This document shows, piece after piece, positions 1 to 64,000 of a DNA stretch of 64,000 nucleotides. How positions within the stretch are numbered: position 1 is the first letter of the stretch; every line of letters starts with the position of its first letter. The stretch comes from Antedon mediterranea. Its lineage: Eukaryota > Echinodermata > Crinoidea > Comatulida > Antedonidae. Both the position numbers and the translations under genes were made by a program. The stretch covers positions 12,060,922 through 12,124,921 of the forward strand of contig NC_092678.1 in NCBI RefSeq assembly GCF_964355755.1, in the 5' to 3' direction. The notes under the pieces are model-generated. The model was not told where the DNA came from. It did no database searches and saw only the letters and a list, made by a program, of their open reading frames with translations.

Positions 1-3000
1 ATAGGTGGAGTATTGAGTCGTTTTTATGATTGATACTCCACTGCCCACGTTTTTATACTAAAACTACTGTCAAAACTTAACAAAGAAAATGAATTTCTAC
101 TGCTACCACAGTTCAATTTCTACTGTTATAACATTTTTTTGTGATGCTTTTGTATACAGTCTTTAATAATCCTAATTAATAAATTATCTACGCGTCGATC
201 GTAGGGTGGTGCGTAGGGTTAGTAAACACCATTGTTATCGCCTTTAGAAGCATGGACATTGCAAACAAACAATGTTTTGTTCGCTATTTAAAATCCTATC
301 TAAAGCTAGAAGACGTCAATTTTTGTAGCCGCCCTATGCTGTTAGGTTAACCTAATTTGGCCGGTCATCCGCCGACGAGACGACATCGGGCCCGTTGGGA
401 AAGGGGCCTTTAGCTCACGCAGAGAGGTTGGGTTAGCGAATTATAACAAAAAAAAGACATCTAGGCTAGGACACCAACAAAATATATGCAAAATAAATAT
501 ATATTCCATGTTAAGATTTAAGATAGGCTTGTTAAATAATCATTACATGCGTAAAGAAAATGCCCGACTGGAATTTGGATGGAGGCAAGAAAACATGTGA
601 CTCTGAGAGGTTGCGGTAAACAGCAAAGAGTATCGTGTTTCATGCCATGTGACCAAAAAAAAAAACTAGGTCTGTACTTTTAATTACGGTCTTCTGTCGG
701 CAGTCTTTTTGAGGGACCGATTGAACGTTCTGATACTAGATACTGGACTATATTATTTTTATTTTTCACGCCGCCATTTTTAACATCTTTTTTTTGCCGA
801 CGTACTTTTGTTTAAGGGCTGCGTAAAGCCTAACATTTTTCTTGTGCAATGGAAAACTGCGCGTGCGAATAGGCCTACGTGAAATGTTTGATTCACACGA
901 CTAAATTCGCCTAGTGGAAAACAGGCTTTAAGAATTTCGTTTTCAATGCGAACGTCTACGAAAACTGCATTAAACGTGGCGCTTAATGTGTATAGGCTAC
1001 TTCAGTTTTGTTAAGAAAAATATTTATTTTATTTTTGGATTTAGGGTGGGGAGGACTATAACTTCTTTATATTTATCGTGACGATTTTTCAATCATAAAA
1101 TAAAACGGGACACAATGACTTATAACTAGAGGCCTAATGTATTTTAAAAATATTCCATACCGAACGATTTATTCAAATAAAGAACATTTTTCATTAATTA
1201 TTTTTTCCCAAACAAACTAAAGACAAGATGACAAACCACCAATTGAAATTAAACAAAACTATTATTAAACATTTTTAGTATCTATAATAATATATAATTA
1301 TTTTGGTTTTCTTTCGATTATTATTATTATTATATAGTATGTTAAACTAAATGATCAGAGCATGATCCTATAGAAATAAATGTTGTTAATTTACAAAGCA
1401 TTGTTTTGTTGAAGCTTTTGTTATTTATTGATCCATGAATAATATGTGGTGGTTAAAATAGGAATTCGTAAAATAGCACAGCTTTTACATTCATACATTA
1501 CGCATAGCATCATAATATACAAAAAAAATGAACCGATGTTTTTTTCACTTTTAAACAATGATTGTACCATCATTGTACTGTTGTACATATTCCTATACAA
1601 AAATGAGTAAAGAAAATTATTAACAGAAACTTGACGATGAACTTACTCTATAATAATACCAATAAAGAATCAAAGGTAATAATAATCATTGTGATTTGAT
1701 TAGGGAGATTTTATATCTCCCTGATTTGAAATACAGAAGGCATGATACAAAAACAGAGCAACATTTTTTAACTGTATTATATAAACCGTATTTACGTTAC
1801 TGTATATTTTTGGCAGCGGAAACGGCGCTCCAAAAGATATACCGTATTTTCCCAACCACATTTGTGGATAAAATACAGTATTCATAAATTTATACTGTAT
1901 TTTGAGTACCCTTTTCTGCGCCAATAAAAAAAGACCGTTATTTTAATTTTCTGAGTTAAAATGTTGAACATTTAATTTTCACAATGTAATAATACTTAAT
2001 AGTGCACAGGAAGAGACTGTTTATGTAGTTAATTTATGCAAGCATCCACATATTGTTCATTTGGCTAGTAGTCTTTTGTGTCTATTGTCCTTCTATTCTG
2101 CATTATGCTGATTAATTCATTTCTTTGGTTAAGTGAAATGTCAACTTACTATTTTTTTGTAGACATAGGTTGCATCGTTTAATAATATTATAATTGTTAT
2201 TTTTTGTAAACAAAATATTGTCCCCTTATAGAATCACAAAAAAAATGTTTTTTTTGCGATGACGTCATTATACGTTTCACATTCATTTACGCGAATCTCG
2301 CGATGTCAGTGTGCTAGACCATTATCTTTCCGGAAGATAACGTCATCACGTCAAAAAATTTGAATGATGTGGGTCACCTATTTTTATCTTTGCAGTATTT
2401 TATCAATCAATCAATTTTAATCTGTTATAGCTCCTCCGAATAAAAAGTGATACCCATGAATGTGTATACTGTACAATGACCCAAAATATACAGAATTCAC
2501 CATATAACAACAAAATATTATATTATTCTATAATAATTCTAATAATAATTTTCTGTGCGCAATATTCTAAAGTAATGACGTGCAAGCAAGTGGATTTTGC
2601 TGTGCAGATAACTAAACTCGTCAAAGTAGGCCTAACGAGTTCAAGTCTAGTTTAATTCGTTTATTTATTTTAAATTGTAATATTATTTTAACTAGTTGGA
2701 TGGCGATCAGTTGATAAGTAATTTTTTTTTTTAGGGCCAACGTGGCCAATAAGCTTAAGAATGTCTTTTTAAGGGGTCAAAAAGCTTGCTGAATGCTGCT
2801 GGCCTACACCTACCATGTTGTTCGTTTAGGCGACCCACCTAGGCGTATTAAATTAGTCAACAAAGCAAAGACAGTAGCTTACTATTGTTTTATTCGAATA
2901 TGCTTTGTTTTATTTATCTTTTAAGAACAATGGTATTTGCATGTGGCTTTTGCTTCGGAACTGAATATAGTACGTCCATGAGTTGGGAGGTCTAAGTTAC

Positions 3001-4764
3001 AAAAGTTATTCGAAATTACGGATTACATCTCGGGTCCTCCGTGCGTGGAGTATGTTTTAGTTACCATATGAAGGAATATATATATTTATTGTAAATATTG
3101 TATTTATTTTGACCACTTTGACCCTGGGAAAATAAACGGGGAACATTGGTGGATTTTAGTTTTTTCAATTGTTTTATTATGAATAGCCTATATAGCATAG
3201 ACCTACCAGTAACATTTCAAGTTTATTTGTTGTTTATTAGGCCTATTACTATTCTAGCTTTGTTCTCTAAAATATAATAACTACGAAACACCCTACTTAT
3301 CAAACTCTCATAATGGTCATAACTGAAAAACAACTTCAGTATAGTATAGTATAATTAAATAAATCTTGTATAAATCTGATTTTCATAAACAGCAGAGCAC
3401 ATGTACACAATATGCATAGGGTGGAAGAACATTTAAAGAAAGAGCCTGTTATTGCTAGGTATGCCCGTAAAACAAAACAGTCCTTTTGTATCCACGGCAG
3501 CAGAGCACGTGTACACAATATGCATAGGGTGGAAGAACGTTTAAGGAAACGGTCCTCTGCCGATCCTTTGGATCGTCGGAGCACATGGCCAAAACAATGT
3601 CGTTTCTTAATATCCGCACGACCATGTGACATTGACTTGACTGAATTAATAATATAAATTAATGAAGTATTTTATGATGATAATCATAACACACTTAACA
3701 TACAAACAATGCATACATTTCAAAGAACTAAAATACTGAATCTTCCTAAACATACAAAAAAAAAACCGTATAGGCCTACGGTACAGTATAGGCTAAATGA
3801 AGCCTACGGGGTTTCCCCATTTATTTTATGTATGTATACGTACACGACAGTATATGTATAGAACGGGGAATAGGTCTACATATATCAGCCGATTTCTTTG
3901 TTGTCATAGGACCTGACCCTAAAAACGCATTTTTATCGTTGTGTTCGACGTAAAATCGATTTCAAAATAGTATTACATTGAACCGCGATGTTCGCGTTAA
4001 TCGCGTCTTTTTACCGACGTAATAGTAGGCGGTCCTAAGCTTTGAATATTTAATGAGTACAATTAATGAGCTTGATTCAGACGTTTAACGCGTTAAACGG
4101 TCAAAGAAATCTGAACCGCGTTTCACGCATAATTATCGTTTTGAAACATTTTGACATGACGCCTAACGTAACACCGCACTGGATACACTATGAAGAACTA
4201 TAGTAAATTCAAGCTTGGTTGTTGAGAGCAAGTAGGGGAATTCCCTGCTGCAAGATGGCAATTGCACATATGTTTTTTATATATTAATTAAAAGTGTTTG
4301 CCTATTACACCATTTAAATAGATACAATAATTGTTAATGTACACAGAAGTTTTTTAGTATTTTGTAAAAACATGCAGCAGCACGAAGGCTGGCCAAAAAC
4401 ATTATTATTATTAATTTTTTATTTTATTTAACTTTGTACTAACATATAAAATGCTTATCTATTAAAAAAAAAAAAAAAAAAAAGGCCTAATACTCTATAG
4501 ATTATTATTTTTAGTATTTTTCTCTTTTATATTATAATAATAATAGCACAAAATAATATTATAATGGTTAATAAGCCTAGTGTACAAACTGTATGACTCA
4601 ATGTCCAACAATATTTTTCTTCTTTACAATACTTAGGTTCAGCGATGCCTCTTATAGTTAAATTGAAGTCCATGCAAGCTTCCCGCCATCTGCAAAATGA
4701 TAAAGCTACTAGGGCATCATTGGCTATGTGAAGGTATCGTGAAAAACTCAAAACAAACCCTGCA
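1..4764. other. Gene-free AT-rich stretch
   Basis: I see no coding region, RNA gene or complete mobile element here. Open frames are short (at most about 98 codons) and have no recognisable domain. The stretch holds poly(A/T) runs, TTA microsatellites and scattered GGCCTA palindromes. The only internal structure I can point to is the direct duplication near 3.4 kb, listed separately. Confidence 0.6.
3391..3549. repeat. Direct duplication of a ~50-bp module
   Basis: A module beginning AGCAGAGCAC and running through ATATGCATAGGGTGGAAGAA occurs at 3391 and again at 3499, 108 bp apart, with a few substitutions. This is a two-copy direct repeat. The open frames across it on both strands are by-products. 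Confidence 0.7.
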
Positions 4765-5425
4765 TTGTATAAAGCTAAAAAAGAAGAAGAAAAGAATCGC
4801 AGTAGGAAAATGCTACAAAGGCAAAAAAGAACAAGGGAAACAACCAGAAACAGAATTAGAATGAAAAGACAAAGAAATAAAGAAAATTACAGAAGCATTG
4901 AACCAGGAGCTGAAAAATCAATGGTTATTACCAGGCAGGCCCAAGAAAAAAGGGAAGAATTAAGAGAGTATAAAAGACTTAAAGAAGCAAGAATCCAGAA
5001 GTAGAATAACAGCACAGAAAAAAAAGACGCGAGCGAGAGAGAAACCGTACAAGAAATGAAGAAGAAAGAAAAGAAAGAAAATAGTAGAAATTAAGCAAAG
5101 AATTGAAACTGAAAGAGAATCACAAAGCTAATCATTGGTGAATGCTCCTACAAAGGCTGCATCTAGAATAAAAAAACAACTTCCAAAGGGGTCAACAAAG
5201 TATGCCGAAGTGATCAATCATTTAACGTCGCACACAACACCCAGAAAACGAGAAGCTCTTGACAAAATTCAGGGTCTAACCAGAGTAAAGAAGCAGTTGA
5301 ATAATATGTATCAGTGTCTCCGTGATGTAAAATCCGCTGTACGAAAAAGACATTTAGCATCACTTCCACGAAGAAATTTCTATAAACATTCTTGTAAGGA
5401 AGGGTCTTGGAATTTCATGGTTTGA
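4765..5425 (+). pseudogene. Broken ORF of an unnamed transposon-associated family, N-terminal part (family A)
   Basis: Two open segments (4765-5004 and 5135-5425) are separated by stops. The first is Lys/Arg/Glu-rich and looks like a basic coiled coil. The second contains the stretches RIKKQLPKGSTKYAEVINHL and TPRKREALDKI, which I recognise from large, uncharacterised multi-copy proteins in invertebrate and fish genomes; no enzymatic role is known to me. A second piece of the same family, with the CLCEYCTN motif, follows at 5876. Several stops and shifts mean this copy is dead. The family assignment rests on memory of sequence pattern, not a search. Confidence 0.45.
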
Positions 5426-5619
5426 AACAAAGCAGTTCTCCCAAGATGATGCTGATGATGGCCGTAAATCTAGGAAAGATAAATTGTCTAATTGCACTAT
5501 ACAGTTTGTTATCAATTATCAAAGGCCAGATAACTCAGTGGAACTGCCAAACAAGAAGTCTGTAGACAGAGCACAACAGCCAAGCAGGGTGGCCCAAAGA
5601 AGCTTTTGATGCCCAGTGT

Positions 5620-5874
5620 AGTTTGAAGAGATTGTCTGAGACTGCAGATCCCATAACCTACCTCAGAGAAGACATTTCTGACACGGGGAGGCTTGCGCTG
5701 CTCAACCTGGAGTTGACTGTGGCAAATGAGAAAGCCTACAAAAAGCTTCTGCAAAGTTACATCGCAGCTCTTATTGAGAACATAGACCAACGATTGGCAA
5801 CATCGTTACCAATTCTATCAGCTTTCAACTCTCACAGTTGCGGAGTCGAAAGTCCTAGCCTAAAGAAACAATAA
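5620..5874 (+). pseudogene. Fragment resembling the C-terminal half of a ZNF862-like hAT transposase (family B, part 1)
   Basis: An open stretch of about 83 codons has ITYLREDISDTGRLALLNLE followed by a segment ending ENIDQRLATSLPILSAF. That resembles the helical region before the dimerisation domain in ZNF862-like hAT transposases, where a 'LxxFxIFDP' step follows. Here the frame runs to a stop at 5874 instead. The expected continuation appears about 1 kb downstream (6874-7738), with family-A sequence in between. It is either a fragment or an exon of a broken gene. Confidence 0.4.
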
Positions 5875-5875
5875 A

Positions 5876-6238
5876 CATGGTGCTGAACTTCTACCAGTCG
5901 AATGCTGTTATCCTTCAAGATAAACGTTTTATCAGCAAGAAAACATTAAATTTCTACAACGATCAATTTCTCTTTATTCAAAATTTAAAGAAGCCCATCC
6001 CACCCTAAAAATTGGACTGAAGACATTTTTTTCTTTAAGACCAGTGCATATCAAACCTATGAGTGCTATGCGAGTACGCGGATGCCTGTGTGAGTATTGC
6101 ACGAACATTGAACTGAAAATCCAGGCAATCAATGGTGCCCGACAAGCTTTGCCCAAACACTTCCAAAATGATGATGTGTCTGCTCTGCTCTGCTCAGTGA
6201 AACAAATTTTTCAAGCAACTGATGTCATTATACAGTAG
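5876..6238 (+). pseudogene. Family A fragment, C-terminal part with CLCEYCTN motif
   Basis: Reading from about 5878 and continuing in a shifted frame at 6044-6238 gives NFYQSNAV, then HPTLKIGLKTFFSLRP, then GCLCEYCTNIELK. This is the characteristic order of the same uncharacterised family as 4765-5425: a 'KIGxxxFxxLRP' block followed by a Cys motif that may bind metal. At least one frameshift separates the two blocks. The piece lies downstream of the hAT-like fragment, so the two families are interleaved. Confidence 0.45.
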
Positions 6239-6873
6239 GACAGGTATACATCTTATTTGTGTTTAATGTTGTAAAACTATATATTCTTTAGTCATATCCT
6301 AAAAAAAGCAACTCTGTGAAGAATTTCTAAATTTAAGAGTAGGGACATGGCGTCCCCTGATGATTTTGTTACATCAGTGACAACAATTTTCAACAGTAAC
6401 CAAAATTAGTTGTAGAAAAAATATATCTTATTTGTATTTGGTGCTATTATTAAACTATGTTTTACTCATGTTATTACCAAAGAAGTCAACTCAATTACTT
6501 TATTTTATAATATATCAGATGAATTTGATTAAATGCTCAATTTGTCCGAAAATTTTACTCAACTTCTTGTAATCTTTGTTTTGATTTTTCTGATTTTCAT
6601 TAAATAGGACTTAATGTCTCTTGTGTTTTTATATAAACTTATGCCAGAAGACTATTCAGAACCATTGAAATAATCTATTAACTAACAAATATGATGGTGT
6701 CTATTTTTATAAAAGAGAAATGGCATCCCTCGTTACATCATTAAACTAGATGTAATTGTGTTCTGTTTAAACCCATTCTGTCCTTTAGATTGAAGTTGTA
6801 TGTAAAAAACTCCTACTATTTATGAAAGTATAATAGTTTCCCCATTATAAAAACATCAATATTTGTAAACTCA

Positions 6874-7738
6874 ATGCAACTTCAATTTTCACTACCAGTG
6901 TCACACTTTGTATCCCAACATGGTGGAATTCATGACCCAGTATTCAATCCAGTCATTCTCCCAGTAAGAGCATCACAAGAATTCTACAACTACGGTTTGC
7001 CTGAAATTAAGGAGATTTCCAGCTATCTTTCTGCCCATGTGAGCTTCTATTTTTGTTTAATTTTCACATTTGACAATACAGTACTGTTGTGAATCATTAT
7101 CTTGATTAACATCTTGTTTAAAAAACATATAATTATTTTAAATGTTTGTTATGTAGGATGAAGATGTCATGAAAGAGATGGCTGATGAATGGCAGAAATT
7201 AAAATACAACATGGATGACTGGAAGACTGTTGTATCACGACATTTGACCAGTCCAGCTGAAGTCACAGAATGGTGCATGCTAAGAATTTTGAAGCTGTGT
7301 ATGGCAAACTTTTTCCCTAGAACAATTTATCTAGTGGAGAGTATTTTATGTATACCAGAGTATCAAATGCCTGGCCAGAGAGAGGTGTGACTAAAGTTAG
7401 ACTGGTAAAGACAAGATTGAGGAATCAACTAAAGAATAAACATCCTGAATGCACTACTCTCAATATCTATAAATGGACCAGCTTTCTATACACCAGACTG
7501 TGATAATGTCATTGCTGATTCTGTAAAGACCTGGTTACAAGTAAAGCAACGCAGAAAAGTACCTAAAAGGACAACTGTCCATGATCTTGTTGGTGATGAA
7601 CCGAAACAACTAAAGAAAGCAATCCAAACTCTGAATCTATCTCTAGATGATAGCAGTGATATTTATTTTGGAAACAGTACTGATAGATGGCTACAAAAAT
7701 ACATTCTAATCAACTTCTCTAAATTCTGCATTAAATAA
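6874..7738 (+). pseudogene. hAT (ZNF862-like) transposase C-terminus, broken (family B, part 2)
   Basis: Two segments are separated by a plausible intron: a donor after LSAH near 7038 and an acceptor TGTAG at about 7157. They carry YGLPEIKEISSYL, then DEWQKLKYNMDDWK, EVTEWCMLRILKLC and, after a frameshift near 7365, SNAWPERGVTKVRLVKTRLR. The last block matches the place of the hAT dimerisation motif (normally xACERxFSxMNxIKTxxR). A second frameshift lies near 7440, after which the frame is open to a TAA at 7736-7738 (NALLSISINGPAF onward). Inactive copy. Confidence 0.5.
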
Positions 7739-8798
7739 TGGAAAATTTAGGGAAAGAAAAAGGGATAATTGTATTTTACATGTGGATGGTATTCTTGACA
7801 TAACACTCGATCTGAGGACAGGTACCTTCCACCCATACACCAAACCAAACAATACGCCATTATTATGTACACCGTGAAAGTAATCATCGGCCAACAATAT
7901 TACACAATATATTACCACTAGCAATAAATAAATCTAATCCGATAGAACAATGGTATGAGTTAATACTATTACATGTTGAAAAAAAAATTGCAAAAAATTA
8001 AAATATGTGTGACATTAAAATACAGTGACAATGACATCAGAGTTTTAAAAATATACTACAGCAATAGTTATTTTGTATTTATTTATCATCATAACACTAG
8101 AGTACTGTACAAAGCAACGTTATATTATAAGCTAATTACAATTTCCCATGATTTTTTGTTTCCCACACAACGGTCCACGACGTCCAGCATCACAATGTAA
8201 CATTTCGTGTCTCACTTTGTTACGTTGTTAGTACGATCTTTATTATTGAACAGACGCAAGAAGTACCACTATAATGATGAAAATCGAATTACATTCACTA
8301 CAACTGATCACTGAAATTTACCTTACACAATGTTCTACAAAGTTCGTTACAGAAAAAAAACTATTTTGTTAGAACAATTCGTGTCTCGTATATTCGTTAC
8401 GTAGTTATTCATAGACCATCGGTGGTGAACGCCGCAAGAGCTATTTTTAAAGTTGAAGGTCATGTGATTCAAGAAGCAGACGAACAAATAATGGCGAAAA
8501 AATAATTGCTAGGATCCGCGCTAATTTCGAGTTACAGCGGTAGAGACTTTTCGTGTCCCTATGTTACGTTGTTTCAACTGTTACGTTGTAAATAACTTCT
8601 ACGCTCTTCATTGCATGGAAGTTTTGTGTATTTTTATTTTGTTAGTTTTTGGAATTTAGAAAATAGTGGGTTATAATGAATAATACAAGAAAATTGAACA
8701 CCAAAGCTATCTTCGTACTCTAACATCAACATCATAGTCAAAAACTGGGTGTCGTATACACAATAAGACACGGTTACGTTGGTAGTTTGTTGATACTA
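7739..8798. other. Gene-free stretch
   Basis: I see no gene. Short phrases such as TTACGTTG recur several times between 8210 and 8780, but I cannot define element ends. Confidence 0.5.
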
Positions 8799-9541
8799 CA
8801 GTCGACTCCGCCTAAGTCGAATTCGCGTAAGTCGAAAAATCGCGAAAGTCGAATTTTTATGAAAGTCCCAATTCTTTCCTATACATTACTGTGTAATTTT
8901 TATTTGTAAGTCGAATTTTTCTAAGTCGAAATTCGTCTAAGTCGACGTCTTTTTGCGGTCCGAATACACACATTCTTTAGTGATTTATATCGTATAAGTC
9001 GAAGTCACAAATCACGCGGCAACAACGCGCTAAAAAAGTCGATGAAACGTACGTAATTCGATAAACAAACGACAGAGGAGATAATGTGGGACCATATCGG
9101 TTCTCTCAAGCAGGTTGTATAGTATAGGTGGCGTCCTACAACTCGCGCTAGTGTATAGTGTATGAGTTGTTTCAGAGTTGAGAACTTGAGCGGCGTTTTG
9201 TGGGTACCCATTTTGTGCTAGACAGATGGCAATAAACAATGGATACCGATTTCGAATAAGAACCGAAATGTATTTATTATACGTTTTCGTATTGTTTCGG
9301 GCTTAAACCATAAAAGAAAATACAGTTTATCGTTGCCGATAAAAGAGGCTTAGCATTTATTAGGCCTAGCTAGCTAGCTAAGCAAACTCAATTCAAGAAG
9401 GCTCATCGCGTGGGCCGCGATCGCGACAGGGCAGGGTCTAGCCTAGGCATAGCATTTTTTTTGCAAATCTGTAAGTCGAAGTTCGCGTAACTCGAATTTT
9501 TATACCGGTCCCATTAGATTCGACTTAGGCGGAGTCGACTG
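8799..9541. mobile_element. Non-autonomous pogo/Tigger-type DNA transposon (MITE)
   Basis: The left end reads CAGTCGACTCCGCCTAAGTC and the right end is its inverted copy (ending GGCGGAGTCGACTG). The element is flanked on both sides by TA (8797-8798 and 9542-9543), the target duplication of Tc1/mariner/pogo elements. Sub-terminal copies of AAGTCGAA repeat inward from both ends. The 743 bp interior has no transposase; the two overlapping ~68-codon frames at 9005-9239 have no similarity I recognise. Ends and TSD are direct observation; assignment to pogo/Tigger rests on end sequence and TA. Confidence 0.85.
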
Positions 9542-10085
9542 TATATAGTTTTAATTTGGTAGGAATGTTGTTTATCTCATAGCAGCTTCATAATATATAC
9601 CTAATGAACAGATATGCCTATAATTGATTAATATTTAACATAAATTAAATGAGCAAAATTGCAAAACATTTCCCACTAGCTAGGTTACAGCGTAACATAG
9701 TAAAAGAGACGCCGTGTCTTGTTACGTAGTGTACTAGACCTTAAAATGGTGTAGTATTTTGTGACTATAAAATCTTTAAATATTACATTAGTGTTTGCTA
9801 TTTGGTTATTTCTTCTATTATGACACAGAAAAATAAAAAGTTATTTAATTATTCTTTTTCCACCCACCCTTGTCATATTTTATATGTTTGATTTCACAAA
9901 GACATATACCAATAAAATATGTATTTTCTTAAATTTGAAACTTGTAGGTTGTATAATTGCCAAAATACTATCTTAAATATGACAAAAAGGCTAATTTGCG
10001 ATAATATGTGATTTTTGGGCTATTTCGCAATAACTTCAAATGACCATAACTCATCAACGGATTGTTCAATTTTTACAAGTGAGAT
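9542..10085. other. Gene-free stretch
   Basis: AT-rich sequence between two DNA transposons; I see nothing coding or structured. Confidence 0.5.
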
Positions 10086-10610
10086 CAGGGCTGAGTGAAC
10101 CCACTTGCCCGACGCCCGGGACAAGTGGTTTTTACAGCCGGACAACTATATTTTAGTTACTCTCTTGTCTGCGGACAAGCATTTTCAGAATGTCCATAAC
10201 TTCCTTATTTACAATAAATAGTACGTTAAAGGTTTAAATGTTTTAAATGTTAATATTATTTGTCCGACAGAATACTTTTAAACTGTAAATGACTGTCAAT
10301 CAAACGGAAACCAGGCTTTAAAAAGTTTCTTGTGCGCAAAAAAGAAAAACACTTAACAAAGGGTTCGTCTCAAACTAGCGGATTGATAGACATATCCATA
10401 GTGTGTAGGTAAGATGATCCCTGAATTATCAGAAAAGTTTTTAATTGAATTATAACTGTTGCAGCGGGTTTTGCAAGTACAGTACTAACTACTACTCTAG
10501 TGCATGAATTAATGATACAGTTTTCTAAGAATAAATTAATAATTATGATTTGTACTCGCTGTTCAATAGTGTATTTTAATTTTCTTACATTTATTATTTA
10601 TACTTTATAG

Positions 10611-10767
10611 GGAAACCAACCAACCTGCAGAAGAAGTAGATAATGCTCCAATCCTGAAGGCAATGAGAGCAATAAATGAGGAGGCAAGAAATCGCCTAAA
10701 GATTTTGTTTAATGTTGTGTACATGTTAGCAGCAAATGCACATTCATTTAGACTAGACAAAAAGTAG
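10611..10767 (+). pseudogene. hAT transposase, N-terminal exon remnant
   Basis: After an acceptor-like ACTTTATAG the frame reads ETNQPAEEVDNAPILKAM, then NEEARNRLKILFNVVYMLA, ending in tandem stops at 10767. In ZNF862-like hAT transposases a similar segment ('LxKLFNIAYxIAKxxxPF') precedes the catalytic core. It lies inside the hAT element and is in the same orientation as the core at 12882. The splice site is inferred. Confidence 0.5.
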
Positions 10768-12881
10768 TGAGCCCTCTAGCGGTCATTTGTGATTTCTGAG
10801 ATTCATCGAAGCGCGACAACATCACCCGGAAATGATGTGAATTTAAAATTTTAATAGGGGTTAAACTCTTTTAACCAATTGAAAGCCTTAAATTATAGTT
10901 CCTTATGAATAATTCATGAGAATAATTAAAGCAAGGGTTGAAGAAGCATGTGACTTGGTTTTTGGAACAGGATAGCAGTTATGATCGTGTCAGGTAATCA
11001 TTGAATTTGCTCTTCTTTTTGTTAGATTTTATACGGTTTTTATCAATAATAATATTGTATATTTTTACGAGACCATAACAAAATTCCTCAATTTTTGAGT
11101 AAACGAGTGACTAAATAAAAAGTTACTATGTAATGTAAATATTCGTTTGACAAAAAATGGGCATGTTGATATTTTCAGGTATTTTTTAAATGGCGATTGA
11201 AATAGGTAAACAAATCACATGTATAACGGTGGTTTGTGCGAAGCTGGGCCTAGCCTTGATGGTCCAACTCGTACTGCGTGTTAATCAATGCGTATAAGAT
11301 ACACACGTAGTCGTTTAGGCCAATTTTTTTACATGTTTATTTATTAATATTAGGCCCCATTCTCATTTATTTTAATTAATGTACTGAATGTACCACACTT
11401 TACAACTCTATATAAATTAGATTTTGTACTTGTATTAAATTCAAACGTTTTATGGGATTTAAAACATTAAGCTAGGCCTTGTAGTAGGCCTAGGACCACA
11501 TGCTAGGTTTTTCAGCCTAATTTATCATGCAGTATACCTAGCCCATCTTTCAAATACATATTTAAATTAACATACTTTTTATATTTCTATATTTTTAATA
11601 GGATCTGACTCCAGAAAACATTTGCATCACTTGAAAGCGGCTATTTATGGACAGCATGTTGACATTCAAAAAAATTTGACCAGGTCTTATTAATTAAATG
11701 TCTTTTAAATTAAAGGTTTTCATTATAATGAAATGTACGGTGACAGAAATTTAAATGATTCTCATAATTGAGGTTTCTCATAGATTTAATATTGAAGGTA
11801 AATAAATAAAGCTGTTTGTTATTCTTGCCTTTAGAAATAAACATGTTGTTAGTACTATATTATTAGGCCTAGGCCATTATACAAATTAAAACTAAAAAAT
11901 ACAGTAATCATATTTAAGGCCTACACACAGTACCTTACTTGATATGATTTTTTTCAAATATTTAATTGATGAAATAAATGAGTTTGACTTTTCAATTAGT
12001 TGCCATTTTATTAGTTTCTGTGTGTTTTTATTTATATTCTTAAAACAATTGTATACAACAACTTTAAAGTATTGCGCAGAAGTGATCGCATTATAGTAGG
12101 CCTATTTGTATGTTATTGTCGCTTAAAATTATGCAGTTAAAGTATTTGATTTTAGGGTGACAGAAACGGTTAGGCAAGAAAAGAAATAAATTTGGGAATT
12201 TTGTTATGCGGTAAAAACAATTAAACATAATTTACCCCTAATGCATGTAAATGTAGAAAACATTTGCTTATGTTAGCGCGACCGAAACTCGCTACTGGGA
12301 ATAGAGCCTGCAAAAGCGACGCGTACACACCTACTCGGGCACCGGTGGAGCGCGATCGATAGTAAATATACCCGATTTCAAATGATCATAAAATTCTTTT
12401 AAAAAATATCAACATTTTGATTTTTTGAGGATTAAAAGTAAAGATATTGAAATTTAACATAATATTTACAAATATGTATTTAAAAATTCGGAAACAATTT
12501 TAGCGTGATATTAAAACAAACTTTTTAGAGTTCCGCGATTTCCTACGCAGGATTTGTTTGTTTTCATTGTTAATGGGCGAATGTTACCTAAACTAGAATC
12601 GTTATAAATCTTTTAAATTTGTATTATAAGTAATTTCTTTAGTATTCTTAGTAACATCGAATGTCTCTAATTAACTAGCAGTTATTTATACTAACTATTG
12701 TTCAATAATAAGCGTGTATGAAGTGAAAATCTATAGTAATAATGTTCTTAGTCAGTTCGTCTCGTTCGCGTGAAGTCTTCGGGTTTCTCAATACAATTCT
12801 CAGCGGTAAAGATAGGCTCGCGCTAATGTTTAAATCAAAAGCGCTCTCAAAACACTTTTTGTCCAAAATTCGCAATATGAC

Positions 12882-13575
12882 GTGAGTGTGAATGCAAAGC
12901 CTCTGAGTGACATGGAGATGAAGTGTGAATTAATGAAAAAGGTCGGAGTTGACATCGGAAGTAGATATGGGAATAGATTTAAAGCAAGAGAATTTGTTCA
13001 TGCACTTGCTGAAACCATGCGGAATGATGTCAAGAAATTGATAGAAAGGGCCAGCTTCATTACCATAATGGCAGATGGCAGTACTGACAGAACAGTAGTC
13101 GAGCAAGAAACCGTGAAGGTACGTTTTGTGTCAAAGGGTTGTCCTGCTGCAGTTTTAGCTGACCTTGTTCCTCTTGAATATGCGCATGCTGAAGGAGTCT
13201 TGGCAGCAATTGTCAAAGGGCTTGGGAGACTTGGTCTTCAAATGGACAATTTGGCTGATTTTTCAAAACCGGGACCTACAGCAGTTGCAGCAAATTTTGA
13301 TGGCGCAGCTGTTATGATGGGGAACCGCACTGGTGTTGCAACACGGATCCGAGAAACCATGCCAGCTGTTATTCCCTTTCACTGTGTGGCACATAACCTT
13401 GAGCTGGCAGTCCTTGACACCGTGAAGCACAATCCAGCAATAAAGAGCTTTGAGCAAATCATAAAGTGGCTGTACACTTTTTACAGCAAATTCAATGCCA
13501 AAAACAGACGAGATGTCAAAGCAATTGCAGCAGTTTTGGATACAGAATTTGTTCATCTTCCACAAATTAAAGATG
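12882..13575 (+). pseudogene. hAT transposase catalytic-core exon (ZNF862-like)
   Basis: This is an open segment of about 230 codons. Visible hAT hallmarks are FITIMADGSTDRTVVEQE (first catalytic Asp region), ANFDGAAVMMGNRTGVA (second conserved block) and IPFHCVAHNLELAVLD (the C/H motif common in this subfamily), then a helical IKWLYTFYSKF. A potential donor follows QIKDV near 13575. In an intact protein this domain would cut and join transposon ends in the nucleus. Downstream exons are frameshifted, so I call the copy a pseudogene. The segment itself is well preserved. Confidence 0.75.
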
Positions 13576-13785
13576 TAGGTATTTTTCCCTTAAATATTTA
13601 ACCAGAATTAAAAATTCATTTTAATGAAAAAGGAAAAAATTATTTCTAAACGTCTTATTTTAATTTTCAGTAATTACAGTAATAGTCTTTTTCTTCTTGT
13701 TCTGTGGTGGAGAATACTACTATGACATAATTGTAAAATTAATTTTTTACTAATAATATTAATATACAGTATTTTTTATTTAAAG

Positions 13786-13960
13786 GAGCAAAATGGTCCG
13801 AATATGAAGGAGTTTCTCGAAAACTATGATGCAGAGAACAAGTCATTCCTGGCCCATGGAGAATATCCAATGCCTCTGAAAGGACAGTGCCACCTAACAG
13901 ATTACAAGGATGCAATACTAGGAAACTCCTAGATGACATCTTGGAATACCTTGATGAAAG
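13786..13960 (+). pseudogene. hAT transposase, middle exon with frameshift
   Basis: After a TTTAAAG acceptor the frame reads NGPNMKEFLENYDAENKSF and on to CHLTDYKDAILGN, then hits a stop near 13930. In another frame LLDDILEYLDE continues to an AG|GTAGGT donor at 13960/13961. One indel therefore breaks this exon. The donor phase fits the next exon (split Arg codon AG|G before FGNF). Confidence 0.55.
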
Positions 13961-14135
13961 GTAGGTACTACTGTTTGTAAATAAATTAATATGAACAAAT
14001 CAATTTCAATAAATCATATTTAATTTTCAAGCAAAAAAATACAAATGAATCCAACTGCAGCAAGGGTCTCTATCCCATTTTTAAAAAAAATTAATTTATT
14101 TATTAATCAGTGTTAAATATTCTTTTCGTTGGTAG

Positions 14136-14650
14136 GTTCGGTAACTTTTGCAGGCAACCATTGAAGGCTTTTAGTGTTTTTAACTTCAGAAGTTGGCCTA
14201 ACACCCGAGCTGAGTTGGCTGTATTTGGTGTTGTGGATTTGGAAATGATTCTAGATCATTACCAGCATTATCATATCTGAGGAAGAGCGACAGTCAGCTG
14301 TTGAGCAATTTGCTCTATTCAAATCTCAAATTAATGCCACCTACAGGAATCAGTCCACACTTTCTGTGTACACCCAATTGTTATTGGATGCTCCGCCTGC
14401 CTTTTCCGGTGTTCTGAAAGTGGTGGAGTTCATGATGAGCATGAGTGTGTCGACAGCATCATGTGAGAGAACCTTCTCTGCCATGAACCTTTTAAAGACA
14501 GCTCAGAGAGCTTCAATGAATCAGGACATTATGCAGGACTTGATTTTAATTCAACTTGATGGTCGTACCATAACAGAATATGACCCAGAACCTGCTATCG
14601 ACAACTGGCTGAGGCACGCGTTGGAATATGACGTAGTACAACATCAGTGA
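14136..14650 (+). pseudogene. hAT transposase C-terminal exon with dimerisation domain
   Basis: The exon starts after GTTGGTAG and reads FGNFCRQPLKAFSVFNF and RAELAVFGVVDLEMILDHY, then stops near 14278. A frame change leads into SEEERQSAVEQFALFKS and on to the hAT dimerisation block: MSMSVSTASCERTFSAMNLL followed by DNWL, ending at the TGA at 14650. The ASCERTFSAMN motif is diagnostic for the family. At least one frameshift is present. Confidence 0.7.
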
Positions 14651-14850
14651 AAAAAATGAAAACCAAAAAAAAAAAAATGGAAACTAGAGTTCATTTTACA
14701 GAGAAAAAAGATTAGAAAGCAAAGAAAATGAAAATTCATACTATAATATTGTGCAATAGCGGGACAAGCAATACTTTTTTGGGACAAGTGAATTTTTCAA
14801 ATGTACTTGTCCGGGGACAAGTGAAAAAAAATTAAATTCCCTCACCCCTG

Positions 14851-15123
14851 GAGGTATTAATTTCTTTCTTTTATTGAGGAATACATGATAGAACTACTCT
14901 CAAGACTATACCTGCAAATTAAAAAACAAGTCATTGTGATACCTAATGTTATTCCAATCACACATTTTTAATTGTTGATTATAGTGTATAAAGAGAGCCG
15001 TAATTATGTGCAAACATGTGTTTTATCACATGACTGAAAATAAATAAATCTTCTCTTAATTATTGAGTGTTGTTGATAATTTGTTTTAAACCATGAAAAA
15101 ATCATTACAAAAATTAAAAATTG
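14851..15123. other. Short gene-free spacer
   Basis: AT-rich DNA between the hAT right end and the next inverted-repeat element; nothing recognised. Confidence 0.5.
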
Positions 15124-15982
15124 GGCCATGTAAAAAAAAAAGGTTGTTGATCGTCCTCGCCCAACATCGAAAATCGGCCCGCCTCATTTTTTTTTTTTTT
15201 TACCGTGAAAATCCGGGCGAAAATCCCGTTTTTCAACCTTAGATCAGTCGTTGCGATCGCAAAATTCAGAAATTCATCGCGATTATCTGGCCCTCTATCG
15301 ATAGTATCAATATGCGCATGTGCAAGATACGGGTATCTAGCTTGATTTTGTTTATTTTTTTCGCTAGCGTGCTGGCTTGCTGTACAGCGTGGGTTCTTTT
15401 TACACATGATTTGCGAACAATAGATCTTTATTGATACGTATTTACGCAGCTTAAATGCCTTTTGTGGTACTTTCTATTACCCGCGAGGGTAGTAGTTCGC
15501 CGATTAAAGATAGGTTTGGCTGCGAAGTCACGGCTGATGTAACATTATCAGAGTTGTATGTTGAATTGTACACAGGGAAGTTTGACGGTGAATCCGTCGT
15601 GGGCGATAGGCCTACGTTGCCTACAGTGTACGCCAGCGATAGGAAGCCCGGAAAGGGAGATGGTATGATCAAAGTATCGGCCCAGTCTAAGCTGAGTGAC
15701 ATCGTGGAAAAACTAGGTTCGTTCATTAAGTTTGTCCAAACACCTACAGTTCCCAAAATTACGATGCCCCTAAATGCTAGGCCTAGTGCATTTGTTGTAC
15801 CGATGGCAGGCGCAAGCAATTGGAACAAAAGCTTGCCGCTGAAGTTCAGCAACATTTTGTTGAATCGTTAAACTTTCATGATGCTTTTTTATAAAAAAAA
15901 AAAAAAAAAAAAAACCTCCCTCCCTCCCTCCTGACTTTTTTTAAAAAAAGGACGATCAACAATTTTTTTTTTTTACATGGCC
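15124..15982. mobile_element. 859-bp inverted-repeat element carrying one ORF
   Basis: The left end reads GGCCATGTAAAA with a poly(A) run and then TTGTTGATCGTCCT. The right end, inverted, reads GGCCATGTAAAA, a poly(A) run, then TTGTTGATCGTCCT. This gives inverted repeats of roughly 34 bp with a length-variable A tract. Between them lie a 138-codon ORF and a (CTCC)n microsatellite. I could not define a target duplication. I do not recognise the superfamily; it may be an internally deleted derivative of a larger element. Confidence 0.65.
15455..15871 (+). CDS. Intact 138-aa protein of unknown function inside the inverted-repeat element
   Basis: The ORF begins MPFVVLSITREGSSSPIKDR and ends FSNILLNR before a TAA, with no internal stop. 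It is more GC-rich than its surroundings, which supports a coding past. I see no signal peptide, membrane segment or catalytic motif. Gly/Asp-rich turns (GDRPTLP, DRKPGKGDGM) and a Pro-rich stretch after residue 95 suggest a small globular domain with a flexible tail. It sits centrally between the inverted repeats, so it was probably a protein, or N-terminal exon, of the parental transposon. The first ATG after the left repeat was taken as the start; no splice donor is obvious. Function unknown. Confidence 0.5.
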   Translation: MPFVVLSITREGSSSPIKDRFGCEVTADVTLSELYVELYTGKFDGESVVGDRPTLPTVYASDRKPGKGDGMIKVSAQSKLSDIVEKLGSFIKFVQTPTVPKITMPLNARPSAFVVPMAGASNWNKSLPLKFSNILLNR

Positions 15983-17166
15983 TTATACACAATTACAAAA
16001 ACAAGTAAATTATTTTTTCTTGGTGGTGACGATATAGATTATAGTGTACTGACGTACTATTAGTATTACTGACCTTCTGTATTAATCGGCCAAATAATAT
16101 TAATTATCATTTGCCGCCCTGTGAAATAAAGTAAGTCGTGTAGACATTACTTTAGTTAAAACTACTAAACTATTCTTATTAATCTCTCCACGATAGGTCT
16201 TAATTCGGCTGTGTGAATGTGATTCTATGCACGTCTATTCAGGCGATGGGCACATGTAGGCCTATACACCCTTTTTGACAATTAAGGCGTGCCATACATT
16301 ATTAACGATATTGACGATTCTGGCGGCCGAAATGAACAATACATATTTCGTCCTTTTTGGCGTTTCATGATTTTGGACGTTTCATAACCGGCGGCTGAAT
16401 TGATCAAACACTGTGGTCTGTAGTAGGCCTACCTAGCCTAGGCCTAGGCCTAGTAGGCCTAGCTAGGCTACTTATTTTTATTTAAGTTAAAAAATAATAA
16501 TAAACATCTTATCTGTAGTGTAGGCCCTATCCCGGGCCCTATCTATCCTCGATCAGGACTTTGGTTGGATTGTTCAGCATCAGCAGGTCGCTTGCTAGGC
16601 TAGGGCCGCCTATATCCCATAAGTCAGGGAGAATCCTCTCTCAGTCTAAGCCGGTGCTGCCTGCCTATATGTCGTGGCGGCGTGGGTCGCTTCTCTTCTT
16701 CTTGTTGCTGCTGCAGAAGGATCCAAAACGTGGTTTTACCATCTAACTAATCCATGCATCCATGTGGTCATCAGTGCTTGTTAGTTGTTAAGACATCAAC
16801 AACACAGCAGCATGCATACTTCAGCATTTCAGGCAATTGTGATAATCGAACAGCGCCATGTACGACTGGAAACAAAATTTAAAAAGTATCCGTACGTGAA
16901 GATAGGGGTATACAAAGTAATCATTTTTGGACATAATTATTTGGACACATCACACCTTTTTTTCAAAACTAGTTTTTAGTGTAGACACAGAGCTTAAGAC
17001 GGAGTTTGGTAGTTGTATCATATGGAAAATCACTCTGGGACAGTTTAATTATCTAAATGAATTAAGACAACCGTTAAATACAGAATAACAAGCACGAATG
17101 TGCAATACTCGGGGTACAGCGAAAGAAGCTGTATACAGACGTATACAGTTAGAAAGTAAAGAAAAT
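15983..17166. other. Gene-free stretch with dense GGCCTA palindromes
   Basis: No gene recognised. At about 16425-16475 TAGGCCTA and CTAGGC overlap repeatedly in a short cluster. The open frame at 16561-16746 has no recognisable domain. Confidence 0.5.
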
Positions 17167-17238
17167 AGGTTTCGCCAGGGCTCGAACCGGGACCTTCTGC
17201 GTGTTAAGCAGACTTGACAACCACTACACTACGAAACC
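17167..17238 (-). tRNA. tRNA-Val(AAC)-like gene
   Basis: On the minus strand the 7-bp acceptor stem (GGTTTCG/CGAAACC) pairs perfectly. The A-box region TAGTGTAGTGG and B-box GGTTCGAGCC are present. The anticodon stem TCTGC/GCAGA encloses loop TTAACAC (anticodon AAC, Val). A TTTT terminator follows within 5 nt. Weak points are one mismatch in the D stem (GTG/CAA), one in the T stem, and a T discriminator. It is probably a real or recently functional tRNA gene, and possibly a pseudogene. Confidence 0.65.
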
Positions 17239-17450
17239 TCTTACATTAAAAATGTGGGTTACAGAAAGTTTTTGAATCCATTTAAATTACAAATAAATGG
17301 TAATAAGCACAAAGCAAAATAAACATGTGTAAAAGTGATAATTACCGATTACACAAAATAAGTATTTTAAAAAATAATAAAAATAAGATATACTCTGTAT
17401 AATTATCATATTGCGTATACAGTACTTTTCACCATAAATTTAAAAAAAAA

Positions 17451-17523
17451 AGGTTTCGTCCGGGCTCGAACCAGGTACCTTCTGCGTGTTAAGCAAACGT
17501 GATAACCACTACGCCAAGAATCC
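17451..17523 (-). tRNA. tRNA-Val(AAC)-like gene or pseudogene, second copy
   Basis: The anticodon loop TTAACAC (AAC), the B-box GGTTCGAGCC and the 3' half CGAAACC match the copy at 17167. D stem GCG...ATCACG is good, but the acceptor 5' strand (GGATTCT) mispairs at two positions and the T stem has one mismatch. A ten-T run follows directly. Spacing from the first copy is about 285 bp, with intervening DNA not obviously duplicated. A tRNA pseudogene is the safer reading. Confidence 0.5.
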
Positions 17524-17842
17524 GCATATAACCATATAACTACATAACGCTGTGGTGTGTGTCACACATTGTGGCTTCTTAATTAAACAAATTAATTAAC
17601 AAAAAATTAAAAATCCGGCTCTATAGCTTTGAGGACATGTCCCTGTAGTATGTTCATGCCAAATCCCAGCTCAATACTATAACGAATAAGGGAGGAGGAG
17701 TAGTACTTTAAAAATCGCACTTTTTACTCAATAGTGTCCAGATGGAGGAAGAGAAGGAGAAAATGAGTAAGTACTAGACTCGGGTACCCCGAGTAAAAGG
17801 TAGGCCTGTGTTAAAACAAATACAAAGGCCTAAGCACAAGTG

Positions 17843-17930
17843 AGAGTGAGAGTCTCTTCCTCAAAATTATCAGTGTCAAATCTACAATAAAATTCATTTA
17901 ATGATTGTGCCAATGTTTTTTAGACATAAA
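17843..17930 (-). mobile_element. Short LINE fragment matching 21357-21445
   Basis: Read on the minus strand, this segment contains ACATTGGCACAATCATTAAA and GATTTGACACTGATAATTTT, also found in the plus-strand LINE at 21357-21445. It is a second, inverted, short copy of the same non-LTR family. No coding capacity remains. Confidence 0.7.
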
Positions 17931-18048
17931 CTAATAAACATCTGGCACTACTTATTTCATACTATTTGTTTTTGGCACGTGTGGTCTTTTATGTAACGCA
18001 CTTAAATTGCATATTTACCACCTTCAATTTAAATTAGACGGGATATTT

Positions 18049-19609
18049 GGGTCATTCTTCAGTAAGTGTCTAAAATCGTGTCCCGATACTTTGGTGGGAT
18101 AGAGACTGAAAATTCATCATTAAAAAATAAAAATTCTTGACTTAAATCATAATCAACATTATTGTAAATATAATTAATTACATAAACCAAAGATAATTAC
18201 ATTGATATTGTTAATTTTTATAAAAATGTTTTAGGCAACCTCCTAAAATCCTATGTCCCGATCGTACATCTTCAATTTTATGATCGCCGTATATATTTGA
18301 TAATAACAGGACTTTTGTTATCGAAAATATTGTAAAAAGTTAATTAATCAGGATTTCATGCGATTATATTCTTCGAAATACATCTCTAGGCCTACATACA
18401 TTAAATCTCAAACTCTAAAGTTTTTGTTTAGAAAAAGCTTGTCCCGCAGTTTTGTCATTTCCGTCACATAATTTAAATGTGCCGTCTACAGTTTAATGAA
18501 CGGCGGGGAAAAAAATTGACTGTGCGTTGTAAACATGCGAAGATATTGAAATAAAACTAGCCGCGCACATCATTTTCAATAAAAGAGGAAAAAAGCTAAT
18601 AAAACGAGGTTTTAGAAAAATTACAGTTGCGTACCTTTATTGAATGTCATATCCGAACGGTATATAGAACTCATTAAATAATTATAATTTCTGTTTTTTT
18701 TTAACTGGAAGTACAAGTTATTCATGGTATCTAGAAGTATGCAATCCGTCTCCGCTGTCAGACATGCCTACGATGTGATCCTAGGCTGTCCAATGCTAAA
18801 TACATCATCTTCGTCACATTTCCCAATGTTTCGTTGTGACGGAGATGACGGCCCGTGACGGATATGACTTTTTGTTATTGCCAGGGCCTTTTTTTGTTGT
18901 ACATTTTGTTTTGTATATCTTTATTATGTTATTACATTGTATATCTATGTGACTCTGGTCAATAAACATAATCAAATCATATCTTAAAGTCATCTCCGTC
19001 ACATGATTTTTTAAGTTTTCAGCCATTAAAAACTTTTTAAGTTCGTCATATCCGTCACGGTTTCATTACCGTCACGGATATTTTATCCTTTTAAATCCTA
19101 AAATATTTAAGTAATGAATGCAATTATGTGGTATATTGAAATATAAACAATATTCTTCTACTATGTCAATGGGTAGTAATATTAGTTCAACAGAATTTTG
19201 TAAAACATCAGTGACAGTCATACTATTTTCTGAAAATTATTATTTTTTGGAATAGTAAATGGTTTTGAACGTAGGCCTATAACATCATACTAATAAATGT
19301 TAAGCAATCATTTTTTGATGAATAGAGACAAAAATAATATATAGTATCAAAGAATTAATAATGGAAATAATTTTATAATTCCTAAACCGTTATTTTTTCT
19401 ATCTTTGTATATCCCATAAATGTGACGGAAATGACAGTAACATAGAACCATGTATTTATAAATGCGAATAAAATACGAAATATATAATAAAGATTGCGCC
19501 ATGTAATACATGTTCATTTATCTGAATAAACTTTTAAAATTTAAAAAATGCAAATTTTAAAATCGATTTTTTATAAACCTGAAATTAGACACTTACTGAA
19601 GAATGACCC
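18049..19609. mobile_element. 1.56-kb inverted-repeat element with 4-bp target duplication
   Basis: The left end reads GGGTCATTCTTCAGTAAGTG(TCTAA) and the right end is its exact inverse (25 bp). ATTT flanks both sides (18045-18048 and 19610-19613), fitting a 4-bp target duplication. The interior carries many CCGTCAC/GTGACGG motifs in both orientations (dense at 18820-19080) and no transposase. I do not recognise the superfamily. A 4-bp duplication is compatible with Academ- or Chapaev-like elements, but the ends do not decide it. Confidence 0.75.
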
Positions 19610-19613
19610 ATTT

Positions 19614-20201
19614 GTAAAATATGGTTAGTTCATAGCAACACTTAACCGTCTTTATATTTTATACTTTAAAACGGATAAAATAATATATCTATTGATTAAA
19701 AATAAGGGGCATATAAATTTGTGAGGTTAAAACCTTTTCATTTCATTTTATTTATTTTGTCTTCAGATCATAAAAATACTATACAAAACGTGGACGACAA
19801 AGAACAAAAAAACCGTAACACACATAACCCGGCAGATACAGGATTCCAAAAAAAACTTAGGCCTAATCACTATACAGTTATAGTCTCCTCATTGCATGCG
19901 CTGATTGGATAAAAAAACATTAACAATTCATACACTTGCACTGATGAAGGGCTAGTGTAACTTTTCTGGCTGTTTTAATGTATCGTTTTGATTTAGCTTT
20001 TCGCCTTTTTTTTTGTATCTCCATTGAGATCCACTGATACCCACGGCATTGTCATTTTTTCAGTAATTTTCCTTAATATACTGTACTATATAAACACTTC
20101 AGGCATCGAACATTAATTCTAACCCGCCAGGTGATATACTGAAATTAATTAATTAATTGGAAACGATAAAGATGAGGAAATCTGTGTGAATGAAAAAAAA
20201 T
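19614..20201. other. Gene-free spacer
   Basis: Nothing coding recognised; AT-rich DNA between the inverted-repeat element and the tRNA-like gene. Confidence 0.5.
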
Positions 20202-20276
20202 CGCCCCAACCGAGACTCGAACCCGGAACCTTCTGCTTGATATGCAGATGTCCTAACCATTAGACCACTCTGGGGC
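20202..20276 (-). tRNA. tRNA-like gene with anticodon ATC (Asp)
   Basis: On the minus strand, acceptor GCCCCAG pairs with TTGGGGC (one G-T). The D arm is GGTCTAATGGTTAGGAC. The anticodon stem TCTGC/GCAGA holds loop ATATCAA, giving anticodon ATC. The T arm CCGGG-TTCGAGT-CTCGG is paired with one G-T. An eight-T terminator follows at once. All four stems form, so it may be expressed. Animal tRNA-Asp normally uses GTC, so an ATC anticodon is odd; it could be a mutated tRNA of another type or the head of a SINE. Confidence 0.6.
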
Positions 20277-20623
20277 TTTCATGGTATTGTTCAAACTCGA
20301 TTGGATAGCGACTCTTTAACATTCTCGGCGTTTTACGGCGGAACAGCACTAGTCCTTCAAATTGTACACACGCGAAATATAGGCCTACCATATAATATAC
20401 AATCAAAATATATTATATCTTTAAAAATCATCAATATATGAAACCTGAAAGCTAGAACAATATTCATATGATAACGTTAATTCCTTCCTATGTACTCGCT
20501 CACGATATTGTAGTTAATGTGATAAACATTAGCGTGGACGGATCCAGTGAAAAGGTAGTGAAATGAAATGCTGAACTTAATTTAATGTCCTATCTTTTGC
20601 ATTACAATTTGCAAAATTTAGTG

Positions 20624-20687
20624 GGGCCGAGGCCGGCTGAGCATCCTCGCCCCTTGGGCCGAGGCCGGCTGAGCATCCTCGCCCCTT
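20624..20687. repeat. GC-rich 32-bp tandem duplication
   Basis: A unit starting GGGCCGAGGCCGGCTGAGC occurs twice head to tail at 20624 and 20656. It is followed by CAATCCACCCCTG, which resembles a DNA-transposon terminus, but no partner end was identified. Confidence 0.7.
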
Positions 20688-20800
20688 CAATCCACCCCTG
20701 TATAATAGAATCTACCAATCATTTCTCTTTATCGTGCTATGTGAAATCATAATTTATGACGGTAACAACATTTTGATAATAGTTCTCGTTGCCCATCATT

Positions 20801-20960
20801 TTTATTCAATTCAATTTATTCCAGATTTTAAATGAACAATACAATTAAAATAGGAATAAAACATACATGCTATTGCTAGTAGACCCGGGGGACCGTAACA
20901 GCGAACTCAATCGCTTTTGATGGGACATCCCAGCCAGCAGTGACACACATTAACAAAATT
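20801..20960 (-). mobile_element. LINE 3'-end fragment (minus strand)
   Basis: Read on the minus strand, this resembles a CR1-like 3' UTR: GGTCCCCCGGGTCTAC, then TGTATTGTTC and a tail AATAAATTGAATTGAAT made of short degenerate repeats. No coding part is attached, so it is a severe 5' truncation. The assignment rests on the tail structure only. Confidence 0.4.
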
Positions 20961-21069
20961 TAAATAAGTAAATTTGGTTAAAATTAAACATATCACTTCA
21001 GATCATCTCATTTATTATTGACTGAATAAATAATAATAATAATAATAATAATAATACAAGCTCATAATA

Positions 21070-23485
21070 TATCCCTAGTAAGCAGGTGAAATTGTACCCA
21101 AATGACAAGCCCTGGTTAGATCATAATGTTAAGGTGGCCTTAAAACCCAAATCACTTGCATTTAAGAATAAATGACCATGCTGGCCTTAAGTTAGCTAAA
21201 TCAAACTTGAAATATTGTATAAAAAAGACTAAACAGAAATTTAAGAAAAAAAATTAGCAACATTTCGCAGAGAATAAATCCAAGGAGACTTGGAATGATG
21301 TTAAATCACTAACTGGGTGTAAAAATAAAACTTCCTTTAAAAGCTCACAGGTTTTAATGATGAAACATTGGCACAATCATTAAATTAATTTTATTGTAGA
21401 TTTGACACTGATAATTTTGTGGAAGAGACTCTCACTTTTTGTAATAATTTAGATACCGGAAGTAATCCTGTTAACATCTCACACGAAGATGTATACAGCT
21501 CTTTCGTAAAATTAAAATTAGGAAAGCTGGTCCCGATGGACTAGCAGGTATTTTAATTAGAGAATGTGCAACTCAAATTTCCCTCATTTTTCAACATATT
21601 TTTCAGCTAACACTACAATCCGGTGTTATTCCCTCCAATTAGAAACATTCATTAAATTGTCCCCGTTCCTAAATCGTCTACTGTAAACAACTTGAATGAT
21701 ACCGACCAATCGCCTTGACCTCTCTGTTCATTAAGTGTTTAGAGAGATGTATTGTAAAATTTAATTAAGCCTGTTGTCGAACCAAAACTTGAAGCCATGC
21801 AGTTCGCATACAGGGCGCATTGTAGTGTAGAGGATGCTACAGCAACCCAGGTCCACTATATCAAAAAGCATCTTGAATTGAAACTTCTAACTCCTATGCA
21901 CGTCTTCTTTTTAACGATTTTCTCTTAATTTTGGTATTAACCCATATCTTATTCTTTGGATCCGAAATTTTCTCCACCTTAGATCTCAACAGGTTAAACA
22001 TATTCTCCTATCATCTTTAATAGCACTGGTTCTCCACAGGGGTGTGTCCTTTCTCCCCTGCTAGCTGTACATTCTCTACACTGACGATTGTCGTGCCCTG
22101 TATGATAACTGCATGGCAATCAAATACGCTAATGACACTGTTCTTGTTAGTCTTATAAATAATAACCGATCTGTTAATAATTACTATAATGTTGTAAACC
22201 ATTTCACTAATTGGTGTAAAGACCATTATGCCTACCTTAAAATTAATTTAAACAAAACATGTGAATTATTAGTTGATTTTAGGAAAGGTCAGTTCATGAG
22301 CCCCTTAATATAGGAAATGGGTTAATTAAAGTTGTCCCAGAGTATAAATATCTAGGAACTATAAAAGACGAAAAGCTAGACTGGTGTAATAACATTCAAC
22401 AAGAAATATTTCTTACAAAAAACGCTGCTCGCTTATTGAAAAATATTTTTTATTTCAAATGTTTTTGAATGTGTCATTTTATTGTCACATAATAGTTATT
22501 TTACCTGAAAAAATGTAATTTAAAGCAACAAAATACTTAAATTGTCTGTCAGACAATGGTTTTTGGGTTTCTTTTCTTTTTTTATATGTGAATAAATATT
22601 ATTTTTTGTTACAAAAGTGAATACTCCATTTCTGTCACCTTAGTTAATTTTATTGCTAAGGTCAAATCTGGGGGTCACTTCATCACCCTAGATATTTCAA
22701 TTGTGAAGTATCCTATTACAAACACAAACTTTAATTGACTGTTTCGATAATAATTCAATGAATATCTGACAGTGAATATACCAGAAATGCTTAGGGATTT
22801 GTAATTTTAGCATGACATGTCCTAATGGGTCTAAATCAATAAATAAATATAACTGCTGCTTGCTTTAGCTTCTGATTGAGTAGTCCTAATGGGACGTAGC
22901 GGGCTAGAGCAGCAGCGTGAAAACTATAAAAAAGGACAACGGCTATATCTGTTAAGACAACTTAGGAAATTTAATGTTAGCAAACAAATTCTTATACTGT
23001 TCTACCAGTCGGCCATACTTAAGTGTTATATCTTTTTGTAGAATTATCTCGGAGGCTTGTTTATATGAAAAAGATAAGGAACAATTAAATAAAATTACCA
23101 GAAGGATTGGGCGGGTTATTGGAGTTGATTTCAACTACGATGCAGGTGTTCTCTTCTTGGTAAAACGTATACTCTCCCAAACAGACCACCCCCTCCATAA
23201 GGAATACACCTTTCTTCCATCTAATATTCGTATCCGTCTGCCTCAAAGCCGTACTAAACGCTTCAATAAATCGTTTGTCCCACAGTATATTGTCATCTAT
23301 AACAAATTTGTCCAGCGCTAACTCATGGAGAGAACTCCTGCATCGTAGACTTTTTGATATTTTATAAGTGATTTTATATTGATTGTTTTTTGTACGTATA
23401 TTGTTATTATCTCTGCGGTGTATATAAGATGAATTTCTGATGTATTTTTATATTGGACCAAATAAAGAATAATAATAATATACAT
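21070..23485 (+). mobile_element. Decayed Rex1/CR1-like LINE, interrupted by a MITE-like insertion
   Basis: Translated in several frames, the region runs in the order of a fish/invertebrate Rex1-like reverse transcriptase: KPWLDHNVKVALK, GKAGPDGLAG, FAYRAHCSVEDAT-like, SPQGCVLSPLL, IKYANDTVLV (active site YADD changed to YAND), WCKDHYAYLKINLNKT and, after an interruption at about 22440-22925, LYLLRQLRKFNVSKQI and HPLHKEYTFLPSNIRIRLPQ. Many stops and shifts are present. It ends in AATAAAGAATAATAATAAT near 23485, typical of a LINE tail. It is dead and 5'-truncated, just after a (TAA)n tract. Confidence 0.7.
22440..22925. mobile_element. MITE-like repeat, copy 1, inside the LINE
   Basis: The segment splits the LINE reading between ARLLKN and KGQRLYLL. 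It shares GTCATTTTATTGTCACATAA and TTGTCTGTCAGACAATGGTT with the longer copy at 23905. It is shorter because of internal deletions. No coding capacity. Confidence 0.6.
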
Positions 23486-23904
23486 AACTGAATTATAATG
23501 AAATATCAGACAATCAACCTTTTTTTGTTTTCGTAGGTTCTTAAGTTTAACAGAAAAAAGGTTTAACTTCAAACACGATATAAAGAGAGTTAAACAATTA
23601 GGCCTATATTAAATAAATATTTTAAAATAATTGTTTTTTATAGAAAATATATAAAAATCATCTTTTATTTTAAAAGATTTTAAAAGATTTCAAATCTACT
23701 GTGTTACGATACGTCTGGGTTTCGTGCCTACGGAAAACAAGACCGTGTAAAACTTCTCTGGACCTGCTCCAGTTTATCAATGTTTTCTTGATGAAATGGT
23801 AACCATAGGCTACAGAAATACCATATTCAATAATGGTCCGGGATCGAGATGTATACAATAAAATAATAATAAACAAGAAATATTTCTTACAAAAACGCCG
23901 CTCG

Positions 23905-24880
23905 CTTGTTGACGTAACAGTTTTAAAGATATAGGCTATTACCCCCCTGAAAAATATATATATTTTTTCAAATTTGTTTTTGAATGTGTCATTTTATTGT
24001 CACATAATAGTTATTCACGTTAACCAAAAAATAGTTACCGGATAAAATGTAATTTAAAGCAAAAAATACTTAAATTGTCTGTCAGACAATGGTTTTTGGT
24101 TAAAATTAAACGTTTCTCTTCTCATTTTATATGTGAATAATTATTTGTCTACAGAAGTGAATAACTTTTGTATTTGACGTAAAATACAACAAGAATTCAC
24201 ACTTTGATGTCATAATTGTGCAATTGAAATTGAAAAATAAAAAATACTAAATCTGTAAAAAATGATGTGCTTATTAATAACATTAAAGCCAATTTTAGAC
24301 GACTAAACAGACACAATTTCTATCACTTTAGTTGATTTTATTGCAAAGGTCAAGTCTGGGGGTCACTTCATCAAGACTAGATGTCAACAAGTGATAAATG
24401 GTATAAATGGACATTCAAGTGTGAACTATTTGTATCCTATTACAAACAAAAACTTTACTACAGTATGAACTGGTTTGATGATAATGCAATGATTATCTGA
24501 CGGCGAATTACAGTATTAATAATATCGGCCAGTTGACAGTCAAAATGGGAGTCAATGTAAATACCAACCTATTTAGCCAAAACAAAGTTTTGATTATTTG
24601 ACAGTGAATTAATATAATAAAAGTCATTATTCATTGAACAAGATTTTAGAGATTACCGTCTACATAATACTGTACGTATTTATCAGCAAATGTTTTCATA
24701 GAGTCTCTTGTCCCAGACGTGCTTTGGGGTTTGTAATTTGAGCATGACCAGTCCTAGTTTACAAAATACCAAAAATGTCAGCCTCTATAACTTAGCTTCC
24801 GCTTGATACAGCTTCTGAATGAGTAGTCCTCTGGGGATATCGCTGGCTACAGTCGCGGCGCAATAACAGCGTTGATATTA
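23905..24880. mobile_element. MITE-like repeat, copy 2 (longer)
   Basis: The start (ACAGTTTTAAAGATATAGG, then CCCCCCTGAAAAA) matches the inverted end of the copy at 47553-47889. It shares several blocks with 22440-22925 in the same order. Just upstream (23867-23900) it also shares the LINE-derived phrase ACAAGAAATATTTCTTACAA, so part of the LINE plus insertion seems to have been duplicated. Confidence 0.55.
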
Positions 24881-25389
24881 TCTCTTTCTTTTAGGGGTTT
24901 TGTAATAGTTACAACTAGATATCTTATTTTGTCAACTGTTTCTAATTATTACCACTTGCATTTGCATTTAAACCTTACATTTTTTATTATTTAGTGTCAT
25001 GTTATTTTCAAATTCCCATTAACAAACAAGATTTAGACCGCATACCGTGGCATATCTGATTCAACCAAGAAAGATATCTTTATTCAAACATAATAAGCAT
25101 CTATAAAAATACATTGAAGAATAAAACGCTGAATTGTTTTGTACAAAAATGATTAATATCATAGGCAAATTACACAGATGAATACAAAGTGAGAAAGAAC
25201 AAACGCCTACAATCATAAATTTAGGAATTCATTACACAGATGTCTCAGATGTCAATATTACTCCATCAATTTCATCAGATATGGAATAGGGCTATAATTT
25301 CACGAAGTTTCATTGAAGAGGCATCTTGGATTGCGGAAACCAGTGACAAAACCGTTCGTCAAGAAGACTTTTTTGAGCGAATTGTTTGC
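24881..25389. other. Gene-free spacer
   Basis: Nothing coding or structured recognised before the minisatellite. Confidence 0.5.
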
Positions 25390-26466
25390 ATAATTCGATA
25401 ATCTCCGTAGCCATCAAATGCGATATTGTATAGCCGTAGTCACCGTGTAGCCGTAAAATGAGATATTTGATAGCCGTAGTCATCGTGTAGCCGTAAAATG
25501 TGATATTGTATAGCCGTATTCACCGTAGTCGTCAACAAATGCGATATTTTATAACCGTAGTCACCGTGGCCGTCAAATGCGATATTGTATAGCCGTATTC
25601 ACCATAGCTGTCAAATGCGATATTTAATAGCCGTAGTCACCGTGGCCGTCAAATGCGATATTGTATAGCCGTAGTCACCGTAGCCGTCAAATGCGATATT
25701 GTATAGCCGTAGTCACCGTAGCCGTCAAATGCGATATTTGATAGCCGTAGTCACCGTAGCCGTCAAATGCAATATTTGATAGCCCTAGTCACCGTATCCG
25801 TCAAATGCGATATTGTATAGCCGTAGTCACCGTAGCCGTCAAATGCGATATTTGATAGTCGTAGTCACCGTAGCCGTCAAATGCGATATTGTATAGCCGT
25901 AGTCACCATGGCCGTCAAATGCGATATTGTATAGCCGTAGTCACCGTGGCCGTCAAATGCGATATTTGATAGTCGTATTCACCGTAGCCGTCAAATGCGA
26001 TATTGTATAGCCGTAGTCACCGTGGCCGTCAAATGAGATATTTGATAGCCGCAGTCACCGTGGCCGTCAAATGCGATATTGTATAGCCATAGTCACCATG
26101 GCCGTCAAATGCGATATTGTATAGCCGTAGTCACCGTAGCCGTCAAATGCGATATTTTATAACCGTAGTCGTCGAATGCGATATTGTATAGCCGTAGTCA
26201 CCGTGGCCGTCAAATGCGATATTTTATAGCCGTAGTCACCGTGGCCATCAAATGGGATATTTGATAACCGTAGTCACCGTAGCCGTCAAATGCGATATTG
26301 TATAGCCGTAGTCGTCAAATGCGATATTTGATAGCCGTAGTCACCGTAGCTGTCAAATGCGATATTGTATAGCCGTATAGTCACCGTGGCCGTAAAATGC
26401 GATATTGTATAGCCGTATTTACCGTAGCCGTCAAATGCGATATTTGATAGCCGTAGTCACCTTAGG
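25390..26466. repeat. Minisatellite, unit about 38 bp, about 27 copies
   Basis: Units contain GCCGTAGTCACCGT, GCCGTCAAATGCGAT and ATTGTATA or ATTTGATA. The period is 38 bp in the centre (for example 25683 and 25721), with 20-40 bp variants at the edges where half-units are missing. Units are imperfect and there are no unique spacers, so it is not a CRISPR array. Confidence 0.95.
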
Positions 26467-26875
26467 CGTTAATAATTTTAATTAAGTGTTAATTATATCG
26501 AGTGAATCAAATTTCGGAACTCATAAACAGACACACAACATATGTACTGATAAACAAATATTTATTAGTATTAGAAAATGTTTAATTTGTTAATGTGCAA
26601 TTTTGTGTAAAAACGATTTATAGGATACTGTTCAGAAAAACATGAGTAGGCCTACTCAAATGATTGAATATTTATAATATAAAAAAATTGTTCAACAAAA
26701 AATATGTTACGATAATACAAACTATAAATATAAAACACGTATTGCATAACAAAATATAAATATAATATAGTATATAAAATGTTTTTTGTAAGTACACGTA
26801 CACTTTCTTGGTTAAATTTAATATTAAAAGACAAACGTAATAAAAGATATTGCAGAATACAATAGAGGATGGAAT

Positions 26876-27005
26876 TGAAATATACAATGAAACATACCAA
26901 CATTGAAATATACAATGAAACATACCAACATTGAAATATACAATGAAACATACCAACATTAAAATATACAATGAAACATACCAACATTGAAACATACCAA
27001 CATTG
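26876..27005. repeat. 28-bp minisatellite, 4-5 copies
   Basis: The unit contains GAAATATACAATGAAACATA followed by CCAACATT, repeated with a 28-bp period (26881, 26909 and on). The overlapping open frames of 122 and 131 codons on the minus strand are by-products of the array. Confidence 0.9.
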
Positions 27006-28656
27006 AAAGTTAAATTGCAAAATATTTTCACGAGGTTAAAGATTGACAGTTTAAAGGGGAAATGCACAGTTAATCGTTAAAGAACAAAACATATTCTTTT
27101 CAACGAAACAAACATTGTAAATCTAAATTATTATTATTATAAAACAATATTGGCGAACATGAAGTTTGGTTTCCAAAAAATAAATTTTAAAAATATCCAT
27201 GTCTTACGAGTAATTTATACAGTAAGATAAGTAAAACATCCACATGCACTATCACCCATGACTGGCAAAAGGGTAAATTTGTAAATAGTCTGATATTTTA
27301 AAGATCGCATCCCAGTAATTTTAAAATCCAGGTTGGGTTGATTACTAGTGGAAGACAAAAGGTGGCAAAATACAAATGATTTTGTGCGCATCACAATTTA
27401 TGTACCAAGGCACTGTTTCAACATCAACTAAAAAAAAACCCCAAAACACTTTATATTATAATAATTTACCGGTAAGTACAAACGTTAAAAATGCTGACCA
27501 TTATCCTTGATTGAGCTAGCTTTACCAAACTATTATTTCTAGACATGTGATACATATTTTTATGTTTAAATTAACTATTACACTTTGTATTCTCTCTAGA
27601 AAGAAGAAGAAACGACAAAGAGGGTTCTGATAGAATTTGTGATGATTTTGTAGAGTTTCACAATTGTATCTGGTAGTTTACAGACAGTTGCTTTCTACTA
27701 ACAATGCAACCTTAAAGCTTGTTTCCCACACATCTAATTTGACCAACCAATATTAACAAGATGGATCACCCAAACTGTCACTTGTGATTAGTCAATACGT
27801 CATTGTGGATGGGTTATAAGCTTAAGGGAAGGGCAAGATAAACTATAAACCTACCGGATGATATGTATGATATATATGTGTGAACGAGCAAGCTAAAACA
27901 TGATTGATGACTAAACAAAAATTGTGTATTTACAAATAATTAAACTAAATATATATTTTCTATAACTCCATTTCAATGTACAGTAATTGCTTTCAAATGT
28001 GAAGGAAATATCACCACATCTCATGCATAGATTGATTCCATCTTTGGTATTACCATTCTCAAGGTGTTTCCACACAGAGTCAATTGCAGTAAAAATGATT
28101 AATGCAAACAAAGTAAGGTGAGTTCCTACTGATGAAATGGTAAAATTTGCAATACTTGCACTTCATCCAAAAAAACTTTTTGTGTTATTTTGGACGCGAA
28201 GTAAACAATTATAAATGACATTGTACCCTTGATGATGTAAGAAGTTCAATAGATTAAAATATTATGTGACCCACAATCCTCAAATCAAATGACAAGAATC
28301 TACTTTAGGTGTGTTACAATTTAGGTTACAATATAAACATTTAATGAGCATTTGTAGGTAACCATACAGCTCTATTCAAGCAAGTTAATTCCAAATAAGG
28401 CAAGTGATGAGGAGCAGGCACTGAGGTCAACCACCAATGATAAAAGATGAACATATTGTATGCAATAGCTTTAAAACACACTTAAGTACAAATGGGATAA
28501 CAATCTGATCTAAGTAATGTAATAATTTTCTGATTTTAAATATTAATGGATTAAACCTATTAATAATACAGCAGCAACAAATGTATGTAAAGATTATCCA
28601 CATGATAAATACAGTGTATCATCTTATCATGTGTAGCTTGAACTGGTTCATCTCCT
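27006..28656. other. Downstream flank of the PMCA-like gene
   Basis: No coding exon seen. The stretch would hold the 3' UTR and poly(A) site of the minus-strand gene ending at 28657; I cannot place the cleavage site. It includes a small palindromic repeat at 27711-27828. Confidence 0.4.
27711..27828. repeat. Small MITE-like repeat with inverted AAGCTT ends
   Basis: Ends CTTAAAGCTTG and ATAAGCTTAAG are inverted. The interior holds ATTTGACCAACCA and AAGATGGAT, shared in diverged form with 43607-43758 and the SINE body near 29010. Confidence 0.5.
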
Positions 28657-28821
28657 TCATGATTTCATCAGGATGATAAGTTTGTAGGAGAGAAGAACAA
28701 TTTGGTGCCACAAAACGGTACCAATACCAAACGCAAAGCACCACAACCACTGGTCTAAGTCAAGTGCTTCACAACCAAAACCATAGTTACTGAATTGGAT
28801 AATTAACAATTGACAAAAAAT
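28657..28821 (-). CDS. ATP2B-like: PMCA-like exon 16: M9/M10 and stop
   Basis: After TTTTCAG it reads IFCQLLIIQFSNYGFGCEAL then DLDQWLWCFAFGIGTVLWHQ (M10), matching PMCA '[36 protein letters not shown]'. A TGA follows KLIILMKS, about 12 residues past M10. PMCA continues for 100 or more residues with a calmodulin-binding helix, which is absent here unless an unseen exon is used. Confidence 0.9.
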   Translation of the reverse strand: MFCQLLIIQFSNYGFGCEALDLDQWLWCFAFGIGTVLWHQIVLLSYKLIILMKS

Positions 28822-31800
28822 CTGAAAAGAAAAGTCAACATTATTTGTAAAAATGCTAAAATTAACAAACAAATCAAGTGACAATTATTCTACTGCAGTT
28901 ATTGTTGCAGCAACTACATTTGTTGGATTGACATTTTTTTGGTATAAATTTATATATTTATGAGGCAGCCAATGCAATAAACAGTGTGTATGGTTACTTA
29001 CTCCATCATGTCATGATTGGTCAAATTACTTGTGGTGCACTTTGGGCCATGGCTTATGTTGAGGCTTCATTTGAGGCTTAGGGAGTGGAGTTGAAAGGGA
29101 GTTACAACCCTGGAACTACTCTAGGTCAGGATTGAACCCTGGAACTACTGTGGGTCAGGATTGAACCCTGGAACTACTGTGGGTCAGGATTGAACCTTGG
29201 AACTACTGTGGGTCAGGATTAAACCCTGGAACTACTGTGGGTTCAGGATTGAACCCTGGAACTACTGTGGGTCACGATTGAACCCTGGAACTACTGTGGG
29301 TCACGATTGAACCCTGGATTTTGGGATAGGAGGCAAGCATGTTAACCACCAAGCTAAGCTCAGTTGACATACAAATAATGATAGGAAAAGAGATTCAGTG
29401 TTGATTGTGATATCATCAATTATTAAATTTACATTTTTAAAACCATACAGCAAGATATCAGACTTAATGATGACCAACAAATATATAACATTTTGATGGC
29501 AGTAAGAAAGAATAGAGTTATATGCATCCTGAATTTGTTTTCCTACGCTCAAAGAGTTATTATAAAAAAAAATTCTCACCTCGCCTACGTATACCAGTGA
29601 TCTCATCTGCAAAAGACCATCATATACCTGCTGCTGACTGTGAACTTTGCGTTCATTCAATTGATTAAAAATTTGCATTAAGATAAAGACATTGAAAACC
29701 ATAGTCATATGTTGAGTAGGAAATGTAGATGGACTTCGTTCTTGGCCATCATCAATGTCAAAGAAGTCGGCACCTAGAAATAGATTCTTATAATTAGAAC
29801 ATTAAAAACATAATACTGTTCTTCAATAATTAAACACCTAGTGATCAGTAGAAGTTTTATGGTGTACATACACATATTTGTTGGTACCTAAACTACTCAG
29901 CTGGTCTACCTGTCAATGAAATACAAACAATACTATTCAATTGTTGTAAATCTATTAATAAATTTATGCTTTTATATACTTTTGAAGAAAAAAAATCATA
30001 ATTACATGCAATGATGTACTGTTTTAGAACATACAGTAGATAGAGACACATGTACAAAATCAAACCATAAATAATTGTAATAATCTGAATTGAATTAATT
30101 ATTAAGAAATGTGTGTAACTACTTTTCTCAATCACAGTGACAACAGTTTTTCAAATGTACATAGTCTTTGTTGTGCAACAGCACAGTTTATTTCATTGAA
30201 ATTGTTAAGTGTTATAAGCATACAAATAAAATATAATTTATGATAAACTAATAAACCGAAAAAAATAAAGAACCAAAGTTTGAGTACCGTGAAGGCTAAT
30301 TCATGTAAAAAAAAGAAAAATTATAATGGGAGTCTTACCTTTATATATGAAGACAAGAATGACAGCTAATTGGTAAATAAAATGAGAAATAGTTGTAACA
30401 ACAAACAAAGGTGAAACTATGTGATTATCTGAACCAGCAGCTTTGTATTTCAAGATGTGACGTGTTGGTTTATCAGCCAATAAGATGATAGATACATTAA
30501 CTAATAAATATGACCACAATACTTGGATGGCTCTGATTGGGCTATTCTACAAAAACAAATTTTAAAAAAATATTTAAAATTTCTTATTTATTATACAGTA
30601 AAGCATAAAAGATATATTAACCACCTAAAACATATAATTAAAAATATTGAGTTTGTAATATATAGTATACAACAATATTGGGTCAGGTGGCTACGAGTGG
30701 TTACACAAGGGGTTCCGCAATGATTTTTCTGGAGGTATAACAAGTTTTAAGGCAACCTGAAGTAGATAATACTTTAACAGTAAAGACATTCACATTAGAA
30801 TTGCATACCAACAGAAGAATTCAAATGGTGAATGAAGCAATGGTGTATGAACATTATTAATTAAACAGTACAGTATAAATTAAACAGTACAAAATTAAAC
30901 AGTACAGTATAAATTAAACAGTACAGTATAAATTAAACAGTACAGTATTAATTAAACAGTACAGTATAAATTAAACAGTACAGTATTAATTAAACAGTAC
31001 AGTATTAATTAAACAGTACAGTATTAATTAAACAGTACAGTATTAATTAAACAGTACAGTATTAATTAAACAGTACACTCTACACACTGACTTTGTCGTG
31101 AGCGGTTGTGTTTACTCGGACCTCTCTCTAGGCCTCAAAAGTACTCTGGCAGTCTAGGCTATACCGGGGCAAACAGAATTTTTAACCACTTCGCATTGGT
31201 GGCTCAGGGGCACTCCCTAAGCCTAAGTAAAACAACGAAACCAATTGGTGGATTAATGGCCTTTTAATTGCGGTTTACTCTTCGCATCGTAGTACTTCAA
31301 CTACACAACGAAGCCATTTGGTGGATTATCAACGCTTTGTTAGTCTACGGTATCAGCAAGGTAAGCGTATTGACTTCTCACACCTGAAACCAGGAAAAAA
31401 TGTACACAACCAAAGATTAACATTTTCCGACGAAGCCTTTTGGTGGATAACTTTTCTGTTATCTTATCGGATGAATCGTTTTTTGATGTTTCTATTTTCA
31501 CTTTTAACATTAACTGTATCGGTATTTTATATACCATTGGGTTGCTGAATTCTTGGAATTCCATTTGATTGAATTGTGGATACGCTTACAATTGTATTTT
31601 GTAACGTGGACGGATACAGACGTGCTCAACGCGAGCTATTTTTCGAGCGACGCGATATTTTTGCTGGACAGATACGGCATACAGGTAACCTTCCAATATG
31701 ACTTTTAAGTTTTAGTATGGCTTCCTTTATTATCCATGCATCAGTGCTTGTTCTTTTGATTAACAATGTGAAACATTTTCAACTTGTTGACCAATTTTTT

Positions 31801-34800
31801 AACGCAACCGCCGAAGAGAGATACGACATATCAGCCATTTTTACCAGGTGCAAACATTCCAACGCTAACTTTGCGGTCGCTGCAACAAGTGTCATTTTTG
31901 TATCGCCTGCCTATATTTACAGTTCCGGAAATTATCAAACAAGGAAAAATACGTCCCACATACACCGGACTTTTGATCTTAGATGGAAAGGCTTACTCTT
32001 TGCTATCTTGCTTAAATGTGGTGATATTTCTCCAAACCCGGGACCCGGAATCCATCTCAATATGGAGGAAGACTTCAAGGTTTTTAAAGAAAAGGGCCTT
32101 CACTTCATCCATCTTAACGTAAGGTCAATACTGCCAAAGATGTCTGAACTCCGCCTTCTCGCAATAAAAACCAATGCAGCCGGTATCTCTATATGTGAAA
32201 CTATGTTGGATAACACTGTTCCTGATGCGGAGCTCAACATTGAAGGATACAACGTTTTCCGTCGAGATCGAAATCGGTCTGGAGGAGGTGTTTGTTTTTT
32301 TGTCAAGGAAAGACTATCTATACGCGAACGCCGGGACCTGGATTCTGAAAGTATTGAATCAATTTGGATGGAAATTTTGCTTCCGAGGACACGTCCTATT
32401 GTTGTTGGATCAATTTATCGTCCACCAAGTCAATCATATAAGCTATTTATTGACTCGTTTGAAAATATATTGGCTGCTATTCGACCAGATGTCGAAGTTA
32501 TTGTCCTTGGTGACTTCAATATTAATTTGAAAAATGAATCTGCATCAATATACAAAATGTTAGAAACAACTCTTGAAACTTTTAGCTTTACCCATCTGAT
32601 AAAGAAACCAACTCGAATTACTAAGAATACATCAACAGTTTTAGATATTATCATATGTAACCATTCGCAAAAAATTTTGCAATCGGGTGTCATCCATGTA
32701 GGCATTAGTGACCACAGCCTAACGTTTTGTACTCGTAAATCTTTAAAATATAAATTTAACCAACACAAAACTATCAAAATTCGTTCACTTAAGAACTACG
32801 ATGTTAATATTTTTAATGAGCAATTAACACAATCTGATTGGTCGCCTGTTCTCGATTCATCAGATGTGGACTTTGCCTGGTGCTCTTTTAAAAAAATATT
32901 TTTGTCTCTTATAAACAGAATGGCTCCTCTCAAACAGGTGCGCCTAAAACAAAAATCTGAAGAGTGGATGACACCGGAAATATTAAGTGCCATAAAAGAA
33001 AGAGACTCACTATTAAATAAGTTCAAGAATAACCCAAATAGGCCAGACCTTTACGATGCATTTCGTAAGTTGCGTAATCGCATACAAAAGGACATAAAGA
33101 AAGCAAAATCTGAATGTTTTTTAAATAAGGTAGAAAGAAGTTAACAAAAATAATCCAAATAAACTCTGGAAATGCCTTAAAGATTTGGGATATAAAAATA
33201 AGCCACAAAAGGGTAGCACTATTTCGTTAGATGTTAATGGGAATCTTTGCCATAATGAAAGCGAAGTTTCAAATTATTTCAATAAATACTTCGCAAATAT
33301 TGCTTCCGATTTAATGAAGAAATTGCCTTCTCCCAGTAACCTTTTTAGTGTGGGTTCGAATGCCTTTAAAAATTACTATAATAGCAAAATCAAACATGTT
33401 TCTGGTTTTTCTCTCGAAGAAATTGACGAGAGCCTTATCGAAGAGGAATTGAGAAATCTCAACCCATCTAAAAGCGTAGGCCTTGATCAGATTCCTGCAA
33501 AATTTCTTAGAGACGGAGCTCCTAATATTAAAATACCAATAACACATATAATTAACCTCTCCATTAAATACGAACGTATTCCCTCGGATTTTAAACTCGC
33601 AAAAGTCACGCCCCTTCATAAAAAGAATTCCAGAACTGAGGCTAACAATTACAGATCTATAAGCATTCTCTCCTCAGTTTCGACAATTCTGGAGAAGGTG
33701 GTATATATACAAGTTTCCGATTACCTTGAAAGGAATCAACTTATCTACGATCATCAATCCGGTTTTCGTAGATCTTTTTCTACCGACACATGTCTTATTC
33801 ATCTTAGAGATCACCTTAGAGTTCAAATGTCAAATGGTTTTTTTACGGGTATGGTTTTACTCGATGTCCAAAAGGCCTTTGACTCGGTCAATCATGATAT
33901 TTTGTGTAAAAAACTTAAGTATCTAGGATGCTGGTCTATCGGTTGGTTTCAAGCGTACCTGTCTGGGCGAAATCAGATTGTCGATATTAAAGGTACCAAA
34001 TCGGACTCTATTGAGATTGGATGTGGAGTCCCCCAGGGTAGCCTTTTGGGTCCTCTCTTGTTTCTTATTTACGTGAATGACCTACCATCTAGTATCGAAA
34101 GTGATTGTAAAGTTGTTTTGTACGCTGACGATTGTGCTATTTTTTACTCCCATAAAGATCCAATCTCAATCCAATCTAAACTCCAAAACAATCTCGTATC
34201 ATGCAATAATTGGCTGATCGACAATCAACTTTCGCTTCATATGGGTAAGACCGAATGCATCCTGTTTGGTTCTAAACGTAGATTAAGCAAAGTAAACGAA
34301 TTCTATATTGATTGCTTTGGAACGACTATAAATGGATCAAAATCTATCAAATATCTTGGTATTGAGATTGACCAAAATGTATCAGGTGACGTCATTGCCC
34401 GCTCTGTTATAAACAAAGCAAACGGCAGACTGAAATTTCTGTACCGACAATCATCATTTCTTAATTCACATTGTCGCAAAATTCTTAGTTTTGCTTTAAT
34501 CCAACCGATGTTCGATTATTCGGTTTGCTCATGGTCTTCTACGGTAAATAAAAATTTAAAATCAAAATTACAAACGACTCAAAACAAAATGGTTCGTTTT
34601 ATAAAAAAGTTAGGTCCCCGATCTCATGTTGGTCAATCTCAGCTAAACGACGTTGGTATGTTAAAAGTCCAAGACCGTGTCGAATTTCTTAGAGTCTGTC
34701 ATGTTTTTAAAATATATAATCATTGTTGTCCACCTTATTTATGCAATCGTTTTATTAGAATTTCAGACAGTCATAATTACAATACTAGGGGATGCAATTT

Positions 34801-37800
34801 TAATTTTAGAATCCCAACTATCAAGCCAATGGCACATGTGACCTTTTTTTACAATGCTATTAAAGAATGGAATAATTTACCAATTAACATTAAGGAATCA
34901 CAAACTGATTGTTGTTTTAAAAGTAAAGTTAAAAAGTATCTACAGGAACGTTCACTAGCTCTAGAAACTATTTAATTAGCGCTTCTTCTTTTTTCGATTG
35001 TCCTTTTTTGCTGTTTTTTGTAATTTTTATATGTTGCATTGTTTGTCTTTTTTGCTGTTCTTTCAAAGGACCTCATTGGAAACAAGTCCGTAGAGGACTT
35101 TTATGAGTTATCCTTGGCATCCTTGTTTTATTTTGGTATTTTTATATTTGCCAATTTTAATTGTATGTCTGTGATATTTTATGTACTGATGCCGAAATAA
35201 ATCAAATCAAATCAATCAAATATTAATTAAACAGTACAGTATTAATTAAACAGAATAGTATTAATTAAACAGTACAGTATTAATTAACAGTACAGTATTA
35301 ATCAAACAGTACAGTATTAATTAAACAGTGGGTGAGACCATTTCAAGTCGGTGAGACCATATCGACTAATTAGATGGTTTTTATCAATCTTTGATCATCA
35401 CACTATTATCTCAGGAAATCGGAAATAAACTATATAAATATAACCCTCACAGTGCGCTGACAATGGTTGCAAAAGTAAAAACACTAAATATCTCAACAAG
35501 TCTATAATCAAAAGAATACAAAAATCTACTTACTGAAAAAGTACAAGCTCCAATAAAGGCAACAAGTGATGTTATCATACCCCTGACTAACAGAGATTGC
35601 ACGAACTTGACAACACCATCCCAGATATTGCGCCCCCACATGATGGCCTGTCGAATACTATAAATACTATCATCTTTTAATATGACGTCTGCAGCCGTTT
35701 TAGCTTCTACAGAACCAATATTTCCCTAAACAAAAACAAACAATTTCAAAATGAGTAGAGAATTTACTATATAACTATCGTGACATACAAAATTGTTAAA
35801 TCAGTAATTAAAATGCTTAAAATCACGTAAATCCGATGAAAATGTCTAGAAAAATTAATTCTTATTTCATAAAAAAAGAAATGAGGTGGGCTTACAAGAG
35901 CAATGCCTAAATCAGCTTCTGCTAGGGTATCCTCGTCCCCTATGTAGCGTCCAGTGACTGCAACTAGTTGCGGTTGAAGATTCTTTGGAGCTGCAGATAT
36001 GCCTTTAGCAAGTACTTGTTTGTCGTCTGGATGGGCCCCACCTAGTACACCTAGCGATGGCCATGTCTTGTGAAATTCATCATCTTTAATCTAAATAATA
36101 ATTAATAATAACAATCACAATTTATTTTTTAAATCTATCATCTAATATCCTTTTCCAATCTGCCTAAAGTATTACAACTTTTAACAAGTTGTAACCAGGT
36201 TTGCTCTCCTGATTTATTAAACGTCTTCATACATACATACATACAGTAAAAAATATCTGGAGAAAAGCGTAGTTGCACGCTATTTGATTATGATTGGTCA
36301 ATTATAATACTATAGCATTACACATGCACTCAGGGCAACAACTTGGGACATCTTAGAACAAAACACAGGCATCTCATCTTCGCACTATGTAAACCTGGTT
36401 TAATACAAGTTTTTACAAGTTGAATTTTGCAGGTGTGAAAAGGGTATAAGAAATGAAACCTTTTATAATCTATGCAATTGCTTACCAATTGAGATTCATC
36501 CCCATACATAATAGATGAAGCAGATGGTGAAGTCTGGAAATAAAACATGAGAAACTTTAAATAAATAGGGCACACATACTCTACATACTATACAAAACAA
36601 AATATTCTGAATACCTCACAAACAAACAACGCAACTCAATGTTTTTTTGCTATGTTGATGAGGAGGAGGTACTAAAAGTTATTGAATCTCTCGATTCAAA
36701 CAAAGCCTCCGGATTTGATGACATTTCAGCTAAAGTTGTAAAGGAAGTAAAATACAATATTTTAAAGCCGCTGACATATATTTTTAATTTATCACTTCAA
36801 ACTGGACTAATACCAGGGAAGTTGAAAATTTCCAAAGTAGTTCCCATACATAAAAAAGGGGACCGCCATTTGGCCTCAAACTATCGTCCCATATCGCTGT
36901 TGCCCATTTTTTCGAAAGTTTTTGAAAAGATTATCCATAATCAATTATACAATTATCTTACAAAATGTAAAGTGTTAAGCAACAATCAATATGGATTTAG
37001 AAACAAACACTCAACTTCTCATGCTATGATCGACTTGGTCCATAAAATATTAAATGCATTTGAAAAAAAGGAATATGCACTTACTACCTTTATGGATTTG
37101 TCAAAAGCGTTTGACATTATCGATCACAGTATTCTGTTGAGCAAATTGGCGCATTATGGTATAAGAGGCATCGTTTTAATGTGGTTTAGAAACTATTTAA
37201 GTGGCCGCAAACAATATGTTTATGCCAACGGTAGATCATCATGTTTAAAAGACACCAATATAGGGGTGCCACAGGGTTCTGTTTTAGGACCACTTTTGTT
37301 TTTAATTTACATCAATGATATAAGTCGAGCAAGTAGTAAAATAGATATAATTAGTTTTGCTGACGACACAACTTGTATAACAAGGGGAGATGACCCTACA
37401 ATGTTAAACCATACTATGAATATTGAACTAGAAAAAATAAACGTATGGCTTAAAGCAAATAAGCTGTTACTGAATGTCAGCAAAACTAATTACGTTGTTT
37501 TTAGAACTAGCCAAAAGAACTTTGACAAAAACCAGTTTAAAATAAAAATGAATAATGTGTTATTACATAGAAAAGAAAATGTGACATTTCTAGGTGTAAT
37601 GTTAAACGAAAATCTTAACTGGAAACATCACATACATACAGCTTATTAGGAAAAAAATGTCTAGGGCAATTGGTATACTTTTAAAAGTAAGAGAATTCTT
37701 TCCTCATAAAGTCCGTATTAGTCTTTATAACACCTTAGTATTACCTCACCTTCAGTATGGTAACTTAATATGGGGAAATACATACAAGAGCACGTTAGAA

Positions 37801-40800
37801 GTAATACTAAAACTCCAAAAGAGAGCTGTAAAATGCATTACCTTCTCTAAATCCAGACAAGCCTCAGAGCCACTGTTTAAGAAACTAAAAATATTAAACG
37901 TTTATGATATTTACAAAGTAAACGTCATAGGATTTATGGCAAACGTAAAATTCAATGAATTACCACATCACATTTTAAATATTTTTAATTACTGTGACAG
38001 TATTAGGCCTACTCATAACCTCAGAACAGAAACTGAATTCGAAATTCCCTTCACAAGACTAACTTGCAGTCAACAGTTTATACACATATATGGACCAAAA
38101 TTGTGGAAAGAATTCACTTGTAATGGTGGTAATAAACCGGTTATCTTAAAGAAACAAAATAAATGTATAAAAAAACAGGTTAAAAAATACTTTTTATCAC
38201 TATATGCTGATTAACAACACCTTTGTTTATTTAAGTTCTATATACTTGTTCTTATGTAAAAGGGTCCTACAAAAAAACGAAGCTATAGCTTTTTTATGCA
38301 GGATCCCTGTTCTCAGTTGTACTGTAATTATGATGTACTGTAATTGATGACTAAATAAATGTGGAATAAAGTAAAGTAAATTTAAGAAGAGTTTTCTAAG
38401 AGCAGACACTATAGAAGACTATAGATCCGGAAATCTCTAGAAAACTCAGATTGGATCTAAAAAACTTGGATATATCTGAGTTTTCTAGACACCCATGATG
38501 CCAAACATCCAACAAAGTCACATTCACACTACATTCAAGAGTAATTACCTTCAGTCTATCTCTCACACCTTTAACAAAGTCACACTCCCACACCTTTAAC
38601 AAAGTCACATTCACACTACATTCAAAAATTAAAATTTACCATTTCAATTCCACGGATTTTATGATTAAATACTTCAGAATCCAGGCAGAGATCTTTGGGA
38701 CTGCGGATGATTCCAGACTCTGCAGCTACAGCGCCTGCTGTCTGGAGGTCATCTCCTGTTACCATGGTAATCTTGATTCCACTACGCTGTAAATCCTTAA
38801 CATACTTAGCAGCCTTAAAAAAAATTAAAATATATTTAAAAAAGGTAAAGTATTATATTTTCCCCTTGATTTAAATGTCACATAATAAAATTTAAAAAAA
38901 AGGCTGACTTTATTTAATCTATATGTTTCATGTTTTTGGGGACCCTACACCAATATACATTTACTATACTTACTTCTTTAAAGCAAGAATTATTTTATCA
39001 GGGATATTATTTTACTAATGAATGGGAATATATTTCACTAAATGGGCAAGACAATTAATGCTTGCAAAAAAGGTTAGATGTGCTAGATATTAGATTTGAA
39101 AGATTTTTTGCAAGGAGATTAGGAGAAAAACAATTTTTGTTACCAAGTCTGTCTGTCACCACAATGTTAAAATCACTAGCCTTCAAATAATATACAGTAT
39201 TGTTTACATACTGTATGTCTTCCAATACCGGATCCTATGAAAACTGGAAACTTTACCAAACCCTGACTTTTCATGAGGTCCAAAAGATCCAATATTTTTT
39301 TAGCATTTAAAAAATGCTTAAGAATACTAGAGTTTCTGGCAAACTTGATTAAGCCAGACAGTATATGCACATTGTATTTTGTAATGAAGTTCTTTTATAA
39401 CATAATAGGCAACTGTGCTATTTTATTTAGGATATAATGTTGTTTTTCCTACCTTTGGACGAACACGATCTGAAATCCCTAACAAAGCAACGCAAGTCAG
39501 CTTTGATAAGACATCATCCTCACGAGACAAATCCACGCTGTCTTCTGTCTGATCGATGGCCATATCTCGATATGCTAAACATATCGTGCGAAGCTTCGAT
39601 TTAGACATCTCTGTTATTTGCGATGCAAAGTGTGATTGAGTATCAGTGTCCAGAGGGCAGGCTACACCATCTGTGTCCAGGTAAAATGAGCACCTTTTAA
39701 GATAATAAAATATTAATTACATAGTTATATCTGTATAGTAAAATCTAATTTTTAAACCAATTTAACAGTTATTCTAAATTTACATATTTTGATTTGATTT
39801 GGACAACATTTATTTAAGCAATAGATAATAACAATTTAATAACTTTTACTGTAGTAATGTATGTTTGTTTCTATGTATACATCTGAGGCAGTCAATGAAT
39901 AGTTACTTTTTTTTACTTGGAATGATTACTCAAACAAATCTCGATACTGTTAATAATCAGATAAACAAAATGTATTTCCTGCAGTAACTGCAGTAGATTA
40001 ATTTTTACATGGTCCCTCCATATACATAAAAAGCTGCAAACCTTTTAAGTACTCGCTCCGCTGCTCCTTTGCAATAAACTCTGTTTCTGTTCAATTCTTC
40101 CTTACCAATCACACAACACATCATCTTCCTACTTGTGTTAAAAGGATATACACGCATCACCTTCTCCTCTGGATTCGAATCCCGCAATGCTCTATAATGC
40201 CCACCAAGGATCTCCACAAGCTCCAGCAGAGCGCAGTCTATTCTGTCTCCAATATGTTGAAGTATACCATGATTCTCGACAGATATCTAGTTTGTGAATA
40301 AAGAAGAATATGATCAACGTTTAATGGTTCAACCAGCTTCTGTGATGCTAATATACTACTAACACTCGCGGAAAATACAGTAAAAATTCATTAATGAATT
40401 AACTTAAGTTAAAATGTTTTGAGAAACATTTATTTAAATCTGCACAAACATAAGCTATTTTTTATAGTGCGATAAATACAGTAAATAAGTCATAAATTGT
40501 AAAGCCCTTCTTTCAACAGCTTATAAAGTAAAACCTTAATTAAGGACTATCTCATTCAGGGAACACCCTAGAGGGACACTTAAATGTGAAATGAGGGGAA
40601 TATACTTAAAATTATCCGTCCATATTAACCCTTTCACTGCGTATACCCGGTACTACCGGGTATAAACAGACGTCGTGAAATACGTATACCCGGTAATACC
40701 GGGTATGGGCAAAACAATGATTTAATCGTATTTGCCTATAATATATAGCACCCTCTGTATTTTTTCGATGAACTTGGATATTTTTGCAAGTCATTAAAAA

Positions 40801-43800
40801 TTTTTTCCAGCAAAAAAAATGGCCCTCTATAGTTGTATTATTGTCTTGAAAAAATGCGCCCTCTATAGTTATATTATATATAGTATAGTATATAATAGTA
40901 TTTCTATCTTGGAAAGATGTGTTGAGTAGCGTAATGGCGGCCATTTTGAAAGTAACACAAATTTACCAGCTCCAATAGGGCAACATGGTGTTTATCACAA
41001 CACGCAAAAAAAAAAATTCTGAAAAAATAGTTAGTTTTTGTACTATAGGGAATTTTTCGAAAATGTCAATATTTTCACGATTTTGCCCCAAAACTTTGAT
41101 TTGTGCATAATTTTTATAAAACAATAAAAATAATTCAATTTGTTTAAATATTTTTATTTGTTATACGTATCTTCGTCAATATCCAGTTCGAAAAACGTAT
41201 TCCATAAGAATTTCTTATAGAAAATATAGTTTTTATCATTGATTTGATAAAAAACACGAAATCCAAAATACCTGTAATGACGTCACATGACGTCATCAAT
41301 ATGCAAATTACTTTTTTTTTAATACCTAACTGTAGACTAACCCTTTGCCCATCACACACCACAAAAATAATTACACAATTATCTCAATTAGTATTTTTTT
41401 GCAATTAATTAAAATATAATATGTTTTACGCACAGAGGTGGGAATAACGCTTCGCAGTGAAAGGGTTAAACGGACACATTAAAATAGGAATTCTACTGTA
41501 GTGTATTCAACTAAAAAAAACATCTTATGAAAAGACATACATTTTATTTTATAATTAAAAATAGATATATTTACTTCTATAATTTGAGCTGTGTAATCTG
41601 TATTCACTGCCATTCCTTCCAGAAGTAAATTGGTCACTTCTGAAGAATGCGTCATTGATTTCAATCTTGTGTTAAGATTAGTTTGTTTATCCGGCCAGCG
41701 AACATGAAACAACTCATTAAATAAAAAGATTCCCTCAACACGCATGTAGTTTTCAGTGACCACTCCCGTTTTGTTTGTTAAAAGTGTGGTAATATTACCC
41801 ATAATTCCATAGGCTTCATTGTTACGGACAAATATTTGATCATGTCGAATCTCCTATATAATTAAAAATTATTTTTTTAAATAATAAAAAAAAATTTGTT
41901 AATATATTATATCACAGTACTGTGTAATAATTATTGTAGCATGATGTATAATCAAATAAATTGCACCTAGATATGAACAATTACAACACAAATTAATATA
42001 AACAAGAAAACACAATTGTTTCAAAATGCTTGGTAAATTATATATGTATGCATGTGGCAGGTCGTTTTATTCAAAGAAAAAATAAACGTCCCTGGGAGTT
42101 TATTCAAGGGGGCGTTTATTCAAAACGGGTGTGCAGTACTATGGGATCATTTATTCCAAGGTGGTGTGTATTCAAAGCGGGGTGTTTATTTGAATAAATA
42201 CGGTAAATATGATAACAAAAACAAATCTTACATGAGCTGACTGTTTGCAGATGTGCTGGTAGATGGAAGGTAAAGATGATGGGTAGGTGATTGTAAACAC
42301 AGTGATGGTGACAATGATCAGGTCTACTATATCCTTCAGGTATGTAATATCCCAGCTCTCATCATCAGCAATGAATGTTTGGTAGCAATAGTTAATAATC
42401 AGAACCAGACCAATAATTGTACACAGGGCAATAGCTGGCAATTACAAATCAATAATTGTATTAAATTAAATTAGAAATGTTTTCCGACTTATCTGCATAA
42501 ATTATTACAACTTTGATCTCCCTACTTAGTACATTTTCTTACACGCATAGGCGAACTGTGAGAAATCTCGGGAGAAAGCATAGTTGTGAGCTATTTGATT
42601 GGTCAGTTTAACACCAGGGCAATACAAGCGTGCATTAACAACTCGGAACAAAATACAGGTCTCTCATCAGGAACTTAAGAATAATTGAAAAAACAGCATT
42701 TGCCAGTTGTTCTTGGGTGGCATTCAAATTTATGGACTTTAATCCTTAAAACCTGTGTGCTTGATGGCTAGGGATAGATTCAAATTTGTCTCATTTTTTT
42801 GAGAAGAATTTTAAAATTTGATTAAAAAAAATGTTGGAATACAAAATAACTATAAATAAACCATGCTCATCACATTTGTTTGGTAAAATAAAAAATTCCA
42901 ACAAAATGTTCTGACAAATATTCAGTATTAATGATTGTGATTACCTGCTATTAACACATAGTTTGAGATGATTTCCAAATCTTGCGTCAGGACACTTTTT
43001 TTCTCCTTCTTGTTCCTAAGCCGTTGGCTACCAAGTGGTGAGTACACAGGAGGTGATGATTGTGTTGCAACCTCACTAGTGTTACCAGGCATATTTACAT
43101 AAATATCATTGGCTGATCTTGCAATGTCTAAGAAAGTTATGAAAAATAATATAAATTCTTTTTGTATTTAATCCCTCCATTTGAAGAGCATGGGTTATTG
43201 TCGGTTTATCCAGGTAAGTTAGGCACGACATAGACTGAATGTTCTTATATGTTGGTAGTAGACATTGGGAAGAGAAAACAAAGAGAACAACTATCTTTTG
43301 ATAATCTCAATTAATTTATTCTCTTCCTGATTTAACATAATGTAGAAATCTGATATTTCCTCTTTTGGTTTATTTACTCAATGATGATAAAATTATGACG
43401 ATGATAACACATTTAAAAATTAATAATGATATTTTAAAAACGACACTTAAATCTATCAAATGGCATGTGAATGTTTAGATTTTATGGTTTAAATTAAAAC
43501 TGGTCCTAAAGTTTTAATATTCTTAATTAATACATGCAATTATAATTCTTAACATAATTGATTCTCATAATCAGCTTCATGTCTTTGTATTTTATAATAT
43601 GGCACCTAAAGCTTGGCTTCCAATACAAGGATATAGGCCCACCATTAGTAATTTGACCAATCATGATACGATGGATCTTCCAAAATCTCGCTTATGATTG
43701 GACAACACACCTGCATTGCGTCTACGCCGTTGCATTGTATAGTGGGAACCAAGCTTTACATTATAAATGCCAATCGATTTTCTTCCAAATGAAATCTCTA

Positions 43801-46800
43801 TATAATAAATAGTATTTTATGATATGCATGCATTATTAACATCACAGGTATTTGTGTGTATGTTCACTAACTGTATTCATAAACAGATGGTCTCTCATTT
43901 TGGTTAATAAATAATTAATTTTATAAACAAAGCCAACCACCTCAATCACCTTTAATTTAATAATTGAAAACACATGCAAAAAAATAAATTACAATATAAT
44001 ATTGTATGAAATCATTCAATATTTAAATGAGAATAGTGACTACCTACTGCACAACAATTAAAGTTAAATTCTTTTTATAATAACAAAAATATGAATATTG
44101 AAAAACAAATTGTAAAATTATTCATATCATAATCAAGAACTATAGAATTAAAAAGAAATGATAATAGTCTTATAACAAAATGCTCAAACAAAATTTGTGC
44201 AAATATGAATTAAACAAAAATAAACATATTAATGACACCAACTACTGTATAGTGTGTATAACACTTTGTAAATTTAAGTAATCTATAAATAAAAGGCAAA
44301 CACAAAAAGTGTCCACTATGCACTCCGCTGTGTGACATCCGATCCGTCTGAATTTGGCACCAAATATCTTGCTATGGAGATGGAACGAAAAGTTTGAAAA
44401 CCAAATATTTAATGAATTATGTCTAAAAATAATTTTCAAAATCAAATGTGGAATTTCCAGAGGCCGTCATTCAATACCGTTCAGAGAGATGAGTCGATAG
44501 CTTATAAGGCACAATTTTCAAGTCAAAGAAAAGTGGTAGATTAAATTTTAATTCACTTCCATTTGTATTAATAAACATTTATAGGATGATTTATGTAGTC
44601 TTTATAAATAAATGTTATATTATATTTCTAAATTTGAAGTGTATATTTATTTGTTTTCTTTCTCCATTTTAATCTTAATGTGTGTAAATGTTGTTATGAC
44701 ACATTCAGGAGCACTCAGCTCAGCAGATACGTGATGGAAATGAAAATTGCACCTATTCATTCTAGTAGTGGAAAACATTGGATTTGTGTGACTAATTTGT
44801 ATAGTGAAAAATAGGCTTTAGTCTGGATAAAGTAATTGATAATCTGGTGTCATTAATATATAAGTTAATAAACGTGCATGTATGATCTTACCCCCTGAGT
44901 CAGGTGCATCAGAAGAGCGTGCAAATTGATAATTAGGAGTAAAAGCACCATTAATGACTCCTCCTTGCGGAGTCTTACCAAGCTTAGTGTGGACACCAAC
45001 TTGCAGTACCACCATTCGTGCATGTCCATCAATTATTTTTGATCCTACAAAGATAAAGATGTTTATTGTATCCCTTTGACACTGCCAATTGATGTCAGAC
45101 AGGGAAAGTATAGTAATACCATAAATCTTCAAATTATTCTTTGATTGTTTTTTAGGGTGGGTTACTATTAGAAAGGCGTTACTATTAGAGTAGTGGGTTA
45201 CTATTACTAATCGTAAATTAGGCACTTGAAAATAGTAACCCACCCCAACTATTCGGGTCAGCAAATCATAGCAAAATAATAAAACAGTACGAATAAACAA
45301 ATTTGTTTGAACTCTAACTTTATTTTAAAAACTCAAAAACACTCAATCCTCCCCCACTCCCGAGATCAACATGCATTATCTCCTTATTTTCAAAATATGG
45401 CTGCATCATAAACGACCAGTCTTCATAATGTCATTTTGTCAATAGTTTTTGTGACTCTAATAATATCCCCATGGGTTACTATTATAGTAGTGGGTTATTA
45501 TTATAGATTGACTTATAAGATGGTGGGTGGGTTACTATTAGAAGGTGGGTTACTATTAGAAGGTGGGTTACTATTAGAAGGTGGTTTACTATTAGAAGGT
45601 GGGTTACTATTAGAAGGTGGTTTACTATTAGAAGGTGGGTTACTATTAGAAGGTGGTTTACTATTAGAAGATGGGTTACTATTAGAAGGTGGGTTACTAT
45701 TAGAAGGTGGGTTACTATTAGAAGGTGGGTTACTATTAGAAGGTGGGTTACTATTAGAAGGTGGGTTACTATTAGAAGGTGGGTTACTATTAGAAGGTGG
45801 GTTACTATTAGAAGGTGGGTTACTATTAGAAGGTGGTTTACTATTAGAAGGGGGTTACTATTGTGTGTATGTTACTATTAGAAGATTTAGGGTAACATGG
45901 GTTGCTTTCTTGAATACAGTGTTCAGAATTAGCATACTTGTTCTATTTGAATGGTAAGCATTCAGTATGTACTACTAAAGCCAACCTTCCACTAAGCCAA
46001 TCTGAAACCATCAGGTTAATATGCGTGCATGAATACAGATTTGGAAGATAGAAACATGGATATGCATGCTCTTCGATATGCACGAACACATTTTCCTAGT
46101 GGAAAATCGGCTTTAATGTACATACCTAACACTAAACAGTAAATAATGTACATACAATACAGTACACAATGTAGTACATAACAGTAAATAATGTACATAC
46201 AGTACAGTACACAATGTAGTACATAACAGAAAATAATGTACATACAGTACAGTACACAATGTAGTACATAACAGTAAATAATGTACATACAGTACAGTAC
46301 ACAATGTAGTACATAACAGTAAATAATGTACATACAATACAGTACACAATGTAGTACATAACAGTAAATAATGTACATACAGTACAGTACACAATGTAGT
46401 ACATAACAGTAAATAATGTACATACAATACAGTACACAATGTAGTACATAACAGAAAATAATGTACATACAGTACAGTACACAATGTAGTACAAAACAGT
46501 AAATAATGTACATACAATACAGTACACAATGTAGTACATAACAGTAAATAATGTACATACAATACAGTACACAATGTAGTACATAACAGAAAATAATGTA
46601 CATACAATACAGTACACAATGTAGTACATAACAGTAAATAATGTACATACAATACAGTACACAATGTAGTACATAACAGTAAATAATGTACATACAATAC
46701 AGTACACAATGTAGTACATAACAGAAAATAATGTACATACAATACAGTACACAATGTAGTACATAACAGAAAATAATGTACATACAGTACAGTACACAAT

Positions 46801-49800
46801 GTAGTACATAACAGTAAATAATGTACATACAATACAGTACACAATGTAGTACATAACAGTAAATAATGTACATACAATACAGTACACAATGTAGTACAAA
46901 ACAGAACATTCTCAAATCAAATGCACCCAATATTGTAAGTCTTATGTGCAATGTATGCACATCGGTTTTGTGTCTCACTAAACATGTTTATTTATCTGAA
47001 GCTCAGAGAGGACAGTTTAACTCAAGTACAAAATCTTTAAATCATTAGAAGTGCTTCACTACATCAATTAACATACAATGTCAATGGTTTAAATAATAAT
47101 GTAGAAATAGATGAAATTTAAAATGAACATTGAATGACTGTTCGTAATAAGATTTCCCATGTGAATAAAAAATGTTAAACATAAAAATACAGAGAAATGA
47201 AATTGTACACCCTGAAATGTTTACTTTAAATAAATACCAAAATGTTTAAAAATTACCCAATTTTCATGCTAAATGTCATGTTTACAGTATTATAGAAATA
47301 TCCCACAACACACGTTGAGTCACATGCAGACATTTTGGCCAATAAGCAATAAGTATACATACATTTACTGATATTGAGTTGAAGCTTATTGGCCGAAACA
47401 AATTCTTGTCAATGTCATTTTTAGTAAAGAAAAAAAGTATTGAGTTTAATGAACTGTATTAAAAAGAAGTAAAAATACAAATACTGCAATCATATGTTAA
47501 TTTCTTTTCAAAATAAACGATGATATTAATGATGCTAACCTTTGTAGCAATAATTAGTTAAAGATGTATTGTCCTCCAAAAACATGAAAAAATGAAAGAT
47601 TAATAAAATCAGATTTTAGATTTTGTAGTTTCACCAAAGTAAATCAGGAAAAAATAATGTTTTCACTTATAAAATGACAAAATAAATTGTTAAATTTAAC
47701 CAAAACCAATTAGCTGGCAGCCAATTTGACAATTTTTTGCTTTAAATTAGTTTTTTTCACTTAAGTAAATATTTTGTTTTTGGGGTCCATTTTTTGGTTG
47801 AAGTGAATAACTATTATGTGACATTAAAGTGGCAAATAAAAAAAAAAAATCCAAACAAACATTTTTTCAGGGGGACAATATCACAAAATGTTAAAATAGT
47901 TGCGCTGGTAGTCTGGGGTTACTTTTAAGATTAAACATAAATATTAATGATATACCTTTGAGTAAGATAGCATCTCCATCTGCTGATTTGTCAACCACGG
48001 AATCACGTCTTGTCACACGGTATTCATTCACTTTTACGTTACTACTATAGATAATTAGTCCATCAGCTGGAACTGTACTCCCTGAAAACAACAGTTTGTA
48101 TTTAGTCAGCCTGACTAAGTTCAATTTTCAACAATTGTTAACTACAAGTTCCAGTCTCTAAACAATGCAGTCATTTTCTTTAAAGCTTAAACATTGAATA
48201 AGCATAAACAGTTTTTAATTCTTAATCACTCCCCACCCTCCTCAAATTCTGAGGGAAAAAATATATTTTAACAAACTCTTCAATATTATAGTAAAACGTC
48301 TACCGCTTGGCCAGTCCGTGTGTGGGGTACGTTTTACTATTACCCCTTTCACACCAAAAGCAAAACTCCGGAGACACCCCGGATTTGACGTCCCGCTGTT
48401 TGGTGTGAAAGATAAAATCAAGCAACTCCGGAGTTTAAAACTGCGGGGTTGAACAGCTGAACATTCTCCGGAGAGCGAACTGCGGGGACACCCCGGTGTT
48501 TTGGTGTGAAAGGTACCAACATCAAACTCCGGAGTGTTTCGGGTCAAAAGGTCATCCTCACACGATCACTCATTGCTTTAGTTTTATTTCAAAATACTTT
48601 AAATATTTGTACAAAATATATAGCGGGTTTAAAAAATAATTAGTAGTATCAATAAAACATTATATTACTTCTGAGACTTTTGAAAGTAATTATTAAATTA
48701 AAAATATTGTTAATTAAAATTATTCTAATGATCGTCGCTATGTAAACAAACAAAATAGAGGGCGACATTTACAATTTTATTTTATAAACCCCGGTGTTGC
48801 TAGGTTGGTGTGAAAGGGGTATCTCCGGAGTTTCTCGACGTTTTGAATGGTCATAAACCCCGGGGTGTCTCCGGAGACACTCCGGGGTTTTGGTGTGAAA
48901 GGGGTATTTGTTCGCGGTTTGCATATATTCTATGCTACAATTTATCCTTTGGATTTTTGAAGTTATATTTAGATCATGTACAAAAATTGTATTCATTAGT
49001 GACCACTTTAGGAAATTTACCGCAAGATTTCTGTATGCCTAAAATGCTCTAAAACGCCAGAAAGTTCGGGGCCATCAGCCCCTAGACCGCTGGTGCTGCC
49101 ATGGGTTTAAATATGTTCTAATTCAAACTTCTTCAGCTACCAGAGGAGCATAATATTTTCCAATACCGAATACAACCCGATACTTGAGCATCATCATACC
49201 TACTGGGCTAAACTCACACACAAGGCATTGGTACATTTTTAAGCAAGGTGGGACTATACTTATCATACAGTAATATTGTTTACAATTTATTTGTGTAAAT
49301 TTAATGCATTCATAGTAGTAGTACATACCACATTTAACATAAATAATATCACCAACAACAATCTCGTCTCTTGGCTGATACGCTCCAGCGCTTCCACGTA
49401 TAGTGTAAACCTGCGCCATTGAAAATAGTTTGCGCTTCCTTTGGGTTATGGCATACTGTTCTTCAAGAAAATAATTGCTGACAACTTGAAACATAAAGAT
49501 GAAGATGGCGAGTAAGCATAAACAAATTGCTCCGACCCAGCCAGCCCTCTTGCGTTCTTCCAATTCTAAATACAAGGAAACTGTAAAGTAAAATGTATTT
49601 GATTATTAAAGGATTTCATAATCCTACATCAGGATAATAGTTTGGAATAGTTGTACATTCATTTTGAGGTACTATACTGTATTTTTTTAAAAGGTTTTCC
49701 ACAAGCCCCTTAAGCACTTTGGTAGCTCGATATGTGTATTATTACTGTAGCTCTGGTTTGTTAAAAATATATCCCTTTATCAACATTACTTTGAGGTGTA

Positions 49801-50535
49801 ATATACAACATTCGAGATCCTCTGAAATAATCATATTTTTTCGCACGGACTAGTAAATACAGATTCTGAGAGAAAAATAAAATGTAATACCATCAAGGAT
49901 GCATTCAGAACCAAAAAAAAGAATATGCAGTACTGTACCTGTATATATTTGTTAAATAAATACATTTTTTTAAAATCATAAGTGAGAAATTTAATTTCAA
50001 ATCCATATCCATATTCAATTTGCTGTATTTTTCATTTTAATGCTAATGCACTTTTACACTTTTAAGGCTATCTTAGGGTTTACAGTAGGTTAAGCTTCTG
50101 TGAACATGACCCTGATCCTAAGGATAATCATTATCAGTAGGTGCAGAAGTACATTATTGCCAATCCACTTTGCATCTCATTCTCAGACACCATTCCAGTC
50201 CCCACATTTTAATTGAGGATCTTGCTGTGAATATTCTTTTTTTAATATTTATATGATTATTCACTTATTGTAGATTTTTTAAAAAGGTATAAAGTTTTAA
50301 ATTATAGTTTGTTAATTATACTTACATTTAATGACATCACTTTCAGCAAAAGACAAACCAAAAGAGACAACCGCAAGGACCATAATCAACACGAGACGCA
50401 ACTCCTTTAGCAGCTGTGACTTGATGATATTCCATAAGCTGCCATGGACACCCGCTTCCTCTACCTCATACAGGGAGTTATTCCCATATAGTTCTTGACG
50501 TTTCAACACTTCTTCTTCTACAAGATGGCTAATTC
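28657..50535 (-). CDS. ATP2B-like: PMCA (ATP2B)-like P-type ATPase homologue lacking all main catalytic and Ca2+-binding residues; 16 exons, N-terminus not found
   Basis: Sixteen minus-strand exons, each bounded by AG...GT with matching phase, join into about 1,021 codons with no stop. The order follows PMCA: A domain, M1-M4, P and N domains, M5-M10. PMCA signatures are KKEKKSVL before M3, VYPFNTSRK and VYCKGAAERVL in the N domain, MVTGDD, WGRN after the hinge, FNQLNERKVH after M8 and LDQWLWC at M10. PMCA normally exports Ca2+ at the plasma membrane. Here TGES is TRRD, DKTGT is [14 protein letters not shown] is TGRYIGDED, PEGLP is PSSLP and the M6 Asn/Asp are Tyr/Asn. Pumping is therefore unlikely; a regulatory or scaffold role is inference. 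The protein stops soon after M10, so the usual calmodulin-binding tail is missing. The start exon upstream of 50535 was not identified. Confidence 0.88.
28985..29366 (-). mobile_element. tRNA-derived SINE with amplified B-box module
   Basis: On the minus strand the 5' end reads TTAGCTTGGTGGTTAACATG (A-box-like), then GGGTTCAATC (B-box). A 29-bp unit containing CCAGGGTTCAATC and GACCCACAGTAGTT is then repeated about seven times (29105-29325), followed by a body with ATTTGACCAATCATGACATG. A Pol III promoter head followed by an unrelated body is the plan of a SINE. It lies in the last intron of the PMCA-like gene, in the same orientation. Confidence 0.6.
29105..29325. repeat. 29-bp minisatellite, about 7-8 copies
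   Basis: The plus-strand unit contains GGATTGAACCCTGGAACTAC followed by TGTGGGTCA, with single-base variants. Each unit includes one complement of the Pol III B-box. It is part of the SINE described above. Confidence 0.95.
29580..29773 (-). CDS. ATP2B-like: PMCA-like exon 15: M8 and loop
   Basis: It reads FDIDDGQERSPSTFPTQHMT then MVFNVFILMQIFNQLNERKV and VYDGLL. PMCA has '[49 protein letters not shown]'. Acceptor TTTCTAG, donor GAG|GTGAGA; phase fits both neighbours. Confidence 0.92.
30339..30546 (-). CDS. ATP2B-like: PMCA-like exon 14: M6 and M7, Ca2+ ligands lost
   Basis: It reads NSPIRAIQVLWSYLLVNVSI, aligned with PMCA 'DSPLKAVQMLWVNLIMDTLA'. The M6 Asn is Tyr (30508-30510) and the M6 Asp is Asn (30496-30498). 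ADKPTRHIL corresponds to 'ATEPPTESLL', and ISHFIYQLAVILVFIY is M7. Acceptor TTTGTAG, donor G|GTAAGA. Confidence 0.92.
30848..31078. repeat. 19-bp minisatellite, left arm
   Basis: Units of TATTAATTAAACAGTACAG and the variant TATAAATTAAACAGTACAG repeat to 31078, where the LINE starts. The same array resumes at 35219. Confidence 0.95.
31717..33144 (+). pseudogene. LINE ORF, 5' part: 2A-like motif and apurinic endonuclease domain
   Basis: There are 475 codons before a premature stop. A hydrophobic N-terminus (MASFIIHASVLVLLI) is followed near residues 100-111 by KCGDISPNPGPG, which resembles the 2A-like ribosome-skipping motif (D-x-E-x-N-P-G-P) with Ser for Glu. The endonuclease domain then shows FIHLNVRSILPKM, SICETMLD, VGSIYRPPSQ, VLGDFNINL and GISDHSLTF, all in the expected order for target-nicking APE-type endonucleases. 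The frame breaks at about 33130-33142 by a one-base gain in an A/G-rich run; the reverse transcriptase continues in the next frame. Apart from this shift the ORF is well kept, so the insertion is probably young. Confidence 0.85.
33143..34975 (+). pseudogene. LINE ORF, 3' part: reverse transcriptase
   Basis: About 600 codons are open from the shift to a TAA at 34975. RT blocks are visible in order: [71 protein letters not shown] and the active site LYADDCAIF (near 34120), then the thumb region KTECILFGSK and YLGIEID. The catalytic YADD is intact. No RNase H domain is seen, as in many CR1/L2-type elements. Upstream joining codons (NKNNPNKLWKCLKDLGYK) lie before the first Met, which confirms that this is a continuation and not a separate gene. 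Confidence 0.88.
35219..35330. repeat. 19-bp minisatellite, right arm
   Basis: TATTAATTAAACAGTACAG units resume immediately after the LINE tail, with one AGAATAG variant and one shortened unit. Confidence 0.95.
35534..35725 (-). CDS. ATP2B-like: PMCA-like exon 13: M5 region
   Basis: It reads GNIGSVEAKTAADVILKDDS, then IRQAIMWGRNIWDGVVKFVQ and M5 SLLVRGMITSLVAFIGAC. PMCA has 'GTDVAKEASDIILTDDNF', 'AVMWGRNVYDSISKFLQ' and 'FQLTVNVVAVIVAFTGAC'. Acceptor TTGTTTAG, donor TCA|GTAAGT. The next intron hosts the nearly complete LINE. Confidence 0.92.
35896..36090 (-). CDS. ATP2B-like: PMCA-like exon 12: degenerate hinge (TGRYIGDED)
   Basis: It reads FHKTWPSLGVLGGAHPDDKQ and VLAKGI, equivalent to PMCA '[26 protein letters not shown]', then LVAVTGRYIGDEDTLAEADL where PMCA has '[20 protein letters not shown]'. 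The hinge codons lie at 35923-35955. The first Asp, the Asn and the Pro of GDGxNDxP are gone; the second Asp remains. Acceptor TATTTAG, donor CTT|GTAAGC. Confidence 0.92.
36182..36428. repeat. Small inverted-repeat element, putative MITE
   Basis: Left AACAAGTTGTAACCAGGTTT and right AAACCTGGTTTAATACAAG are roughly inverted. The interior phrases AAAGCGTAGTTG and TATTTGATTATGATTGGTCA recur in diverged form at about 42565-42670. Both are intronic in the PMCA-like gene. Ends are approximate. Confidence 0.4.
36486..36533 (-). CDS. ATP2B-like: PMCA-like exon 11: 16-codon phase-0 cassette
   Basis: A 48-bp open segment (TSPSASSIMYGDESQL) lies between a good acceptor TTTCCAG and a donor TTG|GTAAGC. 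Both ends are phase 0, so it can be included or skipped without a shift. It sits in the variable P-domain loop where PMCA has 'EIEQE'. Less certain than its neighbours because of its size. Confidence 0.6.
36590..38380 (+). mobile_element. 5'-truncated jockey/CR1-like LINE
   Basis: The element begins within the reverse transcriptase (about YSEYLTNKQRNSMFFCYVDE) and runs to a 3' tail AATAAAGTAAAGTAAA near 38380. It lies antisense in the intron between PMCA-like exons 10 and 11. It is a different family from the LINE at 31 kb: the active site is FADDT and the tail differs. Confidence 0.85.
36639..38214 (+). pseudogene. LINE reverse transcriptase, one frameshift
   Basis: The first 336 codons hold [73 protein letters not shown] and ISFADDTTCI (intact FADD). 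The frame stops after HIHTAY at 37649. The next frame continues at once (LIRKKMSRAIGILLKV) to 38214 with the C-terminal ...YGNLIWGNTYKS... and ...YGPKLWKEF... blocks. A single one-base change near 37645 accounts for the break. No endonuclease remains, so the copy was dead on arrival. Confidence 0.88.
38640..38813 (-). CDS. ATP2B-like: PMCA-like exon 10: P-domain MVTGD block
   Basis: It reads AAKYVKDLQRSGIKITMVTG then DDLQTAGAVAAESGII, matching PMCA '[33 protein letters not shown]'; TGDN is TGDD. It ends VFNHKIRGIEM, aligned with 'FNRRIRNEKGE'. Acceptor TTTTAAG, donor ATG|GTAAAT. A LINE occupies the next intron. Confidence 0.9.
39453..39693 (-). CDS. ATP2B-like: PMCA-like exon 9: N-domain to P-domain return
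   Basis: It reads FASQITEMSKSKLRTICLAY and LSKLTCVALLGISDRVRPK, equivalent to PMCA 'xxxxIxxMAxxxLRTICxAYRD' and 'LTCIxVVGIEDPVRPEV'. The conserved Asp of DPVRP is kept, but the Pro after it is Arg. Acceptor TTAAAAG, donor AAG|GTAGGA. Confidence 0.9.
40042..40286 (-). CDS. ATP2B-like: PMCA-like exon 8: nucleotide-binding domain
   Basis: It carries DCALLELVEILGGHYRALRD, then PEEKVMRVYPFNTSRKMMC and VYCKGAAERVLK. The Phe of the VYxFNSxRK motif and the Lys of KGA, both used for ATP binding in P-type ATPases, are kept. The donor AG|GTTTGC is weak but phase fits the next exon. Confidence 0.9.
40629..41465. mobile_element. Non-autonomous piggyBac-type element with TTAA duplication
   Basis: The ends CCCTTTCACTGCG and CGCAGTGAAAGGG are perfect inverted repeats flanked by TTAA on both sides (40625-40628 and 41466-41469), the hallmark of piggyBac insertions. 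Near the left end two sub-terminal palindromes, TACCCGGTACTACCGGGTA and ACCCGGTAATACCGGGTA, follow. There is no transposase. The 837-bp element sits in the intron between PMCA-like exons 7 and 8. Confidence 0.9.
41575..41853 (-). CDS. ATP2B-like: PMCA-like exon 7: P-domain start with DKTGT changed to NKTGV
   Basis: It reads FVRNNEAYGIMGNITTLLTN then KTGVVTENYMRVEG, where PMCA has '[22 protein letters not shown]'. The catalytic Asp codon is AAC (Asn) at 41773-41775 and the following Thr is Val. The remainder (LLLEGMAVNTDYTAQI) matches the PMCA 'LxxGIAVNxAYTSKI' block. Acceptor TATATAG, donor GAA|GTAAAT. Confidence 0.92.
42050..42210. repeat. Short TTTATTCAA-rich repeat
   Basis: TTTATTCAA/GTTTATTC motifs recur at short spacing and end in TTTATTTGAATAAATACGG, a small palindrome. 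It is probably a fragment of a DNA transposon; ends undefined. Confidence 0.35.
42232..42434 (-). CDS. ATP2B-like: PMCA-like exon 6: M3-M4 with PEGLP replaced by PSSLP
   Basis: M3 reads IALCTIIGLVLIINYC. M4 reads DLIIVTITVFTITYPSSLPS, where PMCA has '[20 protein letters not shown]'. The PSSLP codons are at 42268-42282, so the M4 Glu that coordinates Ca2+ is lost while both prolines are kept. Acceptor TTGCCAG, donor CAT|GTAAGA. Confidence 0.9.
42945..43127 (-). CDS. ATP2B-like: PMCA-like exon 5: linker and start of M3
   Basis: A polar linker carries RLRNKKEKKSVLTQDLEII, equivalent to PMCA 'xHKKEKSVLQGKLxxLA', then SNYVLIA entering M3. Acceptor TTTCTTAG, donor G|GTAATC. PMCA also has its variable, lipid-binding and spliced linker here. 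Confidence 0.88.
43607..43758. repeat. MITE-like repeat with TAAAGCTTGGTTCCCA-type inverted ends
   Basis: The left CTAAAGCTTGGCTTCC and right GGGAACCAAGCTTTA are inverted repeats. The interior ATTTGACCAATCATGATACG is shared with the SINE body at about 29005 and, diverged, with 27744. Intronic, between PMCA-like exons 4 and 5. Confidence 0.65.
44892..45044 (-). CDS. ATP2B-like: PMCA-like exon 4: end of A domain
   Basis: It reads GSKIIDGHARMVVLQVGVHT, where PMCA has '[22 protein letters not shown]', then a divergent Ser/Pro/Gly-rich linker ending APDSG. Acceptor TTTGTAG, donor G|GTAAGA; phase conserved. Confidence 0.88.
45155..45248. repeat. Small inverted repeat ending in AGGGTGGGTTACTATTA
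   Basis: AGGGTGGGTTACTATTAG at the left and AATAGTAACCCACCCC at the right form a roughly 90-bp hairpin. The same terminal motif is the unit of the 18-bp array 280 bp further on. Confidence 0.7.
45526..45862. repeat. 18-bp minisatellite, about 18 copies
   Basis: The unit GAAGGTGGGTTACTATTA repeats with an 18-bp period and occasional GGTGGTT or GATGGGTT variants. Because 18 is a multiple of 3, a 173-codon frame (GGLLLE repeated) stays open across it; I regard that as an artefact. Confidence 0.95.
46132..46906. repeat. 45-bp minisatellite, about 17 copies
   Basis: The unit contains GTACATACAATACAGTACAC, then AATGTAGTACATAACAG and TAAATAAT, with a 45-bp period (for example 46148 and 46193). Variants alternate CAATAC/CAGTAC and AGTAAA/AGAAAA. 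It is intronic, between PMCA-like exons 3 and 4. Three minus-strand frames stay open for 255-320 codons only because the period is divisible by three. Confidence 0.97.
47553..47889 (-). mobile_element. MITE-like repeat, copy 3 (inverted)
   Basis: The ends AAAGATGTATTGTCCTCC and GGGGGACAATATC are inverted repeats. On the minus strand the interior contains GTCACATAATAGTTATTCAC and ACCAAAAAATGG, shared with 23905-24030. Intronic, between PMCA-like exons 3 and 4. Confidence 0.6.
47956..48081 (-). CDS. ATP2B-like: PMCA-like exon 3: A domain with TGES replaced by TRRD
   Basis: After TTTTCAG it reads STVPADGLIIYSSNVKVNEY, aligned with PMCA 'DLLPADGILIQGNDLKIDES', then RVTRRDSVVDKS where PMCA has SLTGESDHVKKS. 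The codons for TRRD are at 48002-48013. The Glu that drives dephosphorylation in P-type ATPases is absent. Donor G|GTATAT. Confidence 0.9.
48340..48907. mobile_element. Inverted-repeat element built from CTCCGGAG palindromes, TA duplication
   Basis: The ends CCCCTTTCACACCAAAA and TTTTGGTGTGAAAGGGG are inverted, flanked by TA (48338-48339 and 48908-48909). Both terminal ~150-bp regions contain repeated CTCCGGAG and CACCCCGG motifs and further internal copies of TTGGTGTGAAAG. The centre is AT-rich. There is no transposase. The superfamily is not recognised; TA duplication fits Tc1/mariner-like or Harbinger-like insertion. Confidence 0.75.
49329..49580 (-). CDS. ATP2B-like: PMCA-like exon 2: M2 and first part of A domain
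   Basis: The acceptor TTTACAG and donor G|GTATGT bound an 84-codon exon. It holds GWVGAICLCLLAIFIFMF (M2), then QRKRKLFSMAQVYTIRG, matching the PMCA 'xxFTVIRGG' block, then EIVVGDIIYVKCG, equivalent to 'DITVGDIAQVKYG'. Phase matches both neighbours. Confidence 0.9.
50326..50535 (-). CDS. ATP2B-like: PMCA-like exon 1 (first found): N-terminal region and M1
   Basis: The acceptor CTTATAG precedes GA-ATT and the donor is T|GTAAGT. It reads ISHLVEEEVLKRQELYGNN, where PMCA has GLSxxxxDLExRRxxFGxN, then NIIKSQLLKELRLVLIMVLA into M1. It begins with two bases of a split codon, so at least one further 5' exon must exist. Confidence 0.85.
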
Positions 50536-53073
50536 CTATAAGAAGATTAAACAATTTTTTATTAATTTTAATTAAAAATTTTTCTTTAGGATTTATTATA
50601 ATCCACAATGAAAATAATGCAAACAAAATGAACATGAAATTAAAAATTACTATTTAAAAAAAAAAGTCAGATTTACTTCATGTGCACTCGGAGCCTACAT
50701 GATTCACTCACACAATGTGATTCTCGGAATCATCCTGCATTTCCGCAGCCATACAAAATTATCGGTTAATTTTTTACCCAACGCAACTCGTCCTTCAGGT
50801 TGAAGGTTTATTTATCTGATAATTATCTGATTTTTATCGATTAATTTTTGGCTGCAGAAAACAGCCTTAAAATAATAATACGATCAAAATAAAATTCTAT
50901 CCTTATATATATTCAACTTTAATTATAAATATTAAAATAAACTGTATAAACTAGATGGTACGCTCGCGACCATCTAGGTCGTGCCCACAGATGGTTCTCG
51001 AATACATACTAATTTCAGCGTTAAAAAACTGGCGATTTCAAATGTACGTACCGCAGGACAATAATACATGTCGTTTACAGGAACGAATAAATAGACACTG
51101 TGATTTATGTACTAAAATTAGCACCCTGGGAATTACTTCCGAAAGAGAAACTTGTCACAAAATGAGACAATTGTTTAAGTCAAATTAAAACAAACTTAAT
51201 TTGTGTTTTATATGTAACATTAGGGTTGAGGTATGGGGAAGAGGATGGCTGCAAAGAGGAACAATTTTTAAATATATTCTTTATCCATTTAGTAATGAAA
51301 TATTAATTGTTTTCATGTTTTACAAATAATATACCACTAAACACAGTAAAACATTGCGATGTAATACTTTGTTGAAACTATCACCGTCCTAGTCGATTGA
51401 AAAGTACAGTACGTGTAACGGTACATCACTACGACGTGTATATGTTTATATAATGTAAAACAATTTGTGAAAACCACCTCTATTCAGGGAAAATCACAAA
51501 TTCGATTTAATCGTCAACAAATATTAAATTATCTAACTCAACTTAATTAGTAGGCCTAATGGTTTTCAATTGTTTCTTAGAGCTAATTCATACTTAAGTT
51601 GGTTTGTGATGCACTGTAGGCCTATCCTCTACTGGCTTTACAATGCTACTCATGCCAGTGAGGGAAGGGTAATGATGTGGGTGGTTTAACTGCAATAATA
51701 AAGATTTGTACATAAATATACGGCGACTGAAAACGCTAGCTCATTATCCGTTTAAGAAAATCTATATCCAACCTCTGCAGCACAGAATGGATCGAATTTC
51801 TGTTATGAGTATACAGTACTTGCCTTTACGACGCCTGAGGGAATAGACACTTGTGGAACAAAGATTGGAATGTTCCATTCATCGCAAATCAATACATTTG
51901 TATAAACGTATATTAAATCTATCAAAATAGTATTTTTTAAAGAAAATCGGCCTGTCTTCAACATTATGATGCTGTACTCGAGCTGTTCAACCGGTTTTCA
52001 GCCATTAAAAACAATTATCGTAGGAGGAGATAGGAAAATGCGAAGCATCCTCGTATTATTGTCTGTGGGTATTTTTCAAGATGGACATCCATCAGACAGT
52101 GTATACCACGATCGAAAAACACCCCTATTTGGGGCAAATCGTTGAACCTAAATTCGTTTTAATTGTCAATAACTAATTATCGAACTCAATTTAATTAGTA
52201 AACAGGGTTACATCAGGTGGTTAAAATCAGTATCGAAAGTACGAACCAACTTTATATACCATCGAGTAAACATTCTAGAAATAACGCACGATTTACCGAA
52301 TTTTGCCTTTACGTAAATTTATATATAGATACAGTAATATAGGAATACAAAATAACATTGAGTTTAGCCTGTAAAGTTGACATTTGATAGAAAAAATAGG
52401 GGAGGGGGTCGAAGAGAGAGAGAACATGGATAAAAATCTGGGACATAGGAAAATGAATACCAGATCAAATATGTTGTTGTGATACAGTACCTTTACTTAA
52501 TAAGCCTTGAGCTATTATAGTTTCGGTTTACAGTTTTATTTCTTTATTATTGTTTTAATACTATTTCCTATATGGGAAAAAACAAACAAATATGATATGA
52601 GATCTCCGTTGCTTGTTCGCACATGTAATGTAATGGTCGTGTGCCACTCCTCCTGGGTAGAAAATTTGAGATAAACCAGCTGTGTAAAAAACCTACTAAC
52701 ATTGCTGGATTTTTCAAATTAGAACACAAGATGATTAAAACACAAAATAACGAGAACTTGAGTGACAAGTTGACCTTAAAAAGATGATTTTTGGATGTAG
52801 CCTCTGTACATAATAAAAAAATCAAAAAAAAAAATCAAATTAATCGGCTGGATTTAATACCATTATTCATCATTAGTTGTCAATATGTATGGTTGCACAA
52901 GGAAAATAGTGTATAAAACTGGCTATTCCACTGTAGTTAACCAGCAACAGGGGTCTCGTCGTCACATGAGATAACCGGAATAACATTAAAATTTTGACTG
53001 GGGTCTCTCAAGCATGAAATATGACCTTTCTGGGTAAATTTCAGTAAACAGATGTTTCTTCTTGGCAACCAAC
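50536..53073. other. Upstream of first identified PMCA-like exon; no gene recognised
   Basis: The missing N-terminal exon and promoter of the minus-strand gene should lie here or further upstream, but I could not identify a convincing coding exon. A short palindromic phrase, AGATGGT...ACCATCT, occurs near 50953-50976. The open frames at 50955-51188 and 52568-52825 have no recognisable content. Confidence 0.4.
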
Positions 53074-53354
53074 TTAGTCGAAGAGACCAAATCACATGTC
53101 ATCATCAGATTCCTCTTCTTTCTTGGCTTCTTCTTTCGTTTCTTTTGCAGGGGCATCACCGGCACTTACTCCACTAGCGGCTACAGCAGGTGCTGCTGAC
53201 GCACTGCCTACATTGCGGATCAGGTCCCTGACTAAAGCTCCTTCATGAGCCTTACAAATACAAGTGTATTTATCTTTTCAGTAGTGATGGCAACATCATC
53301 ATCAAGAAGAATTAGGGCACTGTCAACACAAGTTAATTCAGAAGTCGAAGCCAT
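53074..53354 (-). pseudogene. RPLP1: Retro-pseudogene of 60S acidic ribosomal protein P1
   Basis: The minus strand starts MASTSELTCVDSALILLDDD and AITTEKINTL, the P1 N-terminus. About 16 central residues are then missing, with a frame change. It resumes ALVRDLIRNVGSASAAPAV and the acidic tail KEEAKKEEESDDDM. A TGA stands where the first Gly of the conserved C-terminal GFGLFD should be; FGLFD and a TAA follow in frame. There are no introns, so it is a processed copy, inactivated by the deletion/shift and the nonsense change. P1 normally forms the ribosomal stalk with P0 and P2. Confidence 0.85.
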
Positions 53355-53404
53355 TTTATATTAATTAGTTATCAAAGAACATTTCTTTGATAAATTTAGA
53401 ATTC

Positions 53405-55513
53405 AATCTTGATTTTTATTTTTTATTCAATTTATTCAATATATCGTAATCGCAGCACAAGGCTAAATTAAACAATATTAACACGATAATGTACTAATCA
53501 AAAAGACAAAAAATCTATAAGACTAAAAATATAAAAATATAAAGGTACAAAAAAATATACAAAATAGAAAATTTACCAAAAAAAGCACTCCTGCACGCGA
53601 GGAGAGATGACGACCAATAAGACAAGAATCATTTGTCAGAACAAGAATTAATAGGAAACCACTCTTTGAAGGAATTGGAACGGACACATCGATGTGCAAA
53701 TTCTTTACATAATTTAATTCTTCTCGTATCAAGCGTCTGAAGATTAGTACTTTTAAGGGCGTTAAGATATGTTTCGTACTTAGGTCCCAATATAAACCGA
53801 AGCGCTCTTTTTGAATTTGCTCAATCATGAGAGACTGTTTTATAGTTAATACAACTATGCCACGCAAGCATAATCTACGGCTACTATAAGAAATCATATT
53901 TCTAACAAGAGTATCCCATCTTAAATTTGCTTGAATAGGGATACCGAGAATTTTTATTTCATGCACAAAATCCAGCACTTTACCACCTATAACTAAGTTT
54001 GGAGGATCGGGAGGGTGTTTTTCAAAACAAACTTGCAAGGCTTTACATTTTGATGGATTGAGTAGCCCAATTGTCTAGATCACAAACGTCAGAATCAACA
54101 GAGGTGGGATCGCTAGCACAACGGACCTCAACAAGGCTAACATTGTTAACATACTTAAATTTAGATGATTGGGCGTTTACGGCAGCATCGTTAATTATAA
54201 TGTTAAAAATAATTGGTCCAAGCTTAGTGCCCTGAGGGACGCCACAAGAGAGCCGCGCGTTACCCATTCAGAGAGTTCTGAATGGTAACGAACTCTTTGG
54301 CGTCCGTTGGAAAGAAAGTCAACTAACCAGGGTAATATTTCATTTCGAACACCAAGATCAAAAAGGTTTTGGATTGCAAGCGTATGATTGACGGAATCAA
54401 AAGCCTTGGTGAAGTCAGTCGCTACTAACGTACCGACTGTGTTTGGTTTGTCAGAGCCTTTATAAAGAGTATCCAACATCTCAACCAGACAGTGAGTTGT
54501 TGAAGATCCCTTAATTCCACCTAATTTATGATGATCAATTCGGGGGAAGATATCGTTACAGACTCATTTACAAAAAAACTCCTCACAGACTTTTGCTAGA
54601 ATCGACGTGAGGGATATAGGGCGAAGATTAGAAACAAAAGCAGCTTTCAATTTAGGGATAGGGGTAATAGTGGCGTCTTTCCACACTTAAGGAATGGAAC
54701 CTTGGGCAAGGGATGCATTAAGAATACTAGTAACAGGGATACTAAATTCGCATGCAAATTCTTTAATCAATTTTCTAGGAAGTCCATCGGGTCCTGGGCT
54801 TTTCTGGCATTAATTTTGGATAAGACTGTGAACATTTCCCAAATTTGAATCTGGTGGGGATGTATGGTTGGAAGGTAGGCTGGAAGCTTATGGCGTTCAA
54901 TTAGGCGGCAATTATGTGAGATTGAGGCAAAACTCTGATTGATTGCCTTAGAAATTTCAAAGTGGTCACTTTGGGGGACTCCAGGAACTGAAATGTTAGG
55001 ATGGGATTGCAATTTATTGCTCATAATTTGGATTCTTTTATGCCAATTGGATGGATCATTCTTTTTTAAATTTGAAAAGTGGTCTTGATAAAAGGATTTT
55101 TTGCTGATTATTGATAGAGAAAATGATTTTGTTTCTAAGGAAGCGCAACAGGTACGTTTTGTTTTGGCAGAAGGCTACTTGTCGCTTTTTAATGAGAATC
55201 TTAATTTCTGGGGTCATCCAAGGTTTGTCATTAGTATGCATTTTAGAAGTTTTTAGTGGAAAGTGTTAATAGCGCTATTGACTGTATGATAACATAAATC
55301 AGCCTTAGCTTGGGATGACTTAGCTTCTAGGACTTCAACCCAAGATTGGCCAGTTATCCACCTCCCAAATTTAAACATACGATGCTTAGGCATAGGTCTA
55401 ACAATACTTTTCCTAATACTACCAATTAATTTAAGGCCGCTCGGGGACCAAAAAACAGTATTATGGTCTCTATTACCAATTGGTGCACCATGCAACAACA
55501 GGTTTGAAGGCAA
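53405..55513 (-). mobile_element. Decayed CR1/jockey-like LINE on the minus strand
   Basis: The 3' tail reads TTGAATAAATTGAATAAAAA (minus strand) at about 53405-53440. Pieces of one polyprotein follow upstream in order but in several frames, from an endonuclease C-terminus/linker at 55513 to the RT thumb near 53560. The 5' end is not defined. The tail abuts the RPLP1 pseudogene, which lies about 50 bp further along the same strand. Confidence 0.75.
53523..55513 (-). pseudogene. LINE polyprotein remnants (endonuclease end to reverse transcriptase)
   Basis: Segments in minus-strand order are: NRDHNTVFWSPSG (endonuclease C-terminal GDHNxV-like block, 55253-55513), KPWMTPEIKILIKKRQVAF (55056-55241), FEISKAINQSFASI and KINARKAQDPMDFL (54767-55024), VATDFTKAFDSVNHTLAIQ (54195-54479), LSCGVPQGTKLGPIIFNIII and KYVNNVSLVEV (54043-54267), and PNLVIGGKVLDFVHEIKILG (53523-54038). 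The RT active site YADD is YVNN, so both catalytic Asp are lost. Stops and shifts separate every block. Confidence 0.8.
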
Positions 55514-56111
55514 TGGCAGTTAAATATTTAGTTTTATATTTAATTTTGATTTTACGTCACAACCTCAATAATGAACAAATGCAAATCCAAGGAAGGTTCC
55601 ACAACCCATTCTCAAAATTTTAGATCATGGTAACATGATTATTATTAGTCATATCATGGCCTTTTATTTTGTATTTGATCTTGAATTGAATACAAGCTGT
55701 ATTATTATTATTATTTTAATTTTTTAAATTCTAAATTTTAACTAGATTTGAACTATTACGAGACCCATCTTTTAATCAAATTTTTAACATGACCGACAGA
55801 CCGACCGACATAGTGAACTACAGAATTTATCAAGGGGTTATTATTTTTTAATTTTTCTATTTTTAATTTAGAAAGACGACACAAGTTTACCAAACAGTTA
55901 AAAAGATGATGGATTACTATTGTATAATGGATCAGTCCAGCTGCCACCAATACAATAATATAAACAGTAAGGACTATTTTTATGTAAATTAGATTATTAG
56001 CAATTCACTGGAAATGATTCATAATTAAGGTCACATTTTGTGTCCTGTTCAGGAATACAATATTAAATAAAACATCTTAAAATTATCATGTCAAAATTTT
56101 TTGAATTTGTA
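55514..56111. other. Gene-free spacer
   Basis: AT-rich; contains ACCGACAGACCGACCGAC near 55793. Nothing coding recognised. A 64-codon minus-strand frame (55756-55950) has no domain I can name. Confidence 0.45.
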
Positions 56112-56275
56112 CTTTTTAATTCATGATTACGTTCTTGTGTGTAGTACTGTAGCTGTACTATGACCTTCTACCAATTCATGATTATGTTCTTGAGTAGTAC
56201 TGTACTATGACCTTCTACCAATTCATGATTACGTTCTTGTGTAGTAGTAAGTAGTACTGTACTATGACCTTTTAC
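56112..56275. repeat. Three-copy tandem repeat of about 55 bp
   Basis: CAATTCATGATTACGTTCTT, AGTACTGTACTATGACC and TTCTACC recur three times with small length differences. Confidence 0.85.
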
Positions 56276-56444
56276 CATAAAAGTGAAATTAAATAAACAA
56301 AACAAACTGTTTTTATGACTTTGTGGTTAGCTGATTTCCTTGCTTGGCCTATCCCTGATCATAATATTTTATTTGATAACATTTTTCTTTACAAATTAAT
56401 AATGTGACTAATTTGTTTTAATGGTTTTATACAATAAATGACAC

Positions 56445-57240
56445 CTCTAGTTTGGGCTACAGTAGCAAACAGCAATACCATCGTATGACACCTCTAGTTT
56501 GGGCTACAGTAGCAAACAGCAATACCATCGTATGACACCTCTAGTTTGGGCTACAGTAGCAAACAGCAATACCATCGTATGACACCTCTAGTTTGGGCTA
56601 CAGTAGCAAACAGAAATACCATCGTATGACACCTCTAGTTTGGGCTACAGTAGCAAACAGCAATACCATCGTATGACACCTCTAGTTTGGGCTACAGTAG
56701 CAAACAGAAATACCATCGTATGACACCTCTAGTTTGGGCTGTAGCAAACAGCAATACCATCGTACGACACCTCTAGTTTGGGCTACAGTAGCAAACAGCA
56801 ATACCATCGTACGACACCTCTAGTTTGGGCTACAGTAGCAAACAGCAATACCATCGTACGACACCTCTAGTTTGGGCTACAGTAGCAAACAGCAATACCA
56901 TCGTATGACACCTCTAGTTTGGGCTACAGTAGCAAACAGCAATACCATCGTATGACACCTCTAGTTTGGGCTGTAGCAAACAGCAATACCATCGTATGAC
57001 ACCTCTAGTTTGGGTTACAGTAGCAAACAGCAATACCATCGTATGACACCTCTAGTTTGGGCTACAGTACCAAACAGCAATACCATCGTATGACACCTCT
57101 AGTTTGGGCTGTAGCAAACAGCAATACCATCGTATGACACCTCTAGTTTGGGCTACAGTAGCAAACAGAAATACCATCGTACGACACCTCTAGTTTGGGC
57201 TGTAGCAAACAGCAATACCATCGTATGACACCTCTAGTTT
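56445..57240. repeat. 48-bp minisatellite, left arm, about 17 copies
   Basis: The unit contains ACACCTCTAGTTTGGGCTAC, AGTAGCAAACAGCAATACC and ATCGTATG with a 48-bp period (TGACAC at 56485 and 56533). A 45-bp variant lacks ACA in GGGCTACAGTAGC, and CAG[C/A]AAT and GTA[T/C]G variants are mixed. The array is interrupted at 57240 by the 6.3-kb element and resumes at 63511. Confidence 0.97.
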
Positions 57241-58048
57241 TAGTCCAGTCAATCTATGACAAAAAAGGGCGTAACCCAAAACAAATTGCAATAGTTTCCA
57301 AACCTTTTTTATTTGATTCTATAAGCATCTGGGAAGATCATTTCCAAAATCTACCAAAATCGGTTCAGTGGAACATACTTTTTAAGGGGTTTTAAGGTCA
57401 TAGGGGTCAAATTACACATTTTTCTATTTTGAAAACTACTAGGCGTAGCATGTTAATTTTGGTGTCAAACTATTCAGAAGACCCATATTTATATGTACTC
57501 TAATGAAACCTTTTTACCAAAAATTACAGGAAAGCATGTTTTTGACCTTTGACCTATTTTATTGTATATTTTCGTATATTCGTATCTTAGTAACCAGTGG
57601 GCGTAGATGAGCGTTATTTGCGTCAAACTACTCAGAAGGTCAATGTTTATATTAGTTCTAATGGAAAAGATTCGTGTAAAATGACCGGAAGTCATTATTT
57701 TGACCTTTGACACATATTCATTATTTTAGATTTCTCAGTAACTACATTTTTTATATCTCAGTAACCACTAAGCACAACTTCGTCAATTTTGTGTCAAAAG
57801 ATTCAGAAGACTCATATTTATATTCACTATAGGCCTAATGAAATAGTTTTTAAAAAAATGGATAGAAACTATGTTTTTGACCTTTGACCTATTATACCAG
57901 TATATTTGTTTATATTTACTCTAATGAAAACAAATGCAAATGTACAATATAACCGAAAATCATTATTTTGACCGTTAACATTTTCTAGTCGTGTCATGAA
58001 TAAATCCCGGGTCTCGAGTATAACATTTTAAATTTGACCAAATAATAA

Positions 58049-58439
58049 GTGCGGCGATCTGACAGACGTTGGGCTGGAATATCAACTGATCTTGCCATAG
58101 AACAGTGTCTTATGCGTAGCATAAAAACAAGAGGAGGTCTAACAACAGGGCGAGGATTAACAGAAATTCAAAGACTTGTCTGGGTCCTTTCAACTCCAGT
58201 CTGTGCCAAGATCAATCATTCAATGCAAGAGTTCACTAACGTGTTGTATACTACCAGTGAACAACATAAAGAAACAACATATGCCAGAAAGATGAAGGAC
58301 CTCAGTGATGTACAAGACATATCAAGGTATCTGACACAGCGAAATCCATTCAATACAGACAGTACAAAATCACTGACAAACATTGCAACTGGAGTGACGG
58401 CACATATCAATGTAGACTGTGACAATGCCAAGCATGTAG
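58049..58439 (+). pseudogene. XPG-element protein, N-terminal remnant
   Basis: It opens with RRSDRRWAGISTDLAIEQCL then MRSIKTRGGLTTGRGLTEIQ and VLSTPVCAKINHSMQEFT, a block I recognise from a widespread unnamed multi-copy protein family of invertebrates that precedes the nuclease domain. The true N-terminus is missing: the left inverted repeat abuts this piece. The frame is cut at 58439 by a nested element and resumes at 60795 in the same frame (NAKHV|GQQIV). Confidence 0.65.
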
Positions 58440-60789
58440 CAGGCCCGTAGCCAGGGGGGTTTTTATAACCCCCCTTTACAGCGACCCCCCCCCCCCCTTA
58501 ACCGACTGCGAACCCCTATCCCCGACATCCACAATACCTCACCACACCCTCATCTCTGAAAATCCTCCAAATACGTGCCCCACAATACAAAAGGTTGTTT
58601 GTAAATTGAAAAATTTGTAAACTCGTTCGTGAATAACTCATACCTTATTGTTAAACAAATGAATTGGTTGCCGATTTTCACATGAAAAATAATACGAATT
58701 TTTGGTCCCAGGATGTAACATGATATTGACGCGAGCTTGGGCACGAACGAATCGTACAAAGAACACCGCTAGACAACCGCGTACCTATTGTTTCGATCAC
58801 TGGCAGTCAGCATGCATAAAGTATATAGCCTTCCGACGTACATCAAAAAATGGAACGCTGCGGTTACCTACAATATTTATGTGTGGCTATGAAGTATAGT
58901 GTATCATCATCATAGAGGATTATAGTGAATTTAATATATTACACTATAATATCTATGGTATCATGTACTGTAGTTTACATTAGGCCTATGGCATTCGATT
59001 ATTTTTTTCTAGACCACCAGCCGATACGTAGGCCTACTCAACTGTATCAATACCACCTATTTACATTGATATATTTAGTTTCCTCAACAAATTGCTGTAA
59101 ATAAATATAGATAGAGCTATCAGGGGCGGTCGCAGGACTATTTTAAGAGGGTTGCCCAAAGACTCCAGGGCTGTAGACACTGAGTATTTGAGCAAGCAAA
59201 TTGTTAAATGACACCCCTAGATGGCCGCAAATAGTACTCTCGCACGTAAATTTATGATAATTTTTTTTTCGTTCAATGCAAACGTCACGGGGAAGTCTCC
59301 GATTAAGGTACTTTTGGTACGGTAATACATTCTAATAACTGTACTCAATTAATGTAAATTAATTATCAATTAATAATTTTAAAAAGTTGTACAAAAAATA
59401 TGAAGCAGTTGCTATAAATATATTGAGCAAAAGGTTAAATTGTATAATTTGGAATTTTAATTCATTTAAAAATGCTAAATAAAGTCAGATGTTAAAACCA
59501 CATTTTCCAAAAATTCATTTTCATTTATCCACTATAAACTTTACAAAAGTGTTGTTTTAAACCACACTCCAAATAAAACAAAGAAAATAATGATAGGAAA
59601 TTTGCAGAAAGAAGCAAACTTTGCTCTGTTACCGGTATAACACGGTTCAAATTTTGGAACGTCTATAAATTACTAAGGAAATTCGGCCTATTTACGACGA
59701 ACGTACGGAAATGAAGATAAATAGGGTACTACAGGCATCGGAAATACAACACTATACGCACAATTATGATTTGGCCTAAAAATTGGCCTTAGATTATGGA
59801 AAACCCCCGGCAAAACGCAATAATTATGGACAAATCGATTATTAGCCTTGGCAATATGCCTAATATTTAAAAGGAATGAATATAGGCTATATTTCGTTTG
59901 TCGATGAATTTTTTAAATCATGTGTGAATGATTGATCCATTAGAGGTAATCTGTGATGGTTCTAGTAACACTGCTATGCGTACGTAATTTGTGAATAACG
60001 TAGTAGTATGCTACATACACGAGCCTAGATAGGGAGGATCTGTACTGTCGTTCATTGCGAGAGGAGGGGGAAGTCCGGTAATGTGTCATGAAAAATGTAA
60101 CAAGCCAGAGATGAAATAAAATTACTAACATTTAGCTGATTGTCGTTGTTTTAGTCGTCGTCAGAAGTTTATCGACCGACATCTATTTCTCATGTGTAAA
60201 GTAGAGCGTTTCTTTGATTGAATAATTTTTTTTGTATTATAACACAAGTTCATTTTGGATTTTCAGTAAATTACCAATGGTTTATTCAAATTCAAACTGT
60301 AACTAATCCCTCACTATTCAATCAAAATGTTATTATACTACTATATTGTTGAAAAATGGATTGCGTGACATGAAAATAGATTGATAGTAAAATGTAATAA
60401 AGACACGTTCTTGTCTGGTTATTAGGTATGCATGCTCTGATAAAGCAGAGGATTATTTTTGTAGCGTTCCATTTAAAATAGATTTTATTACAAAGAAATA
60501 TTTTGGTTGTGAAGGTCGTTTTAACAATTAGGCTAATATCAAAACATTCAACAATGATAAAATGCCCTGCAACTCTGTAACTACTTTATGACTAAGCCTA
60601 TCAAGTTCCGTGTCCGGATGGTATACGATGAAATGGAACTCAATTTCAATTTAGTGGCAGAAACAACATTTAGTATGAAATTAATTAAGGCTGTTGCCCG
60701 GGCCACAAGGGAAACACAGTGACAGTGGGACAGTGACCCAAATACTTAGTGTCCGAACCCCCCCTTGACAGATCCTGGCTACGGCCCTG
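58440..60789. mobile_element. Nested 2.35-kb element with 5-bp target duplication
   Basis: The ends CAGGCCCGTAGCCAGG and CCTGGCTACGGCCCTG are inverted repeats with one mismatch. TGTAG flanks both sides (58435-58439 and 60790-60794). Removing the element and one TGTAG restores the host protein frame. The interior shows poly(G)/poly(C) runs near 58455-58500 and AT-rich DNA, without a recognisable transposase. CAGG ends with a 5-bp duplication would fit a hAT5-like element; not certain. Confidence 0.88.
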
Positions 60790-60794
60790 TGTAG

Positions 60795-61166
60795 GTCAAC
60801 AAATTGTGCAATCAATGACAAACCAAAAGGTCGCCGACTACACATTTCGGAAAAAGAGCCAATCCATTACAATGAACTCTAAAAGCGCATTGAAGATAAA
60901 AGATGATGTGGTCAATGTAGATCCTTTACTTCTATTTCAACGACTTGTAACTGCCGGCACAAGATGCGATAATGTATCAGATATATTTAGATTGTTTGAA
61001 TCACCAGATATGATGAGGTCTGCAAATAAAGCTAGTTTAGCTGATAGTTTGTGGTCAACAGCAATCGAGGTTGCTCCAGAACCTCCTGATCAAATTCAGT
61101 ACGTCTTAGATGGAGGAGCACTACTTCATAAAATTCCATGGACAAGAGGGGCTTCAGGGGTGACAT
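60795..61166 (+). pseudogene. XPG-element protein, middle part
   Basis: The frame continues GQQIVQSMTNQKVADYTFRK, then VDPLLLFQRLVTAGTRCDNV, RSANKASLADSLW and DGGALLHKIPWTRG, a linker conserved in the family just before the nuclease core. A one-base shift near 61147 leads into the next frame. The Met at 60749 lies in the nested element and is not a real start. Confidence 0.7.
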
Positions 61167-61815
61167 TATGAGAGTATACACTAAATATGTTTCTCACAAA
61201 TATGGAAAACCCATTGTTGTTTTTGATGGGTACGATAACTCACTAAGTACAAAAGACTGTACACATACAAGGAGAAGTGGTGGTGGTGGTGTAGCTGTAC
61301 ACTTTGACAAATCTATGACCTTACAAACCAAAAAAGAAGAATTTCTGTCAAACGTTCAAAACAAACAAAGATTCATTAAGATTTTGGGAAATAGTCTTGA
61401 AAAAGAAGGTTGTACTGTTCACCACGCAGAAGCTGACGCTGACTATCTTGTGTCGAAGATGGCTCTGTCATGTGCAGAACAAATAGGCACGGTTGTCATC
61501 GCAGATGATACAGATATCCTGGTCCTCCTTATCCACCATGGTGGTCACACCAAACATAATGTATGGTTCAAGCCAAACCAAAGGAAAGAAACTAAAAAGG
61601 TGCAACGATGTTGGAACATTGCGGCAACAAGACTTGACCTTGGCAGTGATGTTTGTAAATATATCCTATTTTGTCACGCGTTCCTTGGATGTGACACGAC
61701 ATCGCGATTTTTTGGTATTGGGAAAATCAAAGCAGTAACTAAAGTAAGAAGTGACTGTTTCTTTTCTGAACAAGCCAAAGTGTTTATGACTTGTATAGGC
61801 AAACAGACAGGAGGT
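61147..61815 (+). pseudogene. XPG/FEN1-like nuclease domain
   Basis: About 220 codons carry FEN/XPG landmarks in order. VVFDGYDNSLSTKD matches FEN1 'YVFDGKPPxxK'. HHAEADADYLVSKMA matches 'EAEAQCAxL', with acidic pairs kept. VVIADDTDILVLL matches 'xxxEDMDCL'. FCHAFLGCDTTSRFFGIGKI matches 'ILLGCDYxxxxxGIGxxxA' with the following H3TH glycine pattern. In known family members these Asp/Glu bind two metal ions and cut DNA flaps. All predicted ligands are present in this piece, although the gene is broken on both sides. Confidence 0.75.
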
Positions 61816-62290
61816 AATTGCAGCGGGTAATAACGCCATTTTGTCTTTGTATGGTAGCAGCGATAATGAAAACCTAGATGAATTGAGGTTTCGTAAATTT
61901 CATGAAAAAACTACATGCAGTACTAAAGCAGTTCATCCACGTTCTTTACCCCCAACGGCATCAGCGGCAAAGTATCATAGTCCAAGGGTGTACCAACAAG
62001 TTCAAGTTTGGCTTGGAAATGAAGAAAATGTACCTCCAGATAAATATGGATGGAAGATCAGCCAAGGCAGAATGATACCATATTTGACGGACAACCCCGC
62101 AGCACCACAATCGCTCCTACAAATCATAAGATGCAAATGCAAAACAGGCTGCTATAATATGAAATGCAGCTGTAGGAACAATGGATTAGATTGCTCCATG
62201 GCATGTAGTGAGTGTCGAGGTGTATGCGCAAACATTTCAATAGATGATAATGAATATACCGATTCTGAAGATTCAACAATGGGTTTGTAA
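61812..62290 (+). pseudogene. XPG-element protein, C-terminus with CXC-type Cys-rich domain
   Basis: After a one-base shift near 61812 the frame reads EVIAAGNNAILSLYGSSDNE then VYQQVQVWLGNEENVPPDKY, PAAPQSLLQIIRCKC and the Cys-rich block KTGCYNMKCSCRNNGLDCSM followed by ACSECRGVC. The spacing C-x-C-x3-C-x4-C-x-C-x6-C-x3-C-x2-C resembles the tesmin/TSO1 CXC DNA-binding motif. It ends at a TAA at 62288-62290 just before the right inverted repeat. Confidence 0.7.
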
Positions 62291-63510
62291 AATCAGACAA
62301 TTGGTAAATATTCTCAACCAGGCCTATTTGGATATTTTTCTGTTTTGTGTGTTTTTAGAGTAAATATAAACAGAATAATGAATAGTTAAATGTTATCTTG
62401 GGTGCTGATCTATGAAGAAATATAACACCAATATATTGCCCCAATTACTAAACGTTTTCTGGATAGACATCAAAGGTCAAAATAATTACTTTCACATTGA
62501 CTATATACACAGACATTTTTTATTAGAGTGGATATCCTTCTGAGTTGTTTGACACAAAAAATGCTCATCTAAACCCATAGTTCACAAAGATACAAATATA
62601 TAAATATAATAGTTGAAAGCTTCCGGTCATTTTCTGTAAAAATAGTTTCATTAGAGTAAATAAATATGGTTCTTCTGAATTGTTTAACACAAAAGTTACG
62701 CTTATTGGTCACCGAGATACAAAAAATAAATTTAGTGAGATATGAAATAAAGAATATATGTTAACGGTCAAAACGATGACTTTTTCATTAGAGTGAATAT
62801 AAACATAGACCTTTTGAATATTTTGACACAAAAAATGCTCATCTACGCCCATTGGTTACAAAGATATGAATATACCAATATAATAGGTCAAAGGTCAAAA
62901 GAGTAGTTTCCGGTCATTTTTTTGTAAAAAGTTTTATTAGAGTGAATATAAATAAGGGTCTTCTGAATTGATTAACACAAAAATTACGAAGTTACGACTA
63001 TTGGTCACCGAGATACAAAAAATTTAATTAGTGAAATAATATAAAATAATGAATATATGTCAAAGGTCAAAATGATGTCGTCTGGTCATAATACACAAAA
63101 CGTTTTCATTAGAGTGAATATAAACATAGACCTTCTGGGTATTTTGACACCAAAAACGCTTGTTTACGCCCAGTGGTTACCGAGATATGAATATGCCAAA
63201 ATAATAGGTCAAAGGTCAAAAACATGGATTCTGGTCATTTTTGATAAAAAACTTTCATTAGAGTGAATATAAATATGGGTCTTCTGAATTGTTTGACACC
63301 AAAATTACCAAGTTCGGCCAAGCGGTTCCGAGATATACAAATATATAATTTGACCCTCATGACCTCTTGACCCCTTAAAAAAGTATGTTCCACTGAACCG
63401 ATTTTGGTAGATTTTGGAAATGTTTCTTCCAGGAACATATAGAATCAAATAAAAAAGGTTCGGAAACTATTGCAATTTGTTTTGGGTCTATCGGTAGATT
63501 GACTGGACTA

Positions 63511-64000
63511 TTTGGGCTACAGTAGCAAACAGCAATACCATCGTATGACACCTCTAGTTTGGGCTACAGTAGCAAACAGAAATACCATCGTATGACACCT
63601 CTAGTTTGGGCTGTAGCAAACAGCAATACCATCGTACGACACCTCTAGTTTGGGCTACAGTAGCAAACAGCAATACCATCGTATGACACCTCTAGTTTGG
63701 GCTGTAGCAAACAGCAATACCATCGTATGACACCTCTAGTTTGGGCTACAGTAGCAAACAGCAATACCATCGTATGACACCTCTAGTTTGGGCTACAGTA
63801 CCAAACAGCAATACCATCGTATGACACCTCTAGTTTGGGCTGTAGCAAACAGCAATACCATCGTATGACACCTCTAGTTTGGGCTACAGTAGCAAACAGA
63901 AATACCATCGTACGACACCTCTAGTTTGGGCTGTAGCAAACAGCAATACCATCGTATGACACCTCTAGTTTGGGCTACAGTAGCAAACAGCAATACCATC
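63511..64000. repeat. 48-bp minisatellite, right arm, runs off the window
   Basis: Same unit and variants as 56445-57240, starting with TTTGGGCTACAGTAGC directly after the transposon end and continuing to base 64000. Confidence 0.97.

Follow-up and report, generated by a model that had tools for sequence, protein, structure and literature searches.

A gene on the minus strand of the Antedon mediterranea genome encodes what is very probably (we put it at about 0.85) a pseudo-pump: a protein derived from a plasma membrane calcium-transporting ATPase (PMCA) that does not pump and is kept by selection. P-type ATPases take their name from a phosphorylated Asp, the first residue of the DKTGT motif, and it is this residue that has been replaced. 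At 41773-41775 of the window, the whole 64,000-nucleotide stretch of contig NC_092678.1 analyzed here, the plus strand reads GTT and the minus-strand codon is AAC (Asn), in the context ...MGNITTLLTNKTGVVTEN...; re-reading of this codon bore out the original prediction, which had reported NKTGV in place of DKTGT.

The part of the gene inside the window comprises 16 open exons, from 50535 down to the stop at 28657 (Table 1). All in-window introns are GT-AG with matching phases, and the long version stays open throughout its 1,021 codons, where the base composition of the coding sequence would predict about 66 chance stops. GC content is 0.496, 0.351 and 0.364 at codon positions 1, 2 and 3 and 0.316 in the introns. 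The earlier count of 16 phase-consistent exons and about 1,021 stop-free codons holds as to the open frame and the phases, but exon D has two donors, and the 29 codons that the distal one (44892) contributes to the long version are seen in neither crinoid record. Use of the proximal donor (44979) gives the form seen in the A. mediterranea NCBI protein P0001 ('plasma membrane calcium-transporting ATPase 3-like isoform X2'), the best match among 5.8 billion database proteins. In the Anneissia japonica record those residues are missing too. With the short exon D the in-window part is 992 codons, again free of internal stops, and it matches P0001 without a difference from residue 60 onward. All 16 exons first described stand, but the gene starts beyond them: exon 1 (59 residues, donor G|GTAAAT, minus strand, L009:4497-4321) lies 4.3-4.5 kb past the right end of the window.

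Table 1. Coding features of the pseudo-pump gene in the window (residue numbers of P0001)
Feature	Position	Strand	Remarks
Catalytic codon	41773..41775	-	AAC = Asn432, replaces phosphorylated Asp of DKTGT
Val436 of NKTGV	41761-41763	-	
Exon A (coding exon 2)	50326..50535	-	N-terminal part to M1
Exon B	49329..49580	-	M2, A domain start
Exon C	47956..48081	-	A domain; TRRD at TGES position (48013-48005 = T R R)
Exon D, short form	44979..45044	-	Distal in-frame donor 44892 adds 29 codons
Exon E	42945..43127	-	A-M3 linker, M3 start
Exon F	42232..42434	-	M3-M4; PSSLP for PEGLP; Ser390 (42277-42279) at Ca2+-site Glu, mouse PMCA2 E412
Exon G	41575..41853	-	P-domain core with NKTGV, N domain start
Exon H	40042..40286	-	N domain; KGA motif kept (Lys571, 40068-40070)
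Exon I	39453..39693	-	End of N domain
Exon J	38640..38813	-	P domain; MVTGD kept
Exon K	36486..36533	-	48 nt, no counterpart in active PMCA gene; similar insertion in Anneissia protein
Exon L	35896..36090	-	P domain; TGRYIGDED for TGDGTNDGP; first Asp replaced by Arg782 (35947-35949)
Exon M	35534..35725	-	P domain end, M5; PIP2-latch Asn (PMCA2 N841) replaced by Gly848 (35579-35581)
Exon N	30339..30546	-	M6-M7; Ca2+-site Asn (PMCA2 N869) replaced by Tyr876 (30508-30510); Asp (D873) replaced by Asn880
Exon O	29580..29773	-	M7-M8 outer loop, M8, M8-M9 inner loop
Exon P	28657..28821	-	M9-M10, then stop; without calmodulin-binding tail (PF12424)

The introns also carry other sequences. Two ORF pairs on the plus strand, 31702-34975 and 36561-38214, each split over two frames in the ORF list, are presumably LINE-like reverse transcriptases; the decay of neighboring transposon genes is visible in the ORF list alone. 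An intronless stretch in intron 1 (53360-53080, minus strand), which we take to be ribosomal protein P1-like, has a frame that is broken as judged by eye and is probably a processed pseudogene. Tandem arrays occupy 25405-26469, 45526-45884, 46135-46904, 56438-57240 and 63511-64000, with repeat periods of 38, 18, 45, 47 and at least 91 bases. Only the first is outside the gene, beyond its stop; the other four are in its introns, two of them in intron 1, and the arrays at 56438-57240 and 63511-64000 have a similar repeat unit.

Asn occupies the phosphorylated position in the Antedon protein, in its orthologue P0002 from A. japonica, which reads NKTGV and not DKTGT, and in a second Antedon gene (gene 2, below). 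PMCAs have Asp there in 20 of 21 sequences of one comparison set (two non-PMCA alignment rows left out; the exception is the Glu of P0011) and in 21 of 21 of another that includes the crinoids' own active pumps. P0011, a protein record for a Mizuhopecten yessoensis PMCA2-like protein with EKTGT for DKTGT, is otherwise PMCA-like; its Glu may be genuine or a mistake in the record. An assembly error at the codon, which had been named as a result that would overturn the original prediction, is excluded because the same Asn is found in an independent species; an assembly or annotation artefact would also have had to strike gene 2 in the same way, nothing was found in its favor, and we regard it as hardly credible.

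The loss extends well beyond the phosphorylated residue. The roles of the TGES, TGD, KGA and GDGxND motifs are general knowledge of the P-type family, the Glu of TGES serving in dephosphorylation; for the Ca2+ side-chain ligands and the PIP2 contact, roles and numbering follow PMCA2 as given in the available part of PMC12488499. The phosphorylated Asp, the TGES Glu, the M4 Glu, the M6 Asn, the PIP2-latch Asn, and the first Asp and the Asn of GDGxND are replaced in both Antedon and Anneissia. The TGES Glu has become Arg in Antedon, Leu in Anneissia and, as aligned, Thr in gene 2, and the ligands E412/N869/D873 read S/Y/N, S/Y/D and R/Y/N, respectively. Most of the catalytic losses are thus common to the two species; the exceptions are the M6 Asp (replaced by Asn), the Gly of TGES and Gln837, which are changed only in Antedon and kept in Anneissia. 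The calmodulin-binding tail (PF12424) gave no match at an E value of 0.001 in P0001, P0002 or gene 2 and is present in P0250, the active Antedon PMCA. The pseudo-pump retains the KGA Lys, the N-domain Phe, Lys and Arg (the N-domain Glu is changed to Asp), the TGD hinge, Lys758 and the last Asp of TND. Catalytic residues have been lost from an otherwise conserved homologue, as is expected of a pseudoenzyme.

Could transport persist through another phosphoacceptor or an unusual cycle? The retained TGD hinge, KGA Lys, Lys758 and last Asp of TND, together with the M6 Asp still present in Anneissia, would be consistent with it, but such a cycle would have to run with the phosphorylated Asp, TGES Glu, M4 Glu, M6 Asn and both the Asp and the Asn of GDGxN replaced in two species, and the Asp-to-Asn change by itself stops other pumps, according to the part of PMC13322241 available. 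We consider persisting transport extremely unlikely.

Anneissia, the source of the orthologue, belongs to the Comatulidae and Antedon to the Antedonidae. Two protein searches with the pseudo-pump scored 7987 and 7993 candidates and gave the best 120 of 236 and the best 120 of 162 matches; among the matches listed, both returned P0001 and P0002 and then a gap, and in one of them the next listed entries were at most 36% identical, except P0113-P0115, at 38% over 37% of the query. In a motif scan of 356 proteins, DKTGT was present in 351, NKTGV only in P0001 and P0002 and EKTGT in P0011, with no pattern match in two. The orthologue search and the check on conservation of the Asn, both proposed at the outset, thus ended in one orthologue, P0002, with NKTGV; no orthologue with an intact DKTG was found among the matches listed.

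Counting a column as invariant when at least 20 of the 21 PMCAs agree gives 259 such columns: both crinoid proteins keep 135, carry an identical new residue in 98 and differ from each other in 18, and 8 are changed in one species only. Where both have changed (116 columns), the substitution is therefore identical in 98. The pseudo-pumps of Antedon and Anneissia are 74.0% identical and the active PMCAs of the same species 88.8%; the pseudo-pump gene is under weaker constraint than the active PMCA, yet clearly constrained. The segments most alike between the crinoids are the A domain (97/114), the NKTGV segment (36/40), M5-M6 (54/59) and M8 with the M8-M9 loop (22/24), and the N domain (126/193) is among the less conserved. 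The claim that decay alone would have produced stops was upheld by a neutral simulation of the 1,021-codon coding sequence in two lineages (HKY-like, no indels; distinct from a dN/dS test): at 74.6% identity the lineages acquired means of 9.8 and 10.0 stops, about 10 each. In none of 150 runs did the first lineage remain open, and both lineages together had 11 stops or more. The comparison covers two species; P0001 and P0002 are predicted records, and a protein record cannot show stops.

It is conceivable that pumping was lost and that the frame is open merely because too little time has passed. The weaker constraint (74.0 versus 88.8% identity) and the missing C-terminal tail are what a decaying relic would display, but the loss is older than the split of the two families, the lost state is itself conserved (98/116 columns), the first lineage acquired stops in every neutral run, and the gene has neither lost splice sites nor shifted phase; we judge this explanation very unlikely. 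Because the new residues are shared and the neutral runs never left the first lineage open, the comparison supports the view that the gene is maintained and not decaying, and the earlier reading of a maintained pseudo-pump gains support from the orthologue, the shared losses and the open frame. The orthologue, the shared changed residues and the simulation all point to the other hallmark of a pseudoenzyme, retention by selection after the loss. Retention of the same altered protein in a second feather star family makes it probable that the protein serves some purpose besides pumping.

The ancestry of the gene can be read from its introns. P0250, the active PMCA of Antedon with DKTGT, is encoded at C9:22.527-22.562 Mb, on the contig that also carries the pseudo-pump and some 10.4 Mb from it. 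Each of the 15 introns of the active gene in the shared region has an equal-phase counterpart in the pseudo-pump, which therefore has the architecture of a PMCA gene and arose by DNA-level duplication; positions were matched by eye, and those in the A-M3 linker and M9 are approximate. Whole-genome searches with P0001 and P0250 found at least three PMCA-type loci, all on this contig and one of them an intact PMCA; other matches, on C3, C4, C5 and C8, look like other P-type families. In a tree with gene 1 (the gene in the window) but not gene 2, the pseudo-pumps fall outside all PMCAs, even those of plants and fungi, a placement that could reflect long-branch effects: the pseudo-pump branch, which the midpoint root divides into 7.5 and 2.05, amounts to about 9.6 changes per column and is saturated, against 0.38 for the stem of the active crinoid PMCAs. 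Grouping the pseudo-pumps with the crinoid PMCAs was not rejected by the AU test (p 0.077); grouping them with all echinoderm PMCAs gave p 0.0445. The tip branches are 0.30 and 0.14 for the pseudo-pumps and 0.07 and 0.06 for the active crinoid PMCAs, and the lengths as a whole look like a burst followed by constraint. No divergence date was present in the literature among the matches listed.

Gene 2 (C9:16319084-16337005; C9:16.319-16.337 Mb, L037-L039) is PMCA-like and reads SNKTGV. It, too, is without the TGES, M4, M6 and GDGxND residues, its M4 reads PRNQV, and one N-domain Lys is aligned to Arg; NKTGV, TGR and the M6 Tyr are common to both Antedon pseudo-pumps. A 16-exon model reads through 1,056 codons without a stop, and 14 of its 15 junctions have GT-AG boundaries and agree in phase with the active gene. 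The exon 5/6 junction in the linker (16326223/16327678) is not a proper splice site as modeled; spliced alignment guided by P0250 places a frameshift there, and that guided by P0001 gives none, but with odd small exons. Neutral evolution of a single lineage from the gene 1 coding sequence to 33.5% identity produced at least 33 stops in each of 60 runs. A quick tree groups the two genes (SH-aLRT 99), both on long branches. In PMCA-invariant columns where both deviate, gene 2 shares its residue with Antedon gene 1 in 42 of 169 (0.25) and with Anneissia in 37 of 169 (0.22), only a modest excess over controls in which ten other proteins were compared with each gene (0.07 to 0.38, 17 of 20 values between 0.11 and 0.24). 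Taken together, these sequence comparisons make one origin of both pseudo-pump genes likely.

TIGR01517 (PMCA-type) is the best named family for both pseudo-pump genes, with 408.4 bits for P0001, 420.6 for P0002 and 476.4 for gene 2 against 1086.3 for the active P0250; all pseudo-pump scores are below the curated equivalog cut-off of 507.05, and both genes are therefore not filed as PMCA pumps. The N-domain profile PF13246 gives 61.7 and 63.7 bits for the crinoid orthologues, 61.2 for the active pump and 51.3 for gene 2, and 26 of 36 strongly conserved N-domain columns are kept, a count reached in 23 of 1050 circular shifts. In the predicted structure (pLDDT 76.4, pTM 0.75; best structural match PMCA2) the P-type fold has its A, P and N domains, and the helix list as read contains ten membrane helices, with M4 broken (helices 368-387 and 392-408). 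The notion that the protein is locked in an E1 shape was dropped: the control model of an active PMCA is equally E1-like, which makes the shape uninformative. Compared with PMCAs proper (P2B; TIGR01517; for example, P0250), the pseudo-pump has the same best profile family, exon phases, predicted ten-helix A/P/N fold and N-domain score, but the phosphorylated Asp, TGES Glu, M4 Glu, M6 Asn, GDGxN, PIP2-latch Asn and calmodulin tail are gone.

In PMCA2, neuroplastin is held by the M7-M8 loop, the M8-M9 loop and M10, as described in the part of PMC12488499 available. Of the corresponding positions, 14 of 18 are kept, a count equaled or exceeded in 69 of 1050 circular shifts and not significant alone, and segments of low PMCA conservation may look 'retained' in such a comparison. 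The membrane core might have another use, in a passive conduit, gated channel or lipid-handling protein that exploits a remodeled M4-M6 without ATP hydrolysis. This core is changed (PSSLP, Tyr876, no acidic ligand in M4), M5-M6 is nearly identical between the crinoids (54/59) though it has departed from that of PMCAs, the model preserves the M4 break, and TMEM94 holds lipid in a gorge of M3, M4, M5 and M7 (PMC12134183); yet M5-M6 conservation fits a purely structural role as well, and M4 of gene 2 differs (PRNQV). We think a conduit or lipid-handling role rather unlikely.

The pseudo-pump very probably goes back to duplication of an intron-containing PMCA gene. The phosphorylated Asp and the Glu needed for dephosphorylation disappeared from it, as did two to three Ca2+ ligands, the first GDGxND Asp and the calmodulin tail; it changed very fast on its stem branch and, in our reading, has since been under purifying selection in at least two comatulid families. 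Judging from published work on other pumps, the Asp-to-Asn change would block formation of the phosphoenzyme and with it the pumping cycle. The N domain could still bind nucleotide in a non-pumping membrane protein, and the M7-M8, M8-M9 and M10 surfaces could still dock partners, as they do neuroplastin in PMCA2; the protein might then act as a scaffold, or it might compete with the active PMCA or regulate it. Of the mechanisms considered, this role of a scaffold or regulator that binds nucleotide but does not pump is the most likely, and we offer it tentatively. More doubtful is the fuller scenario of a crinoid pseudo-pump subfamily with at least two Antedon genes, in which one Asp-to-Asn event was fixed before the comatulid families split and the products serve as nucleotide-binding scaffolds or regulators of the single active PMCA.

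Among the matches listed in literature on pseudo-pumps, inactive P-type proteins and echinoderm PMCAs, a body that covers few subscription journals, no PMCA pseudo-pump was found, nor is a pseudo-pump met with in the parts of the P-type ATPase review PMC10654040 covered. Within the literature found, the nearest published P-type-like protein with altered motifs is TMEM94/ERMA, which PMC12134183 and the available part of PMC13322241 describe as a membrane protein that lacks TGES and in which other catalytic motifs are altered; in one study, it bound a nucleotide analogue with no ATPase activity detected. The two papers disagree on whether it is a pump. TMEM94/ERMA keeps its Asp (DKQGI) and has GSSANL, in the part of PMC13322241 available, whereas the crinoid gene is PMCA-derived and has NKTGV and GRYIGD. 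A pump-independent role has also been proposed for Caenorhabditis elegans CATP-1, but, as far as the available part of PMC11631496 goes, this protein keeps its Asp (D409) and is described as a Na+/K+ pump, and its pump independence is contested.

An automatic name such as 'plasma membrane calcium-transporting ATPase 3-like' hides cases of this kind. A P-type family member without the Asp and most other catalytic and ion-binding residues, kept across two animal families, would mean that the pump fold is useful in its own right. It would also make crinoids a natural test of the non-pumping roles argued over for CATP-1 and TMEM94, because pumping is not expected there as a hidden cause.
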